Shown piece after piece: positions 1-64,000 of a stretch of DNA of 64,000 nt (positions are counted from its first letter, which is position 1; each line of letters opens with the position of its first letter). A program made the position numbers and the translations under genes. The notes beneath the pieces were generated by a model. It was not told the origin of the DNA and did not search any database. It saw only the letters and a list, made by a program, of their open reading frames with translations. The stretch covers positions 124,001-188,000 of the forward strand of contig NZ_JAEKIS010000004.1 in NCBI RefSeq assembly GCF_017311415.1. Direction: 5' to 3'. This DNA is from Salipiger abyssi. GTDB lineage: Bacteria; Pseudomonadota; Alphaproteobacteria; Rhodobacterales; Rhodobacteraceae.

Positions 1-992
1 CGCAGCGCCAGCCCGGGCGCGGCGGGATCGCTCAGCGCAGCTCCGGCATCGGTGAAAAGCCCCGCCTCACCGGGGGCGAGGCTGGCATCGGCGTCTTCCA
101 TGCCCGCGATCAGCGCGCGCGCGACCTCGTCGAGCTGCGCCTGCATCTCGGGGAGCGTCTCGCTGAAAAGCTCGATCTTGCCGGCAAGCGCGCCTTCGGA
201 GATCCCGCGCACCCCGGGCACGCCCGGGGTGATCTCGAACTCGCCGGCGGTCAGGGTGCCGGTTGCCGTGTCAAAACTCAGCACCTGCGCCGCGTTTCCG
301 GCCAGCAGCGGTGCGCCGCCCGCCGCAAAAAGCTCGATCCGCCCCTGAGCATCGGTGCGCAGGGTGAAATCCATGTATTCGGCCAGCGCGTCCAGTTCCG
401 CGCCGATCTTGTCCTGAAGCGCGAGCTGCGCCTCGCTGGTGCCGAGGCTGCCGGAAGAGAGCTGCTCGTTATAGCCGTCGAGACGGCTCAGCGCCGCGTT
501 GATCTCGGCGATATCCGCGCCGATCCCGTCCTCGGCGCTGTCCATGGCGTCGGCCAGTTCCGAGCCGGCGCTGTTCAGTGTTCGCGCCAGCTCCTGAGCC
601 TCCGCCACGGTGCTGCGCTGGAGCGCGCCGTCCGAAGGCGAGACCGAAAGCAGCCCAAGCGCGTTCTGGAAATCGGTCAGCCGGGTGAGGATCGTGTTGC
701 TGCTCTGGCTGTCGCCGAGCAGCGAGGTGTAGGCGGAAAGCCCGGAGGCGATGGCGTCCTGCCGCGCTGTGCGGCCGACCTCGTCGCGATACATAGCATC
801 GAGCGAGCTATCGACTGCCCGGGTGATTTCGCTCACCGTCGCCGCGCCCTGCGCATTGGTCGCGATATGGGTATCGCGGCGCGCAAAGTTCGGGTTGTTG
901 GCGTTGGCGATATTCGACGACACGCTTTCGGCCCAGCGTGAGGTCACGCCCATGCCGCTGCGCGCCGCGTTGAAGGCAGATGTCAGCCCCAT
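1..992 (-). CDS. flgK: Flagellar hook-associated protein FlgK (HAP1), 3' end cut by window edge
   Basis: FlgK forms the first junction ring between the hook and the filament outside the cell. Translating the minus strand from the ATG at 990-992 gives MGLTSAFNAARSGMGVTSRW, followed by VSSNIANANNPNFARRDTHI, the N-terminal rod/hook signature of the FlgE/FlgG/FlgK family. The frame stays open to base 1, so about 330 residues are seen and the C-terminus is missing. It starts 21 bp after the flgE stop on the same strand, so the two are almost certainly one operon, in the usual alphaproteobacterial order flgE-flgK. Confidence 0.93.
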   Translation of the reverse strand, partial: MGLTSAFNAARSGMGVTSRWAESVSSNIANANNPNFARRDTHIATNAQGAATVSEITRAVDSSLDAMYRDEVGRTARQDAIASGLSAYTSLLGDSQSSNTILTRLTDFQNALGLLSVSPSDGALQRSTVAEAQELARTLNSAGSELADAMDSAEDGIGADIAEINAALSRLDGYNEQLSSGSLGTSEAQLALQDKIGAELDALAEYMDFTLRTDAQGRIELFAAGGAPLLAGNAAQVLSFDTATGTLTAGEFEITPGVPGVRGISEGALAGKIELFSETLPEMQAQLDEVARALIAGMEDADASLAPGEAGLFTDAGAALSDPAAPGLAL

Positions 993-1013
993 GTCACAGT
1001 CCTATCCAGCGCC

Positions 1014-2315
1014 TCAGCGCTTCAGGTTCACCGTTTCCGTCAGCATCTCGTCGGCGGTGGTGATGATCTTGGCGTTCGACGAATAGGCGCGCTGGCGCTG
1101 GATGAGGCTGGTCAGCTCTTCGGCGATGTCCACATTGGCGGATTCCACGCCGCCCGAGGTCAGCGTACCGCTGTCGCCGCCACCGGCCTGGCCGAGATAG
1201 AAATCGCCGGAGTCGCGCGACATGGCAAAGGTCGAGTTGTTCGAAGTTTCCAGCCCGTTGGGGTTGGCGAATGTGGCCAGCGGGATCGAATAGAGCGCCT
1301 TGCGGGTGCCGTTGTCGAACACGCCCCAGACATCGCCGAACTCGTCGAACTCAACGCGGGAAAGCGTGCCGCTTTCGCTGCCGTCGGCCTCGATGGCCAT
1401 CGGGGTGTAATCGCCGGAGAACTGGGTGAGTCCGTCGAAGCTGTCGGGTGCGCCGAGCGACACGGTGACCACCTGGGGCGCGTCGGCATTGTCGATGGTC
1501 AGGGTCATTTCGCCGGTTGCCGGATCGAAGGCAAAGCCCGCCGGCGCCGCGGCGTTGGCGACGATATCGCTGTAGCTCGCCGGCGCGCCGACATTGGCGC
1601 CGCTGTCGTTGAAATCGACCGTTACGCTGCCGTATTCGGTGGTATCGTCCGAGATCGTCACCACCCACTGGTCGTCGGTGGTGTTGGGCTGGAAGGACAG
1701 GGTCAGGTACTCGGCCTCTCCCAGCGCGTTGTAATATTCCACCGAGGAGACAAAGGCGTCGCCCGGCGTATCGAGCCCGGTTTCCTGCGACGGCAGGTTG
1801 CCGCTGACCGAGACGTTCTCGGTCATGGCGCCGCTGATGGTCTGATTGGCGATGTTCACCGGCTCCAGATCGTTGAAGCTGCTCCGGTCCACCGCGCCCA
1901 GCGTGCCATCGGCTCCGTAGGCATAGCCCATCAGATAGAGCCCCGCCGCGTTGACCAGATTGCCGTTTTCATCGGGCTCGAAGCTGCCGACGCGGGTGAA
2001 CATATTGCCCGAGGTATAGGAGGCGTCGATGTTCGAGTTCACCACGAAGAAGCCGTTGCCGCTGATCGTGAGGTTCGAGGCGACCGAGGTTTCGGAAAAG
2101 CTGCCGTCGACCCCGTTCGCATGCGTAATATTCGTGCGCACGCCGGTGGCAAAGCTGCCCGCCGCGTTTGTCGACCCGGAGGTCACCATCTGCGCGAAGC
2201 TGCGGCGATAGCCCACCGTATCCGCGTTTGCGATATTGTAGGAAATGCGCTCAACCGCCGTGGAGTTCGCCAGAAGACCGCTGACACCGGATGCCATCGC
2301 GTTGGAAATGCTCAT
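1014..2315 (-). CDS. flgE: Flagellar hook protein FlgE
   Basis: FlgE polymerises into the extracellular hook, the universal joint of the flagellum. The protein has 433 residues, as expected for a short alphaproteobacterial hook protein. The N-terminus (MSISNAMASGVSGLLANSTA, then ISYNIANADTVGYRRSFAQM) carries the rod/hook ANN-type motif. The C-terminus (ESANVDIAEELTSLIQRQRA) is the matching heptad helix. The start is supported by a GAGGCGG ribosome-binding site a few bases upstream. It is the first gene of a minus-strand operon leading into flgK. A CtrA-like box lies about 65 bp upstream of the start. Confidence 0.96.
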   Translation of the reverse strand: MSISNAMASGVSGLLANSTAVERISYNIANADTVGYRRSFAQMVTSGSTNAAGSFATGVRTNITHANGVDGSFSETSVASNLTISGNGFFVVNSNIDASYTSGNMFTRVGSFEPDENGNLVNAAGLYLMGYAYGADGTLGAVDRSSFNDLEPVNIANQTISGAMTENVSVSGNLPSQETGLDTPGDAFVSSVEYYNALGEAEYLTLSFQPNTTDDQWVVTISDDTTEYGSVTVDFNDSGANVGAPASYSDIVANAAAPAGFAFDPATGEMTLTIDNADAPQVVTVSLGAPDSFDGLTQFSGDYTPMAIEADGSESGTLSRVEFDEFGDVWGVFDNGTRKALYSIPLATFANPNGLETSNNSTFAMSRDSGDFYLGQAGGGDSGTLTSGGVESANVDIAEELTSLIQRQRAYSSNAKIITTADEMLTETVNLKR

Positions 2316-2378
2316 AACCGCCTCGCCGTTTCGATCGGTGATGAATTCACCGTTCGTTAATCACATAGCAGACCGCGG

Positions 2379-2393
2379 TTACACCATGGTTAA
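2379..2393. promoter_or_regulatory. CtrA-like binding site upstream of flgE
   Basis: The plus strand reads TTAC-ACCATGG-TTAA. Read toward flgE it contains TTAACCAT, the classical CtrA half-site, in a TTAA-N7-GTAA arrangement. The CtrA consensus is TTAA-N7-TTAA, so one base differs. The site is 64-78 bp before the flgE start, in the 191-bp gap 2316-2506. Similar boxes precede the fliL-like gene and motA. Confidence 0.6.
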
Positions 2394-2506
2394 AGCTTTC
2401 TTTACTTGCCGGTCTTTCGCAATCTTTTGTCTGTTTTTGTTCATACGATGCGCGCTCCGAGGATTGTTCAAGAATCCAGGCGGTGCCGCATCTTGGCGTG
2501 GGATGG

Positions 2507-4384
2507 CTAGTTGAGCTTGCCGGACTCGGGCAGGCTGTCGAGCATGTCCTGCGCGTTCCGGATCCGGGCGCGCGCGGTTTCCTCGCGCAGCGGCAGCAGC
2601 TCGGGCGCGGCGATTGCCAGACTCTTGGCGATCTCTGCCCATCCTGGCAATTCTGTCAGGCTTGGGAAATCCTGTGCCAGCTCGGCGGTCTTGGCGCTGT
2701 CGCCGCTGCGATGCGCGGCCAGCAGATAGCGGATCGCGTCGGGCAGTGGCAGATCGCCGTCGAGGCTGGCGCGCAGCGTGCCATAGGCCTCCAGCGCGGC
2801 GGGCCAGTCCTCGCGTTCGAACTGGGCCTGCGCGCGTAGTCGCAGGATCTGGCTCGGCAGCGGCCCCCTGACCTCGTCCAGCAGCTCTGCGCGCCGCCCG
2901 GTCTCGTCGAGATAGCGCGCCGAGATCAGTCGAAAGCGCCGCGCGAGCTCGGGATCGTCGAGGCTCGGCGGCTGCGCCAGCAGTGCGCCCAGCGTGTCGA
3001 ACTGCCCGCCCTCCAGCAGCGCTTCGGCCTCCTTGACGGTGAGGCGGTCGATCTGGCCCGGCGCCGCCTCGGCGATGCCGAGATCCTGCGCGGCGGTCAG
3101 GTAATCGCGGATCGTGGCGTATTCGCGCGCCGCCGCGACGGTTGCGCCGGCGCGCAGAAACCGGTCGGCAAAGCTCTCGGCGGCATGGGCAAAGCTGACG
3201 GTAAAGCGGAAATAGGGCGCGATGCGTTCATGCCAGGACATGAAGCGCCCCAGCATGATCTCTTCGTTTGCGCCTTGGTCGTATAGCTCTTCGATCAGCG
3301 CCCGGGCTTTCTGCTGCGCCGCGTCCGCGAGCGGCGTGCCGGCCTGACGCTGGAGCATCCGGCCATAGCTCTCGATGGCGGACACCTTGTCTCCCGCGAT
3401 GGCCTGAAGCGAAGCGAGATCGTCCAGCGTCTCGCCGGCATAGCGGTCGCCGCGCCATAGCTCGGTTTCCTGCGACAGCAGCACGACCGCCTGCTCGGTG
3501 GTGATCGCCTCTTCGCGCAGGCTGAGATCGACCAGCGCGCGGCGGGCGCGATGCGCCCAGAGATCCTTGCCGTCCTGTGCCAGAACATAGCTGTCGAAGG
3601 CCGCCAGCGGCTCGTTCCCCATCTCGGCGACGCGTCCGAGCAGGAAGTGATAGGACGGGCTGTCCTTCAGCGCCGGGTAGCTGTCGAAAGCGGCGGCGAT
3701 GTCGCGCGCCAGCCGCCACTGCTCTGTTTCGATGGCGCATTCCAGAAAGCCCGGCAACACGCGCTCCTGCACCGGTTTGGGAAACCGCGCGAGCCGCATC
3801 ACCGCATTGGTCAGCAGCGGCGCGGCCTCGGCGCACTCGGCGGCGCGCAGATGCGACAGGGTCCGGAACAGCGGCTGGTCGGCCCAGTCCGAATGTGCCG
3901 GGGTCAGCAGGGCGCGGGCGCGGTCGGTCAGCGGGCGCTCGCGGGGGTCGATCAGCCCCAGCGCCAGCTCGAAGGCGGCGGCGCGCAGGTCGTGGGCCGG
4001 CGGGACGTCCTCACCGCCGACCTGTCCCAGTACCGAGAGGCCCTCGGGCGCCATGGCATGGGCAAAGAAGAACTCCGCCAGATCGGTAAGCGCGCGGGCC
4101 AGATCCGGCTGGCGGTCGCCGGCGGCCACCACGGCATCCATCAGCGCGCGGCGTTCTTCCAGAAAGGGCTGCGTTTCACGCTGGGCAAGGTAAAGCTGCG
4201 GCGGGTCGATCACCCGCATGGGGCTCAGGAGGGCCGGGGTGAGCCGCTCTTCGAGCATGCGCGCACCTTCTTCGGGGCCGGGCTGCGCCAGCACCGGACA
4301 GGCACAGAGCAACACCGCCATGACCGCCGCGTGACGCCCCCGGAACGCACAAGAATAGGCCACTTTATTTGTTCGCCTCACCAT
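2507..4384 (-). CDS. Secreted helical-repeat protein of the flagellar locus, function unknown
   Basis: The protein has 625 residues and a clear Sec signal peptide (AAVMAVLLCACPVLAQ, cleavage after about residue 33). The rest is alpha-helical with many Ala-, Leu- and Glu-rich repeats that look like degenerate TPR units; I see no catalytic motif. It is predicted to be periplasmic. It is divergent from flgF and lies just upstream of flgE, so a motility role is likely from context. It may be an analogue of the periplasmic rhizobial motility protein MotC, which also sits among mot/fla genes, but I cannot show homology by eye. The first Met fits the signal peptide best. Confidence 0.75.
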   Translation of the reverse strand: MVRRTNKVAYSCAFRGRHAAVMAVLLCACPVLAQPGPEEGARMLEERLTPALLSPMRVIDPPQLYLAQRETQPFLEERRALMDAVVAAGDRQPDLARALTDLAEFFFAHAMAPEGLSVLGQVGGEDVPPAHDLRAAAFELALGLIDPRERPLTDRARALLTPAHSDWADQPLFRTLSHLRAAECAEAAPLLTNAVMRLARFPKPVQERVLPGFLECAIETEQWRLARDIAAAFDSYPALKDSPSYHFLLGRVAEMGNEPLAAFDSYVLAQDGKDLWAHRARRALVDLSLREEAITTEQAVVLLSQETELWRGDRYAGETLDDLASLQAIAGDKVSAIESYGRMLQRQAGTPLADAAQQKARALIEELYDQGANEEIMLGRFMSWHERIAPYFRFTVSFAHAAESFADRFLRAGATVAAAREYATIRDYLTAAQDLGIAEAAPGQIDRLTVKEAEALLEGGQFDTLGALLAQPPSLDDPELARRFRLISARYLDETGRRAELLDEVRGPLPSQILRLRAQAQFEREDWPAALEAYGTLRASLDGDLPLPDAIRYLLAAHRSGDSAKTAELAQDFPSLTELPGWAEIAKSLAIAAPELLPLREETARARIRNAQDMLDSLPESGKLN

Positions 4385-4465
4385 GAATATGCTTGCTTTA
4401 TCTTAACGGAAATCGCATCTTCGGCAAGGAAAGAATGTTTGTCCAAATATTGACGGGCTTGGTGC

Positions 4466-5215
4466 ATGGATAATTCGACCTATGTCGCGCTGTCTCAGTT
4501 GACGGCGCTTGAACGGCAGCTCGACGTGACCGCCAACAATATCGCCAATGCCAATTCCAACGGGTTCAAGGCCGCGCGGGTGCTGTTCGAAAGCTATCTG
4601 CAACAGGACGATGCTTCGGCTTCCGGCGAGGGCACCAACTACCTGATCGACCGCGGCTCTTATCTCGACGACGCGCCGGGCGCCCTGGTGCAGACTGGCA
4701 ACGCCCTCGATATGGCGCTGACCGGGCAGGGCTGGTTCGCCTATGAGCTGGCCGACGGGCGCACCGGTTACGGGCGCGATGGCAGCTTCGTTCTCGACGC
4801 GCAGGGCCGGCTGGTCACCGCGAGTGGCGCGCAGGTGCTGGACGCGGGCGGCGCGCCGCTGAATATCCCGCCGGAATTCGCCAGCACCGTGAGCGTATCG
4901 GGGGATGGCGTAATCTCCTCGACGGCGGGTGGCGTGCTGGGGCAGGTCGGCATCTTCACCCTGCCCGACCGGCAAAGCCTGTCGCGCACCGGCGGCGGCA
5001 TGTTCCTGCCGGAGGATGGCAATGCACAGCTCGAACCCGACGACACCGGCACCCAGATCCTTCAGGGCGCCGTCGAGAGCAGCAATGTGCAGGCGGTGAG
5101 CGAGGTCACGCGGCTGATCGACATCCAGCAGGCCTATCAGCACGCGCTCAACCTGGTCTCCTCCGAGGACGATCTGAAGAAAGAAATGCTGAGCCGCATC
5201 GGCCAGACCAGCTAA
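4466..5215 (+). CDS. flgF: Flagellar proximal rod protein FlgF
   Basis: FlgF is a rod subunit of the basal body in the periplasm. The protein has 249 residues and starts MDNSTYVALSQLTALERQLD, followed by VTANNIANANSNGFKAAR, the rod-protein signature. The C-terminus SSNVQAVSEVTRLIDIQQAY is the usual rod helix. It is shorter than FlgG and is followed 15 bp later by flgG, matching the common flgF-flgG-flgA-flgH order. The 81-bp divergent gap to the secreted repeat protein has one TTAAC half-site (near 4413) but no full CtrA box. Confidence 0.93.
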   Translation: MDNSTYVALSQLTALERQLDVTANNIANANSNGFKAARVLFESYLQQDDASASGEGTNYLIDRGSYLDDAPGALVQTGNALDMALTGQGWFAYELADGRTGYGRDGSFVLDAQGRLVTASGAQVLDAGGAPLNIPPEFASTVSVSGDGVISSTAGGVLGQVGIFTLPDRQSLSRTGGGMFLPEDGNAQLEPDDTGTQILQGAVESSNVQAVSEVTRLIDIQQAYQHALNLVSSEDDLKKEMLSRIGQTS

Positions 5216-5230
5216 ACGAGGGAAAAGACG

Positions 5231-6016
5231 ATGAAAGCTCTGAGCATCGCCGCGACCGGCATGATGGCGCAGCAGACCAATGTCGATGTCATCTCGAACA
5301 ATATCGCCAACGCCAACACCACCGGGTTCAAGAGCGCCCGGGCGTCTTTTACCGATCTCATCTACGAGAACATGTCGCGCGAGGGCGCGGTGACCGCCGA
5401 AGAGGGCAACACCCGGCCCGTCGGGCTCGATGTGGGTCTGGGGGTGCAGGCCGTGGGGACGGTGCGGCTCAACACCCAGGGCGGGCTGGCGCAGACCGAA
5501 AACCAGCTCGATCTGGCGATCGACGGGCGCGGCTATTTCACCATCAACCTGCCCGATGGCGGTCAGGCCTATACCCGCGACGGCAGCTTTCGCCTGTCCG
5601 CCGAGGGGCAGATCGTCAACCAGCAGGGCTTTGAGGTCGATCCCGGCGTCGTGCTTCCGGACAACACCACCGCCGTCGAGATCAGCGACACCGGCATCGT
5701 CAGCGCATATGTGGAGAACGACACCGTGCCCGTCGAGGTCGGCCAGTTCACCCTGACCACCTTTGTCAACGACGCCGGCATGCGCCCGCTGGGCGACAAT
5801 ATGCTCGAAGCCACAGTCGCCTCGGGCGATCCGATCCCGGCGCTGCCCGGCGATGCGGGCATCGGCATCCTGCGCCAGGGCTATCTGGAAAGCTCGAATG
5901 TCGACATCGTGCGCCAGATCACCGATCTCATTCAGGCGCAGCGTGCCTATGAGATGAACTCCAAGGCCATCGAAACCGCCGATCAGATGATGTCGGCGGC
6001 CAACCAGATCAAGTAA
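5231..6016 (+). CDS. flgG: Flagellar distal rod protein FlgG
   Basis: FlgG builds the distal rod that passes through the P and L rings. Its 261 residues match the family length closely. The N-terminus MKALSIAATGMMAQQTNVDV and NIANANTTGFKSARASF, the central DGRGYFTI, and the C-terminal ESSNVDIVRQITDLIQAQRA are all diagnostic. A GAGGGAAAAGACG ribosome-binding region precedes the ATG. flgA begins 3 bp after its stop, so translation is probably coupled. Confidence 0.97.
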   Translation: MKALSIAATGMMAQQTNVDVISNNIANANTTGFKSARASFTDLIYENMSREGAVTAEEGNTRPVGLDVGLGVQAVGTVRLNTQGGLAQTENQLDLAIDGRGYFTINLPDGGQAYTRDGSFRLSAEGQIVNQQGFEVDPGVVLPDNTTAVEISDTGIVSAYVENDTVPVEVGQFTLTTFVNDAGMRPLGDNMLEATVASGDPIPALPGDAGIGILRQGYLESSNVDIVRQITDLIQAQRAYEMNSKAIETADQMMSAANQIK

Positions 6017-6019
6017 GCC

Positions 6020-6682
6020 ATGCTGCGCCGCCTTCTCCCCCTGCTCTGCGCTCTTGCCCTGACGCCGTTCGCCGCTCTGGCCGAGGCGCCCGAAGTGCTG
6101 ATCGAGGAACAGGCGCGGCAGAGTTGGGGCAACGAGCTGCCGCCCGAGGCGCGCATTCATGTGCGCTTTTCCGGCAGCCGGATCGACGAGGCCGATCTGA
6201 TCTCGGCCTTCTGGATGGATCGCGACAGCGGCCAGTTCCTCGCCAACGCGGTGACGCCCGAGGGGGTGACGCATCGCTTGCAGGGACGGCTGATGGCGGT
6301 GCAGGCGCTTCCGGTGCCCACCCGCCGGCTGATGCCGGGCGATCTGGTCGGGGTGGATGACGTGAAGACCGTCGAGCTGCCGGTAAAGCGTGTCGGGGCC
6401 TACACGATCACCGAGACTGACAAGCTCGAGGGCATGCAGGTGCGCCGGATGCTGGCGGCAGGCCGCCCGGTGATGACGCAATCGGTGATGGAGCCGCTGG
6501 TGATCGACCGGGGCGACAAGGTGAATATTCTATTTGACGACGGCCGGCTGGTTGTGACCGCCCCGGGCCGCGCGCTGGACGACGCTCATCGCGGGCAGGA
6601 GCTGCGCATCGTCAATCTGGTCAGCAACAAACCGCTTCAGGCCGTGGCCCGGGGCGAAGGACTCGTGGAGGTGATCCGATGA
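6020..6682 (+). CDS. flgA: Flagellar P-ring assembly chaperone FlgA
   Basis: FlgA is a periplasmic chaperone for FlgI P-ring assembly. The 220-residue protein has a signal peptide (LLPLLCALALTPFAALAEA) and a C-terminal SAF-like domain with VPTRRLMPGDLVGVDDV and AGRPVMTQSVMEP, typical of FlgA. The gene starts 3 bp after flgG and overlaps flgH by 4 bp (ATGA), so it is in the flgF-G-A-H operon. Confidence 0.93.
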   Translation: MLRRLLPLLCALALTPFAALAEAPEVLIEEQARQSWGNELPPEARIHVRFSGSRIDEADLISAFWMDRDSGQFLANAVTPEGVTHRLQGRLMAVQALPVPTRRLMPGDLVGVDDVKTVELPVKRVGAYTITETDKLEGMQVRRMLAAGRPVMTQSVMEPLVIDRGDKVNILFDDGRLVVTAPGRALDDAHRGQELRIVNLVSNKPLQAVARGEGLVEVIR

Positions 6683-7440
6683 CCGGTCTGCGCCCTGCCC
6701 TTCTCACCGCCTCCGTGCTGGCGATGCTCGCCGGCTGCGGCACGCCCGCCTTCGACCGCGATCCGGAACTGAGCCGCCTCGGTGTCGATCCCGGCGATCT
6801 GGCGGCGGCGCGCAGCGTCAACGTGCCGATGCCGCCCCCCGAGCAGGAGCGCATCCCCTACCGCGCCGAGGCCGCCTCACTCTGGGAGCGCGGCTCGGGT
6901 GGCTTTTTCGCCGATCAGCGCGCCACCACCATCGGCGACCTGCTGACCATCGTGATCGAGATCGACGACGAGGCCAGCCTGCGCAATGAATCGGAACGCT
7001 CGCGCACCGGTGGCAGCACCATGGCCTTCCCGAAATTCTTTGGCTACGGCTCGCAGATCGACAAGATCCTGCCCGGGGTCGAGCCGGAGGATCTGCCGTC
7101 GGACAATATCGTCGATATCACCTCGACCACCGGCGCCTCGGGCACGGGTGAGATCGACCGCAACGAGTCGATCTCGCTGCGCATGGCGGCGCTGGTGGTG
7201 CAGGAGCTGCCCAATGGCAATCTCGTCGTGGTCGGCCGGCAGGAGGTCAAGGTCAACGAAGAGCTGCGCGAGCTGCGCGTCTCCGGGATCATTCGGCCGC
7301 AGGATATCGACCGGGGCAACACCATCGCCTATGACAAGATGGCAGAGGCCCGGATCAGCTATGGCGGGCGCGGTTCCATCAGCCGGCAGCAAAGCCAGGG
7401 CTATGGCGAGGATGTCATGGACATTATCCTGCCTTATTGA
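6679..7440 (+). CDS. flgH: Flagellar L-ring lipoprotein FlgH
   Basis: FlgH forms the outer-membrane L ring around the rod. The 253-residue protein has a lipoprotein signal with lipobox LAGC (Cys20), then family segments FFADQRATTIGDLLTIVIEI, ELPNGNLVVVGRQEVKVNEE and SGIIRPQDIDRGNTI. The start overlaps the flgA stop (ATGA). It ends the contiguous flgFGAH block; the next gene has its own upstream box. Confidence 0.96.
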   Translation: MTGLRPALLTASVLAMLAGCGTPAFDRDPELSRLGVDPGDLAAARSVNVPMPPPEQERIPYRAEAASLWERGSGGFFADQRATTIGDLLTIVIEIDDEASLRNESERSRTGGSTMAFPKFFGYGSQIDKILPGVEPEDLPSDNIVDITSTTGASGTGEIDRNESISLRMAALVVQELPNGNLVVVGRQEVKVNEELRELRVSGIIRPQDIDRGNTIAYDKMAEARISYGGRGSISRQQSQGYGEDVMDIILPY

Positions 7441-7448
7441 ACCGGAAT

Positions 7449-7463
7449 TTAGTCATTATTTAA
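7449..7463. promoter_or_regulatory. CtrA-like binding site upstream of the fliL-like gene
   Basis: The plus strand reads TTAG-TCATTAT-TTAA, one base off the CtrA consensus TTAA-N7-TTAA. It lies 64 bp upstream of the fliL-like ATG, in an AT-rich 86-bp gap after flgH. In DNA this GC-rich, a chance match with exact 7-bp spacing is uncommon but possible. Confidence 0.5.
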
Positions 7464-7526
7464 ATAAACTATCGCCAGAATCCCGCGCCATACCAGAGGC
7501 TGAAGCAGCCAGTGCGGGATTCGGAA

Positions 7527-8144
7527 ATGAAAAAAGCTTTTGTCGCCTTTGCCACCCTGCCGGTCCTCTTTGGCGCCGCAGGCTATGGAGCCGGGCAGCT
7601 GCTGCCCAAGGCAGAGGAACACAGCCCGCAACACGCGGTCGAGGAGCCGGGTCGCTCCGATGCCGAAAAGGTGCTCGACCATATGGCGAGCCATGCGGTG
7701 GAGAATCCGGGTGCTGCGGTCGAGCAGGAACCGCACAAGCTGATCAAGCCGGCGGCCGAAGTCATCCACAAACCCGAGGCGTCCGAAGCGAGCCTCATCC
7801 GCAAGGATCCGCTCGGCGACAGCAGCGTGGTCAAGCTGGGCCGGATGAGCTTTCCCGTTTATCGCGCCAACAGCGTGACCTATGTGGTCTCCGAAGTCGG
7901 CGTGGCGATGCGCGATAAAAAGGTTGCCGAAGTGTTCAACGAGGCCGAAAACGCCTCGCGCCTGCGCGACGCGGTGTTGACCTCGATGCACAAGGCCGCA
8001 AGCAGCTCCTCGATGCGGGGCGTGAACATCGACACCCACAGCCTGTCGGAAACCCTGTCGACGGATCTCCGCGCAGGCTTTGGCGAGGATGTGTCGAACG
8101 TACTCTTTCTGTCGTTGGTCAAGGCGGACGTGCCGCGCAGCTGA
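7527..8144 (+). CDS. fliL: FliL-like flagellar basal-body-associated membrane protein
   Basis: FliL proteins are single-span inner-membrane proteins that surround the stator and modulate motor torque. The protein (205 residues from this ATG) has an N-terminal anchor (FVAFATLPVLFGAAGYGAGQ), an acidic linker, and a C-terminal domain with VVKLGRMSFPVYRANSVTYV, a long helix, and the ending FLSLVKADVPRS, which resembles FliL. Sequence similarity seen by eye is moderate, so the name is tentative. A GTG at 7512 would add five residues; the ATG at 7527 gives a cleaner anchor. It is convergent with flgD, 7 bp apart. Confidence 0.7.
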   Translation: MKKAFVAFATLPVLFGAAGYGAGQLLPKAEEHSPQHAVEEPGRSDAEKVLDHMASHAVENPGAAVEQEPHKLIKPAAEVIHKPEASEASLIRKDPLGDSSVVKLGRMSFPVYRANSVTYVVSEVGVAMRDKKVAEVFNEAENASRLRDAVLTSMHKAASSSSMRGVNIDTHSLSETLSTDLRAGFGEDVSNVLFLSLVKADVPRS

Positions 8145-8151
8145 CGCCGCC

Positions 8152-8820
8152 TCAGCGCACCTCTTCGATCATGCCGGCCAGAACGGTATCGTTGTTTGCC
8201 AGTCGCAACGTCGCAAGACCGTTTTCATAGGTCATGCTCTGCACCTCGGATGACGCATAGGTCTGCGAAGCGATCGCTTTTCCCTTGGAGTCGAAGGCTT
8301 CGAGTACCATCACATACTGCCCTTCGGGCAGCGGCAGCCCTTCGTAATCCATACCGTCCCAGGTGACCTCATGCAGGGTTCCCGGGGTCAGAGGCACATC
8401 GTCATAGCTTCGCAAGACCGTGCCGTCCGCGGCCTGGATGGTCAGTACCGCACGGTCCGCCTCGGCGCCGAGCCGATAGCCGGCGACGGCACTGCCGCCC
8501 TCAAGCGCGATCTGATCCGTGGGCGCAACCACCGTCCGCCCGATCAATGAAAGCCCGGTGATCGCCGACATGCTGGAGAGCTGCGAGGCGATGCCTTCGA
8601 GGTTGGAATTCGTGGCCACCGATTGCTCGACCTGGCTCAGCTGCGCGAGCTGAGAGATGAAGGTGGTGCTGTCCATCGGCTCCAGCGGATCCTGGTTCTG
8701 GATCTGCGCTGTCAGCAGCGTGATGAAGCTTTGGTAATCCTCGCTAAGCTGGCTCATTGCGTTGGAAGACGCAGTGCCGGCGCCTGCGGGGCTGCCAAGG
8801 CCGAATGGGTCGATTGCCAT
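8152..8820 (-). CDS. flgD: Flagellar hook cap / basal-body rod modification protein FlgD
   Basis: FlgD is the hook-capping scaffold needed for FlgE polymerisation. The 222-residue protein carries the diagnostic N-terminal motif FITLLTAQIQNQDPLEPMDS followed by FISQLAQLSQVEQ, then the FlgD Ig-like/tudor region (LPEGQYVMVLEAFDSKGKAI). It starts 17 bp after fliK on the same strand, so sigma factor, fliK and flgD appear to be one operon. Confidence 0.95.
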   Translation of the reverse strand: MAIDPFGLGSPAGAGTASSNAMSQLSEDYQSFITLLTAQIQNQDPLEPMDSTTFISQLAQLSQVEQSVATNSNLEGIASQLSSMSAITGLSLIGRTVVAPTDQIALEGGSAVAGYRLGAEADRAVLTIQAADGTVLRSYDDVPLTPGTLHEVTWDGMDYEGLPLPEGQYVMVLEAFDSKGKAIASQTYASSEVQSMTYENGLATLRLANNDTVLAGMIEEVR

Positions 8821-8837
8821 CGAGCGTTCCTCTCAAG

Positions 8838-10583
8838 TCAAACCTGAATGTCGACGCCGCCCGCCTGCGGGCGCGCCGTGTGATGCTGTGTCTCGGGACT
8901 GGGATCGCCCGCGTCATCCGTGTCCGCGCCGCCGAAAGCGCCGCTGAACGGAGCGGGACGCTGTCCCTGCGTCTGGCCCTGCCCCGGGTCGCGCGTACCG
9001 AGATCGGAAAAGCTTAGCCCGCGCGTATCCACCTGATGGCCACCGTCGCGCAGCAGGTTCAGCAGCCCGTCGCGGTCGGCCCGCAGCAGCGAGAGAACCG
9101 AAGACTGCTCTGCCCGTACCGTGACCCGCAGATGTCCGTTGTCGTCCGGGGTCAGCTCGATCTCCACCTTGCCGAGACCTTCGGGTTTCAGTGCGACGCG
9201 GATCTGCCCGTCCTGACCGAGCTGCGCGCGCACCTGACCGAGGATCTGTTCGGAGCTTGGCAGCGGCGGGGCCGGGCGCGGCGGTTGTGCGGTTTCGGCG
9301 GGCGCCGGCGGCGCGGCGACGGACATCGGCAGGCTTGGGGGCGGCGCGGTCAACTGGGTCGGAAGTGTCGCCTCCACGGTGTTGGCGGCCGCGCGCAACG
9401 GCGCCGCGGTCAGCTCGAGCGGCGCCTGCGCCGGTGCAGCCGCATGCACGGAAGCCATGGCCGTCGCCGAGGCGCCGACCCGATAGGCCTTGATCGGCTC
9501 GGTGCGTCCCGCCGCAACACTCACGATGTCCTCCGCTTCGCCGAGCGAGACCGGCGTCACCGGCAGCGGGACCGCTTCGGCGTCAATTGCGGCAGGTGCC
9601 GACATTCCGCGCGGTGCGTCACGTTCCGGTTGCAGTGTGGTGACCGGTGCCGCCGGGGGTGTCGCCCCGCGGGGCGACACGGGCGCCGCTGCCCGCCTCT
9701 CAGGCGCTGCGGGGGGCACCGTAATCTCTGGACGGGCCGCCGCGCTTTGCGGGGCCGGTTCTGTCGCCAGTGTGGTCTGCGGCTGCGCTAGGGTCTCCGC
9801 GCGCACCAACGGCGTTTCGGGGACCGCTTCGGGCCCTGCCGGGGCGGACGAGCTGGGGGCAGGCAGCGGCGGCGGCGCCTGGTCGCTGGGTTTTGCCGCT
9901 TGGTCGGCCGGTCTTTTCACATCGGGCTGCGCGGCTTTGGCCGTCGCCGCCGGAATCTCCGTCGCCTCCGTCGCGGGACGTTCGATGACGCTCACGGGCG
10001 TGCTCGACCGGGCTTCGACCTCCGGAGCGACGTTGCGGGGAATGGTCCCGTTGTCGACATGTGGACGCGTCAGCGCGGTGGCCTCTGCCACAATGCGGGC
10101 CACCAGCTCGGGCAGCGCCGCGGGACGGTCTGTCTCCGCGTCGGTCACGGGCACGGCCCCGAGGAGGCCTTGCCGCAGCGCGGGCACGGCCTCGGCGAGC
10201 GCCCGCCATGGCACCGGAGCGTCCGGCTCTTCGGCCTGGGCGGCGGTGGGCTCCGGCATTGCCGCACGCAGCTCGGAGAGCCGCTCCGGCGCGGCTGCCA
10301 GGATCTGGGCAAGATCTGAAATCAGCGGCGCGACCAGCTCGGCCAGCTCGTCGTTAGTGAGATCGGGATCTGCCAGGCGCTCTTCGGCCTGCGCAAACCG
10401 CGCGGCGATTGCGGCGCTGGTCTTGTCGCTATTGGCAGGTGGCGTTGGCGCCGTTTCGTCTTCGCTGCGCAGCAAGGACAGGAGCGATGCGAAAAGGCCG
10501 CTTTGCGGCGCAGTGCCGGATGCGGCTGGCGGCAGGTCCGGACCTTGCGCCGCAGCGGTGAGCAGGGAAAACAGTTTGATCAT
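8838..10583 (-). CDS. fliK: Flagellar hook-length control protein FliK
   Basis: FliK is the exported molecular ruler that sets hook length and switches export specificity. The 581-residue protein has a long low-complexity Ala/Pro-rich centre and a conserved C-terminal Flg_hook domain (QIRVALKPEGLGKVEIELTP, then VTVRAEQSSVLSLLRADRDG). Only this C-terminal domain is conserved, as is usual for FliK. The start overlaps the stop of the upstream sigma-factor gene by 4 bp (ATGA), indicating translational coupling with that regulator. Confidence 0.92.
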   Translation of the reverse strand: MIKLFSLLTAAAQGPDLPPAASGTAPQSGLFASLLSLLRSEDETAPTPPANSDKTSAAIAARFAQAEERLADPDLTNDELAELVAPLISDLAQILAAAPERLSELRAAMPEPTAAQAEEPDAPVPWRALAEAVPALRQGLLGAVPVTDAETDRPAALPELVARIVAEATALTRPHVDNGTIPRNVAPEVEARSSTPVSVIERPATEATEIPAATAKAAQPDVKRPADQAAKPSDQAPPPLPAPSSSAPAGPEAVPETPLVRAETLAQPQTTLATEPAPQSAAARPEITVPPAAPERRAAAPVSPRGATPPAAPVTTLQPERDAPRGMSAPAAIDAEAVPLPVTPVSLGEAEDIVSVAAGRTEPIKAYRVGASATAMASVHAAAPAQAPLELTAAPLRAAANTVEATLPTQLTAPPPSLPMSVAAPPAPAETAQPPRPAPPLPSSEQILGQVRAQLGQDGQIRVALKPEGLGKVEIELTPDDNGHLRVTVRAEQSSVLSLLRADRDGLLNLLRDGGHQVDTRGLSFSDLGTRDPGQGQTQGQRPAPFSGAFGGADTDDAGDPSPETQHHTARPQAGGVDIQV

Positions 10584-11326
10584 GACAACACAGTTCTTGA
10601 AAATCCGCCGTCGATAAGATTGCGCCGCAGCCGGAGCATGGCGCGTTTTTCGAGTTGGCGGAGACGGTCCTGCGACATGCCGAGATCCGAGGCGATGGCG
10701 CAGAAGGGTTCAGGTTCGGGCTGAAGCCGGCGGCGGCGGATCACCTCGGCCTCTTCGGGGTTCAGCGGCGCGAGGGCATCCGCAAGGATCTGGTTGAGCT
10801 GCTTGTGACGGCTTTTCTGGCTGACCCATTCTTCGGGGCTCATATCGCCGGATACGAGGATGTCGCGGGGTTCGCCCGGGTCGTCGGCGCCGCTGTCGAT
10901 GGTCACTGTCGGCTGTGCGGCAAGGCGGACCAGAGCGCCCTCATCCTCGGGCAGTCGGCCCAGCTGAGCATCGAGATAGGTGCGGGCCGGAATGTCGATC
11001 ACCGCCTTGATCCGAGACAGTGCGCTCGACACGCCGTTCATCACCCACCAGGCCGCATATGTGGAAAAGCGCACCTCCTGCTGGCGGTCGAAACTGTCGG
11101 CGGCGCGTAGCAGCCCCAGCATGCCCTCGGCGGCGAGATCTTCGAGATGGGTCGGGTTGTCCGTGTAGCGCGCGGCCTGCGACCAGGCCTGCCGCGCATG
11201 CGCGCGCAGCAACAGCTCGAGCGCCTTTCGGTCGCCACGGTCCTGCCAGCCGCCGATGGCGTCGCGCTCCTGCTCGAAACTGAGCAGCGGCTCGCGCATT
11301 GCGGCCTGATACGACATCGACATCAT
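10580..11326 (-). CDS. Sigma-70 family RNA polymerase sigma factor inside the flagellar locus
   Basis: The protein is a short sigma factor of 248 residues with region 2 (HLEDLAAEGMLGLLRAADSF, then VRFSTYAAWWVMNGVSSAL) and region 4 (LGMSQDRLRQLEKRAMLRLR, a helix-turn-helix). Region 2.3/2.4 resembles RpoH or FliA-type group 3 factors; the RpoH-specific box is not evident. It shares an ATGA overlap with fliK, so it probably acts in flagellar gene expression. Several in-frame Met codons exist (11371, 11326, 11323, 11317, 11299). I chose 11326 because an AAGGATGGG stretch lies upstream, though its spacing is long. Calling it FliA would go beyond the evidence. Confidence 0.82.
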   Translation of the reverse strand: MMSMSYQAAMREPLLSFEQERDAIGGWQDRGDRKALELLLRAHARQAWSQAARYTDNPTHLEDLAAEGMLGLLRAADSFDRQQEVRFSTYAAWWVMNGVSSALSRIKAVIDIPARTYLDAQLGRLPEDEGALVRLAAQPTVTIDSGADDPGEPRDILVSGDMSPEEWVSQKSRHKQLNQILADALAPLNPEEAEVIRRRRLQPEPEPFCAIASDLGMSQDRLRQLEKRAMLRLRRNLIDGGFSRTVLS

Positions 11327-11401
11327 GAAGAAACGCTTGCCCCATCCTTGCGTGCAAGAACAGGTAAACATAATTCTTCATGTGCCGGAAGAATTTAATG
11401 A

Positions 11402-11416
11402 TTTACTGAAGGTTAA
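11402..11416. promoter_or_regulatory. Weak CtrA-like box upstream of the sigma-factor gene
   Basis: The plus strand reads TTTA-CTGAAGG-TTAA, a one-mismatch match to TTAA-N7-TTAA. It lies about 76-90 bp upstream of the chosen sigma-factor start and overlaps the last codons of the upstream gene, so coding constraint could explain it. It counts only as support for the other boxes. Confidence 0.3.
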
Positions 11417-12170
11417 AGCGTGTCGGCAGGCCGGTTTGCAGCGGGATCGGCATGCGCTCCGGAGCGCCGAGCGTCACGCGCAGGACGATCTCCATGCGCT
11501 CGGCCCATTCCTCGAGATCAAGTGGTTCGTCGGAGACGCAAAGCAAATCGCCGTCGATCATCTGTGGATCTGGCGCGGAAAACCCCGGGTCGAGATCGCG
11601 CAGATATCGCGTCAGCTGCGGCTGCCAGAGGAAATCCGGCCGCGTGAAGAGATTGGGGTCGGGCAGCAGTGGGCGCTGATCGGCCAGCCAGTAACGGTGC
11701 AGGCTCTGGCCGAGGCCCTGGCAGAAGCGGCGTAGATCGAGCGCGCGGCCCTTGACGCGCAATGCGGTAACCCGCCGCGCGGCGGCGTGGGCCATGACAT
11801 AGAGGGCATCGGTTTCCCGTTCCATCGGCACGCTGGCCAGGCTGAGCATGAGCTGAAGGCTCTCGCCCACTGCGGCGCCCAGCAGCCGGGACAGATCCGT
11901 CTCATCACGCGGCAGGAACAGCACCAGCGTGCCGTAGGGCAGATCCAGCGGCAGCTCTTCGACGAGCACGTCGCCGAGCGGCAGTGCCGGCGCCAGTTCG
12001 AGCCCGTCGGACATGGCCAAGGCACGGTTGCAGGCGCCACCTGCGACCAGCGCGACCGACCGGACCGGCAGGATCTGTGTGAACAGCGTGTCGAAGCCGT
12101 CATAGATCTCCGGTTCCGGCAGAGTCACATCGTCCTGCCAGATCAGATCAAGCACCTTTCCCCTGCGCAT
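11403..12170 (-). CDS. Hypothetical protein in the flagellar locus
   Basis: I do not recognise this 255-residue protein. It has no signal peptide or membrane span, is rich in Leu and acidic residues, and ends FNLQ. It lies upstream of the sigma factor-fliK-flgD block on the same strand and downstream of motB, so it is probably a cytoplasmic motility or regulatory accessory. It is a real gene rather than a shadow: the frame is long, codon use matches neighbours, and the ribosome-binding region CAGGGGAAAGG... is close to the ATG when read on the minus strand around 12160-12180. Confidence 0.7.
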   Translation of the reverse strand: MRRGKVLDLIWQDDVTLPEPEIYDGFDTLFTQILPVRSVALVAGGACNRALAMSDGLELAPALPLGDVLVEELPLDLPYGTLVLFLPRDETDLSRLLGAAVGESLQLMLSLASVPMERETDALYVMAHAAARRVTALRVKGRALDLRRFCQGLGQSLHRYWLADQRPLLPDPNLFTRPDFLWQPQLTRYLRDLDPGFSAPDPQMIDGDLLCVSDEPLDLEEWAERMEIVLRVTLGAPERMPIPLQTGLPTRFNLQ

Positions 12171-12599
12171 CGTTGCCCCGTCCCAAGTGTTTTTTTGTCC
12201 CTGGGATCACCGTATTTCTCGGTTAAACCTGCTGAAACCCACCAAATGTAAAGCAGCACACTAAATCTAGCGAAGCACAGCCATCACATCACTATATAGG
12301 TGGCATCAGGCGGTTTTTCTAAGGTGTTGTTTTTGCCGGTGTTTATCACGAGAGCGGCGGAAGCCCGCCGGCGCCAAGTCTTAGTAACACCCTCTGTATT
12401 TTCTTAACACAACTGAAAAAACTTGTGGATATATGGCGCAATCAAGGACTCAGGGCACCAAATATGGCGAAATACGCGACGGTTTCCCCAAGCCTCAGAG
12501 GTCCATACGGCAGGAATGCGCTGGCCCTACACGGAGTTTTGCGGAATCGTCGGAGCGAGTCGCAAAAAACCGCCGGGCTGCAAAGGCAGGGACTTTGGC
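12171..12599. other. 429-bp intergenic region between motB and the hypothetical gene
   Basis: This is the longest gap in the flagellar locus and is AT-rich for the window, especially 12230-12430. It should hold the minus-strand promoter for the hypothetical gene, sigma factor, fliK and flgD. I see single TTAA half-sites (near 12223 and 12405) but no paired CtrA box. A short GC stem, GGCGG-aagc-CCGCC, lies near 12355. Open frames over 12423-12775 lack ribosome-binding sites or recognisable domains and are not called. Confidence 0.5.
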
Positions 12600-13583
12600 C
12601 TATTGTGCCGGCCGGGCGCTTTCGGGGTAGCGCACCGTGACGCTGATCCGGCGGTTCTCCGGCGCGTCCGGCTGCGCCGGATCCAGCGGCGCCGTGTCTG
12701 CCAGGCCGGAAATCCCCGTGATCCGTGAGGCACTGACGCCGTTTTCCACCAGCACGCGACGGGTCGCGTTGGCACGGTCGGCGGACAGCTCCCAGTTGGA
12801 GTAGGTGCCCGCCCCGGAATAGGGCACGGAATCGGTGTGGCCGGAAATGGTCAGGTCGTTCGGCAGCTCGACCACCGCGTCGGCGATGATCCGCAGCAGA
12901 TCGCGCGTCTTGTCCACAATTCGGGCGCTGCCGGTCGCGAACATCGAGCTTCCGGTCTTGTCGACGATCTGAATCTCCAGCCCGTCCTGGGTCCGGTCGA
13001 AGCGCAGATGCTCCGACAGGTTCTGAAGCTCGGGTGTCGAGATCACCTGTGCGGTAATCTGCTCCTCCAATCGGTCTTGTGCGGCATCCCAGTCTTGCTG
13101 GGCGCGCTCCGCTTCGGCAGCGGCCTGGGCGGCCTCGATCCCGTCTGGACCGGTCTCGTTGATGGTGGCGACCTCGCGTTCGCCCTCCGGGCGGGTGTCG
13201 TACTCGACCACGACATTCGGGGCGCTGTCGCGCAGACGGCTGTCAAACACCGCAAGCGGGTTCTCTTGACCGAAGCTGGGCAGCTGCACCGGCGTGGCCG
13301 GGCCGTCTGTGCCGCTCATCACGCCATCTTCGGCAAGCACGGTGCCATCGAGCAGCCCCTCGCCACGCCCGCCGCTTTCCGACAGGCTGGGTGTAAAGTA
13401 GTCGGCCAGTCCGCGCAGTTTCTCTTCATCCGATGCCGCGAGAATCCAAAGCAGCAGAAAGAAGGCCATCATCGCGGTCATGAAGTCGGCATAGGCCACC
13501 TTCCAGGCGCCGCCATGGTGGCCGTGCCCGCCGTCTTCCTCGATGCGCTTGATGATGATCGCTTGTTCGTTGTTCCCGGCCAT
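12600..13583 (-). CDS. motB: Flagellar stator protein MotB
   Basis: MotB anchors the proton-driven stator to peptidoglycan. The 327-residue protein has the N-terminal cytoplasmic tail, one span containing the proton-carrying Asp (AYADFMTAMMAFFLLLWILA, Asp33 in ADFMTAMMAF), and a C-terminal OmpA-like domain (NDLTISGHTDSVPYSGAG, then NWELSADRANATRRVLVENG). motA is about 6 kb away on the other strand, so stator genes are split. It follows a MucR-type gene by 15 bp and may be cotranscribed with it. Confidence 0.96.
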   Translation of the reverse strand: MAGNNEQAIIIKRIEEDGGHGHHGGAWKVAYADFMTAMMAFFLLLWILAASDEEKLRGLADYFTPSLSESGGRGEGLLDGTVLAEDGVMSGTDGPATPVQLPSFGQENPLAVFDSRLRDSAPNVVVEYDTRPEGEREVATINETGPDGIEAAQAAAEAERAQQDWDAAQDRLEEQITAQVISTPELQNLSEHLRFDRTQDGLEIQIVDKTGSSMFATGSARIVDKTRDLLRIIADAVVELPNDLTISGHTDSVPYSGAGTYSNWELSADRANATRRVLVENGVSASRITGISGLADTAPLDPAQPDAPENRRISVTVRYPESARPAQ

Positions 13584-13598
13584 GGGTCAGCGGCGCGC

Positions 13599-14015
13599 CT
13601 ATCCTGTGACGACCGAACGGTCGTATTTGCCCAGGCCCGCCTCTTTGGCGTGGCCAGCCTTCTTTCGCGAATAGCTGGGGGCGACCAGCGGCATATCCTC
13701 GGGCAGGCCAAAGGCGGCGCGATACTCCGCCTCGGTCAGGCCGTGTTCTGCTCCGAGATGCCGCTTGAGCATCTTGAAACCGCGCCCGCAGCACAGGCAG
13801 TAGACCTTGTCCTCTGTCACAGCCTGCTCGATGGGAAGCGCCGGCTGCATCTGCGGTTCGGACCGGGTTACCGGAAGCGGGGCCGGCTCCTCGGTCATTT
13901 CGCCGTTCAGGCGGCGGTAAAGCGCCACGATCTCGTCGGGGGTCACATCCGGGCGCGAGGCATAGGCCGCGACAATGCGGCTGACCGTTTCCTGCTTCAC
14001 ATCCTGTTCGCTCAT
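13599..14015 (-). CDS. MucR/Ros-family zinc-finger transcriptional regulator
   Basis: The MucR/Ros family are H-NS-like alphaproteobacterial regulators of motility, exopolysaccharide and symbiosis or virulence genes. The 138-residue protein (from MSEQDVKQET) has the prokaryotic C2H2 finger: Cys73-x2-Cys76, His86 and His91 in YCLCCGRGFKMLKRHLGAEH, followed by LTEAEYRAAFGLPEDMPLVA and a C-terminal basic tail. The longer frame to 14102 is unlikely because the MSEQ start fits the family N-terminus. It is immediately upstream of motB, on the same strand. Confidence 0.9.
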   Translation of the reverse strand: MSEQDVKQETVSRIVAAYASRPDVTPDEIVALYRRLNGEMTEEPAPLPVTRSEPQMQPALPIEQAVTEDKVYCLCCGRGFKMLKRHLGAEHGLTEAEYRAAFGLPEDMPLVAPSYSRKKAGHAKEAGLGKYDRSVVTG

Positions 14016-14156
14016 TCTGCGTCCCTGCCGTTTGCCCTGCGAAAGCGCTTGCCCATCCGGATCGGTTGGTTTTGCCCGTCGTTGTCTTTGGTCCGGTCGC
14101 ACCGTTTGCGATCTGCTTGTCTCTGATCGTAGCGGAAACCGGGCTCTTAAGGAATA

Positions 14157-14420
14157 CTATCCTTGAAACTTCATGGATCGGGCGGCTTTTCGCCGCTCTG
14201 CATAGGCCTGCGAGACCATGGGATAGTCCTCCGGCAGGCCCCATTTCTTGCGGTATTCTTCCGGGCTCATGCCGAATGTCTCGCGAATATGGCGCCGCAA
14301 CAGAGGCATGCGCTGCCCCGTCTCTTGGCAGGTCAAATATTGATCGCCCGGCACAGATGCCGTGTCCGGAATGGCCCGGCGGGCCAGCCGTCCGAGAAGG
14401 CGATGCAGGAGGGTCCTCAT
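14157..14420 (-). CDS. Small MucR/Ros-like regulator with degenerate zinc finger
   Basis: This 87-residue protein retains the MucR core (LLRRHIRETFGMSPEEYRKK, then WGLPEDYPMVSQAYAERRKA), but the finger is broken. Cys31 and His44 are kept, while the second Cys is Thr34 and the last His is Phe49. Some rhizobial MucR homologues are known to fold without zinc, so it may still bind DNA. It lacks the N-terminal oligomerisation region length of its neighbour. It lies 141 bp upstream of the intact paralogue, both on the minus strand. Confidence 0.82.
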   Translation of the reverse strand: MRTLLHRLLGRLARRAIPDTASVPGDQYLTCQETGQRMPLLRRHIRETFGMSPEEYRKKWGLPEDYPMVSQAYAERRKAARSMKFQG

Positions 14421-14481
14421 CTGGCAGACCTCTTCTTGTTGTTCTTTTTCATATCATCGGCCAGTAAATACGATCCCAAGG

Positions 14482-14496
14482 TTAATCCTTGTTGAA
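14482..14496. promoter_or_regulatory. CtrA-like box between the small MucR-like gene and the winged-helix regulator
   Basis: The plus strand reads TTAA-TCCTTGT-TGAA, with one mismatch to TTAA-N7-TTAA. It lies 60 bp upstream of the winged-helix regulator ATG and 62 bp upstream of the divergent MucR-like ATG, so it could serve either gene. Confidence 0.4.
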
Positions 14497-14555
14497 AACA
14501 TCAAAAAAAATTCGCACAAACCTTGACGTTTTGAACAGGGCCGCAGGTGAGTAGC

Positions 14556-15227
14556 ATGGCGACGGCACAACGGGCCTCTTTCGCGGTGGTGGTCGAGCGC
14601 GACACGGCGCGACGCAATGCCTGGGCGGCGCTGCTGCGCAAAGCCGGCTTGCGGCGCGTGCTGCGCCGCGCCCGTCCCGGCGAGATGCCGGATCTCATCG
14701 CCGAGGGCACGCCGCTGACCGCGATGATCGTCGGGCTCTCCGCCCATATGCCGCGCGACGACGATATGCTGGCGCTGATCGCCAGCGCCCGCCGCCATGC
14801 GCCGGAGGCGGTCATTCTTGCGGTCGATCACGGCAATCGACCGCGCGGTGCGGCGGAGGCCTTTGCTGCCGGCGCCGATGACGCTCTGCGCGCCGATGCC
14901 GATCCCAGCGAGTTGCAGGCGCGGCTGGCAGTGAGGTTGAACAGCGCGGCGCATGTCGCTCAGCGCGCGGCGCGCCTGGTGCGGTTGGGGCTGACACCGA
15001 TCGAAGAGCGCATCTTTGCCTATCTCAACACCCACCGGGGCGAGATCGTCGACCGCCCGACGCTGGCCCGGGTTCTGGGCGAGGACGACTGGAGCTATGG
15101 CGACCGGCGGTTCGACGTGCATATCGTGCGGATCAGGCAGAAGCTCGAGCTGCATTTCGGCGATGCGCTCAGGGTTCGGACGATCCGCGCGCAGGGCTAT
15201 GTCCTGGAGGGCGAGGCGCGGATTTAG
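14556..15227 (+). CDS. OmpR-type winged-helix regulator with a degenerate receiver domain
   Basis: The N-terminal half (residues 8-125) has the length and pattern of a response-regulator receiver. However, the phospho-acceptor region reads AMIVGLSAHMP with no Asp, and the first acidic pair is Glu14-Arg15. The C-terminal half (about 140-223) is an OmpR/PhoB winged helix (LTPIEERIFAYLNTHRGEIV, then RFDVHIVRIRQKLELHFG and VRTIRAQGYVL). It probably binds DNA without phosphorylation control. Start chosen at ATG 14556 because AGGTGAG lies just upstream; a GTG at 14547 is the alternative. Roseobacters are reported to have winged-helix flagellar regulators, so a motility role is likely but inferred. 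Confidence 0.85.
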   Translation: MATAQRASFAVVVERDTARRNAWAALLRKAGLRRVLRRARPGEMPDLIAEGTPLTAMIVGLSAHMPRDDDMLALIASARRHAPEAVILAVDHGNRPRGAAEAFAAGADDALRADADPSELQARLAVRLNSAAHVAQRAARLVRLGLTPIEERIFAYLNTHRGEIVDRPTLARVLGEDDWSYGDRRFDVHIVRIRQKLELHFGDALRVRTIRAQGYVLEGEARI

Positions 15228-17078
15228 CTAATCCGCCCAACGCGCGCCAAGGGTGGCCAGCGGATCCGACCAGTCTCCCGCCTGACGCTGGCGATGCAGG
15301 TGCAGCACGCCATACCAAGGATCTTGTTCGCCCTCTCCGCCCCAGTACCACATGCATTCCGATCCGGCAGGCAGCAGCAGATGCGCATCCGGATGGCCGA
15401 GCGCGCCCGCCATATGTGCGGTGGTGTTGTCGATGGTGATCACATGATCCAGCGCAGCGAGTTGCGCCGCGAACCCTGCAAGATCGCGCATTTGGTCGAT
15501 GCCGGGATCGCGATAGAAGGTCAGATCGGGGCGCACGGCCTGCGCGGCGGCGATCTCGTCCCGGGTGTCGCCATATTGCAGATCGACGACAAAGGCGCCC
15601 GTGGGCAGCGCTGCAACGATTTCGGTCGGCGGCAGAGAGCGCAGGGCGCCGATCAGTGAACGGCTGGCCCAGGAAAGTCCGAAGATCGGACGCCCGTCGG
15701 CCAAAGTCTCATACCGCGCGCGGAGCTTCTGCACCGCGCTGGCCTCCGGCGCCAGATAGGGCCCGCGCCGGGCCTCGGGCGCGCTATCAGACAGGTATCG
15801 CGTCAGATCGCCGAGAAACACCATTTCCTGCGGCGCGACCGGCGGGGTGACGTCGCTCAGATCGGGCTGAGAAATGTGCCGCAGGCCCAACCCGTTGTCG
15901 CGCAGCAGCGCCCCATGCCTCGGATCGCCGACAAAGATCAGCTCGGCACCGTCCTTGAGAGGCGCGATGCGCAGCAGCGACAGCAATGCGATCTGGTCAC
16001 CGATCCCCTGTTCGGCCATGACAAAAAGCCGATCCTGTGCGCCCAGATTTTCGGGCGCGGCATTTTCCACGGGCAGCTTGCGGCGCTGCGCTTCGGGCGG
16101 GCGTTTCGCGTAATGCGGCGCGCCCTCGGCATAGCGCCCGTCGCGATAGCAGAAGACCCCATAGGCCTTGCGGATACGCGGCTGCTCGCCGGCGATATGC
16201 ATCGCCTCCTGATACGCGGTTTCTGCGCCTTCCATGTCGCCGCGATCCTGCAAGACATTCGCCACCATGCCGCGCGCCTGCGCGAACCCCTCGGGCGTGG
16301 CGAACTCGAAGCTCTCGGCGAAATCCAGCGCCTCGTCTCCCTTGCGCTGAAGCCGCAGCGCGGTGAGCAGTATCAGCGCAAGCTGGTCGCGGTCTTGCAG
16401 GTCGTCCAGAAGGTCGCGCGCGCGCATCTCGGCTTCGGCGATCTGCTGGGTGTAGAGCAGCGCCTGCGCCTGCGCGATCTGATGCGCCTCGGGCGCCGGA
16501 TCGAGCACATAGGCGCGCTCGAAACAGGCCGCCGCGCGCTTGGTCTCGTCGACCTCCTGTAGCGACAGGCCCAGCTTGTAGGCGAGATCGGCGCTGTCGA
16601 GCTTTTGCGCCAGCGGCTCCAGCAGTTTCGCCGCGTGCAGGCGCCGGCCCAGCCGCCCGGTCAGATCGAGATAGAGCAGCAGCATGGGCACATCCCTGCT
16701 GCCCGCCTCTATCGCCCGCTCCATAACCGCCACCGCAGGCTCGACCTCGGCACAAAGCACATGCGCCTTGCCCAGCCCGGCCAGTGCTCTTGCCCCGCGC
16801 GGGGCACACTCGACGGCCTGAGAGAAGAACGCCTTCGCGGTCTCGCCCTCGCGCTGGGTCAGCGCCGCACTGCCGAGCAGGATCCAGCCATGCGGGTTTT
16901 TCGGATGGCGCTGGGTGACCGGATGCGCCAGCCGCAGGGCGCCGCCCAGATCGCCCTTCTGCATGGTCAGATAGGCGTTGTGAATCGCCAGCGCGTCGTC
17001 GCCCTTGAGCCCGTATAGTTTCGAGGCCTTGGCGATGGCGGCGCGTTTTTCCTTGCGGGAAAGGGTCTGCGTGGTCAT
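15228..17078 (-). CDS. TPR protein with glycosyltransferase-like C-terminal domain
   Basis: The 616-residue protein starts MTTQTLSRKEKRAAIAKASK. Residues about 30-330 are TPR-like helical repeats (PHGWILLGSAALTQREGETA, YKLGLSLQEVDETKRAAACF). The C-terminal 270 residues resemble the glycosyltransferase region found behind TPRs in many proteobacterial proteins (GAQDRLFVMAEQGIGDQIAL, then DHVITIDNTTAHMAGALG), a nucleotide-sugar-binding GT9/GT41-like fold. The ATG overlaps the stop of the upstream GT2-FkbM gene (ATGA). It could glycosylate flagellin or another surface protein; the target is inferred from location only. Confidence 0.8.
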   Translation of the reverse strand: MTTQTLSRKEKRAAIAKASKLYGLKGDDALAIHNAYLTMQKGDLGGALRLAHPVTQRHPKNPHGWILLGSAALTQREGETAKAFFSQAVECAPRGARALAGLGKAHVLCAEVEPAVAVMERAIEAGSRDVPMLLLYLDLTGRLGRRLHAAKLLEPLAQKLDSADLAYKLGLSLQEVDETKRAAACFERAYVLDPAPEAHQIAQAQALLYTQQIAEAEMRARDLLDDLQDRDQLALILLTALRLQRKGDEALDFAESFEFATPEGFAQARGMVANVLQDRGDMEGAETAYQEAMHIAGEQPRIRKAYGVFCYRDGRYAEGAPHYAKRPPEAQRRKLPVENAAPENLGAQDRLFVMAEQGIGDQIALLSLLRIAPLKDGAELIFVGDPRHGALLRDNGLGLRHISQPDLSDVTPPVAPQEMVFLGDLTRYLSDSAPEARRGPYLAPEASAVQKLRARYETLADGRPIFGLSWASRSLIGALRSLPPTEIVAALPTGAFVVDLQYGDTRDEIAAAQAVRPDLTFYRDPGIDQMRDLAGFAAQLAALDHVITIDNTTAHMAGALGHPDAHLLLPAGSECMWYWGGEGEQDPWYGVLHLHRQRQAGDWSDPLATLGARWAD

Positions 17079-18424
17079 GGCCTGTCCTTCGGTACGGCGA
17101 AATAATCCATGGTGTTGCGGTAAGGCGTGCTGTCGGCGACGCGGTAGCCGGCCTTGCGGCACCAGCGCTGGACAAAGCCCATCACGTTGGGCCGCAGCAC
17201 CTCGACCCAGATCACCGGGCGGTCGCGGGCGATCAGTTCCGCCGCACCGTCGAGCACTTCCAGCTCCATTCCCTCGGCGTCGATCTTGATGAAATCGACC
17301 CTGTCCTCGCCCAAAAGCGCATCCAGTGAGCGGGTTTCGATGCCACCATCCTCGGCGGCGACCAGCCGTGTGGCGCCGAGGTTGTCGGCGTCAGCGGTCT
17401 CGGCCACGAAGCGCCCTTCGCCCGCCCCGGCACCCAGCCCCATGCCCCGCCGGTCGATCACATCGTTCAGCCCGTTCGCGGCGATATTGGCGTCGAGCAG
17501 CGCCAGCGCCTCGGGGTTGGGCTCTACCGGGTAGATCTTCGATGCGCCGAGATGGCGGGCATACCAGACGACGTGATTGCCGATATTCGCTCCAACCTCG
17601 ACGATGCGCGGCGCCGGGCGGTCGATCAGCTTCTTCAGCTTTTCCAGCGAGTCCGTCTCGAAATAGCGGCCCTGAAGATAAGCCGCCTGAATGAGATCCC
17701 CGGGATTGGTGAGCCGCATCCGCACCGGCGCCGCGCCACCGTCGTCGAACTCCGCCCAGGCGGTGACCTCGGCGAGCTGCGCTTTCCATTGCTGCTGAAC
17801 AGAGCGCGCCCAGTCGGCGCCGGTGGCCGAGCGCGGGCCGGTCGAATGCTGGCCGCGCTGGTTGACGAAAAAGATCTCGGGCCGCTTGGCGCAGCGCGCC
17901 TCCGCCCAGAGTGTGCAGTAGAATTTGTAATCCTCGCCGGTATCCATCGCGGTGTCGAACCCGACCCGCGCCGCCAGCGCCGTGCGGAAGAAGCCGCCGA
18001 TCTGCACCGCGTTATAGGGCTGCACCGAAAGGAACGCCTCGCGCGTGTCGATGCGCTCCGGCTGGCCCTCGCGAAGCTGCGGCTCGCCGCCCGCATCCAG
18101 CGTGCAGATCAGACCCCACACCGCCTCAAGATCGGGTTCGGCCTCGATCACCCGCCCAAAGGCCTCGAACGCATTCGGCGTCAGGATGTCGTCGGCATCG
18201 AGGAAGAACACCCAGTCCACGCCTTCGGCCAGCGCCCGCTGCAACGCCTCGTTGCGCCGCGCCGAGCGTCCGTGCCGGCCCTGTGTGTCGTCCATCGCAT
18301 AATGGCGGATCTCGGAGAACGGCCCCGTGTTCCACGCCTCGGCCTGCGCAACCGACGGCGCACAGACCTGCTGGAACAGCGCCTCGTGGCCCGGGCCGAC
18401 CGGCGTGATGATGGCGCAGATCAC
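17075..18424 (-). CDS. Fusion of GT2 glycosyltransferase and FkbM-type methyltransferase
   Basis: The 449-residue protein is a two-domain enzyme. Residues 1-220 are a GT-A family 2 glycosyltransferase, with the DxD-type motif WVFFLDADDILTPNAFEAFG. Residues about 255-445 are a FkbM-like SAM-dependent methyltransferase (PRIVEVGANIGNHVVWYARH, YPVEPNPEALALLDANIAAN, then DFIKIDAEGMELEVLDGA). It overlaps both neighbours by 4 bp, forming a tightly coupled three-gene cassette. The likely job is to add and methylate a sugar on a surface structure; placement inside the flagellar locus suggests flagellar glycan, which is inference. Confidence 0.87.
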   Translation of the reverse strand: MICAIITPVGPGHEALFQQVCAPSVAQAEAWNTGPFSEIRHYAMDDTQGRHGRSARRNEALQRALAEGVDWVFFLDADDILTPNAFEAFGRVIEAEPDLEAVWGLICTLDAGGEPQLREGQPERIDTREAFLSVQPYNAVQIGGFFRTALAARVGFDTAMDTGEDYKFYCTLWAEARCAKRPEIFFVNQRGQHSTGPRSATGADWARSVQQQWKAQLAEVTAWAEFDDGGAAPVRMRLTNPGDLIQAAYLQGRYFETDSLEKLKKLIDRPAPRIVEVGANIGNHVVWYARHLGASKIYPVEPNPEALALLDANIAANGLNDVIDRRGMGLGAGAGEGRFVAETADADNLGATRLVAAEDGGIETRSLDALLGEDRVDFIKIDAEGMELEVLDGAAELIARDRPVIWVEVLRPNVMGFVQRWCRKAGYRVADSTPYRNTMDYFAVPKDRP

Positions 18425-19467
18425 CGGCGCGACCGCGGCGCCTCTGAGGCGACCTGCTGCGGAAGCAGATCGCTGAGCCCGGCAGGCATCTCGACCGCGT
18501 TGATCATCGTGCCAGTCGCCACGCCGAGCCCGGCCAGCGCTACCAGGGCGGCGCGCGCCGGGGTGAAGAAACGGCGGCGTTTTTTGGCCGGAACAGGCTC
18601 TGTTTCGGTCACCTCGGGCTGCGGAATCGCAGCGCCCGGCGCCACAAAGACACCCTGGGCTGTCACCGTCACCTCAGCCAGGCGCGGCCCCTTGGCGAAA
18701 CGCTGGCGCAGGCCCTCGGGGAAGAAGCTTTCGGGGATGTCGATCACCAGCGGGTCGCCCAGTTCCCAGCCGTCGACCGCCTTGCGCGGCAGCACGAAGC
18801 GCGAGAAATCGTCACGAAAACCGACCTCCTGCACCAGCTGCGTGCGGGTCTTGATGGTCACCTGCTCGGGCGCCAGCATGAGACGCACGCCGCGATGATC
18901 GAGGCTCAGCTCACCCTCGGCGATGCGGCATTCGCGATCCTTCACCGCCTCGGCGGCGGCGTAGCCCTCGGGCATGCTGGAGGCCGGTTTCGGCTCTTTC
19001 GGGGTGCGCCGCCCGGCATCGCGGATCTCTGAGAAATGCAGACGCGGGCGCCAGCGGAAGGGCTCCAGAGCCTTCTGCACCGAGGCAGGGGTGGGCGCTG
19101 CGGATTCGGCAGCCTTGGCCTTGCGGGTCTTTTCGAACTGGTAGTTGATCAGGTAGTCAGCGGCCATCTCGGCCAGATCCGTCTCGTCCTCGACCAGCGC
19201 CAGCAGTTTCTGTTCATCGGAGAACATCACGCGCCGCGTCGGATAGCCCTCCACCGCCGGCACCACCGCGAACTCGCCCGGCGGGCAGTCCAGCACCGCA
19301 CCGGCCTTGCGGAACACCGCCTTACCCTCTTCGCGATGATGCAGAAGCATCTCGCAAGTGCCCGCGTCGTCGAGACACAGGACCAGCCCGATCTCTTCCG
19401 GCCAGTCCGTAAAGACGCTCATGAGGTCGGCGGCCTCAAAGAAATACGCGAGTTTTTCGGCGATCAT
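18421..19467 (-). CDS. Hypothetical protein with a near-C-terminal membrane span, first gene of the glycosylation cassette
   Basis: I do not recognise this 348-residue protein. The N-terminal 110 residues look globular (LAYFFEAADLMSVFTDWPEE). A Lys/Pro-rich linker follows, then a beta-rich middle, a basic stretch KKRRRFF, and a hydrophobic segment (ARAALVALAGLGVATGTMIN, about residues 300-320) close to the C-terminus. It overlaps the GT2-FkbM gene by 4 bp (ATGA). It is divergent from motA across a 138-bp AT-rich gap carrying a CtrA-like box, so the cassette may be co-regulated with motility. Confidence 0.72.
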   Translation of the reverse strand: MIAEKLAYFFEAADLMSVFTDWPEEIGLVLCLDDAGTCEMLLHHREEGKAVFRKAGAVLDCPPGEFAVVPAVEGYPTRRVMFSDEQKLLALVEDETDLAEMAADYLINYQFEKTRKAKAAESAAPTPASVQKALEPFRWRPRLHFSEIRDAGRRTPKEPKPASSMPEGYAAAEAVKDRECRIAEGELSLDHRGVRLMLAPEQVTIKTRTQLVQEVGFRDDFSRFVLPRKAVDGWELGDPLVIDIPESFFPEGLRQRFAKGPRLAEVTVTAQGVFVAPGAAIPQPEVTETEPVPAKKRRRFFTPARAALVALAGLGVATGTMINAVEMPAGLSDLLPQQVASEAPRSRR

Positions 19468-19537
19468 GATGGTGAGCCCCGCACTGTTCTTCTATTTGAT
19501 TAATCTATCCTTGTTTATGCTTGAAAGAAAGTCAAAT

Positions 19538-19552
19538 TTACTTATGATTTAA
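19538..19552. promoter_or_regulatory. CtrA-like binding site in the motA divergent promoter
   Basis: The plus strand reads TTAC-TTATGAT-TTAA followed by C, one base from the consensus TTAA-N7-TTAAC. It is 53 bp before the motA ATG and 71 bp before the divergent glycosylation cassette. The TTAC-N7-TTAA form is the same as at the flgE site. Confidence 0.6.
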
Positions 19553-19605
19553 CATGAATTGCCGGATCAGTCCGGCGCGCGAAACCAGAACAGAGACCAC
19601 ATCCA

Positions 19606-20472
19606 ATGACGCTGATTCTCGGACTTGTCCTTGTGTTTGGCCTTGTTTTCGGGGGGTTCATCCTGTCGGGAGGCAAGATGGACATCGTGCTGCACGCCCT
19701 GCCCTTCGAAGGTATGATGATCGGCGGCGCGGCCCTCGGTGCCTTTGTGATCGCCAACAGTCTCGATGTCATCAAAAGCTCCTTTGCGGGCGTCTTCAAG
19801 GTGCTCAAGGGGCCGAAATGGAAGGCCAAGGATTATAGCGATCTGCTGAATCTGCTGTTCGAGCTGACGCGGATCTACAAGGCCAAAGGCATTCTGGCGC
19901 TCGACAGCCATATTGAATCGCCCAAGGACAGCGAGATTTTTTCCCGCTACCCACGCATCGCCGCGGATCACTTCGCCATCGATCTGATCCGCGACAGTTT
20001 CCGCATGCTGTCCATGCAGTTCGATGATAAATACGCCACTGAAGACGTGATCAACCGCAAGATCAAAAAGCATCACCATGAGTCGCTGGCCTCGGTCCAT
20101 GCGATTCAGGCGGTGGCCGACGGGCTGCCCGCCATCGGCATCGTTGCGGCCGTTCTGGGTGTGATCAAGACCATGTCCTCGATCGACCAGCCGCCCGAGA
20201 TCCTCGGGGGCATGATCGGCGGCGCGCTCGTGGGCACGTTCCTCGGCGTGTTCCTGGCCTATTGCATGGTTCAGCCGGTCTCGGGCCGTCTGAACCAGAT
20301 CGAGGAAGAGGACAGCGCCTTTTACCACATCATCCGCGATGTGTTCGTGGCGATGGTCTCAGATCATCCGCCCAGCATCTGTGTCGAAATCGGGCGCGGA
20401 AATATTCCGACCCGGATGCAGCCCGATTTCTATGCGGTCGAGGCCGCGCAGAAAGAGCTGCCCGCCGCATGA
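19606..20472 (+). CDS. motA: Flagellar stator protein MotA
   Basis: MotA forms the proton channel with MotB. The 288-residue protein has four membrane segments: residues 1-20 (LILGLVLVFGLVFGGFILSG), about 34-50, and the pair around VADGLPAIGIVAAVLGVIKT and GGALVGTFLGVFLAYCMVQP. It also has the cytoplasmic loop with charged residues that contact FliG. The conserved Pro-containing motif PAIGIVAAVLGVIKTM is diagnostic of MotA. It begins a three-gene operon with overlapping downstream genes. Confidence 0.96.
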   Translation: MTLILGLVLVFGLVFGGFILSGGKMDIVLHALPFEGMMIGGAALGAFVIANSLDVIKSSFAGVFKVLKGPKWKAKDYSDLLNLLFELTRIYKAKGILALDSHIESPKDSEIFSRYPRIAADHFAIDLIRDSFRMLSMQFDDKYATEDVINRKIKKHHHESLASVHAIQAVADGLPAIGIVAAVLGVIKTMSSIDQPPEILGGMIGGALVGTFLGVFLAYCMVQPVSGRLNQIEEEDSAFYHIIRDVFVAMVSDHPPSICVEIGRGNIPTRMQPDFYAVEAAQKELPAA

Positions 20473-20738
20473 TCCCCTGGCGTGCCCTCCCGCTGATCCT
20501 GCTGGCCGGGGCGGCGCTGGCCGCCGGCGCGCCGGAGGCGGAGGACAAGGAAGAAACCCCGAGTTTTGCCTCGGCGGCGGTGAGCGGTGAGTTCGACGCG
20601 CTGCCACCGAGCGGCAATGGCTATCCGCTGGCGGTGCTTGCCCGGATCCGCATCGCGCTTGGCGGCGAAGACCCGAACGCGGCACCGGCCGAAGAACTCC
20701 CGGCCGAAGAACACGAGGCACCCTCCAATGGCCACTGA
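20469..20738 (+). CDS. Small secreted acidic protein after motA
   Basis: The 89-residue protein starts at the ATG overlapping the motA stop (ATGA). It has a signal peptide (MIPWRALPLILLAGAALAAG) followed by a short acidic, Pro/Glu-rich chain ending EHEAPSNGH. No family is recognised. Coupling to motA and overlap (11 bp) with the FliJ-like gene support it as a real gene and suggest a periplasmic role around the stator, which is inference. Confidence 0.7.
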   Translation: MIPWRALPLILLAGAALAAGAPEAEDKEETPSFASAAVSGEFDALPPSGNGYPLAVLARIRIALGGEDPNAAPAEELPAEEHEAPSNGH

Positions 20739-21156
20739 GGGCGACCGGCGGCGGCTGCGTGCGCTTGAGATGATGGAGCGGATCAAGCGGCTAGATACCG
20801 AAGCACAGGCGCGCGAAACCGGCGCGCTGCGTGCGCGGATGGACCGGCTGGAGACCGAAAAACAGGCTCTGTTGCAGCGCCTTTCGGGGGAGTCGCATAT
20901 CGACGGGCTGGAAGGCGCGCCCTATCTGGGTCGTTTCATCCGGTCGATCCGGTCCGAGCTCGACCGGATCTCGCATGAGGCGGCCAAGCTGGCGCCGGAG
21001 CTTGCGCGCGCCGAGGACCGTTTGCGTGCCGCGCTTTCGGAACAGAAGACTTACGAGATCCTCCGGTTGACCCGGCTGACTGAGCTGCGCAAGGCAGCAA
21101 GAAAGCGCGAGGCGACGGCGCAGGACGAGCTCTCGCTGCTGCGCTGGAACCGCTGA
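20728..21156 (+). CDS. FliJ-like coiled-coil protein
   Basis: The 142-residue cytoplasmic protein is nearly all charged alpha helix (MERIKRLDTEAQARETGALR, then AEDRLRAALSEQKTYEILRL and ELRKAARKREATAQDELSLL), as expected for FliJ, the stalk of the flagellar export ATPase FliI. FliJ proteins are poorly conserved, so the name is tentative; another export chaperone is possible. The start at 20728 overlaps the small secreted gene. It ends the flagellar locus and is convergent with the ABC transporter. Confidence 0.65.
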   Translation: MATEGDRRRLRALEMMERIKRLDTEAQARETGALRARMDRLETEKQALLQRLSGESHIDGLEGAPYLGRFIRSIRSELDRISHEAAKLAPELARAEDRLRAALSEQKTYEILRLTRLTELRKAARKREATAQDELSLLRWNR

Positions 21157-21189
21157 CGCAGGGCCGGCCGGCCGTTCCACGGCTTCCGG

Positions 21190-22710
21190 TCAGTGGATTG
21201 CCGCGTACATGATCTTTTCCTCCGTCGCCTCGGACGAGGCCATCTCTTCCACGATCCGGCCGCCACGGGCCACGAGGACGCGGTCGGAGATCGACAGGAT
21301 TTCCGGCAGGTACGAGGAGATCACGATCACCGCCATGCCCCGGTCGGCAAGCTCGCGAATCGACCGGTGGATCTGCGGGATCGCGCCGACATCGACGCCG
21401 CGCGTGGGCTCGTCGAAAATCACCACCTTTGGGTCTTGCGCCAGAGACTTGGCGACCACGACTTTCTGCTGGTTGCCGCCGGAATACTCGATGATCTTCA
21501 GGCTGCGCTTGAGCGCCGAGATCCCAAGCGCCTCGACCCAACGGTCGGACACCTGCTTGCGCTCCTTCCGCGAATAGAGCCAGCGCCGATTCTTGGGCGA
21601 GGCGAGATGGCCCAGATAGATATTGTCGTCGGCGGTCATCGTCTCGAAGAAGCCGTCGAGCTTGCGGTCTTCGGTGATGTAGACGATGCCGTCGCGCACC
21701 GCCTGCCGGGGGACGCGGTAGCGGATCGGCTTGCCGTTGAGCAGGATCAGCCCGCCGCGCAGGAAGTTTCGCTTGCGCGCGCCGCAGATGATCTGGGCGA
21801 CCTCCGTGCGGCCCGCCCCCACCAATCCGGCCATGCCCACCACCTCGCCGGCATAGGCCGAGAAAGACATGTTCTTGACGACGCTGCCCATCGTCACGTT
21901 TTCCACGGTCAGAACACGGCTGTGCACATGCGGCGTTTCGGGTGCGGCTGGGCTTTCGCCGGTTAGCTCGACCTTGTTCATCGCGGTGACTTCGCGGCCC
22001 ACCATCAGCCGGATCACGCTTTCCCGCTCCAGCTCCTTCGCCGGCCCGGTATGCACCAGCTTGCCGTCACGAAGCACGGTGATCCGATCGGCCATCTCCA
22101 GCGCTTCTTCGAGCGCGTGGCTGATGAAAACAATGGCGACGCCCTGTGCGCGCAGGCGGTTGAAGAGATGGAATAGGTGCTGGATCTCCTCGGGCGTCAG
22201 GCTGGCGGTCGGCTCGTCGAAGATGATGACCCGGGCGTCATGCCGGACGGCGCGGGCGATCTCGACCATCTGCCGTTTCGCCGTACCCAGCGTCTCGACC
22301 AGCGCCAGCGGATCGACGTTGAAGTTCAGCGATTGCTGCGACTGCTGCGCGGCGATGTTGATCTTGCGGAAATCGGTGACGAGTTTTTCCATTCCGAGTT
22401 CGAGATTCTGCGCCACGGTCATCGACGGCACCAGGCTGGTTTCCTGATAGACCATCGCCACCCCGGCCTTCAGCGCCTCGCCGGGGGCGGCAAAGGAAAC
22501 CGGTTCGCCCGCCAGGACATATTCTCCGGACGAGAGCTGTACCGCACCCGCGATGATCTTGCAGAGCGTCGATTTGCCTGCGCCGTTTTCACCCAGAAGC
22601 GCGTGGATCTCGCCTGGGCGCAGATCGAAATCGACGCCCTCGATGGCATGCACGCCGCCATAGGTCTTGGTCCCCGCGACGATTTTCAGGATCGGCTCCA
22701 CCTCGCTCAT
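21190..22710 (-). CDS. CUT2-type sugar ABC importer, duplicated ATP-binding subunit
   Basis: The 506-residue protein has two fused nucleotide-binding domains, as in RbsA/XylG/MglA. Domain 1 has Walker A GENGAGKST and Walker B IIFDEPTASL. Domain 2 has a degenerate P-loop GLVGAGRTE, signature YSGGNQQKV and Walker B VVIFDEPTRGVDVG. This family energises uptake of sugars and related polar molecules. It is the last gene of a five-gene minus-strand operon and overlaps the beta-propeller gene by 4 bp. The longer frame to 23304 is an artefact; ATG at 22710 begins the conserved domain. Confidence 0.95.
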   Translation of the reverse strand: MSEVEPILKIVAGTKTYGGVHAIEGVDFDLRPGEIHALLGENGAGKSTLCKIIAGAVQLSSGEYVLAGEPVSFAAPGEALKAGVAMVYQETSLVPSMTVAQNLELGMEKLVTDFRKINIAAQQSQQSLNFNVDPLALVETLGTAKRQMVEIARAVRHDARVIIFDEPTASLTPEEIQHLFHLFNRLRAQGVAIVFISHALEEALEMADRITVLRDGKLVHTGPAKELERESVIRLMVGREVTAMNKVELTGESPAAPETPHVHSRVLTVENVTMGSVVKNMSFSAYAGEVVGMAGLVGAGRTEVAQIICGARKRNFLRGGLILLNGKPIRYRVPRQAVRDGIVYITEDRKLDGFFETMTADDNIYLGHLASPKNRRWLYSRKERKQVSDRWVEALGISALKRSLKIIEYSGGNQQKVVVAKSLAQDPKVVIFDEPTRGVDVGAIPQIHRSIRELADRGMAVIVISSYLPEILSISDRVLVARGGRIVEEMASSEATEEKIMYAAIH

Positions 22711-23828
22711 GCCGGAATCCTCCCTGTCTCGGTGTTTTCGGGTGTCATCGGCAGCCAAACAAGCTTTCGCCCGCCTTTCGACAGCACGATAAGCCGTCTG
22801 TCGCGCTCCACCATATCGGTGATCCCATGGGTCATGCCCGAGACCCGGCTGTGCAGGCTCTCGATGGCCTCGCCCTCTGCCGTCACCCGGGCGATTAGTC
22901 CGTAGGATCGCGGCGGCGCCCAGGGTTTCTGGATGCCCAGCTTCTTGATCCGCCCAACCTGGGTCGGTTCGCGGTAGTCGAAGTGATCGCCCATGGAGGG
23001 CCCGATCCAGAGCTCCGGCGCGATCTCCATCATCATCCGGGTCCGGAAAGCATCCTCGCGCAGCACGAATTCCGTTAGCTGCGTGCGCAGCGCGAAAAAT
23101 GCGATCCAGAAACCGCCCTCCGAGGCGGCGCGGATGCGCGACGGGTAGCCGGTGAAATTCTTCTGCAAGACCTGCATCCCGCTGCCGTCGCGCGCGATGC
23201 AGAGCAGACGGTGCGCCCAGGCCTCGGTGACCAGCAGCCGGTCGCCATCGGCCACCACGCCGGCGGGCCAGCGCAGGCCCCGGTGCAGGACGCGCGGTTG
23301 GCACAGCCCTGAGTCGCAGGCGATTACCCGCCCGGACCCTCGGTGTTTTTGCATCAGATCCCGCAGCCAGTCCTGCGGACCCACCGTTTGCGAGCCGTCG
23401 GTCAGAAAAACCTCTCCACCGGCATCGGTCGCAAGCGCGGTGACGCAGCCAAGAGGCGCGCCGTCCGCTTCGGTGAGACGGGCCTGTTCGGCGCCATCGC
23501 GGTCAAGTGCGACCACGCCGACCCCCGCAAGCGCGGCATAGATCAGCCCGTTGCCAAAGCTCAGCGCCCCGACCGGGGCCTCGCATTCGGCGAATTGCGT
23601 GGGGCTGCCGGGCGTGCCGGTGGAATAGCGGTATATGCGGTTGCCCGAAGATACGTATATCGCCCCCTCCGGGTCGGTGGTTAGGGCATCCGGGGCATCC
23701 AGTTCGGCAAAGGTGGTGGCCTCGTCCAGCCGTCCGTTCGGGGAAAAGCCGCCATCCAGAACCGGGATCGCATGCGGATCACGGTTCGGAAAGAAGATCC
23801 GCTCGGCAATTTCGCGCATCAGGGACAT
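22707..23828 (-). CDS. Stand-alone SMP-30/strictosidine-synthase-like beta-propeller with altered active site
   Basis: The 373-residue protein has propeller repeats (DALTTDPEGAIYVSSGNRIY, ALATDAGGEVFLTDGSQT, GVVADGDRLLVTEAWAHRLL). It aligns with the C-terminal domain of the adjacent permease fusion. At the positions where that domain has EGPEDV, FPNGV and FPDNI (metal/active-site Glu, Asn, Asp in SMP-30 relatives), this protein has DAPDAL, WPAGV and YPSRI. It is therefore probably not an active lactonase and may bind or regulate. There is no signal peptide. It lies 1 bp after the permease fusion and overlaps the ATPase gene. Confidence 0.85.
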   Translation of the reverse strand: MSLMREIAERIFFPNRDPHAIPVLDGGFSPNGRLDEATTFAELDAPDALTTDPEGAIYVSSGNRIYRYSTGTPGSPTQFAECEAPVGALSFGNGLIYAALAGVGVVALDRDGAEQARLTEADGAPLGCVTALATDAGGEVFLTDGSQTVGPQDWLRDLMQKHRGSGRVIACDSGLCQPRVLHRGLRWPAGVVADGDRLLVTEAWAHRLLCIARDGSGMQVLQKNFTGYPSRIRAASEGGFWIAFFALRTQLTEFVLREDAFRTRMMMEIAPELWIGPSMGDHFDYREPTQVGRIKKLGIQKPWAPPRSYGLIARVTAEGEAIESLHSRVSGMTHGITDMVERDRRLIVLSKGGRKLVWLPMTPENTETGRIPA

Positions 23829-23829
23829 A

Positions 23830-25980
23830 TCAGCCCGCCTTTCTCGCCGGGGCCGGCGCGGTCACGGCGGCGGGTGTTGTGCCGTCGCCATAATAGGAGT
23901 CCCAGCTGGTCCAGCCCGGATCTGCATCCGGCAGCGGCAGACGACCGATGCGGTTGTTCTCCAGCCCGCCGATATAGAGATAGCCCTTGTGCTCGCGCAT
24001 CGAGGTGATGGTGGGGTGGTTGGTCGCGCCCGGATCCCAGAGCGATTCTAGGATCTCGCCCTTGTCGTTGAACTTCAGCACGCAGCCGTAGTTGATGCCG
24101 GGGCAGAGCCACTCGTCGGGCGGGATCTGCTTCACCATGCGGACCCGGAACGACGGATCGGCCATCGCCAGATCGTAGACCGGCGAGCGCAGCCCGACCA
24201 GCGCCAGCCAGTAGGTGCCGTCCGAGGCGCGGTTGATATTGTCGGGAAAGCCCGGAAGGTTGTCGACCAGCACCTCAAGCGCGCCCTTGCGGGGCCCGTC
24301 GATCCAGTAGCGGTAGATCCGGCAGAGCCAGGTGCTTACCCAATAGACCGACTGGCCGTCATGGGCGACGCAGACGCCATTGGGGAAGGCGAGGTTCTTC
24401 AGCACGGTGCTGGTCTTGCCGCTGCGCGGATCGTGACAGACCAGACGCCCGTTGCCGCGCCCTTCGAACCCGTCCAGCGCCCAATCCGCCAGATCGTAGC
24501 GGGTCGAGGCGTCGCTGAAAAAGATCCGCCCGTCAGGGGCTACGTCGAGATCGTCGGCCAGCAGCAGGCGGGAATCGTCCTTGAGCCGGAAGCGGCTGCG
24601 CGTGGTCTCGTCGGTGACCTTGAACACGCTGCGGTCGGGCCGCACACCATAGACACCCATCCCGGCGACGCAGGCGAGAATGTTCTCGTCCTTGTCCATG
24701 GCCAGACCCAGCGGCCGGCCGCCGATGCGGGCGAATTCCTCGCGGATCTCGTAGTCGGGCGCGAGGAAGCGGATAATGGAGCCGTTGCGGTTGACGGTAT
24801 AAAGGTTGTCGTTGCGGTCGAGGATCACGTCCTCCGGCCCTTCGATCTTGCCAAGCGCGATGGGCTCGACATCGAGCAGCCGGTCGTTCTCGGCAAAGAC
24901 GGTGCCGCTGTCGCGCGCGATGGAGGGCGGCGGGGTGAAATCGACCAACGTGGGCGAGACATAGATCTTTTGCAGGATCTTGCTCTTGTGCTTCACGAAC
25001 TTGACGTTGAACCCAACCGCGAGCAGCAGCAGAAACCCGATGGACGCTGTGGTGAGGCTGCCATGGGTGCCGAGCTGCACCAGCCCGTTGATCAGCAGAA
25101 AGATGATCGCCGCGCCGATCAGCGCCCGGCTGGTGCTGCCGCGGCCGCCGGCCAGGCTGATGCCGCCTACCACGGCGGCGGCCAGCGCGTTCACCTCCCA
25201 GCCGACGCCGGTATCGGTGCCGGCGCTGTTCTGGCGCGCGGCGTAGAGGAAGCCTGCGAAAGAGGCCAGCATTCCCGACAGCACATAGGCCAGGAACAGA
25301 GACAGCCGCACGTTGATGCCGGCGTGACGGGCAGCCTTGCGGCTCGACCCCACCGCCATGATATGCACGCCCGGTTTCACCCGTGTCAGAAAGAAATGCG
25401 CGGCAAAGGCCACGGCCAGCAGGCAGACCATATTCACCGGAACGCCGAGCAAATCGCCGATCCCGACGAAATCCCAGGCGGCATTGTCGACATAGGCGCT
25501 GGCGAGGTCCGTGGCGTAGGCGACGGTCACCAGCTCGTAAAAGGCGCGCACAACGATCAGCACCACCATCGTGGTCAGGAACGGGCGCGTCTTGGCATAG
25601 GCGATGAGGCCGCCATTCGCCGCGCCGATCAATGCGCCCCAGGCCAGCGCGCCTGCGAAGGCCACGGAGACGGGCAGCTCCAGCACCATGGCGAGGTAAA
25701 GCGCGATGAAATTCGCCATGGCAAACACGGCGCCCACCGACAGGTCGATCCCGCCCGACAGGATCGACAGCGCCATGGCCATGGCGACCAGCGCCTGTTC
25801 GGGAAAGCTGCGCATCAGCTGCTGAAGCTGCTGGATCGAGCCGTAATCCGGGATCGCCACGACGAAGGCGAGAAAGATCGCGCACATCAAAAGGAACGGC
25901 ACCGCCGGTTCCATCCAGCGCTTTTCCAGCAATTCGCCGATCAGCAATTGCGGCGAAATGCGGTACCAGAGTCTGCGCAT
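23830..25980 (-). CDS. CUT2 ABC permease fused to an SMP-30/strictosidine-synthase-like beta-propeller
   Basis: The 716-residue protein is continuous in one frame. Residues about 25-335 are an RbsC-type permease with many spans (ALSILSGGIDLSVGAVFAMA, VGGISLAGGRGSTSRALIGA). A short linker (KHKSKILQKIYVSPTLVDF) leads to a six-bladed propeller (about 375-700) with KIEGPEDVILDRNDNLYTV, DDLDVAPDGRIFFSDAS, FPNGVCVAHDGQSVYWV and GFPDNINRASDGTYWLALVG. These keep the Glu, Asn and Asp expected for metal binding in SMP-30-type lactonases. CUT2 permeases have a cytoplasmic C-terminus, so the propeller should act on incoming substrate; its activity is inferred. Confidence 0.92.
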   Translation of the reverse strand: MRRLWYRISPQLLIGELLEKRWMEPAVPFLLMCAIFLAFVVAIPDYGSIQQLQQLMRSFPEQALVAMAMALSILSGGIDLSVGAVFAMANFIALYLAMVLELPVSVAFAGALAWGALIGAANGGLIAYAKTRPFLTTMVVLIVVRAFYELVTVAYATDLASAYVDNAAWDFVGIGDLLGVPVNMVCLLAVAFAAHFFLTRVKPGVHIMAVGSSRKAARHAGINVRLSLFLAYVLSGMLASFAGFLYAARQNSAGTDTGVGWEVNALAAAVVGGISLAGGRGSTSRALIGAAIIFLLINGLVQLGTHGSLTTASIGFLLLLAVGFNVKFVKHKSKILQKIYVSPTLVDFTPPPSIARDSGTVFAENDRLLDVEPIALGKIEGPEDVILDRNDNLYTVNRNGSIIRFLAPDYEIREEFARIGGRPLGLAMDKDENILACVAGMGVYGVRPDRSVFKVTDETTRSRFRLKDDSRLLLADDLDVAPDGRIFFSDASTRYDLADWALDGFEGRGNGRLVCHDPRSGKTSTVLKNLAFPNGVCVAHDGQSVYWVSTWLCRIYRYWIDGPRKGALEVLVDNLPGFPDNINRASDGTYWLALVGLRSPVYDLAMADPSFRVRMVKQIPPDEWLCPGINYGCVLKFNDKGEILESLWDPGATNHPTITSMREHKGYLYIGGLENNRIGRLPLPDADPGWTSWDSYYGDGTTPAAVTAPAPARKAG

Positions 25981-26055
25981 CTTCGGGCTCCTGACGTTTG
26001 TGCGAAGGGGATGTCACGGCTGGCAGCAATGACTGCCGCCAGCCCGCGATCCGGT

Positions 26056-27069
26056 CTAGTTGGAGGCGGCAAAGCAGTATTCGCGGTCTTCCGGCCCCGA
26101 AACCCAGTAGTTCGTGGTGTAGAAGGCGTATTGCGCGCTGCCCGCCGGGCGGTCGTCCTGCAACAGCGCCAGCGCCGCCGCGACGATCTGGTTGGCCTGC
26201 CGGTCGGCGGTGTAGGAGAGGTTCTTGGTGTAGAGCCCCTTCTCGACCATCTCGCAATCGGCGGGCTGGCCGTCGCTCGCCACGAAGATATTCACCTTGC
26301 CCTGCAACCCGGCATTCTTCACCGCCTGCGCGGCCCCCGCCGTCTGCGGCCCCCAGACGCTGAGGATCGCGCAGAGATCGGGGTTCTGCTGAAGCACATT
26401 GGTGGTGATCTCCGAGGCCTTGTTGGCGTCCCAGTTCACCGGCTGCGACGAGACCACGCTCATCGACGCATCGCTTTCCAGAAGTTCGGTCGCCGCGACG
26501 GTCATGTCGAGCGAATAGGCGGCGGTGGCCTCGCCCTGAAGGATCGCCACCTTGCCCGACCCCTTGCCGCCGCCGCAGGTATCTATGGCCTCCTGCGCCA
26601 GCATCCGGCCCATGCGCGGCACATCGGCGCCGACATAGGCATCGGTCAGCGTGTTCGACGCCATATTGACCTGAATGACCTTGATCCCCTCGCGCATCGC
26701 GCGTTTCAGCTCACGCGCGAGCAGTGTGGTCGTGGGGTTCTGAACGATCAGGATATCCGGCTTCTCGTTGATCAGCGTGCTGACCGCCTGAAGCTGAATG
26801 TCGGATTTGAAGTTGGGATCGCGCACCACGAAATTGATGCCGTGATCCTCGAAGTTCGACTTCATCACGCGCGTCCACTCGGATTCCAGAACGCCCAGCC
26901 AGATCGGCACCCAGGCGATGGTCTTGCCCTCGGTGGCGGCCTGGAATTTGTCCATGAGCTCCGACCTCGGATCGGCGGCCTGTCCGCTGCCCGCCGAAAG
27001 GGCCACCGCCCCGGCGGTCAGCGCAGCGGCGAGGGTCCGGCCCATTGCGCCCGTCAGTAATTTCCGCAT
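26056..27069 (-). CDS. CUT2 ABC importer, periplasmic substrate-binding protein
   Basis: The 337-residue protein has a signal peptide (GRTLAAALTAGAVALSAGSG, cleaved near QAA-DP) and a periplasmic-binding-protein type 1 (RbsB-like) fold: PDILIVQNPTTTLLARELKR, IKVIQVNMASNTLTDAYVGA, QNPDLCAILSVWGPQTAGAA and VNIFVASDGQPADCEMVEKG. It captures the substrate for the neighbouring permeases. It sits between the two permease genes, 75 bp upstream of the fusion gene and 69 bp after the other permease. The ligand cannot be read from sequence. Confidence 0.94.
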   Translation of the reverse strand: MRKLLTGAMGRTLAAALTAGAVALSAGSGQAADPRSELMDKFQAATEGKTIAWVPIWLGVLESEWTRVMKSNFEDHGINFVVRDPNFKSDIQLQAVSTLINEKPDILIVQNPTTTLLARELKRAMREGIKVIQVNMASNTLTDAYVGADVPRMGRMLAQEAIDTCGGGKGSGKVAILQGEATAAYSLDMTVAATELLESDASMSVVSSQPVNWDANKASEITTNVLQQNPDLCAILSVWGPQTAGAAQAVKNAGLQGKVNIFVASDGQPADCEMVEKGLYTKNLSYTADRQANQIVAAALALLQDDRPAGSAQYAFYTTNYWVSGPEDREYCFAASN

Positions 27070-27138
27070 GTCTCTTTCCTCCCTGTTTCGCCGGCATCTT
27101 TTCGCCCGCGCCCTCCTCCTGGCGCGGCCGAACCGGCC

Positions 27139-28134
27139 TCAGTCTCCCTGTTTGGCGGTCTCGTCATCCCTTGGATGCAGGTAGCTGTCGAAGACGATCG
27201 CAAAGAGCAGCACGCCGCCCTTGATCACGTTTTGCACCTGAATGTTGAGATTCATGATCGTCATCGCGTTCAGCAGCACGCCGATCAGCAGCGTGCCCGC
27301 GATCACGCTCATCACATTGCCGCGCCCGCCGACCAGGCTCACCCCTCCCAGCACGACCACGAGGATGACATCGAAGATCATCGTCGACTCAGCGATCTGG
27401 AGGTGCATCAGCGAGGTGGAGGCGACCATTACGACCCCGGCGACATAGCCGATGGCGGCGCTAAGCCCGTATTCGAGCATGGTCAGGGGCCGCGTCGCGA
27501 TGCCTGCAAGCCTGGCGGCCTCGGCATTGTCGCCATGGGCATAGATGAAATGCCCCAGCACGGTTTTCGACAGGAATAGGTGGAGCAGCAGCGCGCAGAC
27601 GGCAAAGACGATCACCGGCACCGGCAGCCCGCCGGCAACGGTTCCGCCGAGCGCCTGAAGCGTGTCAGAGCTATGCTCAAGAAACACCTGATAATGGGGT
27701 ACGACAAGCGCGCGGGTCAGGCCGAGCAGCAGCAGGCTCGATGCCAGTGTCGTAAAGAGCGGCGGAATCTCGATGACCGAGACCAGAAAGCCGTTCAGGA
27801 TTCCGGCCAGTACCGCGATCAGCAGGCCGATCAGCAAGCTTGGCCCCTCCGGCAGGCCGGCATTGATCAACGAGACGGCAATCGCGGCGGAGACCGCGAG
27901 AATGGCGATCTGAGACAGGTCGATGCCCCGCCCGATGACGACCACCGCCATGCCCAGCCCCAGAATACCGAGGATCGAGATACCCCGTGCCAGGGTGAAC
28001 AGATTGCCAACCGACAGAAACCCGGGAAGCGCGGCGCTGAGCGTCACGAAGATGATGGCGGTCAGTATCACGACAATCATGGCCTGACTTGGCCGGTAAT
28101 GGCGCCAGGCGCCGGGCATCGCCGCGTCTCTCAT
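27139..28134 (-). CDS. CUT2 ABC importer permease (RbsC-like)
   Basis: The 331-residue integral membrane protein has 8-10 hydrophobic segments and the family motif GILGLGMAVVVIGRGIDLSQ plus VVVLGGVSLVGGRGNVMSVI. It is the first gene of the ABC operon. I chose ATG 28134 (MRDAAMPGAW) because a strong GGAGGAGAG ribosome-binding site precedes it; the frame extends to 28257 but would run into the divergent gntR gene. It lacks the propeller domain found on the second permease. Confidence 0.94.
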   Translation of the reverse strand: MRDAAMPGAWRHYRPSQAMIVVILTAIIFVTLSAALPGFLSVGNLFTLARGISILGILGLGMAVVVIGRGIDLSQIAILAVSAAIAVSLINAGLPEGPSLLIGLLIAVLAGILNGFLVSVIEIPPLFTTLASSLLLLGLTRALVVPHYQVFLEHSSDTLQALGGTVAGGLPVPVIVFAVCALLLHLFLSKTVLGHFIYAHGDNAEAARLAGIATRPLTMLEYGLSAAIGYVAGVVMVASTSLMHLQIAESTMIFDVILVVVLGGVSLVGGRGNVMSVIAGTLLIGVLLNAMTIMNLNIQVQNVIKGGVLLFAIVFDSYLHPRDDETAKQGD

Positions 28135-28206
28135 AGACTCTCCTCCCGCTCCTCCACGGAGACGGCCGCTTTTAAGCCGTCTAAGGATTGTATAGTGCAT
28201 CTTATG

Positions 28207-28216
28207 TGTTATAACA
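28207..28216. promoter_or_regulatory. Palindrome TGTTATAACA between the ABC operon and a divergent gntR gene
   Basis: A perfect 10-bp palindrome of the form N-GT-N4-AC-N sits in the 107-bp divergent gap, 26 bp before the GntR start. GntR/FadR-type operators have GT and AC arms around a short centre, so this is a candidate auto-regulatory operator controlling both directions. The surrounding 28180-28230 is AT-rich, consistent with overlapping promoters. Confidence 0.45.
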
Positions 28217-28241
28217 AGTGACATATAAAAGGATTGCATGC

Positions 28242-28988
28242 ATGCCCACGCGTTCAAACGGGTCCGATACCAGTTCCGGAACCTTTGGTGTTCAGATCAG
28301 CCGCGAAAGCCTTAGCCAGCAGGCCTATGTCGCGATCAGGACGTCGCTCAAGCGCAGCGTTCTGAAGCCCGGGCAGAAGCTGGTGGCGCGGCAGGTTGCC
28401 GACGAGCTGGGCATCAGCGTGACCCCGGTGCGCGAATCGCTGCTGCGGCTCGCGTCGGAGCGCGCGCTGGCCATGGACGACCGGGGGACCGTGTTCGTTC
28501 CCGAGCTGACGGTGCAGCGCTGCACCGATATTCGCGACCTGCGCATGCTGGTCGAGGGCGAGGCGGCGGCCCGCGCCGCGCTGCGCGTGAGCGACGAGGA
28601 TATCGCCGAGCTGGAGCGGATCCATGCACGCTATGAATCCACCGAAAGCGCGCAGGATTACAGTCAGGCGCTGATGCACAACGAGGATTTCCATTTTGCA
28701 CTCTGCCGCTTCGCCGACTCGCCGGTGATGTTCGGTGTCGTTGAAAACCTCTGGATCCAGTTCGGCCCGGCCCTGTCTTTTCTTTATGACGGTGGCACCC
28801 GCCCCTTTCACGGCACGACCCACGGGCATCTGCAAGTCATCGAAGCGCTTCGCGATAAAGACGCCGAAGCCGCCCGCAGCGCGATTTCCCGCGACATTCT
28901 GATCGGCGGCAGCGCCATCGTCGAGCGTCTTGAAGAGTTGGAGTCGCCCGCCGGTCAGGGCGCACAAGCAGGAGGAACCTCGGTATGA
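28242..28988 (+). CDS. GntR-family regulator, FCD (FadR) subgroup
   Basis: The 248-residue protein has an N-terminal winged helix (SQQAYVAIRTSLKRSVLKPG, VADELGISVTPVRESLLRLA) and a C-terminal FCD ligand-binding domain with metal-site residues in a helical bundle (RDLRMLVEGEAAARAALRVS, HNEDFHFALCRFADS, HLQVIEALRDKDAEAARSAI). FCD regulators sense carboxylic acids. ATG at 28242 was chosen over GTG 28218 because AAAGGA precedes it. It is divergent from the ABC operon and overlaps the acyl-CoA synthetase by 4 bp, so it probably controls uptake and activation of the substrate. Confidence 0.93.
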   Translation: MPTRSNGSDTSSGTFGVQISRESLSQQAYVAIRTSLKRSVLKPGQKLVARQVADELGISVTPVRESLLRLASERALAMDDRGTVFVPELTVQRCTDIRDLRMLVEGEAAARAALRVSDEDIAELERIHARYESTESAQDYSQALMHNEDFHFALCRFADSPVMFGVVENLWIQFGPALSFLYDGGTRPFHGTTHGHLQVIEALRDKDAEAARSAISRDILIGGSAIVERLEELESPAGQGAQAGGTSV

Positions 28989-30619
28989 CGGCACGGCAGG
29001 AAACCACATGGCCCGACGGGCCGGGCGGGGCGTTGCGGCCCGAGACGCATTACGACGGGCGCGACATGCTGTGCTACGCCTCCCGTCCCGCCACTCTGTC
29101 CGAGATGCTGGCCGGTTGTGTCCGCGACTTTCCGGACCGTCTCGCGATCGCCGAAGGGCTCCGGCTCAGCTATCGCGAGCTGGACGAGATCGTCTCGGCG
29201 CTCGCCGCCGGACTGAAGGCGCAGGGGGTCGGAGTTGGCGGCAAGGTTGCCCTGTTCATGACCAACCGCTGGCAGCTGCTGGCCTGCGTCTATGCCTGCG
29301 CCCGCATCGGGGCTGTTGCCGTGCCGCTTTCGGTCCGGCTGGCACGGGCCGAGCTTGCCTTTCTGCTGAACGATTGCGGGGCCTCTGTCCTCGTCTTCGA
29401 GAATAAGCTGGCAGAGGTGCTGCCCGCCGCCGACACCGTACCGGCGCTGCAATACCGGTTCTGCGTCGATGAAACCGCCGCGCCCGCACGTCCCTTCGAC
29501 GAACTGCTGGGCGCCGGGCACGATACCGCGCCGGCGGTGGGCACAGACGAAGACGTTGCCGTCATTCTCTACACCTCCGGCACGACCGGCAGGCCGAAGG
29601 GGGCGATGCTGACCCATCTCGGCATCATCCATTCCTCGCTGAGCTTCGCGCGCTGCTTTGAGCTGACCGAGCGCGACAAGGCGCTGATCGCGGTGCCGTT
29701 GTCGCATGTCACGGGCCTGGTCGGCGTCGCCTTCGCGGCGATGTGCGTCGGCGGTGGCGTCGCGCTGATGCGCGAGTCGTTCGAGCGTCGTGCCTTCCTG
29801 GCTATTGCGAGTCGCGAAGAGATCACCTTTTCGATCCTTGTGCCGACCATCTACAGCCTGATCGCCATGACGCCGGAGCTTGACGACACCGATCTGTCGA
29901 GTTGGCGGATCGGCGGGTTCGGCGGCGCGCCGATGCCGGTGGCGACGATCGAGCGGATCGCCGAGAAACTGCCCAACCTCATGCTCGTGAACGCCTATGG
30001 CGCGACGGAGACCACCTCGCCCACCACGGCGATGCCGCTGTCGGAATGGCGCACTCACACAAACAGCGTCGGCAAGGTTGTGCCCGGCGCCGATATTCGT
30101 GTGGTCGATACGCAGGGCAACGATGTGCCCGCGGGAGAAACCGGGGAACTGCTGATCGCCGGTCCGATGGTGATCCCGGGATATCTCAACCGGCCCGAGG
30201 CCAATGCTTTCGATTTCGTCGGGGGTTACTGGCGCTCCGGAGATATCGGCTCTGTCGACGAGGCGGGGTTTGTGCGGATCATGGACCGCAGCAAGGACAT
30301 GATCAATCGCGGCGGCTTCAAGGTGTTCAGCGCCGAGGTGGAGGATGTGCTGTGTCATCACGACTCCGTCGCGGAATGCGCCGTGGTCGGCACGCCCGAT
30401 CCGGTGCTCGGTGAGCGGGTTCATGTCTTTATCGTACCGCGCGATGCGCATGGCATCGACGAGGCGGCGCTGCGCAGCTTCTGTGCCGAGCGCCTCTCCG
30501 ATTACAAACGGCCCGAGAGCTACACGGTGCTGGAGACGCCGCTGCCGCGCAACAACAACGGCAAGATCCAGAAACATACGCTGCGCGACATGCTTCTGGC
30601 GCGCGCCGAACAGGCCTAG
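28985..30619 (+). CDS. AMP-forming acyl-CoA synthetase (class I adenylate-forming)
   Basis: The 544-residue enzyme converts a carboxylic acid, ATP and CoA to an acyl-CoA. It has the P-loop-like LYTSGTTGRPKGAMLTHLG, the A5 motif NAYGATETTSPTT, the hinge region WRSGDIGSVDEAGFVRIMDR and DMINRGGFKVFSAEVED, and the catalytic Lys in NNNGKIQKHTL. The acid specificity cannot be read by eye. It overlaps gntR (ATGA) and precedes the APH-type kinase, the same neighbourhood as LvaE with LvaA in the Pseudomonas levulinate pathway. Confidence 0.94.
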   Translation: MTARQETTWPDGPGGALRPETHYDGRDMLCYASRPATLSEMLAGCVRDFPDRLAIAEGLRLSYRELDEIVSALAAGLKAQGVGVGGKVALFMTNRWQLLACVYACARIGAVAVPLSVRLARAELAFLLNDCGASVLVFENKLAEVLPAADTVPALQYRFCVDETAAPARPFDELLGAGHDTAPAVGTDEDVAVILYTSGTTGRPKGAMLTHLGIIHSSLSFARCFELTERDKALIAVPLSHVTGLVGVAFAAMCVGGGVALMRESFERRAFLAIASREEITFSILVPTIYSLIAMTPELDDTDLSSWRIGGFGGAPMPVATIERIAEKLPNLMLVNAYGATETTSPTTAMPLSEWRTHTNSVGKVVPGADIRVVDTQGNDVPAGETGELLIAGPMVIPGYLNRPEANAFDFVGGYWRSGDIGSVDEAGFVRIMDRSKDMINRGGFKVFSAEVEDVLCHHDSVAECAVVGTPDPVLGERVHVFIVPRDAHGIDEAALRSFCAERLSDYKRPESYTVLETPLPRNNNGKIQKHTLRDMLLARAEQA

Positions 30620-30695
30620 CGCGCGGCATCGGCAAACAGACCGGCGTGCCGAAGCGCGCCGGGGCTTCGCATCACAGAGAAGTGGAAACCGCACA

Positions 30696-31736
30696 GTGAC
30701 CGAGACAATCAGAACCCAGAGCCAGTCGCCCGATATTGCTGCGCTGGAACGCTGGATGGGCGAGACGGTCGAGGGGTTTCGCGGCCCGATAAGTCTGTCG
30801 AAATTCGAGGGCGGGCAATCCAATCCGACATTCCGGATCGACGCAGCGTCGGGCAGTTATGTCCTGAGGCGCAAACCGCTTGGCCCGGTGCTTCCGAGCG
30901 CGCATGCGGTGGATCGCGAATTCCGGGTGCTCTCGGCGATGCGCACCGCCGGCGTGCCCGTGGCGCGGGTAAGGGCGCTGTGCATGGATGAGTCCGTTCT
31001 CGGCAGCATCTTCTATGTCATGGACTATGTCGAAGGCCGCGTGTTCTGGGATCCGCGCCTGCCGACGCTCAGCACCGAAGAGCGCGGCGCAATCTTCGCC
31101 TCGATGAACGACATCATCGCGCAGATCCACAGCCTTGATCCGGACAGCATCGGGCTGACCGGCTTTGGCCGCAGCGAGGATTATCTCAAGCGCCAGATCG
31201 CCCGCTGGACCCGCCAGTTCGACGCCTCGCGCACCGGTCCGAACCCGGCGATGGATCGCCTGATCGACTGGCTGCCGGCGCATGTCCCGCCGGAGCATCC
31301 CGCCCGCGTCGTGCATGGCGACTACCGGCTCGACAATGTGCTGATACATCCGACCGAGCCCCGGATCGTCGCCGTGCTCGATTGGGAGCTTTCCACGATA
31401 GGCAATCCGATTGCGGATTTCGCCTATCACATGCTGAGCTGGCGCTTTGCCCCGGAGCTGTTCCGCGGCATGGCGGGCGAAGACCTCGCCGCGCTCGGGA
31501 TTCCGAGCGAGCGGACCTATCTCGACCGCTACCTCGGGATCACGGGCTTGAAACCGCCGGAAGACTGGGATTTCTACATGATCCTGAGCATGTTCCGTAT
31601 TGCCTCGATTCTTCAGGGCATCGCCAGGCGGTCGGCCGACGGCAGTGCCGCCGATGCCGATGCGGCGACGGTCGGTGCAAAAGCCATCCCGATTGCCGAG
31701 ATGGCGTGGAAGCTGGCAGAGCAGCGTGGCGGCTGA
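30696..31736 (+). CDS. APH-type phosphotransferase of the LvaA/ACAD10-11 kinase group
   Basis: The 346-residue protein has an aminoglycoside-phosphotransferase/choline-kinase fold: RKPLGPVLPSAHAVDREFRV (a signature of the acyl-CoA-associated subgroup), Brenner motif VVHGDYRLDNVLIHP with catalytic Asp, and VLDWELSTIGNPIADFAYHM with the metal-binding Asp. In Pseudomonas LvaA and mammalian ACAD10/11, such kinases phosphorylate 4-hydroxyacyl-CoA so that an acyl-CoA dehydrogenase homologue can eliminate phosphate. The start is GTG 30696, since MTETIRTQSQ lacks an upstream ATG. Its acyl-CoA context strongly favours this role over drug resistance. Confidence 0.88.
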   Translation: MTETIRTQSQSPDIAALERWMGETVEGFRGPISLSKFEGGQSNPTFRIDAASGSYVLRRKPLGPVLPSAHAVDREFRVLSAMRTAGVPVARVRALCMDESVLGSIFYVMDYVEGRVFWDPRLPTLSTEERGAIFASMNDIIAQIHSLDPDSIGLTGFGRSEDYLKRQIARWTRQFDASRTGPNPAMDRLIDWLPAHVPPEHPARVVHGDYRLDNVLIHPTEPRIVAVLDWELSTIGNPIADFAYHMLSWRFAPELFRGMAGEDLAALGIPSERTYLDRYLGITGLKPPEDWDFYMILSMFRIASILQGIARRSADGSAADADAATVGAKAIPIAEMAWKLAEQRGG

Positions 31737-31768
31737 CCGGCCACCGAAACAGCCAGGAGGCGGTGCCG

Positions 31769-32428
31769 ATGTCTGAAAAATCCGAAAAGACCCGCGGGAA
31801 GAGCGAGCCGACCGCCGCCGACATTCTCGCGCGCGATGTGATCCGTGGCATTTACGAAGGCTATTATGTTGCCGGCCAGCGGCTGGCCGAGCCGGATCTG
31901 GGGGACCGCTACGGGCTGAGCCGAAGTTCGGTCCGCGAGGGTCTGAAACAGCTCGCCGCCGACGGGATCGTGGTGCTGCTGCCGTTCAAGGGTGCGCAGA
32001 TCCGCAAGCTGACCCGCCGCGAAGCCGAGAACCTGTTCTCGATCACCGAGGTCATCCTCGGTCTCGCTGCGCGACAGGCGGCGGCGCATATCGACGAGGA
32101 CGGCGCACGCGACAAGCTCACGGCAAGTTTCGAGGCCATCGCCGAACAGCGCGAGAGTGACGACCGGCATGCCTTTATCCGCCATCGCAACCGGTATTTC
32201 CGCACTCTCGTGGATATCAACGGCAATGACGAGCTCTGGCGGCTGCTGCCCAAGCTTCAGGTCCATCTGATCCGCAACCGGCTCGCCGTGCCGCGCGATG
32301 ACCGGATCCAGGGCTATCGCGAGATCACCGACGCCATTCTCTCCGGCGACGAAGACGCTGCCGAGCAGGCCGCTCGCCGGTATGTGCGCAAGACTGCCTC
32401 CTGTGCCCTGCCCGAATTCACCGAATAA
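31769..32428 (+). CDS. GntR-family regulator, FCD-type C-terminal domain
   Basis: The 219-residue protein has a GntR winged helix (ADILARDVIRGIYEGYYVAG, LGDRYGLSRSSVREGLKQLA) and an FCD-like helical domain (LFSITEVILGLAARQAAAHI, RHRNRYFRTLVDINGNDELW). A strong CAGGAGG site precedes the ATG at 31769. It lies within the acyl-CoA gene cluster and is the best local candidate to bind the repeated TCGTCAGACGA palindromes at 34584 and 44906, which fit the GntR operator pattern. Confidence 0.92.
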   Translation: MSEKSEKTRGKSEPTAADILARDVIRGIYEGYYVAGQRLAEPDLGDRYGLSRSSVREGLKQLAADGIVVLLPFKGAQIRKLTRREAENLFSITEVILGLAARQAAAHIDEDGARDKLTASFEAIAEQRESDDRHAFIRHRNRYFRTLVDINGNDELWRLLPKLQVHLIRNRLAVPRDDRIQGYREITDAILSGDEDAAEQAARRYVRKTASCALPEFTE

Positions 32429-32463
32429 CCCCAGGCGCGGCGGCGCCCGCCGACGGAGTCCCC

Positions 32464-33240
32464 ATGTCCCCATTGTTTTCGCTCGATGGCAAGACCGCCA
32501 TCATCACCGGATCGTCGCGCGGGATCGGTTACGCGATTGCGCTGGAAATGGCCCGGGCCGGGGCGCGCGTCGTGGTGTCCTCGCGCAAGCAGCCCGCCTG
32601 TGAGGAGGCCGCGGCCCGGATCAATGCCGAGACAGGCCGCGATGCCGCCACCGCGCTGGCGGCGAGTATCTCGGACAAGGCGGCGCTGCAATCGCTGGTC
32701 AAGCAAACCGAAGCGAGGCTCGGCCCGGTCGACATTCTGGTCTGCAATGCCGCCTCCAACCCTTATTACGGCCCCCTGACCGAGATCCCCGACGAGCGTT
32801 TCCGCAAGATCCTCGACAACAACGTCATCGCCAATAACTGGCTCATCGGCATGGTGCTGCCGCAGATGCGCGCCCGCAAGGAGGGCGCCATCGTCATCGT
32901 GTCTTCCATCGGCGGGTTGGTGGGCTCGCCCGTTATCGGTGCCTACAACATCTCCAAGGCCGCCGACATGCAGCTCGCCCGCAACTTGGCGGTCGAACTT
33001 GGCCCGGACAATATCCGCGTGAACTGCATCGCGCCGGGGCTGATCAAGACAGATTTCTCAAAGGCGCTTTGGGACGATCCCGAAACCTACGGCACCTATA
33101 TGCGCGCCACGCCGCTCAAGCGCATGGGCGCGCCGAATGAAATTGCGGGCGCGGCGGTGTTCCTCGCCGCGCCCGCCGGGGCGTTCGTGACCGGCCAGAC
33201 CCTGGTCGTGGATGGAGGAACGACGATCCAGGGAGTCTGA
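32464..33240 (+). CDS. Short-chain dehydrogenase/reductase (SDR)
   Basis: The 258-residue protein is a classical SDR with cofactor motif ITGSSRGIGYAIA, NAA-type motif VCNAASNPYYG, catalytic Ser in VIVSSIGGLVGS, Tyr-x3-Lys in YNISKAAD and C-terminal PAGAFVTGQTLVVDGGTTI. Arg in the glycine-rich loop suggests NADP(H) is possible. Within this cluster it may reduce or oxidise a keto/hydroxyacyl group, as LvaD does in the levulinate pathway; that is inference. It follows the second gntR gene by 35 bp and converges on an acyl-CoA dehydrogenase gene. Confidence 0.92.
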   Translation: MSPLFSLDGKTAIITGSSRGIGYAIALEMARAGARVVVSSRKQPACEEAAARINAETGRDAATALAASISDKAALQSLVKQTEARLGPVDILVCNAASNPYYGPLTEIPDERFRKILDNNVIANNWLIGMVLPQMRARKEGAIVIVSSIGGLVGSPVIGAYNISKAADMQLARNLAVELGPDNIRVNCIAPGLIKTDFSKALWDDPETYGTYMRATPLKRMGAPNEIAGAAVFLAAPAGAFVTGQTLVVDGGTTIQGV

Positions 33241-33255
33241 CCGGACAGGGGCCGC

Positions 33256-34530
33256 TTACGCGGTTCCCGTTGCGATGCTTGTCAGCAAAGGATCGCCCCA
33301 TTGTGCCCCGCCGCTCGGCTGGTTGCTGCCGGACTGACGCTTGAATTCCAGCCTGGCGAGCTGGTCGCGATGTACCTCGTCGGGCCCGTCGGCCAGACGC
33401 AGCAGGCGCGCGGTCGCATAGGCGGCCGCGAGGCCGAAATCATTGCTGGTGCCGCCGCCGCCAAAGGCCTGAATCGCCCAGTCGATGACCTTTTGCGCCA
33501 TGTTCGGCACCGCGATCTTGATCATCGCGATCTCGGGCTTGGCCTGCTTGTTGCCGACCGTGTCCATCATATGGGCCGCGCGCAGCGTCAGCAGGCGCGA
33601 CTGCTCGATCATGATGCGCGCTTCCGCCACCCGCTCGCGGGTGACCGAATGCTCCGAGATCGGCTTGCCGAAGGCGAAGCGCTGTTCGGTGCGCAGGCAC
33701 ATCTTGGCCAGCGACCGCTCGGCCAGCCCAATCAGACGCATGCAGTGGTGGATGCGCCCCGGCCCAAGCCGGCCCTGCGCGATCTCGAAACCGCGCCCCT
33801 CGCCCAGAAGGATGTTCGACGCGGGCACGCGGACATCTTCGAAGATCACTTCCGCCGCCCGGTCGGGCACGCCGTAATAGCCGAAGACCGGCAGCGAGCG
33901 CAGCACTTTCACACCGGGCGTGTCCTTGGGCACCAGGATCATCGACTGCTGCCGATAGGTCTCCGCCTCCGGGTCGGTCTTGCCCATGAAGATCATGATC
34001 TTGCAGCGCGGATCGGTCGCGCCTGTCGTGTACCATTTGCGCCCGTTGATGACATATTCGTCGCCCTCGCGAACGATGGAACTTCGGATATTGCGCGCAT
34101 CCGACGAGGCAACATCGGGCTCGGTCATGGCAAAGGACGACCGGATTTCGCCGGCGAGCAGCGGTTTGAGCCATTTCTCCTGATGCTCGGGCGTGCCGTA
34201 GCGGGCGATGACCTCCATATTGCCGGTGTCCGGCGCCGAGCAGTTGAACACCTCCGGCGCCAGATGCGACCGGCCCATGATCTCGCAAAGCGGCGCGTAT
34301 TCGAGATTGCTCAGCCCGGCGCCGTAATCGCTTGCCGGCAGGAACAGGTTCCACAGACCGGCGGCGCGGGCGAGCGGTTTCAGCTCCTCGACGATGGGCT
34401 GCACGCCCCAGGGGCCGATCTCTTCGGACTCCCGGTAAAAGCGCGTTTCGTTGGGGTAGATATGCTCCTCCATGAAATCGAGCAGCTTCTCTTCAAGCTC
34501 CACCGTCCGGTGGGATTTTTCGGGGATCAT
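33256..34530 (-). CDS. Acyl-CoA dehydrogenase of the ACAD10/11-LvaC type
   Basis: The 424-residue flavoprotein has [34 protein letters not shown] and [20 protein letters not shown], the typical signature of ACAD10/11-like enzymes, and ends with [20 protein letters not shown] and [14 protein letters not shown]. Such enzymes can work with the APH kinase to turn 4-phosphoacyl-CoA into enoyl-CoA. The segment usually read as FGYDDAPHGHAEV is [13 protein letters not shown] here, so specificity may differ. Start chosen at 34530 ([10 protein letters not shown]), preceded by GAAGGAG. A TATAAT -10 box (34600-34595) overlaps a palindromic operator upstream. Confidence 0.9.
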
Positions 34531-34582
34531 CCAGGTCTCCTTCATAGATGATATCGACCGCGCCAGAACGCTGCCATACATA

Positions 34583-34597
34583 ATCGTCAGACGAATT
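34583..34597. promoter_or_regulatory. Operator copy 1: palindrome TCGTCAGACGA at the acyl-CoA dehydrogenase promoter
   Basis: The sequence ATCGTCAGACGAATT contains the perfect 11-bp inverted repeat TCGTC-A-GACGA. It overlaps the minus-strand TATAAT at 34600-34595 and lies 53-67 bp before the start codon, so a bound protein would block transcription. The pattern fits GntR/FadR-type sites (GT-M-N-K-AC). An exact 15-bp copy occurs at 44905-44919. Confidence 0.7.
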
Positions 34598-34674
34598 ATA
34601 CCGACGAAAACCCGCGAGTCGAACGCTTTCGTCACCCGCGCCTTTCGAATTTCATTGCCGTTCCGCGCCCGGGT

Positions 34675-35451
34675 TCAAAAGCTGCGCTGAAGCTTCGCCA
34701 TACCGCCGATCCAGCGGTCGTAATTCTCGGCTTTGCGCCGCATATACTCCGCCACCTGATCGTGCGGCAGGATGACGAAACGCTCCTCGCGGATGCCCTC
34801 CAGCGCGACGCGCGCCACATCCTCCGCCGACATCACCCCGTCATTCGACTGCGGCCCGGTCTCCAGCGCGCGCAGCATCGCCGTGTCCACGCCCTGCGGG
34901 CAGAGCACCGAGACACGGATGCCATCGTCGCGATGGGTGAAGGCGAGGTTTTCGGCGAACCCGATGGCGGCGTGTTTGGTCGTGGCATAGGCCGCGCTGC
35001 CGATCTGGTTCAGAAGGCCCGCCGCCGACACCGTCTGGAGAAAATATCCGCCGCGCCGCGCACGCATGCCGGGGATCAGCAGGCGCGCCGCGCGTACATG
35101 CGCAAGAACGTTCACTTCCCAGGATTTCCGCCAGATCTCTTCCGGCTGTCCGGCGGCGTTTTCAAAACTTGTATCGAAACCTGCCGCAACACCGGCATTG
35201 GAGCAGAACAGGTCTATGGACCCATGTTCGGACTCGACCGCTGCAATGGTTGCCTCCAGATCCCGTGGATCGGAGACATCGCAAGTATGCGCACTGCCGC
35301 CACAAAGCGCGGCCACCTCGGCTGCCGAGCCGGCATCGAGATCGCAAACCGCCACATGCCGCGCGCCCGCTTCGGCCAGCGCCAGCGCCAATTCCCTGCC
35401 GATACCGTTCCCGCCGCCCGTCACGACGGTGCAAATACCCTCAAGCTCCAT
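34675..35451 (-). CDS. Short-chain dehydrogenase/reductase (SDR)
   Basis: The 258-residue protein carries [20 protein letters not shown], acidic Asp of the NAD type ([12 protein letters not shown]), [10 protein letters not shown], catalytic Ser in [10 protein letters not shown] and Tyr-x3-Lys in [19 protein letters not shown] is the probable cofactor. A GGGGAGGGGCGG site precedes the ATG. The gene is the 3'-most of a run of minus-strand fatty-acid-type genes beginning at 41453; the operator-controlled dehydrogenase gene follows it. Confidence 0.91.
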
Positions 35452-35506
35452 ATGCTCCGCCCCTCCCCCTGGGCTGTGGCTGGATGTGTTGTTTCAGTGC
35501 CCCGTA

Positions 35507-37270
35507 TCAGCCGAAAATATGATCGGGCACGTCGCGGGTCAGCGTTCTGTCGTGCCGCAACGGCGCCAGCATCCCGGCGATCTTCGGCACTTCTGCGCCG
35601 TAGAAATACCGGCAGGCCCAGCGTTTTTCCTCGGCGATCTGCGGGTTCGCGCCCTGCCCGGCCGCCGCCGCCATATCCAGCCAGAGCCAGGCCACAACGA
35701 AATGACCGAACCCGTCCAGAAAGGCCGTGGCATTGGCCAGCGTCTCCGACGGGTTGGCGTAGGAGAGCATCTCTCCGACCAGCGTTTCGAAGAGCGCGCA
35801 ATGTTCGCGCAGTGTGTCGGCCTCATCCGGGAAGGCCGAGGCGGCTCTGGCGGTCTGGCGCACGGTTTCGAGAAAGGCGAACATCGCCTTGCCGTCATCG
35901 CCCAGGATCTTGCGCCCCACCAGGTCGATTGCCTGGATGCCTGTCGTGCCCTCGTGGATCGGGTTCAGACGGCTGTCGCGATAGAGCTGCTCGACGTCGA
36001 AATCCCGGGTGTAGCCATAGCCGCCATGGATCTGGATGGCCTGGTGCAGCGACACCAGCCCCTGCTCGGAAGGCCAGCTTTTGACCACCGGGGTCAGCAG
36101 GTCGAGCAACGCGGTATCCGCGCGCTCCTCCCGCGTTCGGATGCGGTCGCAGAGCAGGGCGGATCTGAGACACAGCGCCAGCGCGCCCTCGGCAATCGCC
36201 TTTTGCTGCAACAGCATGCGCCGCACATCGGGATGGCGCAGGATCGCGACCGGCGTCTCGCGCTGCTTGTCATGCACCGGCCGGCCCTGAATGCGTTCTG
36301 CCGCGTATTGCCGCGACAGCTCCCAGCCGCGATGGGCCATGGCCGCGCCGCTCAGGCCGACATTGATCCGCGCCTCGTTCATCATCTGGAACATGATGCG
36401 AAGGCCATCGCCTTCGTTGCCGACGCGCCAGCCGATGGCACCATCGCCGTCGCCGAAATTCAGCAGGCAATTCGGAGTGCCCCTGTATCCCATCTTGTGA
36501 TTCAGCCCCGCGACGGAGATATCGTTGCGCGCGGCCGGCGCGCCGGGCAATAGCTTCGGCACGATGAACAGGCTGGTGCCCTTGGGTCCGGGGCGGGTGC
36601 CGCCGCCCGGCTGAACGGCCTTGCCCAGAACGAGATGCACGATGTTCTCGGTCACATCGTGATCACCCGCCGAGATCCACATCTTGCGTCCGGAAATCCG
36701 GTATCGGTGGCCAAGCTCGTCTTTGCCCTCGGGTACGGCCCGGGTGGTCACATCCCCCAGGGAAGAGCCGACATCCGGCTCCGAAAGACACATGGTCCCC
36801 AGCGCCCGGCCTTCGAGCTGCGGGCGGGCGAAGGCGGCGATCTGCCCGGGCGTGCCGAAATCCAGAATGACCCGCGCATTGGCGGCGGAGAGCATGATAA
36901 AGGCCGAGCCGGCCACATTCGCCGCCATCAGACCCGACATCGCCGCCGTGGAAACCGATAGGGGAAGGCCCATGCCGCCGGCATCCACATCGACCGATGC
37001 CAGATGCAGCCCCGCTTCGAGATAGACCGCGAGTGCCTTGCGAAGATCTTCCTGAACGCGAACGGTGCCGTTCTCCAGCAGAGGTTCGTCGCGGTCCGTT
37101 GCCTTGTAGCAGGGCAGGAACTCGTTTGCGGAAATCGCCTGAGACAGGTCGAGGAATGCCGACCAGTCGTCGCGATCCTGCCCGGAAAAGGCCTCGCTGT
37201 CGGCCAGCTCATCGACCTTTAGCCAGTCGAAGAGAAGAAAGTCGAGCTCCCGCCGCATCGCATCCGTCAT
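35507..37270 (-). CDS. Large acyl-CoA dehydrogenase (about 590-residue class)
   Basis: The 587-residue enzyme belongs to the long acyl-CoA dehydrogenase class with a C-terminal extension. It has LGTMCLSEPDVGSSLGDVTT, RYRISGRKMWISAGDHD, and the catalytic-base region LNPIHEGTTGIQAIDLVGRK, where Glu in HEGT is the usual base. It should oxidise an acyl-CoA to enoyl-CoA with FAD. Start at 37270 (MTDAMRRELD) follows GGGAGGCGCGGGAG. It lies 28 bp after the enoyl-CoA hydratase on the same strand. Confidence 0.92.
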   Translation of the reverse strand: MTDAMRRELDFLLFDWLKVDELADSEAFSGQDRDDWSAFLDLSQAISANEFLPCYKATDRDEPLLENGTVRVQEDLRKALAVYLEAGLHLASVDVDAGGMGLPLSVSTAAMSGLMAANVAGSAFIMLSAANARVILDFGTPGQIAAFARPQLEGRALGTMCLSEPDVGSSLGDVTTRAVPEGKDELGHRYRISGRKMWISAGDHDVTENIVHLVLGKAVQPGGGTRPGPKGTSLFIVPKLLPGAPAARNDISVAGLNHKMGYRGTPNCLLNFGDGDGAIGWRVGNEGDGLRIMFQMMNEARINVGLSGAAMAHRGWELSRQYAAERIQGRPVHDKQRETPVAILRHPDVRRMLLQQKAIAEGALALCLRSALLCDRIRTREERADTALLDLLTPVVKSWPSEQGLVSLHQAIQIHGGYGYTRDFDVEQLYRDSRLNPIHEGTTGIQAIDLVGRKILGDDGKAMFAFLETVRQTARAASAFPDEADTLREHCALFETLVGEMLSYANPSETLANATAFLDGFGHFVVAWLWLDMAAAAGQGANPQIAEEKRWACRYFYGAEVPKIAGMLAPLRHDRTLTRDVPDHIFG

Positions 37271-37298
37271 CGCTCCCGCGCCTCCCGTAAAACCCCGT

Positions 37299-38096
37299 TC
37301 ACCTGCCGCGCCACTCAGGCGGGCGGCGTTCTTTGAAGGCGGTGGCACCTTCAAGCGCGTCCTCCGACGAGACCACCCTGTCCCAGGCGCGCCGGTTCGT
37401 GTGCCAGGCCACGGCCTCGCCCGCGCTTAGCGCATCGTCGATGACCGACTTGGTCTCCGACACCGCCAGCGGCGCGTTGCCCGCGATCTGGGCCGCGAGC
37501 CCGAGAGCGGTCGCCGACACCTCCTCCGGAGCCACCACCGCGTTCAGGAGGCCCAGATCAAAGGCCCGCTCCGCGGTGATCGGATTGCCGGTGAACAGCA
37601 TTTCGCGGGCGATGGCGGCCGGGATGCGCAGCGGCAGGCGGACGGCGCCGCCTCCGGCGGCGACGATCCCGCGCATGACCTCGGGAACGGAGAACCGCGC
37701 GCCCGTAGCGGCGACAGCCAGATCGCAGGCGAGTACGATTTCGAACCCGCCGGCAAAGGCGCCGCCGGCCTGCACCTCGGCGATCATCGGCTTGCGGCGC
37801 GGACGCCGGACGAAATGCGCAAAGCCATCGGCGGTATCGAGCCCCGGCCGCTCGCCCTCGCTGAAGGCTCCGAGATCCATGCCGGCGCAGAACACGGGGC
37901 CATTGCCACGCAGGATGGCGACGCGCAGGGCGTCATCATTCTCGAACGCCTCAACCGCTGCGGCAAAAGCATCGGCCATCTCGGTGTTGAAGGCGTTGCG
38001 CCGCTCGGGCCGGTTCAGAGTGATCACACCGATACGCGGGTCCGCCTCGGAGGGCGCGAGCGCGACGAGCGGGCCGGGGCTGTCGGAAACCGGCAT
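37299..38096 (-). CDS. Enoyl-CoA hydratase/isomerase family protein
   Basis: The 265-residue crotonase-fold protein has ITLNRPERRNAFNTEMADAF, oxyanion-hole segment GPVFCAGMDLGAF and AGGAFAGGFEIVLACDLAVA, then FSVPEVMRGIVAAGGGAVRL with one candidate catalytic Glu. It probably hydrates an enoyl-CoA or shifts its double bond. A GGAGGACAAAAG site precedes the ATG at 38096. Genes on both sides are same-strand beta-oxidation enzymes. Confidence 0.91.
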   Translation of the reverse strand: MPVSDSPGPLVALAPSEADPRIGVITLNRPERRNAFNTEMADAFAAAVEAFENDDALRVAILRGNGPVFCAGMDLGAFSEGERPGLDTADGFAHFVRRPRRKPMIAEVQAGGAFAGGFEIVLACDLAVAATGARFSVPEVMRGIVAAGGGAVRLPLRIPAAIAREMLFTGNPITAERAFDLGLLNAVVAPEEVSATALGLAAQIAGNAPLAVSETKSVIDDALSAGEAVAWHTNRRAWDRVVSSEDALEGATAFKERRPPEWRGR

Positions 38097-38136
38097 CTTT
38101 TGTCCTCCGTCTGTATTGCGTTGCGCGGGCGCGGGC

Positions 38137-39324
38137 TCAGAGTGCGGTTTCGAACAGGGCCGCAGCTCCCATGCCACCGCCCACGCACATGGTTACGACG
38201 ACATATTTCGCCTGCCGCCGCCGCCCTTCGATCAGCGCGTGACCCACCAGGCGGGCCCCGGTCATGCCATAGGGATGACCGATGGAGATGCCGCCGCCAT
38301 TCGGGTTGTAGCGCTCGGGATCAATGCCGAGATGATCGCGGCAATAGACCGCCTGACAGGCAAAGGCCTCATTGAGCTCCCAGACGCCGATATCGTCGAC
38401 CGTCAGCCCGTGGTTCCGCAGCAGTTTCGGAATGGCAAAGACCGGCCCGATGCCCATCTCCTCAGGCCCGCAGCCCGCCACGGCCATGCCCCGATAGGTG
38501 CCCAGCGGCGTCAGCCCGCGCCTTGCCGCAAGCGCGCTGTCCATGATCACGCAGGCCGAGGCACCGTCGGAAAGCTGCGAGGCATTGCCGGCGGTGACAG
38601 AGCCGCCCTCCAGCACCGGCACCAGCGAGGACAGACTGTCGAGCGTCGTCTGCGGGCGGTTGCCCTCGTCCTGCGTCAGGGTCACCTCGACCTCTGATAC
38701 TGCACCGGTCTCGCGGTCCTTAACGAGCATGGTCGTCGCGAAGGGCACGATCTCGTCATCGAACAGCCCCAGTTCCTGCGCGCGCGCCGTGCGGCGTTGC
38801 GACTCGAGCGCATATGCGTCCTGCGCCTCGCGACTGATGCCATAGCGGTCCGCCACGGTTTCGGCGGTTTGCAGCATAGGCATATATGCGGCGGGCACCC
38901 GGGCGACGACATTGGGGTCGGCCTCTTTCTGCACCCAGTCGAAATACGGGGTCTGCACCGCCGAGATATTCTCCTGCCCGCCGGCCAGCACCACATCCAT
39001 GCCGTCATGCACCACCTGTTTGGCGGCGGTGGCCACCGCCATCAGGCCCGAGGCGCATTGCCGGTCCATCGTCTGCGCCGCGACACTGACCGGAAGCCCG
39101 GCGGCAAAAACGGCGTTGCGGGCGAGGTTCATGCCGGCGGTTCCGGCGGACAGGACCGTGCCGAGCACGCAATCCTCGATCTCCGCCGGATCGACCCCGG
39201 CGCGCGCCACCGCCTGCGACAGTACGAACCCCGCTAGGCTGGGCGATTTCGTGCTGTTCAGCGATCCCCGAAACGCCTTGCCGATGCCGGTCCGGGCGGT
39301 GCTTACGATCACGGCTTCTCTCAT
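38137..39324 (-). CDS. Acetyl-CoA acetyltransferase / 3-ketoacyl-CoA thiolase
   Basis: The 395-residue thiolase has the active-site Cys in [15 protein letters not shown], the His in [20 protein letters not shown] and the second Cys in [16 protein letters not shown]. It catalyses thiolytic release of acetyl-CoA (or an acyl-CoA) from a 3-ketoacyl-CoA. The ATG overlaps the stop of the upstream bifunctional enzyme (ATGA), so FadJ-like and thiolase subunits are made together, as in fadBA operons. Confidence 0.95.
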
Positions 39325-41453
39325 CCCTGGGCCCTCTGTTGCTTGGATTGGTCTGTCCACTCGCTCAGGCGCCCGCCGATATCCGCGAGGTGGCGCAGCA
39401 GTGGCGAGACATCCCAGTATCCACGGGGGTTTCCGAACGTCTCCGCATAGTGATCGAGACGGTCGACCACGGTCCTCAGGCCGATCTCGTCGGCCATGAA
39501 CAGCGGCCCGCCGCGCCAGCGGGGAAAGCCGTAGCCATTGGCCCAGACGACATCTATGTCCGATCCGCGATAGGCGATCCCCTCCTCGAGAATCCGCGCC
39601 GCCTCGTTGACCATGGGAAAGAGCAGCCGCTCGAAGATCTCGGCCGCGTTAGGCGCCTGCTCCCGTTCGATTCCGAACTGCGCGGCCAGATGTTCGGCCA
39701 GCTCATGGGCATCGGGGTTGGGCAGCGCCTTGCGGCCCTCGTAGCGATAATAGCCCTGCCCGGTCTTCTGTCCGTGCAGGCCGGAAGCGAACATTTCGCG
39801 GCAGAGAATGCGATAGGACGGGTCGCGCGGGCCGGCGCCGGATTTGATCCATTCGATCACCGTGCGCGCGCCCACGTCGATCCCCGCCATGTCGAGCATG
39901 CGGCTGGGCCCCATCGCCATGCCCCAGACATCCGGGTTTTCGGCGACACCGTCGATCTCGCCCGGGGTGGCGCCCTCGAGCTGCATCGCTTCGCTCTCGC
40001 GCATATAGACCTCGGCCATGCGGTTGCCGATGAAGCCGTAGCAGACGCCGCTAACCACTACGGTCTTGCCGATCCTGCGGGCGAAATCCATTACGCCCCG
40101 CAGCACCTCGGGCGCCGTTTCCGCGCCGCGCACGATTTCGAGCAGCTTCATGATATGCGCGGGCGAAAAGAAGTGTGTGCCGATCACATCGCCGGCGCGC
40201 CCGCTTGCCGCCGCGATGGCATCGACATCGAGCGTCGACGTGTTGGTGGCGATGATCGCGCGTGGCTTGCAGACCTTGCCAAGCGATCCGGCGATACCGC
40301 ATTTGAGATCCATGTCCTCGAACACTGCTTCGATCACCAGATCCACGGCGCCGAGCGCGTCGAGCCCCACCGCGGCGGTCATCCGCTCCCGGCAGGCGCG
40401 CGCCGCTGTCTCGTCAAGCCGCCCGCGTCTGACCAGGGCGTCGAGCGTGTCCTGCACCTTCTGCATGCCCCGGTCGAGCGCCTCGCCATCCGCCTCGACC
40501 AGCGTGACCGGATAGCCCGCCATCGCCGCGGCGAGCGCGATTCCGGCGCCCATCGTGCCAATACCGAGCACCCCGACCGTTGCGATCCCGCGCGGCGCGG
40601 TCTGCTTGTCCAGCCCTGGAATGCGGGTGGCCGCGCGTTCCGCGAAGAACAGATAGCGCTGCGCCCGCGACGCCTGTGTCGGCACCAGCGCCTCGAAGGC
40701 GCGCATTTCGACCTCGATGCCTTCGGCGAAGGGCAGGTCGCGCGCGGCAGTCATTGCCGTAAGCGCGGCGTCATAGGCCGGCTGTCCGGGCTGTCCGGCA
40801 CGGGCTTCCAGCGCTGCGAGCGCGTCGGGCGCCGCCTCGGGCAGCGGCAGCGCCGAACAGCGGCGCGGCGCCTTGCCGGCAAGCGCATGCACCTGGGCGA
40901 TGGCGGCTGCTGTGAGGCGATCCGCGTCGACGATCCCGTCGATCAGACCGAGTGTCAGTGCCTCGTCCGTGCCGATGGTCTTGCCCGTCATGATCATATC
41001 CGTCGCCGCACTCAGGCCGACCAAGCGCGGCAGCCGCTGAGTGCCGTGCGAGCCGGGGATCAGGCCGAGCTTGATTTCGGGAAGGCCGAACTTGGTGCCT
41101 TGCGCGGCAATGCGGTGATGGCAGGCCAGAGCCAGCTCGACGCCGCCGCCCAGGGTCGTGCCGTGCAGCGCCGCGACCACCGGCCGCTCCTGCGCTTCGA
41201 GCCGTATCAGGAAGGCATTGAGCTTTTGCGAAGAGAAATCCGGCCGCTCGAAATCCGCGATCTCGCCACCGGCGACGAAGGTCCGCCCGCGTCCGTTGAT
41301 CACCAGACCGGCAAGCGCATCATTCGCCGCGAAGACCTCGAGCTGCGCAATCAGACCGTCGATGACCGCGCGCGACAATGCATTGACCGGGGGGTTGTCG
41401 ATGGTGAGAACGGCGACGCCCTGATCGACGGTAAGAAACACTGGCTCGCTCAT
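39321..41453 (-). CDS. Bifunctional enoyl-CoA hydratase / 3-hydroxyacyl-CoA dehydrogenase (FadB/FadJ-like)
   Basis: The 710-residue protein has an N-terminal crotonase domain (LTIDNPPVNALSRAVIDGLI, ALHGTTLGGGVELALACHHR) and a 3-hydroxyacyl-CoA dehydrogenase half with NAD motif VGVLGIGTMGAGIALAAAMA, ATNTSTLDVDAIAA and VIGTHFFSPAHIMKLLEIVR, plus the C-terminal helical domain. It performs hydration and NAD-dependent oxidation in beta-oxidation. Start at 41453 follows GAGGGAGGATC. It is the first gene of a minus-strand run reaching the 34675 SDR. Confidence 0.95.
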   Translation of the reverse strand: MSEPVFLTVDQGVAVLTIDNPPVNALSRAVIDGLIAQLEVFAANDALAGLVINGRGRTFVAGGEIADFERPDFSSQKLNAFLIRLEAQERPVVAALHGTTLGGGVELALACHHRIAAQGTKFGLPEIKLGLIPGSHGTQRLPRLVGLSAATDMIMTGKTIGTDEALTLGLIDGIVDADRLTAAAIAQVHALAGKAPRRCSALPLPEAAPDALAALEARAGQPGQPAYDAALTAMTAARDLPFAEGIEVEMRAFEALVPTQASRAQRYLFFAERAATRIPGLDKQTAPRGIATVGVLGIGTMGAGIALAAAMAGYPVTLVEADGEALDRGMQKVQDTLDALVRRGRLDETAARACRERMTAAVGLDALGAVDLVIEAVFEDMDLKCGIAGSLGKVCKPRAIIATNTSTLDVDAIAAASGRAGDVIGTHFFSPAHIMKLLEIVRGAETAPEVLRGVMDFARRIGKTVVVSGVCYGFIGNRMAEVYMRESEAMQLEGATPGEIDGVAENPDVWGMAMGPSRMLDMAGIDVGARTVIEWIKSGAGPRDPSYRILCREMFASGLHGQKTGQGYYRYEGRKALPNPDAHELAEHLAAQFGIEREQAPNAAEIFERLLFPMVNEAARILEEGIAYRGSDIDVVWANGYGFPRWRGGPLFMADEIGLRTVVDRLDHYAETFGNPRGYWDVSPLLRHLADIGGRLSEWTDQSKQQRAQG

Positions 41454-41573
41454 AAGATCCTCCCTCTTCTCCGGCTGGATATCGCGTTCCCGCATGCCGT
41501 TCTTGCGTTTAGCGTCACTCGCTTCGGAAAGTTTGCGGCGCGGTGTGGAGTACGCTGCCCGCATGCGGAAAGG

Positions 41574-41600
41574 AGGCCGCCGGCAAAGGCCGGACGGCCT
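41574..41600 (-). terminator. Stem-loop downstream of dctM
   Basis: AGGCCG-CCGG pairs with CCGG-A-CGGCCT around a 6-base loop (one bulged base). It lies 17 bp past the dctM stop and is followed on the minus strand by only a short CTTTCC run, so termination strength is uncertain. Confidence 0.4.
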
Positions 41601-41616
41601 GAAATGGCGATGCGGA

Positions 41617-42924
41617 TCACTTCAGCAGCGCAGGCAGAAACTCGACGATCTGAGGAAACACGCTGGCCAGCACCACCAGCAGCAGGTCCAGCGCAATGAA
41701 CCACGCGACACCGCGGAAAATCGCGCCGAGTGAAACGAGATTGCCGACCACTCCCTTGATGACAAAGACGTTCATTCCGACCGGTGGGGTCAGCATGCCG
41801 ATTTCGAGCAGCTTGGTCAGCACCACGCCGAACCAGAGCAGGCTCCAGCCGGCATCGTCGATCACCGGCAGGATGATCGGCAGCGTCAGCAGCATGGAGC
41901 CGATGGGCTCCAGGAACATGCCGAGGACGAGATAGACAAGGACAATGCCGCACATGAGCAGGAACGGGTTGGCGCCCACTGCGATGATGGCTTCGGAGAG
42001 ATAATCGCCCGCGCCCGACAGTACGAGGAACCGTGTGAGCAGGCTGGCCCCCACCGCGATGACGATCAGCGAGGCGGTGGCGGTCATGGTGTCACGGGCG
42101 GCGGCAGTGAACCGCTCGAGCGTCATGTCTCCGCGCAGCAAAGCGATACCGCAGGCCAGCGCCGCACCGACCGCACCGGCTTCGGTCGGCGTGAAGACAC
42201 CGCCGAAGAGCCCGCCGAAAATTCCCAACATCACGAGCAGGATCGGCCAGGTGTCCTTGAGGTGATAGAGCCGGTCGGCAAAGGACATGGACTCGTCGCG
42301 CATCGGCGCAAGCGCCGGGTTGAGCTTCACGCGCAGAACCACCACGAGCACGTAGCCTATCGTCGTCAGAATACCCATCGCGGTGCCGCCGAGGAACAGC
42401 GCCGAGACCGAAACCTGCGCGATCACCCCGTACAGGATGAGGATGATCGACGGTGGGATCAGCGCGCCGATGGTGCCGGCGACGGCGACGGTGCCGGTGG
42501 CCAGCTCAGGGTGGTATTTGTGCTTGATCATCTCAGGCACCGCGATCCGGCCCATTGCTGCCGAGCAGGCCAGGGACGAGCCCGACACTGCGGCAAACCC
42601 AGCCGAGCCGAAGATCGAGGCGATGGCCAACCCGCCGGGCAGCGCAGAGGTCCAGACCCGGGCGGCGTTGAACAGGCCAATGGTCAGATTGGTATAGAAG
42701 CTGATATAGCCGAGAAACAGGAACATCGGGATCGAGCTCAGCACCCAGTTCGAAGTGAACTGATAGGGGATGATGCCAAGCGAGCCCCAGGCGAGGCCCC
42801 AGCCACGCAGCAGCCAGAGGCCGAAAAACGACACACCGATCAGTGCGAACCCGATGTGAAACCGCAGCGCGATCAGCACGAACAGAACGCCGAGACCGCT
42901 CAGCCCGATGGCAACGTCACTCAT
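41617..42924 (-). CDS. dctM: TRAP transporter large permease subunit DctM
   Basis: The 435-residue integral membrane protein is the ion-coupled transporter of a TRAP system. It has many hydrophobic spans and family motifs such as FAAVSGSSLACSAAMGRIAV, IGALIPPSIILILYGVIAQV, GGLFGGVFTPTEAGAVGAAL and LTPPVGMNVFVIKGVVGNLV. It overlaps dctQ by 8 bp. The gene order dctP-dctQ-dctM is standard. Substrate is unknown; surrounding acyl-CoA genes suggest an organic acid. Confidence 0.95.
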   Translation of the reverse strand: MSDVAIGLSGLGVLFVLIALRFHIGFALIGVSFFGLWLLRGWGLAWGSLGIIPYQFTSNWVLSSIPMFLFLGYISFYTNLTIGLFNAARVWTSALPGGLAIASIFGSAGFAAVSGSSLACSAAMGRIAVPEMIKHKYHPELATGTVAVAGTIGALIPPSIILILYGVIAQVSVSALFLGGTAMGILTTIGYVLVVVLRVKLNPALAPMRDESMSFADRLYHLKDTWPILLVMLGIFGGLFGGVFTPTEAGAVGAALACGIALLRGDMTLERFTAAARDTMTATASLIVIAVGASLLTRFLVLSGAGDYLSEAIIAVGANPFLLMCGIVLVYLVLGMFLEPIGSMLLTLPIILPVIDDAGWSLLWFGVVLTKLLEIGMLTPPVGMNVFVIKGVVGNLVSLGAIFRGVAWFIALDLLLVVLASVFPQIVEFLPALLK

Positions 42925-43441
42925 TGGGATGCTCCGTCTTTACGTCTGGCGTGCCGCCTGGCAGCAGGGACTGGATCAGCTTGGTCACGCACAGGAGGGC
43001 CATCAGCCCAAGCCCGACCGGAAGCAGCCAGTAGCTCTGCCAGACGGGGATCAGCGTTGTTCCCTGTTCCACCGCTGCGCCGATATTCGTTTTGCTCACG
43101 GCAACCTGCCAGGTGCGGACGGCAGCAAAGATCAGCACTGTCGCCACGAAGAGGTGATTGAGCACCGTTAGGCCGCGCCGCATCCAGGCGGGCAGCCTGT
43201 CGAAGATGAGATCGACAGAGATATGCGCGTTCTGACGCTCCGCCACGATCAGCGGCATGAAGCTGAGCGCGACCATGTAGTAGCTCGCCACGACGGTGAT
43301 GGTCCCCGGAACCGGACGACCGAAGAAATACCGTCCGGCGACATCCGCAGTGACATGGAGCATCATCAGCACCACGCAGGCCATGCCGACGAAGGTGGCC
43401 AGCTTTTCCAGATAGGACAAAGCCTTGCTCAGAACTTGCAT
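42917..43441 (-). CDS. dctQ: TRAP transporter small permease subunit DctQ
   Basis: The 174-residue protein has four membrane segments (FVGMACVVLMMLHVTADVAG, TVVASYYMVALSFMPLIVAE, VLNHLFVATVLIFAAVRTWQ, SYWLLPVGLGLMALLCVTKL), as expected for DctQ, which pairs with DctM. Start at 43441 (MQVLSKALSY) is preceded by GAGGGAG... on the minus strand roughly 20 bases away and is preferred over 43495 because the extra residues look unstructured and would cover the upstream hairpin. Confidence 0.92.
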   Translation of the reverse strand: MQVLSKALSYLEKLATFVGMACVVLMMLHVTADVAGRYFFGRPVPGTITVVASYYMVALSFMPLIVAERQNAHISVDLIFDRLPAWMRRGLTVLNHLFVATVLIFAAVRTWQVAVSKTNIGAAVEQGTTLIPVWQSYWLLPVGLGLMALLCVTKLIQSLLPGGTPDVKTEHPNE

Positions 43442-43469
43442 TGCGTCACTCTCGCATGAGGGAGACAGG

Positions 43470-43502
43470 CTGGCGCGCGGCGTTGCCAGGACCACGCGCC
43501 AG
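43470..43502 (-). other. Intergenic hairpin between dctP and dctQ
   Basis: CTGGCGCG (43470-43477) pairs exactly with CGCGCCAG (43495-43502) in the 66-bp gap downstream of dctP. There is no T-run. It may protect the dctP message from 3' decay or attenuate transcription, giving more binding protein than permease. Confidence 0.5.
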
Positions 43503-43507
43503 CGGAC

Positions 43508-44644
43508 TTACTGACCGTAACTCGCAGGATCGACCTTGGAGAAGATCTCCTGCCAGAAGATCTCTGCAAGCTGCTCTTCGCTGCTGACGCCCTCGACCAG
43601 TTCGATCCAGCGCGGGGCGAGATCCTTGATCTTTTGCAGGAGCATGTCGCCGCCTTCCATTCCGAACCGCTCCTTGTAGCTGTCCGAAAGCGCCGCGAGA
43701 TCGGAGGCGAGGAAGTCGCGGGTGGCGGACTGCACATCGTCCGGCACATCGGTCAGCGTGTTGCCACGCGCGACCACGTCTTCCAGAGCGGCGATCTCGA
43801 CGATGTGGTAATCCCAGGCGAGTCCGGCGATCAGCTCGGCGCTCGATTCCAGCAGTGCGGCGCGATGTTCATCGCTCAGGCCCTGCCAGCGGTCGATATT
43901 CATGGTCGTCGGGAACGGGAACATCCCGCTCGGCGCGCCCACATAGACCCGGTCGACCACTTCGTTCAGGCTGAAATTCGCAAGGTCGGGGCCGTTGCTC
44001 AACGTGCAGTCGAGCACGCCCTGTTCGAGCGCCTCGAAGGTCTCGTTGATCGACATCGAGACCGGAACCGCGCCCATGGCCTCCGCCCAGCGGGACCAAT
44101 AGGCGCCCGCCGCGCGGAACCGCTTGCCGTTGAGATCGTCGGCCGAGGCGATGTCGGTGACGCAGGCCATCATATAGGGTGTCGTCATCGCAACGCCCAG
44201 CATCACCTGGCTCTGCTTCTTCATCTCTTCCTGACAGGACGGGCAGTCGAGCATCACCAGTTCGGTCATCATGCCGGCAAAGGCAAAGGACGGCAGCTCG
44301 CTTTCATTGCCCTCCAGCGCCATGACCGAAGAGGTTTCCGAGATCATGTTGAGATGGGGGTATTCGGATGCGAAATAGGGTGGCAGCAGCGTGATCAGAT
44401 CGGCGAGGCCATTCTTGACGCCCTCATTCGCTTCGAGAAAGTTCAGCAGGCTCAGAGAATAGACCTTCATCGAAAGATCGCCGCCGGTCTTTTCCTCAAG
44501 CGTCTTGGCAAAGGATTCAAAGACAGGCGTCACGCTTGCGCCCGGCGGCCAGCCGCTCGCATAGCTCAGCTGGTCGGCCATTGCCGTTCCGGACATGCAG
44601 GCCAGCAGACATGCCGAGCCGGCCATCCTTGTCAGTCTGTTCAT
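43508..44644 (-). CDS. dctP: TRAP transporter substrate-binding protein DctP
   Basis: The 378-residue protein has a signal peptide (GSACLLACMSGTAMA) and a DctP fold (YASGWPPGASVTPVFESFAK, VKNGLADLITLLPPYFASEY, LNGKRFRAAGAYWSRWAEAM, ALEQGVLDCTLSNGPDLANF). The conserved Arg in KRFRAAG commonly contacts a ligand carboxylate in this family. A strong GGAGGAGAG site precedes the ATG. It is the first gene of the TRAP operon, with a 383-bp divergent gap upstream. Confidence 0.94.
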   Translation of the reverse strand: MNRLTRMAGSACLLACMSGTAMADQLSYASGWPPGASVTPVFESFAKTLEEKTGGDLSMKVYSLSLLNFLEANEGVKNGLADLITLLPPYFASEYPHLNMISETSSVMALEGNESELPSFAFAGMMTELVMLDCPSCQEEMKKQSQVMLGVAMTTPYMMACVTDIASADDLNGKRFRAAGAYWSRWAEAMGAVPVSMSINETFEALEQGVLDCTLSNGPDLANFSLNEVVDRVYVGAPSGMFPFPTTMNIDRWQGLSDEHRAALLESSAELIAGLAWDYHIVEIAALEDVVARGNTLTDVPDDVQSATRDFLASDLAALSDSYKERFGMEGGDMLLQKIKDLAPRWIELVEGVSSEEQLAEIFWQEIFSKVDPASYGQ

Positions 44645-45027
44645 TTTCTCTCCTCCCGGATGTTTTCATCTTTCTTGGTCTTAGAGATTTGTCCGCACGT
44701 TCCGTGAAACCGTCATCCAATCCATCTTGCCCAGAAACCGCATCCGCCTCCCTCATCCATCCTTACTGCCCCCGCGTCGAAATTTCTTGCGTCTAGCGGC
44801 TGAGCCGGTCGCGGCCAGCGCTGCACGAAGGTGAATCAGCGCGGTGCGTCAGGCCGCATAGACCCGCTGCCTCGCATCTGAGGCGCCGCACTCACTCAGA
44901 CGTTATCGTCAGACGAATTTCTTTGACAATCGCTCCGCCTGCTTGCAAACCTGCGTCCCGGCAGAGACCGCGCACCCGGGGAGGAGACTTTGGGCGCGCG
45001 GATTGCCCAGGCTGGAGGAGGCACGCC
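44645..45027. other. 383-bp divergent intergenic region between dctP and the MaoC gene
   Basis: This gap separates the minus-strand TRAP operon from the plus-strand maoC operon. It holds the second copy of the TCGTCAGACGA operator (44906-44916) and a TTGACA (44923-44928) just downstream of it on the plus strand; no good -10 box is evident. I see no convincing small gene. Confidence 0.55.
44905..44919. promoter_or_regulatory. Operator copy 2: palindrome TCGTCAGACGA upstream of maoC/dctP
   Basis: ATCGTCAGACGAATT here is identical over 15 bp to 34583-34597. The perfect palindrome TCGTC-A-GACGA is 112 bp before the MaoC start and is followed by TTGACA four bases later. A further CAGACG lies directly upstream (44897-44902). 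It fits a GntR/FadR-type site. Confidence 0.65.
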
Positions 45028-45903
45028 ATGTCGCGCTATGAGCGGCTGCTCGATCATCGGTTCGAGAGGGTGGATCATCGCTATGACACGCGCGAAACGA
45101 TCCTTTACGCGCTCGGCATCGGTGCTGGGACTGGGGATCTCGATCTGATCAACGAGCCCGGCCTGAAGGCTGTGCCGTCGCTGGCGACCGTTCTCGCTCA
45201 TAGCGGCCATTGGAGCGCGGCCCCCGAGGTTCCGCTCGATGACTCGCAGGCGCTGCATGTCTCTGAACGGATCGAGCTTTGCCGCGACATCCCGGTCGCC
45301 GGGCATGTCACCGCCCTGCCGAGAATTACCGCGATTCAGGACAGGGGCGACGGCCGTGGGGCCATGGTGCATCTCGAACGCAGCATCTGCGACGTGGAGA
45401 CCGGCGCCGCGCTGGCGAAGATCACGCAACGGGTGCTGTTCCGTGCGGATGGCGGGATCGGCGGTCCGCGCCGCTCTGTGCCGCGCTCCGCCCCCCTGCC
45501 CGACCGTCCCGCCGACCGGGTTGTCGCGGTGCCGACCTCGCCGCGCGCCGCCGCGCTCTATCGGCTCATGGGGGATGACAATCCGTTGCATATCGACCCG
45601 GATTCCGCCCGGCGGTCCGGGTTCGAGCGGCCGATTCTGCACGGTCTGTGCAGCTACGGCCATATCTGCCGCGCCCTCATGCGCGAGGCAGGAGGCCGCC
45701 GCCTCCGGCTCATGGATGCGCGATTCACCGCGCCGGTCTATCCCGGCGAAACCCTGACACTGGAGATCTGGCATGACACGGACGGCGCCAGATTCCGCGT
45801 TCAGGTGGCGGGGCGCGTTGTTATGAACGAGGGAGAGCTGGGCTATTTCCCCGATGCGCAGAGGTCTCCCAGCAGCGGAGTCAGCGAGGCGGTCGCGACA
45901 TGA
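45028..45903 (+). CDS. MaoC-like double-hotdog (R)-specific enoyl-CoA hydratase
   Basis: The 291-residue protein resembles eukaryotic-type hydratase 2 with two hotdog halves. The C-terminal half holds the hydratase-2 motif YRLMGDDNPLHIDPDSARRS, with Asp and His of the catalytic dyad, followed by GFERPILHGLCSYG. It hydrates 2-enoyl-CoA to (3R)-hydroxyacyl-CoA. Start ATG 45028 follows TGGAGGAGG. The stop overlaps the next gene (ATGA). Long-chain or branched substrates are typical for this two-domain form. Confidence 0.92.
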   Translation: MSRYERLLDHRFERVDHRYDTRETILYALGIGAGTGDLDLINEPGLKAVPSLATVLAHSGHWSAAPEVPLDDSQALHVSERIELCRDIPVAGHVTALPRITAIQDRGDGRGAMVHLERSICDVETGAALAKITQRVLFRADGGIGGPRRSVPRSAPLPDRPADRVVAVPTSPRAAALYRLMGDDNPLHIDPDSARRSGFERPILHGLCSYGHICRALMREAGGRRLRLMDARFTAPVYPGETLTLEIWHDTDGARFRVQVAGRVVMNEGELGYFPDAQRSPSSGVSEAVAT

Positions 45904-46715
45904 CAGATGTGGCAACCCGGATCGAGGCGGGCGTCGGCTGGCTCAGCCTCAACCGTCCGGACGCGGCGAATGCGATCAGCGGCGGTCTTGCACGCGATCT
46001 GTTCGCCGCCCTTCAGGATCTGACCGCGCGCGACGATGTGCGCTGCATCGTATTGAGGGCCGAGGGGCGATTGTTCTGCGGCGGTGGCGACCTCGCCGAT
46101 TTCGCGGCGGAGGGGCCCGAGACCATGCCAGAGCGCATTCTCGGGGTTGCGGATACATTGCATCGCAGCATCGTCCTGATCGACAGGATGGAGAAACCGC
46201 TGATCACCGCCATTCAGGGAACGGCGGCGGGCGCCGGTGTCGTCCTCGCCGCCTTGGGCGATATCGTGCTCGCGTCCGAGCAGGCGCGGTTTGTACCCGC
46301 CTATGACCGTCTGGAGCTGACGCCGGATGGCGGCTCGAGCTGGGTGCTGCCGCGCGTCATGGGGGAGCGCGCGGCGATGGCGTTTCTGCTGCTGGGCGCG
46401 CCGATGAGCGCGCAGGAGGCCGTGGCATCCGGGTTGGTTACCCGGACGGTTCCGCATGCAGCGCTGGCCGGGGAAACCGCCCGGATCGCCGAGACGCTGG
46501 CCAGGGGAAGCGGATGGGCTGCGGGCCAGACCCGTCGGTTGATCCGCGCGGGTCGCGATGCACCGCTGCCCGATCATCTCGACCATGAGGGTGCGAGCGT
46601 GTCGCAGGCAATCGCACGGCCCGAAGCCCGCGCCGCCATCGCGGCGTTTCTGGACAAGGTCCGAGATCCGGCACCCCGATCAGGAGGTATAGGCCATGAA
46701 AATTCTTCTCAGTGA
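45900..46715 (+). CDS. Enoyl-CoA hydratase/isomerase family protein
   Basis: The 271-residue crotonase-fold protein has WLSLNRPDAANAISGGLARD, the oxyanion segments RLFCGGGDLADF and GTAAGAGVVLAALGDIVLA, and YDRLELTPDGGSSWVLPRVM where acidic catalytic residues are expected. The TPDGGSSW form is common in PaaG-like isomerases. It overlaps maoC by 4 bp and the next gene by 20 bp. Confidence 0.9.
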   Translation: MTDVATRIEAGVGWLSLNRPDAANAISGGLARDLFAALQDLTARDDVRCIVLRAEGRLFCGGGDLADFAAEGPETMPERILGVADTLHRSIVLIDRMEKPLITAIQGTAAGAGVVLAALGDIVLASEQARFVPAYDRLELTPDGGSSWVLPRVMGERAAMAFLLLGAPMSAQEAVASGLVTRTVPHAALAGETARIAETLARGSGWAAGQTRRLIRAGRDAPLPDHLDHEGASVSQAIARPEARAAIAAFLDKVRDPAPRSGGIGHENSSQ

Positions 46716-47691
46716 GAACCCTGGCGGCCCGGAGCGGCTCACGCTGGCAACGCGTCCTCAGCCGGAGCCCGGACCCGGCGAAATACGCATCTCCGTGCGC
46801 TGCGTCGGGATCAACTATCCCGACACGCTGATCATCGAGGATCGCTATCAGTTCCGTCCCGAGCGTCCCTTCGCCCCCGGTGCCGAGCTCTGTGGCGTGG
46901 TCGAAACGCTGGGCGATGGCGTCACGGGTTTTGCGCCCGGCGACCGTGTCATGGCGCTCACCGTCTGGGGTGCGCTGGCGGAAAAGGTCTGCGTTCCGGC
47001 GGCGCAGTGTCATCCGGTGCCGGACGCTGTCAGCGATGCCGATGCGGCGTCGCTGCAAATGACCTATGGCACCGCGCTGCATGCGCTCGAAGAGCGTGGA
47101 GGGCTGCGCCCGGGCGAAACGGTGGTGGTTCTGGGCGCGGCAGGCGGTGTCGGCATGGCGACGGTGGAACTCGCCAAGCTGCTGGGCGCCCGTGTCGTGG
47201 CCGCCGCCAGCAGCGCGGAAAAATGCGCCGCCGCCCGCGCGTGCGGGTCGGATGCCACCGTGATCTATCCGCGCGGCCCGCTCGACCGGACGGCACAGAA
47301 GGCGTTTGCCGGTGCGCTGCGCGAGGCGATCGGCCCGGAGGGCGCGGATATCGTCGTCGATATCGTCGGCGGCGACTACAGCGAGCCGGCGCTGCGCTGC
47401 ATGGGCTTTGGCGGCCGGTTTCTCATTGTCGGCTTTCCCGCCGGTATCGCGCGCATTCCGGCCAATCTGCCGCTGCTGAAATCCTGCGATATCCGCGGCG
47501 TGTTCTGGGGGGCGGCGGTGGAACGTGCGCCCGAGGCCAACCGGCGCGCCATGGCCCGTCTGCTGGAGCTCTGCGCCGAGGGAAAAATCAGGCCGCGCAT
47601 CCACGCGACCTACCCGCTTACAGAGGGAGCCCGCGCCATCGCCGCGCTGAACGAAAGGACGGTCATGGGAAAGGTTCTGGTCACGGTCTGA
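46696..47691 (+). CDS. Zinc-less MDR family NADPH:quinone oxidoreductase-like protein
   Basis: The 331-residue protein is a medium-chain dehydrogenase/reductase: PGAELCGVVETLGDGVTGFA, PGDRVMALTVWG, and Rossmann motif VVVLGAAGGVGMATVELAKL, with AAASSAEKCAAARA contacting NADP(H). Zinc ligands are absent, as in quinone oxidoreductases and some enoyl reductases. It starts within the last codons of the enoyl-CoA hydratase (20-bp overlap), preceded by AGGAGG. In this operon it may reduce an enoyl-CoA or enone; specificity is not visible. Confidence 0.92.
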   Translation: MKILLSENPGGPERLTLATRPQPEPGPGEIRISVRCVGINYPDTLIIEDRYQFRPERPFAPGAELCGVVETLGDGVTGFAPGDRVMALTVWGALAEKVCVPAAQCHPVPDAVSDADAASLQMTYGTALHALEERGGLRPGETVVVLGAAGGVGMATVELAKLLGARVVAAASSAEKCAAARACGSDATVIYPRGPLDRTAQKAFAGALREAIGPEGADIVVDIVGGDYSEPALRCMGFGGRFLIVGFPAGIARIPANLPLLKSCDIRGVFWGAAVERAPEANRRAMARLLELCAEGKIRPRIHATYPLTEGARAIAALNERTVMGKVLVTV

Positions 47692-47720
47692 GAGGCACCA
47701 GGCCGGTTTCCGGAGGGGAA

Positions 47721-47813
47721 ATGAAACGGTTGCATCGGGACGCGCGGGAGCTAAGCTTTGCTTTGGAGGATGTCCGCGCCGCGCCTGATGCGACTGCGGA
47801 TATGGGAGGATAA
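47721..47813 (+). CDS. Possible 30-residue leader peptide upstream of the AraC gene
   Basis: A short open frame (MKRLHRDARELSFALEDVRA...) has a strong CGGAGGGGAA ribosome-binding site directly before its ATG. Its TAA is 5 bases before the TTG start of the AraC gene and just after that gene's own GGGAGGA site. This layout would couple the two translations. There is no homology evidence and the frame could be fortuitous. Confidence 0.3.
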   Translation: MKRLHRDARELSFALEDVRAAPDATADMGG

Positions 47814-47817
47814 CACA

Positions 47818-48624
47818 TTGGATTTTCGACGAACGGTCGTTATCGCACCGGAGCGCGTCATGCACACATGCCGGCTCGGATCGCGTCTGGATACGCGGGT
47901 GATCGGCGCCCTTGTGATCTATGTCGGAATGGAGGACAGCGTCACCGTCGAGATCGACGGCGAAGGCAGTGTCACCGGACGTGTGGTGACAGTTCCGGCC
48001 TTTGTCCGCCACCGGATCGCGGCGGGCCCGAAATTCGTCAAGACGATCCTGATCGAGCCCGAAACCGTCTCTGAGCGCTGCCTGTCGGATCTGCGCCAGT
48101 CGCTCAATATGCTCCGCGCGCCCGACCCGAAACTCGACAGGCTACTTTCGGATTTCGGTGTCGAAGGCGTCACCGAGCTTTCGCCCGAAGAGCCTTTCGA
48201 CTGCGACGCCTTCGATACGTCGATGTTCGGCTATGCGCTCGAAAAGCGCACGCTCGACGAGCGGATCCACTTTGCCACGCGGATGGTGATGCGCGGCGTC
48301 GGCGACGCGATCTTTGTGGCCGATTGCGCCGACGAGTTTTCCATGTCGAGTTCGCGGTTCCGGCGTCTTTTCGTCAACGATACCGGCATCCAGTTCCGCC
48401 GCTATCGCATGTGGCGCCGTGCGCGGGCCTATCTCGAACATATCGACGCGCCGAACTCGCTGACCGAGACCGCCATGACGCTCGGCTATCCGGATTCGAC
48501 CCATTTCAGCAGGTCGATCCGCAGCACCTACGGGCTGCCGCCGAAACAGATGCGTGCCAGCATGCTGGGGTCGGATTTCATCGTGTCGCAGAGAGAGCCC
48601 GAGATTAAGCAGATGCCGATGTGA
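47818..48624 (+). CDS. AraC-family transcriptional regulator
   Basis: The protein (268 residues from TTG 47818) has a degenerate N-terminal cupin-like sensor domain and a C-terminal AraC double helix-turn-helix (ADCADEFSMSSSRFRRLFVN, then RRYRMWRRARAYLEHI, LTETAMTLGYPDSTHFSRSI and YGLPPKQMRAS). It should control nearby catabolic genes in response to a small molecule. I prefer the TTG because GGGAGGA lies 7 bases upstream; the TTG at 47758 and the ATG codons at 47770 and 47788 have poorer spacing. It is the last gene of the maoC block and converges with lacI. Confidence 0.88.
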   Translation: MDFRRTVVIAPERVMHTCRLGSRLDTRVIGALVIYVGMEDSVTVEIDGEGSVTGRVVTVPAFVRHRIAAGPKFVKTILIEPETVSERCLSDLRQSLNMLRAPDPKLDRLLSDFGVEGVTELSPEEPFDCDAFDTSMFGYALEKRTLDERIHFATRMVMRGVGDAIFVADCADEFSMSSSRFRRLFVNDTGIQFRRYRMWRRARAYLEHIDAPNSLTETAMTLGYPDSTHFSRSIRSTYGLPPKQMRASMLGSDFIVSQREPEIKQMPM

Positions 48625-48633
48625 CATCGCGTG

Positions 48634-49656
48634 CTAGCTCAGAGGGGCGGTCGATTTCCTAGGAATGAGGCTCGGCGTGACGCGGCGGACCGCCGGTTGC
48701 GGGCTGTCCTCGAACAGCAATTGCAGCGCCAGCTCGGCGACCCGGTCGAACGGGACGCGCACCGTGGTCAACGGGATCGGCAGACGGCTTACAATGGGGA
48801 TGTCGTTGTAACCGACCAGTGAAATATCGCCCGGCACCGACAGCCCTCGCTGGGCGATCGCCGACATGCTGCCGATCGCGGTGTTGTCGTTAATTGCAAA
48901 GATCGCCGTCGGCGGGACGTCGAGGTCCAGAAGCTGACGGGCGGCGGTCTCGCCGGATTCGATGCTGAAGCTGGAAGCAACGACAAGTGCGGGATCGGAG
49001 GGCAAGCCCGCTTCTTCGATGGCCTGCCGGTAGCCGGCGTGCCGTCCGAGAGAGCTGGTGGCGTAATCGGGGCCGGCGATGATGCCAATGCGCCGGTGGC
49101 CGAGATCGAGCAAATGGCGCGTCGCGAGATACCCGCCGAGCTTGTCGTCTCCGACCGACGCTGCTGTGGCGCCGTTGTGGCGCAGCGCGAAAACGAAAGG
49201 CACCCCCCGATCTCGCAGCTCATCTCCGAAATCGTCGCCCAGCCGCGCCGTGGTCAGGATCAGCCCGTCGACGCCGCGCCGGATCAACGCTTCGGCCGCC
49301 TGCCGGCTGGCCTCGGGATTGTCGTCGGTGGTGGCGACGATGGCAAAGCGGCCCTGCTGCGCGGCGGCCTGGCTGATCGCCTCGTACAGCATCGCCATGA
49401 CCGTGTCGGTCAGGCGCGGCACGATGACGCCGATGGTGCCGGTCGAGCCGCGGCGCAGGCTGGCCGCGGAGACATCACGCACATAGCCCAGCCTGCGCGC
49501 CACCTCACGCACCTTGCGGGCCTTGGGTGAGTCGGAGTTGGGAAGCCGTTCGTCGAGCATTCGGGACACGGTGGATTTCGACACGCCCGCCTCGCGTGCC
49601 ACGTCGTGCAGTGTCACCCGAGCCTTTGATCTCGTTGTGATTTCCTCGTCCGACAT
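48634..49656 (-). CDS. LacI-family transcriptional repressor
   Basis: The 340-residue protein has the LacI helix-turn-helix and hinge (VTLHDVAREAGVSKSTVSRM, REVARRLGYVRDVSAASLRR) and a periplasmic-binding-protein-like sensor (TGTIGVIVPRLTDTVMAMLY, GHRRIGIIAGPDYATSSLGR, PTAIFAINDNTAIGSMSAIA). Start at 49656 follows CGGAGGGCAGG. It is divergent from the DapA-TRAP-OGL operon and should bind the palindromes at 49728-49757, sensing a sugar acid or pathway intermediate. Confidence 0.95.
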   Translation of the reverse strand: MSDEEITTRSKARVTLHDVAREAGVSKSTVSRMLDERLPNSDSPKARKVREVARRLGYVRDVSAASLRRGSTGTIGVIVPRLTDTVMAMLYEAISQAAAQQGRFAIVATTDDNPEASRQAAEALIRRGVDGLILTTARLGDDFGDELRDRGVPFVFALRHNGATAASVGDDKLGGYLATRHLLDLGHRRIGIIAGPDYATSSLGRHAGYRQAIEEAGLPSDPALVVASSFSIESGETAARQLLDLDVPPTAIFAINDNTAIGSMSAIAQRGLSVPGDISLVGYNDIPIVSRLPIPLTTVRVPFDRVAELALQLLFEDSPQPAVRRVTPSLIPRKSTAPLS

Positions 49657-49727
49657 GGCCTGCCCTCCGGTCCCGCTCCCCGTGATGACCAAAACTATCA
49701 CTTGACAGGCCCGGCTGGCAATGCATT

Positions 49728-49757
49728 TTTGGGAACGTTCCCGCAATCGTTCCCAAA
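49728..49757. promoter_or_regulatory. LacI-type operator region between lacI and the dapA-like gene
   Basis: GGGAACGTTCCC (49731-49742) is a perfect 12-bp palindrome with the central CG typical of LacI sites. In addition, TTTGGGAACG (49728-49737) and CGTTCCCAAA (49748-49757) form a perfect 10-bp inverted repeat. A TTGACA (49702-49707) lies just upstream on the plus strand, so repressor binding would overlap the promoter of the operon starting at 49813. Confidence 0.75.
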
Positions 49758-49812
49758 CGGAGCGAGCCGCGGGTTGGACGGATTTGAAAACGCATCAGGA
49801 GGAGACCCCCAC

Positions 49813-50754
49813 ATGCAACCCATGGATCTTCGCGGTCTGAGCCCCGCCCCCGTGACCGCCTTCAACCGCGATGGCTCGCTCGATATCGCGGCGAATGTGC
49901 GCATCGCGAAATGGCTGGCCAGCTTCGACGAAGTGAAATCTCTGGTGATCCTCGGCCATGCCGGCGAAGGTACCTTCCTGACCACGGACGAGCGGCTGGA
50001 GCTGATCCGCGCCTACAAGGACGCCGTCGATATCCCGATCATCGCGGGCATTACCGGTGAGGGCACCAAGGTCGCGGCGGAAGAGGCCCGGCGCTCTCAC
50101 GATGCCGGCGCCACCGGCGCGCTGGTCTATCCCAATCACGGCTGGCTGCGCTTCGGCTTTCAGAAGGGCGCGCCGCAGGACCGCTACAAGGCGATCTACG
50201 AAGAGGGCGGTCTTCAGACGATCCTGTTCCAGTATCCCGATGCCACAAAGGCAAGCTACGATCTCGACACCCAGCTTGAGATCGCCGCACAGGAAGGCTG
50301 TGTCGCGACCAAGAACGGCGTGCGCAATATGAAGCGCTGGTATGTCGAGATTCCCGAACTCAAGAAGGCTCAGCCCGACCTTCAGATCCTGTCCTGTCAC
50401 GACGAATGGCTGCTGCCGACTATGTTCGATGTCGACGGTCTGCTGGTAGGCTACGGCAATATCGCGCCGGAACTGCTGATCGACCTGATCGCAGCGGGCA
50501 AGGCGCAGGATTACCCGCAGGCCCGCAAGATCTTCGAACAGCTCCTGCCGGTGACCCGCACGGTCTATCACCGCGGCTCGCACATGGAGGGCACGGTCGC
50601 GCTGAAGATCGGCCTGCGCTATCGCGGCCTGCTCGATCATGCGACGATCCGTGAGCCCCTGAAGGATCTGGGAGACGCCGCAGAGCGCGAGATCGAAGCT
50701 GCCTTCGACGCCGCAGGCATCGGTCGGGTGGATCTGGCGATGGCCGCGGAATAA
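49813..50754 (+). CDS. DapA/NanA-family aldolase or dehydratase
   Basis: The 313-residue TIM-barrel protein belongs to the dihydrodipicolinate synthase superfamily. The Schiff-base Lys is Lys167 (CVATKNGVRN) and the Tyr is Tyr141 (LFQYPDATKA). The usual GTTGE loop is GHAGEG here, so it is unlikely to be true DapA. Family members on 2-keto-3-deoxy sugar acids (KDG aldolase, deoxyglucarate dehydratase) fit the neighbouring uronate-type genes. A CAGGAGGAG site precedes the ATG. It is the first gene of the LacI-controlled operon. Confidence 0.9.
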   Translation: MQPMDLRGLSPAPVTAFNRDGSLDIAANVRIAKWLASFDEVKSLVILGHAGEGTFLTTDERLELIRAYKDAVDIPIIAGITGEGTKVAAEEARRSHDAGATGALVYPNHGWLRFGFQKGAPQDRYKAIYEEGGLQTILFQYPDATKASYDLDTQLEIAAQEGCVATKNGVRNMKRWYVEIPELKKAQPDLQILSCHDEWLLPTMFDVDGLLVGYGNIAPELLIDLIAAGKAQDYPQARKIFEQLLPVTRTVYHRGSHMEGTVALKIGLRYRGLLDHATIREPLKDLGDAAEREIEAAFDAAGIGRVDLAMAAE

Positions 50755-50770
50755 CGGCTGAAACGCCGTT

Positions 50771-50795
50771 TGCCCCCGGCGGAGGACCGGGGGCA
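50771..50795 (+). other. Intergenic hairpin between the dapA-like and TAXI genes
   Basis: TGCCCCCGG pairs perfectly with CCGGGGGCA around a 7-base loop, 16 bp after the dapA-like stop. It is followed by TTCTG rather than a T-run, so it is more likely an RNA-processing or stabilising element than a full terminator. Confidence 0.5.
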
Positions 50796-50817
50796 TTCTG
50801 ACACAAGGGAGGAAACC

Positions 50818-51822
50818 ATGTTCAACGTCAAACTCAGCGGTCTGCGCCGCGCCGCGACGGCGGCCGTCGCGGCCACCGTTCTGGCCAGTTCCGCCGTTGC
50901 GCAGGATGTGCGCATCGGCGCCATGCGCGAGGGCTCGTCCTGGTACGTCTTTGCCGCGACGCTCGAGCAGATCATCGAGCCGATCCTCGGCAAGAACAGC
51001 GTCGAGGTGATCGCGCGGGGCGGCGGTATCGCCAACCCGATGGTCGTGCAGGGTGGCAAGGCCGAGATCGCGCTCTCCAACAAGGCCTCTGCGGTCTGGG
51101 CCAATCAGGGCAACGAAAGCGTCTACGAGGGCATGAGCGCGCCGGATATTCGCGCGCTGGTCGGCGGGTTGAACGATGTCTATGTCGGCGCCATGGCGCG
51201 CAATGCGTTCACCGACGAGATGGGAACCACCGATCTCGACGAGATCATGGCCTCCGGCAAACCGGTGCGGGTGCTGATGAAGCCTGTCGGCTCTTCTGCC
51301 GTGCCCGTCGCGCAGATGATCTTTGAAGGGCTCGGCACCTCGGCTGAGCAGATCAAGGCGAATGGGGGCGATATTATTCAGGTCGATACCGGCCAGATCG
51401 CCGACCAGATGCGCAACGGCAATGCCGATGTCTATATCGACACGATGATCAAGGGACACCCGACGATCACCGAAGTTGCGCTGACCGCCGATGTTGTGTT
51501 CCTCGACGTGCCCGAGCCGGCGATGGCCGTTCTCGAAAAGAACGGGCTGACCCCCGGCAGCTACGGCCCGGATTGGTACAAGGGCCAGAGCACCGCGACC
51601 CAGGGCGCCAATCTGGGAACCGTGCTGATCGCGAGCGCTACACTCGACGAGGACATCGCCTATCAGGTGACCAAGGCGATCATCGAGCATGCGGACGAGC
51701 TCAAGGCCTCGCATGGCGCGTGGTCCGGATTTGATCCGAAAAAGGCGATGCTGCCCGAAAACACCGGCATCGCGTTGCACCCCGGCGCGCTGCGCTACTA
51801 TCGCGAAGCCGGTCTGATGTGA
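50818..51822 (+). CDS. TAXI-family TRAP transporter solute receptor
   Basis: The 334-residue protein has a signal peptide (AATAAVAATVLASSAVAQ) and a TAXI fold: IGAMREGSSWYVFAATLEQI, VEVIARGGGIANPMVVQGGK, AEIALSNKASAVWANQG and VLMKPVGSSAVPVAQMIFEG. TAXI proteins deliver ligands such as glutamate or other acids to a TRAP permease. An AAGGGAGGAAACC site precedes the ATG. The partner permease follows immediately. A hairpin on each side may raise its relative expression. Confidence 0.93.
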   Translation: MFNVKLSGLRRAATAAVAATVLASSAVAQDVRIGAMREGSSWYVFAATLEQIIEPILGKNSVEVIARGGGIANPMVVQGGKAEIALSNKASAVWANQGNESVYEGMSAPDIRALVGGLNDVYVGAMARNAFTDEMGTTDLDEIMASGKPVRVLMKPVGSSAVPVAQMIFEGLGTSAEQIKANGGDIIQVDTGQIADQMRNGNADVYIDTMIKGHPTITEVALTADVVFLDVPEPAMAVLEKNGLTPGSYGPDWYKGQSTATQGANLGTVLIASATLDEDIAYQVTKAIIEHADELKASHGAWSGFDPKKAMLPENTGIALHPGALRYYREAGLM

Positions 51823-51829
51823 GCCTCCG

Positions 51830-51856
51830 GGCGCGGCTGGCAGGTCCGGCCGCGCC
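51830..51856 (+). other. Intergenic hairpin between the TAXI receptor and TRAP permease genes
   Basis: GGCGCGGC (51830-51837) pairs with GCCGCGCC (51849-51856) 7 bp after the TAXI stop, followed by ACCCTTCC. It resembles the hairpin downstream of dctP in the other TRAP operon. Confidence 0.45.
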
Positions 51857-51895
51857 ACCCTTCCGCTTCTCGCGATACGCTGAATGGAGGAGACC

Positions 51896-53791
51896 ATGCG
51901 CCCCATGCTGTCCCAAAGCCCCGCCAGAACCGCCGCCTTTGTGATCGGTCTGGCCCTCATCGCCTTTCAGATCTGGCTGCTCTTCGAACCGCAGCAGCCG
52001 CTGCTGGAGCGCCCGGTCCACCTCGCCGCCGCTCTTGTGCTGCTGTTCCTCTACAAGCCGCTGACCCCGGAACGGCTGCCGCGCCCGCTCTGCCTGACGA
52101 TCGACGGGCTGCTGATCGCCGGATCGCTGGCGGTGCTCGGATATTACCTTACCGGGTTCGAGCGGCTGACCACGCGCATGGAAAACGTCTCGCCGGTCTT
52201 TGCTACCGATATCGTCTTCGGGGCGCTGCTGGTGGGCCTGCTGCTGGAGGGCGCGCGCCGGGCCGTGGGCATGATTCTGGTCTGGGTGCTGCTGGCCTTC
52301 ATCGCCTATGCGTTCTGGGGCAATGTGCTGCCCGGCTGGTTGCAGTTCCGGGGGTTCGGCATCGAGGCGGCGACCGAAATCACCACGATGACCACAGCGG
52401 GTGTGCTGGGCATCACCACCGCGACATCGGTCAGTTTTGTCTTCTACTTCATCCTCTTCGGCGCGTTCTATTCCGCCGTGGGCGGCGGCCAGCTATTCAT
52501 CGACCTCGCGATCCGCGCCGCCGGGCGCGCCACCGGCGGCACGGCCAAGGCCGCGATCATCGGCTCTTCCCTGATGGGGTCGATCTCCGGCTCCGCCGTC
52601 GCAAATGTGGTGTCCACCGGCGTCTTCACCATTCCGCTGATGAAGCGGACCGGGCTCGCCGCGCATCGCGCCTCCGGGATCGAGGCCATCGCCTCCACCG
52701 GCGGACAGCTGATGCCGCCGATCATGGGCGTCGCCGCCTTTGTCATGGCCGAGCTTCTGGGCATGCCCTATGCACAGATCGCGCTTGCCGGGCTGATCCC
52801 CGCGCTGGCCTTTTACCTGGCGCTGCTCATGGTGGTCGATCTTTCGGCGCGGCGCGACGGCATCCGCGCGCTGACGGCGCAGGAGATCGCCGAGACCGAG
52901 GCACTTGGTCCGCGTCTGCACCTGATCCTGCCACCGATCCTGCTGATCACGCTGCTGATAAGCGGCTTCTCCGCTTCTTATGCCGCCGTGATCGCCGCCG
53001 CGGCCTGCCTCGTCGTGCCGTTCTTGCGGCGCAGCACCTGGATCGGGCCGAACGAGATATTCGGGGCGCTGCGAGACGCGCCCAGGCAGGTGGCCGAGGT
53101 GGCGGTTCCGATCGCCTCCATCGGGCTGATCATCGCCGTGGCGGTGCAGTCGAACCTCGCTCTGAAATTCGCGGGCTCGCTGTTGTCGCTCTCGGAGGGC
53201 TCGGTCTACCTGTCGCTTATGCTCGCCATGATCGGTTGCATCGTCATGGGGATGGGCCTGCCGACGGTCGCCGCCTATATCATCGGCGCGGTGCTGTTCG
53301 TGCCCGCCATCGAGGATCTCGGCATCCAGCCGCTCGCGGCGCATTTCTTCATCTTCTACTACTGCGTGCTGTCCATGGTGACCCCGCCCGTGGCGCTGGC
53401 CTCCTTTGCGGCGGCGGCGGTCGGACAGGCACCGGCCGTGCGCACCAGCCTTTCGGCCTTCGGCCTCAGCCTCGTCGCGTTTTTCGTGCCCTTCGCGTTT
53501 GTCTTCGATCCCGGCGTACTGGCCCAGGGCAGCGCGGCGCAGATCGGGTTCAGTGCGCTGTCGCTGCTGGTCTCGACAGCGCTCTGGGCCGTGGCCTTTG
53601 GCGGCTGGGCAGGGCGTCCGCTTGGCTGGCCCAGCCGCAGCGCCATCGGTGCCGCCGGGCTCGTGGCGGTGATCGCACCCTCCGGTTCCTCCCTTTGGCT
53701 CATGGCGCTTATCGCCGGCTGGGCCCTCACCCTTGGCGTTGCGCTGCTGTCGCGCCGCAGCCCCGAAAGCCTGACCAACCCGGCGGAGTAA
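51896..53791 (+). CDS. Fused TRAP transporter permease (4TM-12TM family)
   Basis: The 631-residue protein combines the small and large permease parts, as is usual for TAXI systems. The large-subunit core is evident: GAFYSAVGGGQLFIDLAIRA, ATGGTAKAAIIGSSLMGSIS, GSAVANVVSTGVFTIPLMKR, TGGQLMPPIMGVAAFVMAEL and MVTPPVALASFAAAAVGQAP. Start chosen at ATG 51896 because the ATG at 51884 overlaps the GGAGGAG ribosome-binding site. It pairs with the TAXI receptor upstream. Confidence 0.94.
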   Translation: MRPMLSQSPARTAAFVIGLALIAFQIWLLFEPQQPLLERPVHLAAALVLLFLYKPLTPERLPRPLCLTIDGLLIAGSLAVLGYYLTGFERLTTRMENVSPVFATDIVFGALLVGLLLEGARRAVGMILVWVLLAFIAYAFWGNVLPGWLQFRGFGIEAATEITTMTTAGVLGITTATSVSFVFYFILFGAFYSAVGGGQLFIDLAIRAAGRATGGTAKAAIIGSSLMGSISGSAVANVVSTGVFTIPLMKRTGLAAHRASGIEAIASTGGQLMPPIMGVAAFVMAELLGMPYAQIALAGLIPALAFYLALLMVVDLSARRDGIRALTAQEIAETEALGPRLHLILPPILLITLLISGFSASYAAVIAAAACLVVPFLRRSTWIGPNEIFGALRDAPRQVAEVAVPIASIGLIIAVAVQSNLALKFAGSLLSLSEGSVYLSLMLAMIGCIVMGMGLPTVAAYIIGAVLFVPAIEDLGIQPLAAHFFIFYYCVLSMVTPPVALASFAAAAVGQAPAVRTSLSAFGLSLVAFFVPFAFVFDPGVLAQGSAAQIGFSALSLLVSTALWAVAFGGWAGRPLGWPSRSAIGAAGLVAVIAPSGSSLWLMALIAGWALTLGVALLSRRSPESLTNPAE

Positions 53792-53793
53792 AC

Positions 53794-54870
53794 ATGCCCA
53801 CGATCTCCATACAGTCCGAAACGCGGATCCTCAGCGAAACCGACACCGTCAGCTTGCGGCAAGTCACGGATCATCCCTCGATCCATCATCATCCGTTCTT
53901 CTTTGTCGATGCCTGGGATACGGCCATGTCGTTCCTTCTGCTGATCTCGCATCGCAGCTGCACCCCGCAGATCTATATCGAGCGCGCGCCGGGCGCCGAG
54001 CTGATCCAGCTCACCGAGGAGCCCGCGCTGGCGGAATGGTCGGTCATCCCTTCGAAGGACGGGCAATGGATTTACTATGTCGCTGGGCAGGAGGGCAAAC
54101 GCGTCTCGCCCCGCGACGGCAGCGTGGAAACGCTGGTCCGGTTCGACAGCACCGAAATGCGCGAGGCGGGCATGGTCGGCGCGGCGATGGGCACCACCGC
54201 GTTGTCGGCCAGCGGGCGCTACTGGGCGGTCCCGGTCAAGACCGGCGCGGTCAGCCGTTTCTGGCTGATCGACACCGAACGCCAGAGCGCCGAGGTGTTC
54301 CTGGAAGCGCCGACCATCGGGCATCCGCAGTTCTGCCCCGATGATGAGGATCTGATCCTTTATGCCGGGCCGATGACCGACCGGGTCTGGGTGACCGACC
54401 GCGCCGGCAACGCGCGTCGGATCTTCAAGCGCGCGCATGACATGCAGTGGATCACCCACGAGGTCTGGCGCCCGGGTCACCGTACCGTGCTATTCGTCGA
54501 CTGGCCGAACGGCATGGGCGAGATCGACCCCGATACCGGCAGGGTCGCCGCGATCACCGATTTCCCGGTCTGGCACGGCGCGCCGGACGCGACCGGAGAG
54601 CAGCTTGTCTGCGACACCAACTTTCCCGACCGCGGGCTGCATCTGCTCGACCTTGCCGGGGCGCAAGGTCCGCGCTTCCTGACGGCGCCAGAGGCCAGTT
54701 CACAGGGCGCGCATTGGGCACACCCCTTCCCCTACAACAACGGGCCGGTAAAGGTGCATGCGCCACAGCACACTCACCCGCACCCGAGGTTTTCGCCGGA
54801 TGGGCGGCAGGTCGTGTTCACCTCCGACGCCAGCGGCTTTGCACAGGTTTTTGTCGCGACCCTGCGGTGA
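53794..54870 (+). CDS. Oligogalacturonate-lyase-family beta-propeller (PL22-like)
   Basis: The 358-residue protein resembles cytoplasmic oligogalacturonate lyase, which beta-eliminates short uronate chains using a His base and Mn. It keeps the metal triad spacing Gln-x2-His-x-His (Gln325, His328, His330 in APQHTHPHPRFSPDGRQVVF). His222 (WITHEVWRPG) is a candidate base, and His261 (VWHGAPDATGE) a further metal ligand. There is no signal peptide. The gene starts 2 bp after the TRAP permease, so the lyase acts on what the transporter brings in. The substrate may be an unsaturated or acidic sugar other than galacturonate. Confidence 0.85.
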   Translation: MPTISIQSETRILSETDTVSLRQVTDHPSIHHHPFFFVDAWDTAMSFLLLISHRSCTPQIYIERAPGAELIQLTEEPALAEWSVIPSKDGQWIYYVAGQEGKRVSPRDGSVETLVRFDSTEMREAGMVGAAMGTTALSASGRYWAVPVKTGAVSRFWLIDTERQSAEVFLEAPTIGHPQFCPDDEDLILYAGPMTDRVWVTDRAGNARRIFKRAHDMQWITHEVWRPGHRTVLFVDWPNGMGEIDPDTGRVAAITDFPVWHGAPDATGEQLVCDTNFPDRGLHLLDLAGAQGPRFLTAPEASSQGAHWAHPFPYNNGPVKVHAPQHTHPHPRFSPDGRQVVFTSDASGFAQVFVATLR

Positions 54871-55281
54871 CCGCGAGCATTGCCTTGTGAGATCCGGTGC
54901 CGAGAGCGGACTGGCCAGGCGCGACATGTTCCCCTTTGCGTTTGAACGCCACCCGCGACCGGTCGCCTTAGCCGGATCGGAACGGGCGGCGGCTGTCATG
55001 CGCCCCCGTCGCTGCCGCCTTCGGCATCATCGGCACCGCCAATACGCCCATATTTCCATCACTCCCGAAAGCTGTATGCGGTTTTCATCTTTTTTGGTAT
55101 TCCATCATACAAAAATAGTTACAGGTCTAACTTTATGCAGGCGCTGCAACGCGGTCGGCAACCGATCCGTTTCGCAATGGGTCGCCGGTCTGCTGCGCGC
55201 GTCGCGATGGCACGACCGGGCCGCGAGAGCATGCGCCCGAGGTGTCGTCGCCACTCGAAGCCACAACCCGGGAGCGCCGGA
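54871..55281. other. 411-bp intergenic region before the carboxylase operon
   Basis: The first half is GC-rich and featureless. The stretch 55060-55140 is AT-rich and contains the TGGTATTCCA operator-like site (55095-55104), so it is probably the promoter of the carboxylase operon. No small gene or terminator with a clear stem and T-run was found. Confidence 0.5.
55095..55105. promoter_or_regulatory. Operator-like TGGTATTCCAT upstream of the BCCP gene
   Basis: This site matches the centre of the perfect palindrome at 58693-58708 in 10 of 11 positions (TGGTATTCCAT against TGGTATACCAT). It lies in an AT-rich promoter region 177 bp before the BCCP start. GT/AC arms again suggest a GntR-type regulator. 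Confidence 0.5.
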
Positions 55282-55749
55282 ATGTCCCTTTCCAATGACG
55301 ATATCCGCCAAATTCTCTCGCTCGTCGAAGCCTCATCCTTCAACAGCATCGAGCTTCAGATCGGCGATCTGAAGCTGTCCGCCCGGAAATCCGCACCGTC
55401 CGCCCACAGCATCGCGCCTGCCGCGCCGCCACCGGCCGCTGCTCCGGGTGCGCCGCCTCCGCCCGCTCCCTCCACCGCACCAGTCGCGGCAGAGCATGAG
55501 GACGGGCTTTCGGCGATTGAAGCCCCCATCGTCGGCACATTCTACCTCGCTCCCGAACCCGGCGCCGCGCCCTTTGTCACCGAAGGCGACGCGGTGACCG
55601 AGGAGACCACAATCGGTGTGATCGAGGTCATGAAGGTCTTTACCCATGTGAAGGCCGACCGTCCCGGCACGGTCGTCCGCTGCCTGGCGGGCGACGGCGA
55701 TTTCGTCGAATTCGGGCAACCGCTCGTCCTAATCCGGCCGGAGGCATAA
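55282..55749 (+). CDS. Biotin carboxyl carrier protein (AccB-like)
   Basis: The 155-residue protein has an N-terminal helical segment (DIRQILSLVEASSFNSIELQ), an Ala/Pro-rich linker (about residues 37-70) and a C-terminal biotinyl domain with the modified Lys118 in IEVMKVFTHV. It carries carboxybiotin between the next two gene products. It looks like AccB, but the operon has its own carboxyltransferase, so it probably serves this dedicated enzyme. Start at 55282 follows GGAGCGCCGG; the longer frame to 55135 is unlikely. Confidence 0.93.
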   Translation: MSLSNDDIRQILSLVEASSFNSIELQIGDLKLSARKSAPSAHSIAPAAPPPAAAPGAPPPPAPSTAPVAAEHEDGLSAIEAPIVGTFYLAPEPGAAPFVTEGDAVTEETTIGVIEVMKVFTHVKADRPGTVVRCLAGDGDFVEFGQPLVLIRPEA

Positions 55750-57132
55750 ATGCCCCTGAGCCGCGTCCTCGTCGCCAACCGGGGCGAAATCGCCGTGCGC
55801 ATCGTCCGGGCCTGCAAGTCGCTCGGCCTGGAAACGGTGGTCGCCGTCTCGGCGGCGGACCGCGACAGCATGGCCGCGCGCATGGCGGACCGCGCCGTCT
55901 GCATCGGGCCCGCGCGCTCCTCCGACAGCTATTTGCGGCAGGATCTGCTGCTCGCCACGGCGCTCGGCACCGGCTGCGATGCGGTCCATCCGGGCTATGG
56001 ATTCCTGTCGGAAAACGCCGGTTTCGCCGCCGCCTGCGCCGAGAACGGTGTGATCTTCGTCGGCCCCAGTGCCGAGAACATCCGCCAGATGGGCAACAAG
56101 CTCATCGCCCGCGACATCGCCCGCGAGGTCGGCGTGCCGCTCGCACCCGGCTCGCCGCGCATCACCGATTTCGCCCAGGCGCGGGGCATCGCCGAAGAGA
56201 TCGGCATGCCGGTGCTGTTCAAGGCCGCTGCCGGCGGTGGCGGACGCGGCATCCGCATCGTGCGCAGCGCCGCCGATCTGAAACCCGCCTTCGAGACCGC
56301 CTCGGCCGAGGCGCAGGCGGCTTTCGGCGACAACGCCCTGTTTCTGGAGCGCTATATCGACAACGCCCGGCATGTGGAGGTGCAGATCCTCGCCGACGGT
56401 CATGGCACTGTGATCCATCTGGGCGAGCGCGACTGCTCGCTACAGCGCCGCTATCAGAAGGTTCTGGAGGAGGCCCCGGCCTTCGGTTTGGACGCGGCGC
56501 TACGCAACGAGATCCGCGCCGCCGCCGTCGCGCTCGCCCGGCATATCGGCTATTGCAGCGCCGGTACGGTGGAGTTCATCGTCGATGCCGACCGGGGCCG
56601 TTTTTTCTTTCTGGAGATGAATACCCGCGTGCAGGTCGAGCATCCGGTGACCGAGGCGATCGCCGGCATCGACATCGTCGCCGAACAGCTGCGTGTGGCG
56701 GCGGGCGAGCCGCTCTCGGTCACGCAGGAGCAGGTGCATCTGACCGGCCACGCCATCGAATGCCGGATCAACGCGGAATCGCCGCTGCGCGGCTTTGCCC
56801 CCTCCCCTGGACGCCTGACCGAATGGGCGCCGCCCGAGGGCGACGGCCTGCGCATCGACAGCCACGCGCATGAGGGCTACGTCATCCCGCCCTTCTACGA
56901 CTCGCTGGTGGGCAAGCTTATCGTTCTGGGCACCGACCGTTCCGACGCCATCGAGCGGGCACGACGCGCGCTCGGCGATTTCCGTGTGGCGGGGATCGAG
57001 ACCACCATTCCCTTTCTCGAACATGTGCTGGCGCAGGAGGATTTCCGCGCCGGCCGCATCAACACGAAATGGCTGGAAGGCGTGAGCGAAGACTACATCG
57101 CAGACCACACACAAGGGGAAAAGCGCGCATGA
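55750..57132 (+). CDS. Biotin carboxylase subunit (AccC-like)
   Basis: The 460-residue ATP-grasp enzyme carboxylates biotin using ATP and bicarbonate. It has the expected N-terminus VANRGEIAVRIVRACKSLGL, glycine-rich loop AAAGGGGRGIRIVRS, catalytic GERDCSLQRRYQKVLEEAPA and metal/Arg segment FLEMNTRVQVEHPVTEAIAG. It starts directly after the BCCP stop and overlaps the carboxyltransferase gene by 4 bp (ATGA). Confidence 0.95.
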   Translation: MPLSRVLVANRGEIAVRIVRACKSLGLETVVAVSAADRDSMAARMADRAVCIGPARSSDSYLRQDLLLATALGTGCDAVHPGYGFLSENAGFAAACAENGVIFVGPSAENIRQMGNKLIARDIAREVGVPLAPGSPRITDFAQARGIAEEIGMPVLFKAAAGGGGRGIRIVRSAADLKPAFETASAEAQAAFGDNALFLERYIDNARHVEVQILADGHGTVIHLGERDCSLQRRYQKVLEEAPAFGLDAALRNEIRAAAVALARHIGYCSAGTVEFIVDADRGRFFFLEMNTRVQVEHPVTEAIAGIDIVAEQLRVAAGEPLSVTQEQVHLTGHAIECRINAESPLRGFAPSPGRLTEWAPPEGDGLRIDSHAHEGYVIPPFYDSLVGKLIVLGTDRSDAIERARRALGDFRVAGIETTIPFLEHVLAQEDFRAGRINTKWLEGVSEDYIADHTQGEKRA

Positions 57133-58589
57133 CCGACAGGATCGAGATCATCGACACCACGCTGCGCGACGGACAGCAATGCATCTGGGCGATGAACATG
57201 CGCACCGGCTGGATGCTGCCGGCGCTGGAAGAGCTCGACGGCGCCGGGTTCGAGGCGATGGAATTCTACGTGCCCGTCGTCCAGATCAAGAAAATGATCC
57301 GCGATCTGAACGAGGATCCGTTCCAGTGGCTCCGCCTCGGCACCGCGCGTGCGACACAGACGCCGCTGCGCCTGCATGGCGGGTATCGCAGCGGGCTGGG
57401 CCGGGTGCCGGAATGCATCTCGCGGCTGCTGCTGAAGACGGTGGTCGATGCGGGCATCACCACCGGGCGGATCTCGGACCCGTGGAACGATTTCGCCAAT
57501 CTCAAGGACGAACACGACGAGATGCGCAAGATGGGCATGGAGTCGGTCGTCAACATCATCTACACGGTTTCGCCCCGCCACACCGCGGCGTATTTCATCG
57601 AGCGCACCCGCGATGCGGCGGCGCTGCGGCCCTACCGGCTCTGCCTCAAGGATGTGGGCGGTCTGCTGACCCCCGAAAGCCTGCGCGAGATTCTGCCCGG
57701 CATGATCGCGGCAGCGGGCGACATTCCCATCGAGCTGCACCTGCACTGCAACAACGGGCTCGCCACCTATAACGTGCAGGAGGCGGCCGCTCTGGGGCTG
57801 CGGCATATCCATACCTCGCTGCCGCCGGTCGCCGACGGGCTGTCGCTACCCTCGACCCTCGATGTGTTCCACAATCTGCGCGCCCGTGGCTACGACGTGC
57901 CGCTCGACGAGCCCCGCATGCGGCGCGTGTCCGAGCACCTTTTCGGCCTCGCGCAGCGCGAGGGGCTGCCGGTGAGCAGGCCGCTGGCCTATGATGAGAC
58001 GATTTATACCCACCAGATTCCCGGCGGCATGACGTCGAGCCTTGAGTTCCAGCTCGAAAAGGTCGGCATGGGCGGGCGTATGGGCCTGATCAAAGAGGAG
58101 GTCGCCCAGATGCGGGCCGAGTTCGGTTATCCGATCATGATCACGCCCATGGCGCAGTATATCGGCACCCAGGCGGCGGTGAACGTGATCACCGGCGCGC
58201 GCTACAAGCAGGTCACCGACGAGATCATTGAATATACGCTCGGGCTCTGGGGCCGCGAGGCGGTGGAGCATATGGACCCCAATGTGCGCGACCGCATCCT
58301 CGACCGCCCCCGTGCCCGTGAGATCGCCGCGCGCGCGGCGCCGCCGGAGCCGAGCCTCGCTGAGCTGCGGCGCGCGCTCGGCGGCACCCTGACTGACGAG
58401 GAGCTGATCGTGCGCAGCTATGTGGACGAGGCCGCGCTGGCGCGGTTCCGCAACACGCCGCCGGTGGTGGAAGAGCCCATCGGACGCTCGCCGCTGGTGT
58501 CGCTGATCGCCGGGCTGGCGAACCTCTCGGCGCATGAGTCGGTGAGCGTCAGAAAGGGTGATGTCAGCGTGGCGCTGAGCCGGTCATGA
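57129..58589 (+). CDS. Carboxyltransferase subunit of a biotin-dependent carboxylase (PycB/OadA/5S-like)
   Basis: The 486-residue TIM-barrel protein of the HMGL-like family transfers CO2 from carboxybiotin to an acceptor. Metal-site residues are kept: Asp14 in DTTLRDGQQ, carbamylatable Lys174 (CLKDVGG), and His204/His206 (ELHLHCNNG). HQIPGGMTSSLEFQLEKVG and TPMAQYIGTQAAVNVI match transcarboxylase 5S. However, DAHQS is DGQQC, the RGxNxxGY loop is HGGYRSGLG, and the FDAxND region is SDPWND, so the acceptor is probably not pyruvate. No biotinyl domain is present. Confidence 0.87.
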   Translation: MTDRIEIIDTTLRDGQQCIWAMNMRTGWMLPALEELDGAGFEAMEFYVPVVQIKKMIRDLNEDPFQWLRLGTARATQTPLRLHGGYRSGLGRVPECISRLLLKTVVDAGITTGRISDPWNDFANLKDEHDEMRKMGMESVVNIIYTVSPRHTAAYFIERTRDAAALRPYRLCLKDVGGLLTPESLREILPGMIAAAGDIPIELHLHCNNGLATYNVQEAAALGLRHIHTSLPPVADGLSLPSTLDVFHNLRARGYDVPLDEPRMRRVSEHLFGLAQREGLPVSRPLAYDETIYTHQIPGGMTSSLEFQLEKVGMGGRMGLIKEEVAQMRAEFGYPIMITPMAQYIGTQAAVNVITGARYKQVTDEIIEYTLGLWGREAVEHMDPNVRDRILDRPRAREIAARAAPPEPSLAELRRALGGTLTDEELIVRSYVDEAALARFRNTPPVVEEPIGRSPLVSLIAGLANLSAHESVSVRKGDVSVALSRS

Positions 58590-58692
58590 CCCCACAACCC
58601 GCCGCCTATTTCAGCACCTCTCGCGCCACCGATGGGTCATCCGGGCTTTGACGCGCATGACGCTTGCCCGGAGCGGAAAAGGCAATACTGTA

Positions 58693-58708
58693 TTATGGTA
58701 TACCATAA
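58693..58708. promoter_or_regulatory. Perfect 16-bp palindrome upstream of the MBL gene pair
   Basis: TTATGGTATACCATAA reads the same on both strands and overlaps a TATTAT (-10-like, 58691-58696). It is 16-31 bp upstream of the first MBL gene start. Its core TGGTATACCAT recurs with one change at 55095, before the carboxylase operon. The GT-N2-AC pattern suits GntR-type repressors. Confidence 0.7.
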
Positions 58709-58723
58709 GATGAAGTGAGAGAC

Positions 58724-59554
58724 ATGAAGATCAAAGCGCTCGATCCGCCCACCGGCAACCTGCCCCGCCGCATCGCCGAAGACCTGCTCTGGGCCGGTGG
58801 CTGCATGGGGGTCACCTTCAAGGGGAAAACCGTCTACGGACATTTTTCCTGCTTTCTCATCAAGGGATCGGAAAAGACGCTCCTGGTGGATACCGGCCAC
58901 CCGATGCACTGGGACACGCTGGAGCCCGAGATCGAGGCATTCCTCGACGGGCGGCCCCTGGATTACGTGTTCTCGACCCATTGCGAATTCCCGCATGCGG
59001 GGCTGCTGCCCAACTGGCTGGAGAAATATCCCAACGCCATCGCGCTGGGGAATATCTGGGACGACCGGCTTTACTATCCCGATCTCGTGGACCGGTTCCA
59101 GCCGACCGAACCGGGTGACCGGATCGACCTGGGCGACCGCGAATTCCTGATCGTTCCGGCGATCTGGAAAGACCTGAACAGCTCGCAATGGGGCTTCGAT
59201 ACCAAATCGCGCACGCTCTATGTCTCGGACGGGTTCGCCTATTTGCATTACCACCATCCGGGCGAGACGGACTACATGACCAGCGAGATCCCGACACCGG
59301 ATATCGAGCTTGTGCAGTTCTTCAACGAACGTGCCCTGCAATGGACGCGCTACACCGATGCGAGCCTGACCTTCACCCAGATCGACGATCTGCTCGCGGC
59401 GCTGAAACCGCGCCTGATCGCGCCCGCCCATGGCGGGCTGATCGACGACACGATCGAGGAACTGGCCGATCTCTTCAAGAACGGCATGGCCGTCTATCAA
59501 CCCGGACAGGGGCCCGTGCCCGCGTCCCAGAACCGCATGGTCACCGCGAAATGA
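58724..59554 (+). CDS. Metallo-beta-lactamase-fold protein with HxExPH motif
   Basis: The 276-residue protein has the MBL fold: FLIKGSEKTLLVDTGHP, YVFSTHCEFPHAGLLPNWL, LYVSDGFAYL with Asp169, and IAPAHGGLIDD with His236. The usual HxHxDH motif is His86-Cys-Glu88-Phe-Pro-His91. An HxExDH motif is known in flavodiiron proteins, which bind two irons, so this could be an oxygen- or redox-active di-metal site lacking the Asp. It overlaps the next MBL gene by 4 bp. Start is ATG 58724 (GTG 58715 is possible). Confidence 0.85.
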   Translation: MKIKALDPPTGNLPRRIAEDLLWAGGCMGVTFKGKTVYGHFSCFLIKGSEKTLLVDTGHPMHWDTLEPEIEAFLDGRPLDYVFSTHCEFPHAGLLPNWLEKYPNAIALGNIWDDRLYYPDLVDRFQPTEPGDRIDLGDREFLIVPAIWKDLNSSQWGFDTKSRTLYVSDGFAYLHYHHPGETDYMTSEIPTPDIELVQFFNERALQWTRYTDASLTFTQIDDLLAALKPRLIAPAHGGLIDDTIEELADLFKNGMAVYQPGQGPVPASQNRMVTAK

Positions 59555-60453
59555 GCATCGCCCCTCCCGTTACCGCCACCCCGTCCAGCCCCGGAACCGC
59601 GCTTTGGGGCGAGACGCTGTTCGGCGCCCCCTGCATGGTCAAGCTCGACGCGCCGCTCTCCTTTCAGCCGAAGACCGCGACCGGCTGGATGCCCTTCAAC
59701 TTCTACGCGCTGCGCGATGGCGACGACCTGATGCTGATCGACACCGGCGTCACCGTGCAGGAGCCCGGTATCCGCGCGCTGCTTGAGCGGATCGTGCCGG
59801 GGGCCACGCGGCGCCGGCTTCTGGCGACGCGGCGCGAACCCGATACCACCATGAACCTGCCCTGGCTGGTCGCGGATTACGGCATCAGCGCCGTGCACAC
59901 CGCCGGCGATCTGAACCCGCTGGATTTCTTCGCCCAGATGGAGGATGCCGCCGCCGCCGCGCAGATCCACGCGCTGACCAAGGCCGATTTCTGCCCGATG
60001 CCCGCCGATGCGGTGATGGATGTGGGCAGCTCGACCGTGGCGCTGCACCGCACGACGCTGCGCGTGCTGTCGGCGGCCTGGGTCTATCACGACGCCTCGC
60101 GCACGCTCTTCACATCCGACTTCTTCGGCTTCCTGCTTTGCGACAGCCCGGACGCGCCCACCGTGGTGACACCCACCGCAGACCAGATCAGCCCGGAGCG
60201 GCAGAAGGCGTTCATCTGTGCCAAGTTCGACTGGCTGATCGGCATCGACACGACCCCGATGATTGCCGAGCTCAAGGCGCTGATGGACGGGCCGCCCATC
60301 GACCGGATCTGCCCGGAATTCGGCTGCGTCATCGAAGGGGCGGAGGCGGTGCGCATGGTCATCGAGTCGTGCTGCGTCGCGCTCGAAGAGCTGAGCCGCG
60401 AGACCTTTCCCAACGCGCTTGGCGATTTCATCGACCGGTTCGGCCCGTTCTGA
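59551..60453 (+). CDS. Second MBL-fold protein with a largely lost metal motif
   Basis: The 300-residue protein keeps the MBL scaffold (GDDLMLIDTGVTVQEPGIRA, ASRTLFTSDFFGFLL). The metal loop reads LATRREPDTTMN: Glu96 and Asp98 remain but both His positions are Arg94 and Thr99. The final His of the family is also missing (CPEFGCVIEG). It is likely a non-catalytic partner or an enzyme with another mechanism. It overlaps the first MBL gene (ATGA) and ends before a bidirectional terminator. Confidence 0.8.
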   Translation: MSIAPPVTATPSSPGTALWGETLFGAPCMVKLDAPLSFQPKTATGWMPFNFYALRDGDDLMLIDTGVTVQEPGIRALLERIVPGATRRRLLATRREPDTTMNLPWLVADYGISAVHTAGDLNPLDFFAQMEDAAAAAQIHALTKADFCPMPADAVMDVGSSTVALHRTTLRVLSAAWVYHDASRTLFTSDFFGFLLCDSPDAPTVVTPTADQISPERQKAFICAKFDWLIGIDTTPMIAELKALMDGPPIDRICPEFGCVIEGAEAVRMVIESCCVALEELSRETFPNALGDFIDRFGPF

Positions 60454-60461
60454 GCCGGTTT

Positions 60462-60498
60462 CGCGCTCCGGTTTCTCTCTGGCCGGAGCGCGCTTTTC
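60462..60498. terminator. Bidirectional rho-independent-like terminator
   Basis: CGCGCTCCGG (60462-60471) pairs perfectly over 10 bp with CCGGAGCGCG (60483-60492), followed by CTTTTC on the plus strand. It lies exactly between the convergent MBL2 and MmgE/PrpD genes, so it can serve both; the minus side has only AAA next to the stem. Confidence 0.8.
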
Positions 60499-60503
60499 TT
60501 CCG

Positions 60504-61856
60504 CTACGCCACCGTCTCGGAAGCCCCGGCGAGCGCTGTGAACAGCGCCGCGGCGGGGCGCGTTTCGAGATCGGTGAGCACCGCAAGAACCTCCTGCGCG
60601 CGTGCTTCCCCCAGAACCGGGGCGGCGAGCTTGAGGAACTTGCGCCGGATGCGCGGCGCCAGCGCCGCGCTCGGTGCTCCGGTGTCCGGGATTCCCGCGC
60701 TCTCGCTCAGGATCGCGCCGCTTGCGGTGCCGATGCTGACCACCGCCTGCCATTCGGCTTGCGACGGCTCCACCACCACGCGCACCCGCGCCATCAGCGC
60801 CTGCACCTCGGGCCGCGCGATCACTGCCGCGTCGAAGCTCTCCAGCGCGCCGAGGTCGATCCCCAGCAGGGTCGCTGCCGCACAGAACGGCAGGCTGAAC
60901 TTCGCCTCGTAGCCGCCGGTAGGGATGTTCACGCGGCAGAGCGTGCGCACGGTCTGGGACACCGCGACGACGATCTCGCGGGGGCCCTCGCCCTGCATCG
61001 CCTGCGCGCGCAGCCGTTCGGTGGCCTCGATGGTCGGTTGCGTCCCGCCGCAGGAGGCGGCGAACTTGAAGTAGATGTCGCGGATCGCGAACCGCGCGCC
61101 CAGCCCGTCGAGCCCGGTATCCCAGTCGGGCGCTCCGCCCCGGCTCGAGACAAATCCGCGCGGCGCCTCCAACAGGGTGCCGTGGGCGGTAAAGCCGCGC
61201 GCTGCCAGCTCTGCGGCCAGCACGCCGGACCCGGCGGCGCGCCCGGCCTGAAGCTGCATCGCCGAGGACGACCCGCTGGCATGCAGCCCGGCGGCCTGCG
61301 CAGCCCCCAGCGCCAGCGCCCGGCCCGTTGCCTCCGTATCCAGCCGCAGCACCCGCGCGCCCGCCGCCGCCGCTCCGACGGCGCCGGAGGTGCCAGTGGG
61401 GCTCAGCCCGCGCAGATAGGGCTCGTATCCCACCAGACGACCGAGGCGGCAGGAGATCTCGCTACCCACGGCAACGCCCGCCAGCAGATCGCCGCCCGAT
61501 GCGCCGGTCTTTTCCGCCAGCGCCAGTGCCGTGGCGATGGGCGCCGCCGAGGGGTGGCCGTACATCGGGTAATAGGTGTCGTCGTAATCGTGGATTTCGC
61601 TCGCCGCGCCGTTGACCGTCGCCGCCGCCTGCGCCGGCAGCCGCTCGCGGCGCCCGAAGACGCTGGCCACACCGGCCCCGCCTTCTTCGCCCAGAACCGC
61701 GATCAGCGGGGCGAGCGAAGCGTCGCCCGCCCCTGCGATGGTCACGCCCAGCCAGTCGGTCAGGCAGTTGCGCGCTGTCTCGCGCACCTCTGGCTCCAAG
61801 GTATCGACGGACAAGCCCGCCGCAAATTCCGCGAAGCGCGCGGTCAGCGGCGGCAC
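60504..61856 (-). CDS. MmgE/PrpD-family protein
   Basis: The family includes 2-methylcitrate dehydratase, cis-aconitate decarboxylase and related enzymes on tricarboxylic or imino acids. The protein (450 residues from GTG 61856) has LTDWLGVTIAGAG, EIHDYDDTYYPMYGHPSAAP (the conserved active-site loop), GTSGAVGAAAAGARVLRLD and KFAASCGGTQPTIEATERL. Exact chemistry cannot be read. GTG at 61856 is preferred (GAGG 8 bases upstream); GTG 61862 or ATG 61892 are alternatives that would bring the start closer to, or into, the deacetylase-like gene. It is the last gene of a minus-strand set with the deacetylase and amidase. Confidence 0.88.
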   Translation of the reverse strand: MPPLTARFAEFAAGLSVDTLEPEVRETARNCLTDWLGVTIAGAGDASLAPLIAVLGEEGGAGVASVFGRRERLPAQAAATVNGAASEIHDYDDTYYPMYGHPSAAPIATALALAEKTGASGGDLLAGVAVGSEISCRLGRLVGYEPYLRGLSPTGTSGAVGAAAAGARVLRLDTEATGRALALGAAQAAGLHASGSSSAMQLQAGRAAGSGVLAAELAARGFTAHGTLLEAPRGFVSSRGGAPDWDTGLDGLGARFAIRDIYFKFAASCGGTQPTIEATERLRAQAMQGEGPREIVVAVSQTVRTLCRVNIPTGGYEAKFSLPFCAAATLLGIDLGALESFDAAVIARPEVQALMARVRVVVEPSQAEWQAVVSIGTASGAILSESAGIPDTGAPSAALAPRIRRKFLKLAAPVLGEARAQEVLAVLTDLETRPAAALFTALAGASETVA

Positions 61857-61866
61857 GGGCACGGCC

Positions 61867-62688
61867 TCACTTGGTCTGGTTGAGCCAGGCATCCGCGACC
61901 TCCGAACCAGTGGCGAACCAGACGCCGGGGAAGCGCCGGACATAGGCGATGAACTCGCGCAGCAGCACCAGCCGCGACGGCCGCCCGATGATCTGCGGAT
62001 GCATGATCAGGTCGAACAGCCCACCCCAGCGGTAGATCTCCAGGAACTCCTGCTTCCAGATCTCCAGCACATGGGAATTGGTGAAGATCGGGCGCGGGCT
62101 CTGTATCGAGAACAGGAAATAGACCGCGTCGTCGAGGCTCCAGTGCCAGGGCAGCTCTACCGGGCCATTCGACCCGTCGGCAAGCGTGTGGCGGTAGGGT
62201 TTGTAGTCGTCCAGCATCGAGGAGACGAACTTGAAGTCGCGCGCGGCGAGGATGTCGATCATATTGGGGCTGAGATCGCCGGCGGGCGGGCGGTAGCCCA
62301 CCGGGCGATAGCCCACCGTGCGCTGCAACGCCTCCAGCCCCTTGTCGAACACCTCGGCCTCGCGCTCCGGCTCGTCGGGATTGACGTATTCGTGCAGATA
62401 GCCGTGATGGCCGATCTCGTGCCCGTCCTTCAGGATCGCCTCGACGCGGTCGGTATAGTTCTCCGCCGTCCAGCCGGGCACGAAGAAGGTCGCGGGGAGC
62501 TCCTCCTCGCGCAGCAGTTCTAGGATCTTGGGCACCGCGACCTTGCCGCCATACCCGCCCTGCGACAGCACGCCGGGGCGCTTGGCATTGTTGGGGTCGC
62601 GCGAGAGCCAGAGCGTCTCGGCATCGAAATCGAAGGTCAGCATCACGGCGCATTTCGCTCCGTTGGGCCAGGTGACGGTATCGGACAT
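61867..62688 (-). CDS. Polysaccharide-deacetylase-family hydrolase (PuuE/allantoinase-like)
   Basis: The 273-residue NodB-fold protein has metal motifs TFDFDAETLWLSRDPNNA, HEIGHHGYLHE (His-x3/4-His), and RPVGYRPPAGDLSPNMIDIL, a version seen in allantoinase-like and N-acyl/amide hydrolases rather than cell-wall deacetylases. No signal peptide is seen, so it is cytoplasmic and most likely acts on a small cyclic or linear amide. A GAAAGGAACC site precedes the ATG. It lies 13 bp after the amidase stop. Confidence 0.9.
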   Translation of the reverse strand: MSDTVTWPNGAKCAVMLTFDFDAETLWLSRDPNNAKRPGVLSQGGYGGKVAVPKILELLREEELPATFFVPGWTAENYTDRVEAILKDGHEIGHHGYLHEYVNPDEPEREAEVFDKGLEALQRTVGYRPVGYRPPAGDLSPNMIDILAARDFKFVSSMLDDYKPYRHTLADGSNGPVELPWHWSLDDAVYFLFSIQSPRPIFTNSHVLEIWKQEFLEIYRWGGLFDLIMHPQIIGRPSRLVLLREFIAYVRRFPGVWFATGSEVADAWLNQTK

Positions 62689-62701
62689 GGGGGTTCCTTT
62701 C

Positions 62702-64000
62702 TCAGCGGACCGGCAGTTTCTCGTCCCCGCCCGGCAGGGTGGAGAGCGTTGCGATATCGGGCACGGGGCGGGCCAGCGCCGGCGTCGCCGCCAGCAGCTC
62801 TTCGACGGCGCGGGCCACGCGTAGCAGCCTGAGATCGCCATTGCGCTTGCCGACGATCTGGATGCCGAAGGGCGTGCCCTGATCGTCGAGCCCGCAGGGG
62901 ATCGAGATGCAGGGAAGGTTCAGCATGGTGATCGCATAGGTCAGCGCCACCCAGTCGAAGTAATTGGCCATTTCGCTGTCGTCGATCTTCGAGGGGTAGA
63001 TCTCGTGCTTGGGCCAGGGATAGGCGCCTACCGTGGGCGTGATCAGCACGTCGACGGTTTCGAAGAAGGTCTGCGCGCGGCGGTAGATCCGGGTCTGGTC
63101 CATATGCGCGATGGCCATCTCCTCGATCGAGAACCGTGCCGCATGGGTCAGGTTCTCCTCGACCAGCGGCCCCCAGCGGTCGGGCTCGTCGCGGGCGCGC
63201 TCGGCGTAGAGGGCGATGTAGTTGAAGGCGCGGATGATCTCGTAGGTCTCGCGCGTGCCGGTGAAGTCGGGATGCGCCCAGCCGGTCTCCATGAAGGCCG
63301 AGTCGAACAGACCGACGCGCTCGCGAAAGACCTTGCGCAGCCCGCGGTCGACGGCGGCAAAGCCCAGATCCTCGGAAAAAGCCACGCGCAGCGTCGAGAG
63401 ATCCACCGGCGCGTCGCCCTCGGGCGAAAGCGGCGTGGCCAGCGGATCGATGGCGTCAGAGGTGGCCATGGCCCGCAGCATCAGGTCCACATCGGCCACG
63501 GTCCGACCCATGGGCCCCTGTACCGGGAAATGCGAGAGACCGAAGGGGCGCTTGTCGGAGGCGACGATCCCCGCCGTGGGCCGGTAGCCCACCACGCCGC
63601 AATAGGCTGCCGGAATCCGCAGGCTGCCGGCATTGTCCGAGCCATGCGCCAGAGGCATCATCCCGGTGGAAAGCGCGATGGCCGAGCCGCCGGAGGAGCC
63701 GCCGCAGGTCAGCTTGGGCGCGAAGGGGTTGCCGCTCACGCCATAGACCGGGTTGAACGTGTTGCCGCCCGCGCCCCATTCCGGCGTGTTGGTCTTGGCA
63801 AAGACCAGCGCCCCCTTGGCGCGCAGGTTGGCGACGATATGCTCGTCCTTCTCCGGCACCTGGTCTGCGAACATCGGCGAGCCGTAGGTGGTGCGCAGCC
63901 CGGCGGTGTCGTTGAGATCCTTGATCCCGAGCGGCAGCCCGTGCAGCGGCCCCAGCGCCTCGCCGGCCATCACCGCCGCCTCGGCGCGGCGTGCTGCCTT
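62702..64000 (-). CDS. Amidase signature family hydrolase, 5' end cut by window edge
   Basis: The visible 432 residues belong to the amidase signature family. The catalytic Lys lies in HGLPLGIKDLNDTAGLRT, the cis-Ser in LTCGGSSGGSAIALSTGMM and the nucleophile Ser in HGSDNAGSLRIPAAYCG. These enzymes hydrolyse amides to acids and ammonia. The frame is open to base 64000 (KAARRAEAAVMAGEALG at the edge), so the true start lies outside the window. The gene is upstream of the deacetylase and MmgE/PrpD genes in one minus-strand operon. Confidence 0.93.
   Translation of the reverse strand, partial: KAARRAEAAVMAGEALGPLHGLPLGIKDLNDTAGLRTTYGSPMFADQVPEKDEHIVANLRAKGALVFAKTNTPEWGAGGNTFNPVYGVSGNPFAPKLTCGGSSGGSAIALSTGMMPLAHGSDNAGSLRIPAAYCGVVGYRPTAGIVASDKRPFGLSHFPVQGPMGRTVADVDLMLRAMATSDAIDPLATPLSPEGDAPVDLSTLRVAFSEDLGFAAVDRGLRKVFRERVGLFDSAFMETGWAHPDFTGTRETYEIIRAFNYIALYAERARDEPDRWGPLVEENLTHAARFSIEEMAIAHMDQTRIYRRAQTFFETVDVLITPTVGAYPWPKHEIYPSKIDDSEMANYFDWVALTYAITMLNLPCISIPCGLDDQGTPFGIQIVGKRNGDLRLLRVARAVEELLAATPALARPVPDIATLSTLPGGDEKLPVR

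Follow-up and report, generated by a model that had tools for sequence, protein, structure and literature searches.

A CUT2-type ABC importer cassette with a permease-propeller fusion, a candidate for hydrolysis of lactones or esters on import

Why would an ABC importer permease carry a hydrolase-like propeller at its C-terminal end? In a 64,000-nucleotide stretch of the Salipiger abyssi genome (the window), a CUT2 permease and a propeller of the strictosidine synthase and SMP-30 type are encoded as one protein, and the gene lies in a cassette of five whose other members specify a second permease, a substrate-binding protein, a separate second propeller (prop2) and a double ATPase (Table 1). 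We propose, as a reading for which we see an even chance, that the cassette is an importer of lactones or esters with a tethered cytosolic propeller hydrolase and a pseudoenzyme-like partner, and that hydrolysis would occur at the channel exit. The periplasmic binding protein would hand a small lactone or ester to the two permeases for import powered by the double ATPase, and the propeller on the cytoplasmic permease end, presumably metal-dependent, would open it as it leaves the channel. The product would be a hydroxy acid that could not leak back and would be ready for CoA activation.

Table 1. Positions in the window of the cassette, the parts of the fusion protein, the putative metal site and the neighbouring genes
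Feature	Position	Strand	Basis
Fusion protein, 716 aa, CUT2 permease + strictosidine-synthase-like/SMP-30 six-bladed propeller	23830..25980	-	single frame, Pfam, AlphaFold2 model, 95 + 7 distinct fused loci
Permease part, residues 1-339, final helix 307-339	24964..25980	-	PF02653, helices, charge pattern
Linker, residues 340-361	24898..24963	-	alignment A3; pLDDT 61-72 across residues 321-350
Propeller part, residues 362-690	23911..24897	-	Pfam, Foldseek
Putative metal-site position 1, E383 (TGW6 Glu-59 position)	24832..24834	-	E in 95/95 fusions
Putative metal-site position 2, D476 (TGW6 Asn-167 position)	24553..24555	-	D 92, N 3 of 95
Putative metal-site position 3, N534 (TGW6 Asn-226 position)	24379..24381	-	N in 95/95
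Putative metal-site position 4, D580-N581 (N581 = TGW6 Asn-272 position)	24238..24243	-	D and N in 95/95
Permease 2, CUT2 type (frame as listed; true start probably downstream of its TTG)	27139..28257	-	PF02653 108.8 bits vs 26.8
CUT2-type substrate-binding protein, Peripla_BP_4	26056..27069	-	PF13407 142.9 bits
prop2, separate second propeller, 373 aa, metal site lost	22707..23828	-	profile match, residue counts, model
Double ABC ATPase, AraG/RbsA-like, 506 aa; start overlaps prop2 stop	21190..22710	-	domain and family profile searches
Divergent GntR/FCD regulator	28218..28988	+	Pfam
AMP-forming acyl-CoA ligase	28985..30619	+	PF00501 304.8 bits
APH-family kinase like ACAD11 kinase half (frame as listed; true start probably downstream)	30345..31736	+	8v3v match
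SDR oxidoreductase	32464..33240	+	Pfam
ACAD11-type acyl-CoA dehydrogenase	33256..34635	-	ACAD11 2wbi match

The fusion gene is an unbroken frame of 716 amino acids on the minus strand, running from its ATG at 25980 through the stop at 23830. Its translation exceeds the Pfam cut-offs for the permease family PF02653 (BPD_transp_2; residues 55-321, 103.7 bits against 26.8), and for PF20067 (SSL_N; residues 361-405, 48.5 against 18.9), PF08450 (SGL; residues 389-596, 49.3 against 26.3) and PF03088 (Str_synth; residues 476-562, 68.9 against 25). An earlier note, written from the sequence alone, had described an uninterrupted 716-codon permease-propeller frame with the motifs EGPEDV, FPNGV and FPDNI; the frame and all three motifs are indeed present, but the note left the strand unstated and missed both the second propeller (22707-23828, minus strand) and the ligand position D476. 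An AlphaFold2 model made with a 52-row alignment (mean pLDDT 85.5, pTM 0.64) has helices to residue 339 and then 24 β-strands between residues 372 and 682, which make up six blades of four; pLDDT is 61-72 around the linker (residues 321-350), and the pTM makes the placing of permease and propeller relative to each other uncertain. In Foldseek the propeller matches strictosidine synthase (TMt up to 0.83) and TGW6 (0.81), followed by the lactonase RPA3624 (0.77), DFPase (0.73) and PON1 (about 0.65), and TGW6 (8kg3) is also its top sequence match in the PDB. PF08450 is over its cut-off and the propeller fold is shared with the SMP-30 type, but the closest solved relatives are strictosidine synthases and TGW6, not gluconolactonases.

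The fusion is not confined to the window. Defining a fusion locus as one that holds the fused frame, we found 102 distinct loci with the fusion in one frame (95 + 7), in Alpha-, Beta- and Gammaproteobacteria and in Actinomycetota. The note had suggested a domain search to see how common the architecture is, and had pointed to a missing stop or frameshift near codon 345 as what could undo the fusion. Given 102 distinct loci with the fused frame, spread over two phyla, an assembly error, frameshift or lost stop that joined two genes is ruled out, and we regard its probability as negligible. The 95 come from 100 wide loci, the window included, among which 96 have a fused frame; L061 was left out as a copy of L040, and L049, L050, L051 and L056, which lack a fused frame, had been fetched as non-fusion relatives. 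The other seven come from an even sample of the phylum (398 genomes), and all seven are fused with the cassette complete. A scan of genome contigs that took the best 80 of at least 570 relatives, by likeness to the window family, gave 79 loci, all 79 fused, from organisms that include Bradyrhizobium, Rhodopseudomonas, Burkholderiaceae, Panacagrimonas and Amycolatopsis. Plasmid records of Shinella, Paraburkholderia, Celeribacter, Pantoea and Sulfitobacter also hold the fusion. The labels on the plasmid records read 'SMP-30/gluconolactonase/LRE family', 'ABC transporter permease' and 'RbsC'. The S. abyssi genome itself has three cassettes. Across the 398 genomes, with two candidates scored per genome for the fusion and five for prop2, the fusion occurs in 11, all of the window's class, a stand-alone propeller relative only in 12 others, and the permease only in one (G360).

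The cassette is constant around the fusion. In order of transcription on the minus strand it consists of permease 2, binding protein, fusion, prop2 and double ATPase. A script found the four partners in order in 83 of the 95 distinct fusion loci; L093 has all four plus a second binding protein, and in the remaining 11 a contig end cuts the side where the partner is missing. All 91 fusion loci uncut by a contig end thus have the full five-gene cassette, counting as complete L067, where permease 2 is in two frames, and L072, where the ATPase frame reaches only 331 aa. Because the loci had been found with the fusion as query, the test was also run in reverse: the prop2 profile gave 19 matches of at least 398 bits in the 398 genomes (the next scored 157), and all 19 lie directly behind a fusion. 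Membership of the CUT2 importers is indicated by the permease domains, which exceed the curated cut-off, and by the Peripla_BP_4 protein and double ATPase that share the operon. No NCBIfam equivalog for a sugar system was reached, the cassette proteins being far under the cut-offs.

On which side of the membrane does the propeller lie? Positively charged loops and the sequence KFVKHKSK after the last helix indicate a cytoplasmic C-terminus. In G360 a fusion-type permease, 52% identical to the fusion over its residues 29-323, runs on into an ABC ATPase in a single 846-aa frame, and since ABC ATPases act on the cytoplasmic side, the permease end to which this one is fused must be cytoplasmic. 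The cytoplasmic permease end given in the earlier note is thus borne out by the ATPase fusion and the charge pattern, which together rule out a periplasmic propeller. G360 has a permease 2 and a binding protein of the same kind as the cassette, and its 19-kb locus yielded no propeller. In a midpoint-rooted tree of 52 of the 93 fusion permeases, the G360 protein, a single long-branched case, nests in the fusion clade and adjoins the window's subclade (96/90); permease 2 of the same genome falls there too (98/83; ten permease 2 rows). Since the G360 permease is nested in this way, a single loss of the propellers in its lineage is probable, and they would hence be separable from transport.

To locate the putative metal site, we took Glu-59, Asn-167, Asn-226 and Asn-272 of TGW6 (accessible part of PMC10958001) and placed them in the fusion by profile alignment, with a shift of 28 in chain numbering that is consistent for all four positions. 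Across the 95 fusions E383, N534, D580 and N581 are invariant, and D476 is replaced only by Asn, in three; the loss of site residues that the earlier note had raised as a possible objection is not seen. Position 2, an Asn in TGW6, is therefore mostly a second acidic residue in the fusions. Stand-alone bacterial relatives of the propeller have the same residues at the E383, D476, N534 and D580 positions in 13 of 13 and at the N581 position in 11 of 13, with Gly in the other two. From these residues we infer catalysis by a site of hydrolase type. They do not prove a metal, since TGW6, whose site is similar but less acidic, had no bound calcium (accessible part of PMC10958001). Rice TGW6 is an ester hydrolase acting on IAA-glucose (same source), and with strictosidine synthases and this ester hydrolase as the closest solved relatives, an ester is as possible a substrate as a lactone. 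That the top fold matches are strictosidine synthases could also mean that the propeller forms a bond, as strictosidine synthase does, but this is very improbable given the retained hydrolase ligand positions and an ester hydrolase as top PDB sequence match.

The second propeller has gone a different way. It is clearly related to the fused one (profile-profile E 2.8e-49) and is predicted to have the same kind of fold (pLDDT 87.8, pTM 0.87; top fold match strictosidine synthase). In 90 copies of prop2, however, position 1 is Asp in 77 and Glu in 7, and Asn stands at the N534 position in just 20. Asp is absent from the D580 position (Ala 44, Gly 27, Ser 16, Cys 3), Arg occupies the N581 position in 87 copies, and in the window's prop2 the D476 position is Thr. 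The residue counts thus separate a fused propeller that keeps its hydrolase-type site from a prop2 without one. The latter has a conserved set of its own, with W154, D157, K301, P305 and S308 in 90 of 90 and W204 in 88. In a midpoint-rooted tree of 16 fused, 15 second and 13 stand-alone propellers it evolves faster, the path from the window copy to that of L040 measuring 1.06, compared with 0.25 in the fused propeller. Prop2 is probably a pseudoenzyme partner that would serve binding, gating or specificity.

Might both propellers be regulatory rather than catalytic? Soluble regulatory domains trans-inhibit other ABC importers, and the propeller at the exit could bind imported substrate and throttle the pump, with prop2 as the second half of the sensor and no turnover. 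A site-less paralogue beside every fusion with uncut flanks would suit such an arrangement, as would a transporter that can exist without propellers (G360) and the absence of bound metal in TGW6 (accessible part of PMC10958001). We nevertheless consider a sensor unlikely, because ligand positions kept in 95 of 95 fusions are more than ligand binding would demand, and because the stand-alone relatives, which are not fused to any permease, share them.

A hydrolase could also be tethered without being coupled to transport, so that the propeller hydrolyses its substrate and the fusion sets only stoichiometry or location, with no channelling. The lower model confidence around the linker leaves room for such a loose arrangement, and the same propeller exists as a stand-alone group in other genomes. 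Against it, Y340 and P343 in the linker are invariant across the 52 rows of alignment A3, and no cassette with permease and propeller unfused was found among the 100 wide loci, most of which came from the fusion query (best 80 of at least 570). We rate uncoupled hydrolysis as rather improbable, and prefer hydrolysis at the channel exit. The earlier note's proposal of a vectorial device, in which one polypeptide imports the substrate and opens or senses it, is thus supported in part. A more far-reaching version of the preferred reading, tentative and in our view possible, is an ABC-type group translocation in which a built-in metallohydrolase would open the cargo, here a γ-lactone, at the exit, and the dead sister propeller would shape the exit chamber.

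What might the substrate be? In the accessible part of PMC11342911, LvaA/LvaC and ACAD10/11 phosphorylate 4-hydroxyacyl-CoA and eliminate the phosphate, which leads to β-oxidation, and the 4-hydroxy acids used there are the products of γ-lactone opening. The window encodes relatives of both steps, a kinase and an acyl-CoA dehydrogenase (ACAD) of the ACAD11 type, each no more than 6.4 kb from the cassette edge, which by homology would form a 4-hydroxyacyl-CoA module. The kinase matches residues 8-354 of ACAD11 (8v3v) at E 2.7e-75, although the deposited protein 3dxp scores higher, and it is the single match to an ACAD11-type kinase in the genome at E 1e-10. For the dehydrogenase, the match to ACAD11 (2wbi) has E 1.3e-137 and that to the next ACAD type 1.9e-41, with 4hr3, named only a putative acyl-CoA dehydrogenase, scoring slightly better than 2wbi; the dehydrogenase is the only ACAD11-type ACAD of the genome, in which the next ACAD is 30% identical. 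Because ligase, ACAD11-type kinase and eliminase match the 4-hydroxy-acid route to β-oxidation, the substrate in the window's lineage is likely a γ-lactone or an ester of a 4-hydroxy acid. A complete levulinate-type lva operon is ruled out in the window, as DUF6285 (PF19802), which we take to be LvaB, has no match in the genome.

How far does this linkage extend? A γ-lactone, likely as substrate in the window's lineage, is suggested by the genes that adjoin the cassette there and on one plasmid. An ACAD scoring more than 400 bits to the window's is present in 8 of the 102 fusion loci (the window, L057, L058, L059, L063, L067, L068 and L069) and in none of 45 control CUT2 loci, the 400-bit line having been chosen after the scores were known and the ACAD of L089 (385 bits) falling just below it. 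With seven of the eight in one subclade, these represent few independent events. The eighth, L057 on a Sulfitobacter plasmid, belongs to another subclade, and its ACAD is of the ACAD11 type (425 bits, the next type reaching 139) and shares a stretch with an APH-family protein and a ligase. A 157-aa neighbour there was considered as DUF6285, and Pfam assigns it no family. By coordinates, the closest homologue (73-78%) of the window's ACAD lies inside the cassette locus in the genomes behind L058, L059, L063 and L067 and outside it in G191, and none is in the locus fetched for the genome behind L062. No close counterpart of the window's kinase (746 bits) adjoins any other fetched cassette: within the fetched loci of its subclade an ACAD11-like kinase adjoins the cassette in the window alone and is elsewhere encoded apart. 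In eight other fusion loci an APH-family protein is present but is no close relative of the window's kinase (54-71 bits, or found via the L057 query only). The ACADs of L110 (245-249 against 172 bits) and L093 (186-189 against 160 bits) are weakly ACAD11-like and were rejected as parts of a 4-hydroxy-acid module, as was the L093 kinase as an ACAD11 type, since it better matches another APH protein.

More broadly, we compared the neighbourhoods of 19 fusion loci from 11 genomes with those of 45 CUT2 loci that served as controls and came from nine of the same genomes. Six acyl-CoA marker types were scored, and 6 of the 19 fusion loci have at least one, as do 3 of the 45 controls (Fisher p 0.016; 5 of 18 fusion loci and p 0.037 without the window), the controls having been picked non-randomly among the matches listed of 190, mostly high-scoring, with none from G000 or G191. 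By single marker, ligase (4 against 1) and enoyl-CoA hydratase (4 against 0) are the only ones with p below 0.05, uncorrected; the others are ACAD (2 against 0), CoA transferase III (1 against 0), thiolase (0 against 2) and MaoC (0 against 0). Neither SDR genes (6 of 19 against 12 of 45) nor aldehyde dehydrogenase (3 of 19 against 2 of 45) differ clearly. Among fusion loci of at least 17 kb on genome contigs, which are mutually related, 39 of 51 have an acyl-CoA marker. An acyl-CoA neighbourhood general to all cassettes is excluded by the 13 of 19 same-genome fusion loci without any marker. Because the other two cassettes of the window genome have none of the acyl-CoA markers and the cassette on the Pantoea plasmid adjoins sugar-type genes, the substrates probably differ among cassettes rather than being one compound. 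In some of them the acyl-CoA genes nearby would suit a hydrolysis that yields a hydroxy acid.

Automatic annotation picks up the architecture, and we file it as a variant of CUT2 importer and not as a proven lactonase. In the parts of the open-licence literature available, no description of a permease-propeller fusion was found, and the accessible part of PMC9007349 has nothing on it; a Bradyrhizobium regulon paper names an 'SMP-30/gluconolactonase/LRE' gene, blr6437, without implying identity with the fusion (accessible part of PMC6710368). The cassette joins uptake, a retained hydrolase-type site and a site-less twin, and so makes vectorial import-hydrolysis testable in ordinary soil bacteria. 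It would give a testable role to proteins labelled merely 'SMP-30/gluconolactonase/LRE family', 'ABC transporter permease' or 'RbsC', and, if true, would tie lactone uptake to a 4-hydroxy-acid route that is common to mammalian ACAD10/11. To our knowledge there are hardly any ABC importers with an enzyme as part of their membrane subunit, and under the group-translocation reading this would be the only importer class known to us whose transmembrane subunit contains a metallohydrolase that opens the cargo.

How does the cassette compare with known systems? Like the CUT2 importers RbsABC, AraFGH, XylFGH and AlsABC it has a binding protein, BPD_transp_2 permeases and a double ATPase; unlike in them, the two permeases differ, one of them bearing an enzyme-like domain at its C-terminus, and a soluble propeller is added. 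The fused propeller shares fold, sequence and four ligand positions with the SSL proteins and TGW6 (8kg3), but is linked to a permease, cytoplasmic and mostly Asp at position 2. SMP-30/gluconolactonase, DFPase and PON1, with a site of the type Glu/Asn(Asp)/Asn/Asp, have the propeller fold in common; they are further from the fusion than SSL, and no transporter is joined to them. The DrSOD protein of Deinococcus, a Cu/Zn-SOD fused to a propeller lactonase with calcium-dependent 2-coumaranone hydrolysis (accessible part of PMC12362111), likewise combines a propeller lactonase with an unrelated domain, but that domain is not a transporter. With the LvaABCDE and ACAD10-ACAD11 pathway the window shares a ligase, an APH kinase and an ACAD11-type ACAD beside the cassette, but DUF6285 has no match in the genome; we know of no dedicated ABC importer for that 4-hydroxy-acid pathway. 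Pfam matched no PTS domain in any of the five cassette proteins, and the resemblance to PTS group translocation would be one of principle: the substrate would likewise be chemically changed on entry, but by hydrolysis rather than phosphorylation, and with an ATP-driven pump.

The importer of the cassette and relatives of its propeller are each found without the other. The importer in genome G360 (locus L049) is of the cassette's kind but has no propellers in the 19-kb locus examined, and its fusion-type permease and ABC ATPase form a single 846-residue frame. Because the ATPase is joined there, this end of the fusion-type permease lies on the cytoplasmic side. The G360 importer is probably a natural loss of the propellers. 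Conversely, stand-alone relatives (L022-L033 and L056), 36-43% identical to the fused propeller, retain its metal-site residues, save two of the 13 at the N581 position. The longer stretches L050, L051 and L056 contain no cassette partner for their stand-alone propellers; the L056 gene adjoins those for a GntR regulator and ribonuclease D.

The Salipiger abyssi genome encodes three cassettes in total, two further complete ones being L038 (C15) and L039 (C12). Their neighbours differ from those of the window cassette; at L038 they include an aldehyde dehydrogenase as well as a protein of the MmgE/PrpD family. The ACAD11-type kinase and dehydrogenase beside the window cassette each occur once in the genome.

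Features at the cassettes and related loci
Locus	Positions	Feature
Window	28985-34635	CoA ligase, ACAD11-type kinase, SDR and ACAD11-type dehydrogenase, adjoining cassette
L049	7433-12069	Importer of G360
L052 (Shinella plasmid)	6567-7892	Annotated degradative hydroxymethylglutaryl-CoA reductase gene, abutting cassette start
L067 (Bradyrhizobium)	5867-7876	Permease 2, split
L080	13341-15722	FAD_binding_3 + Oxidored_FMN flavoprotein, few hundred bases past ATPase gene
L093	5726-7910	Pair of tandem binding-protein genes; rest of cassette normal

With permease 2 divided between two frames, the L067 copy may be broken or misassembled. The flavoprotein cluster of L080 was found in six loci, L080 included. 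Two-domain proteins of this kind are annotated as salicylyl-CoA hydroxylases, which hints at an aromatic substrate for the cassettes at these loci.
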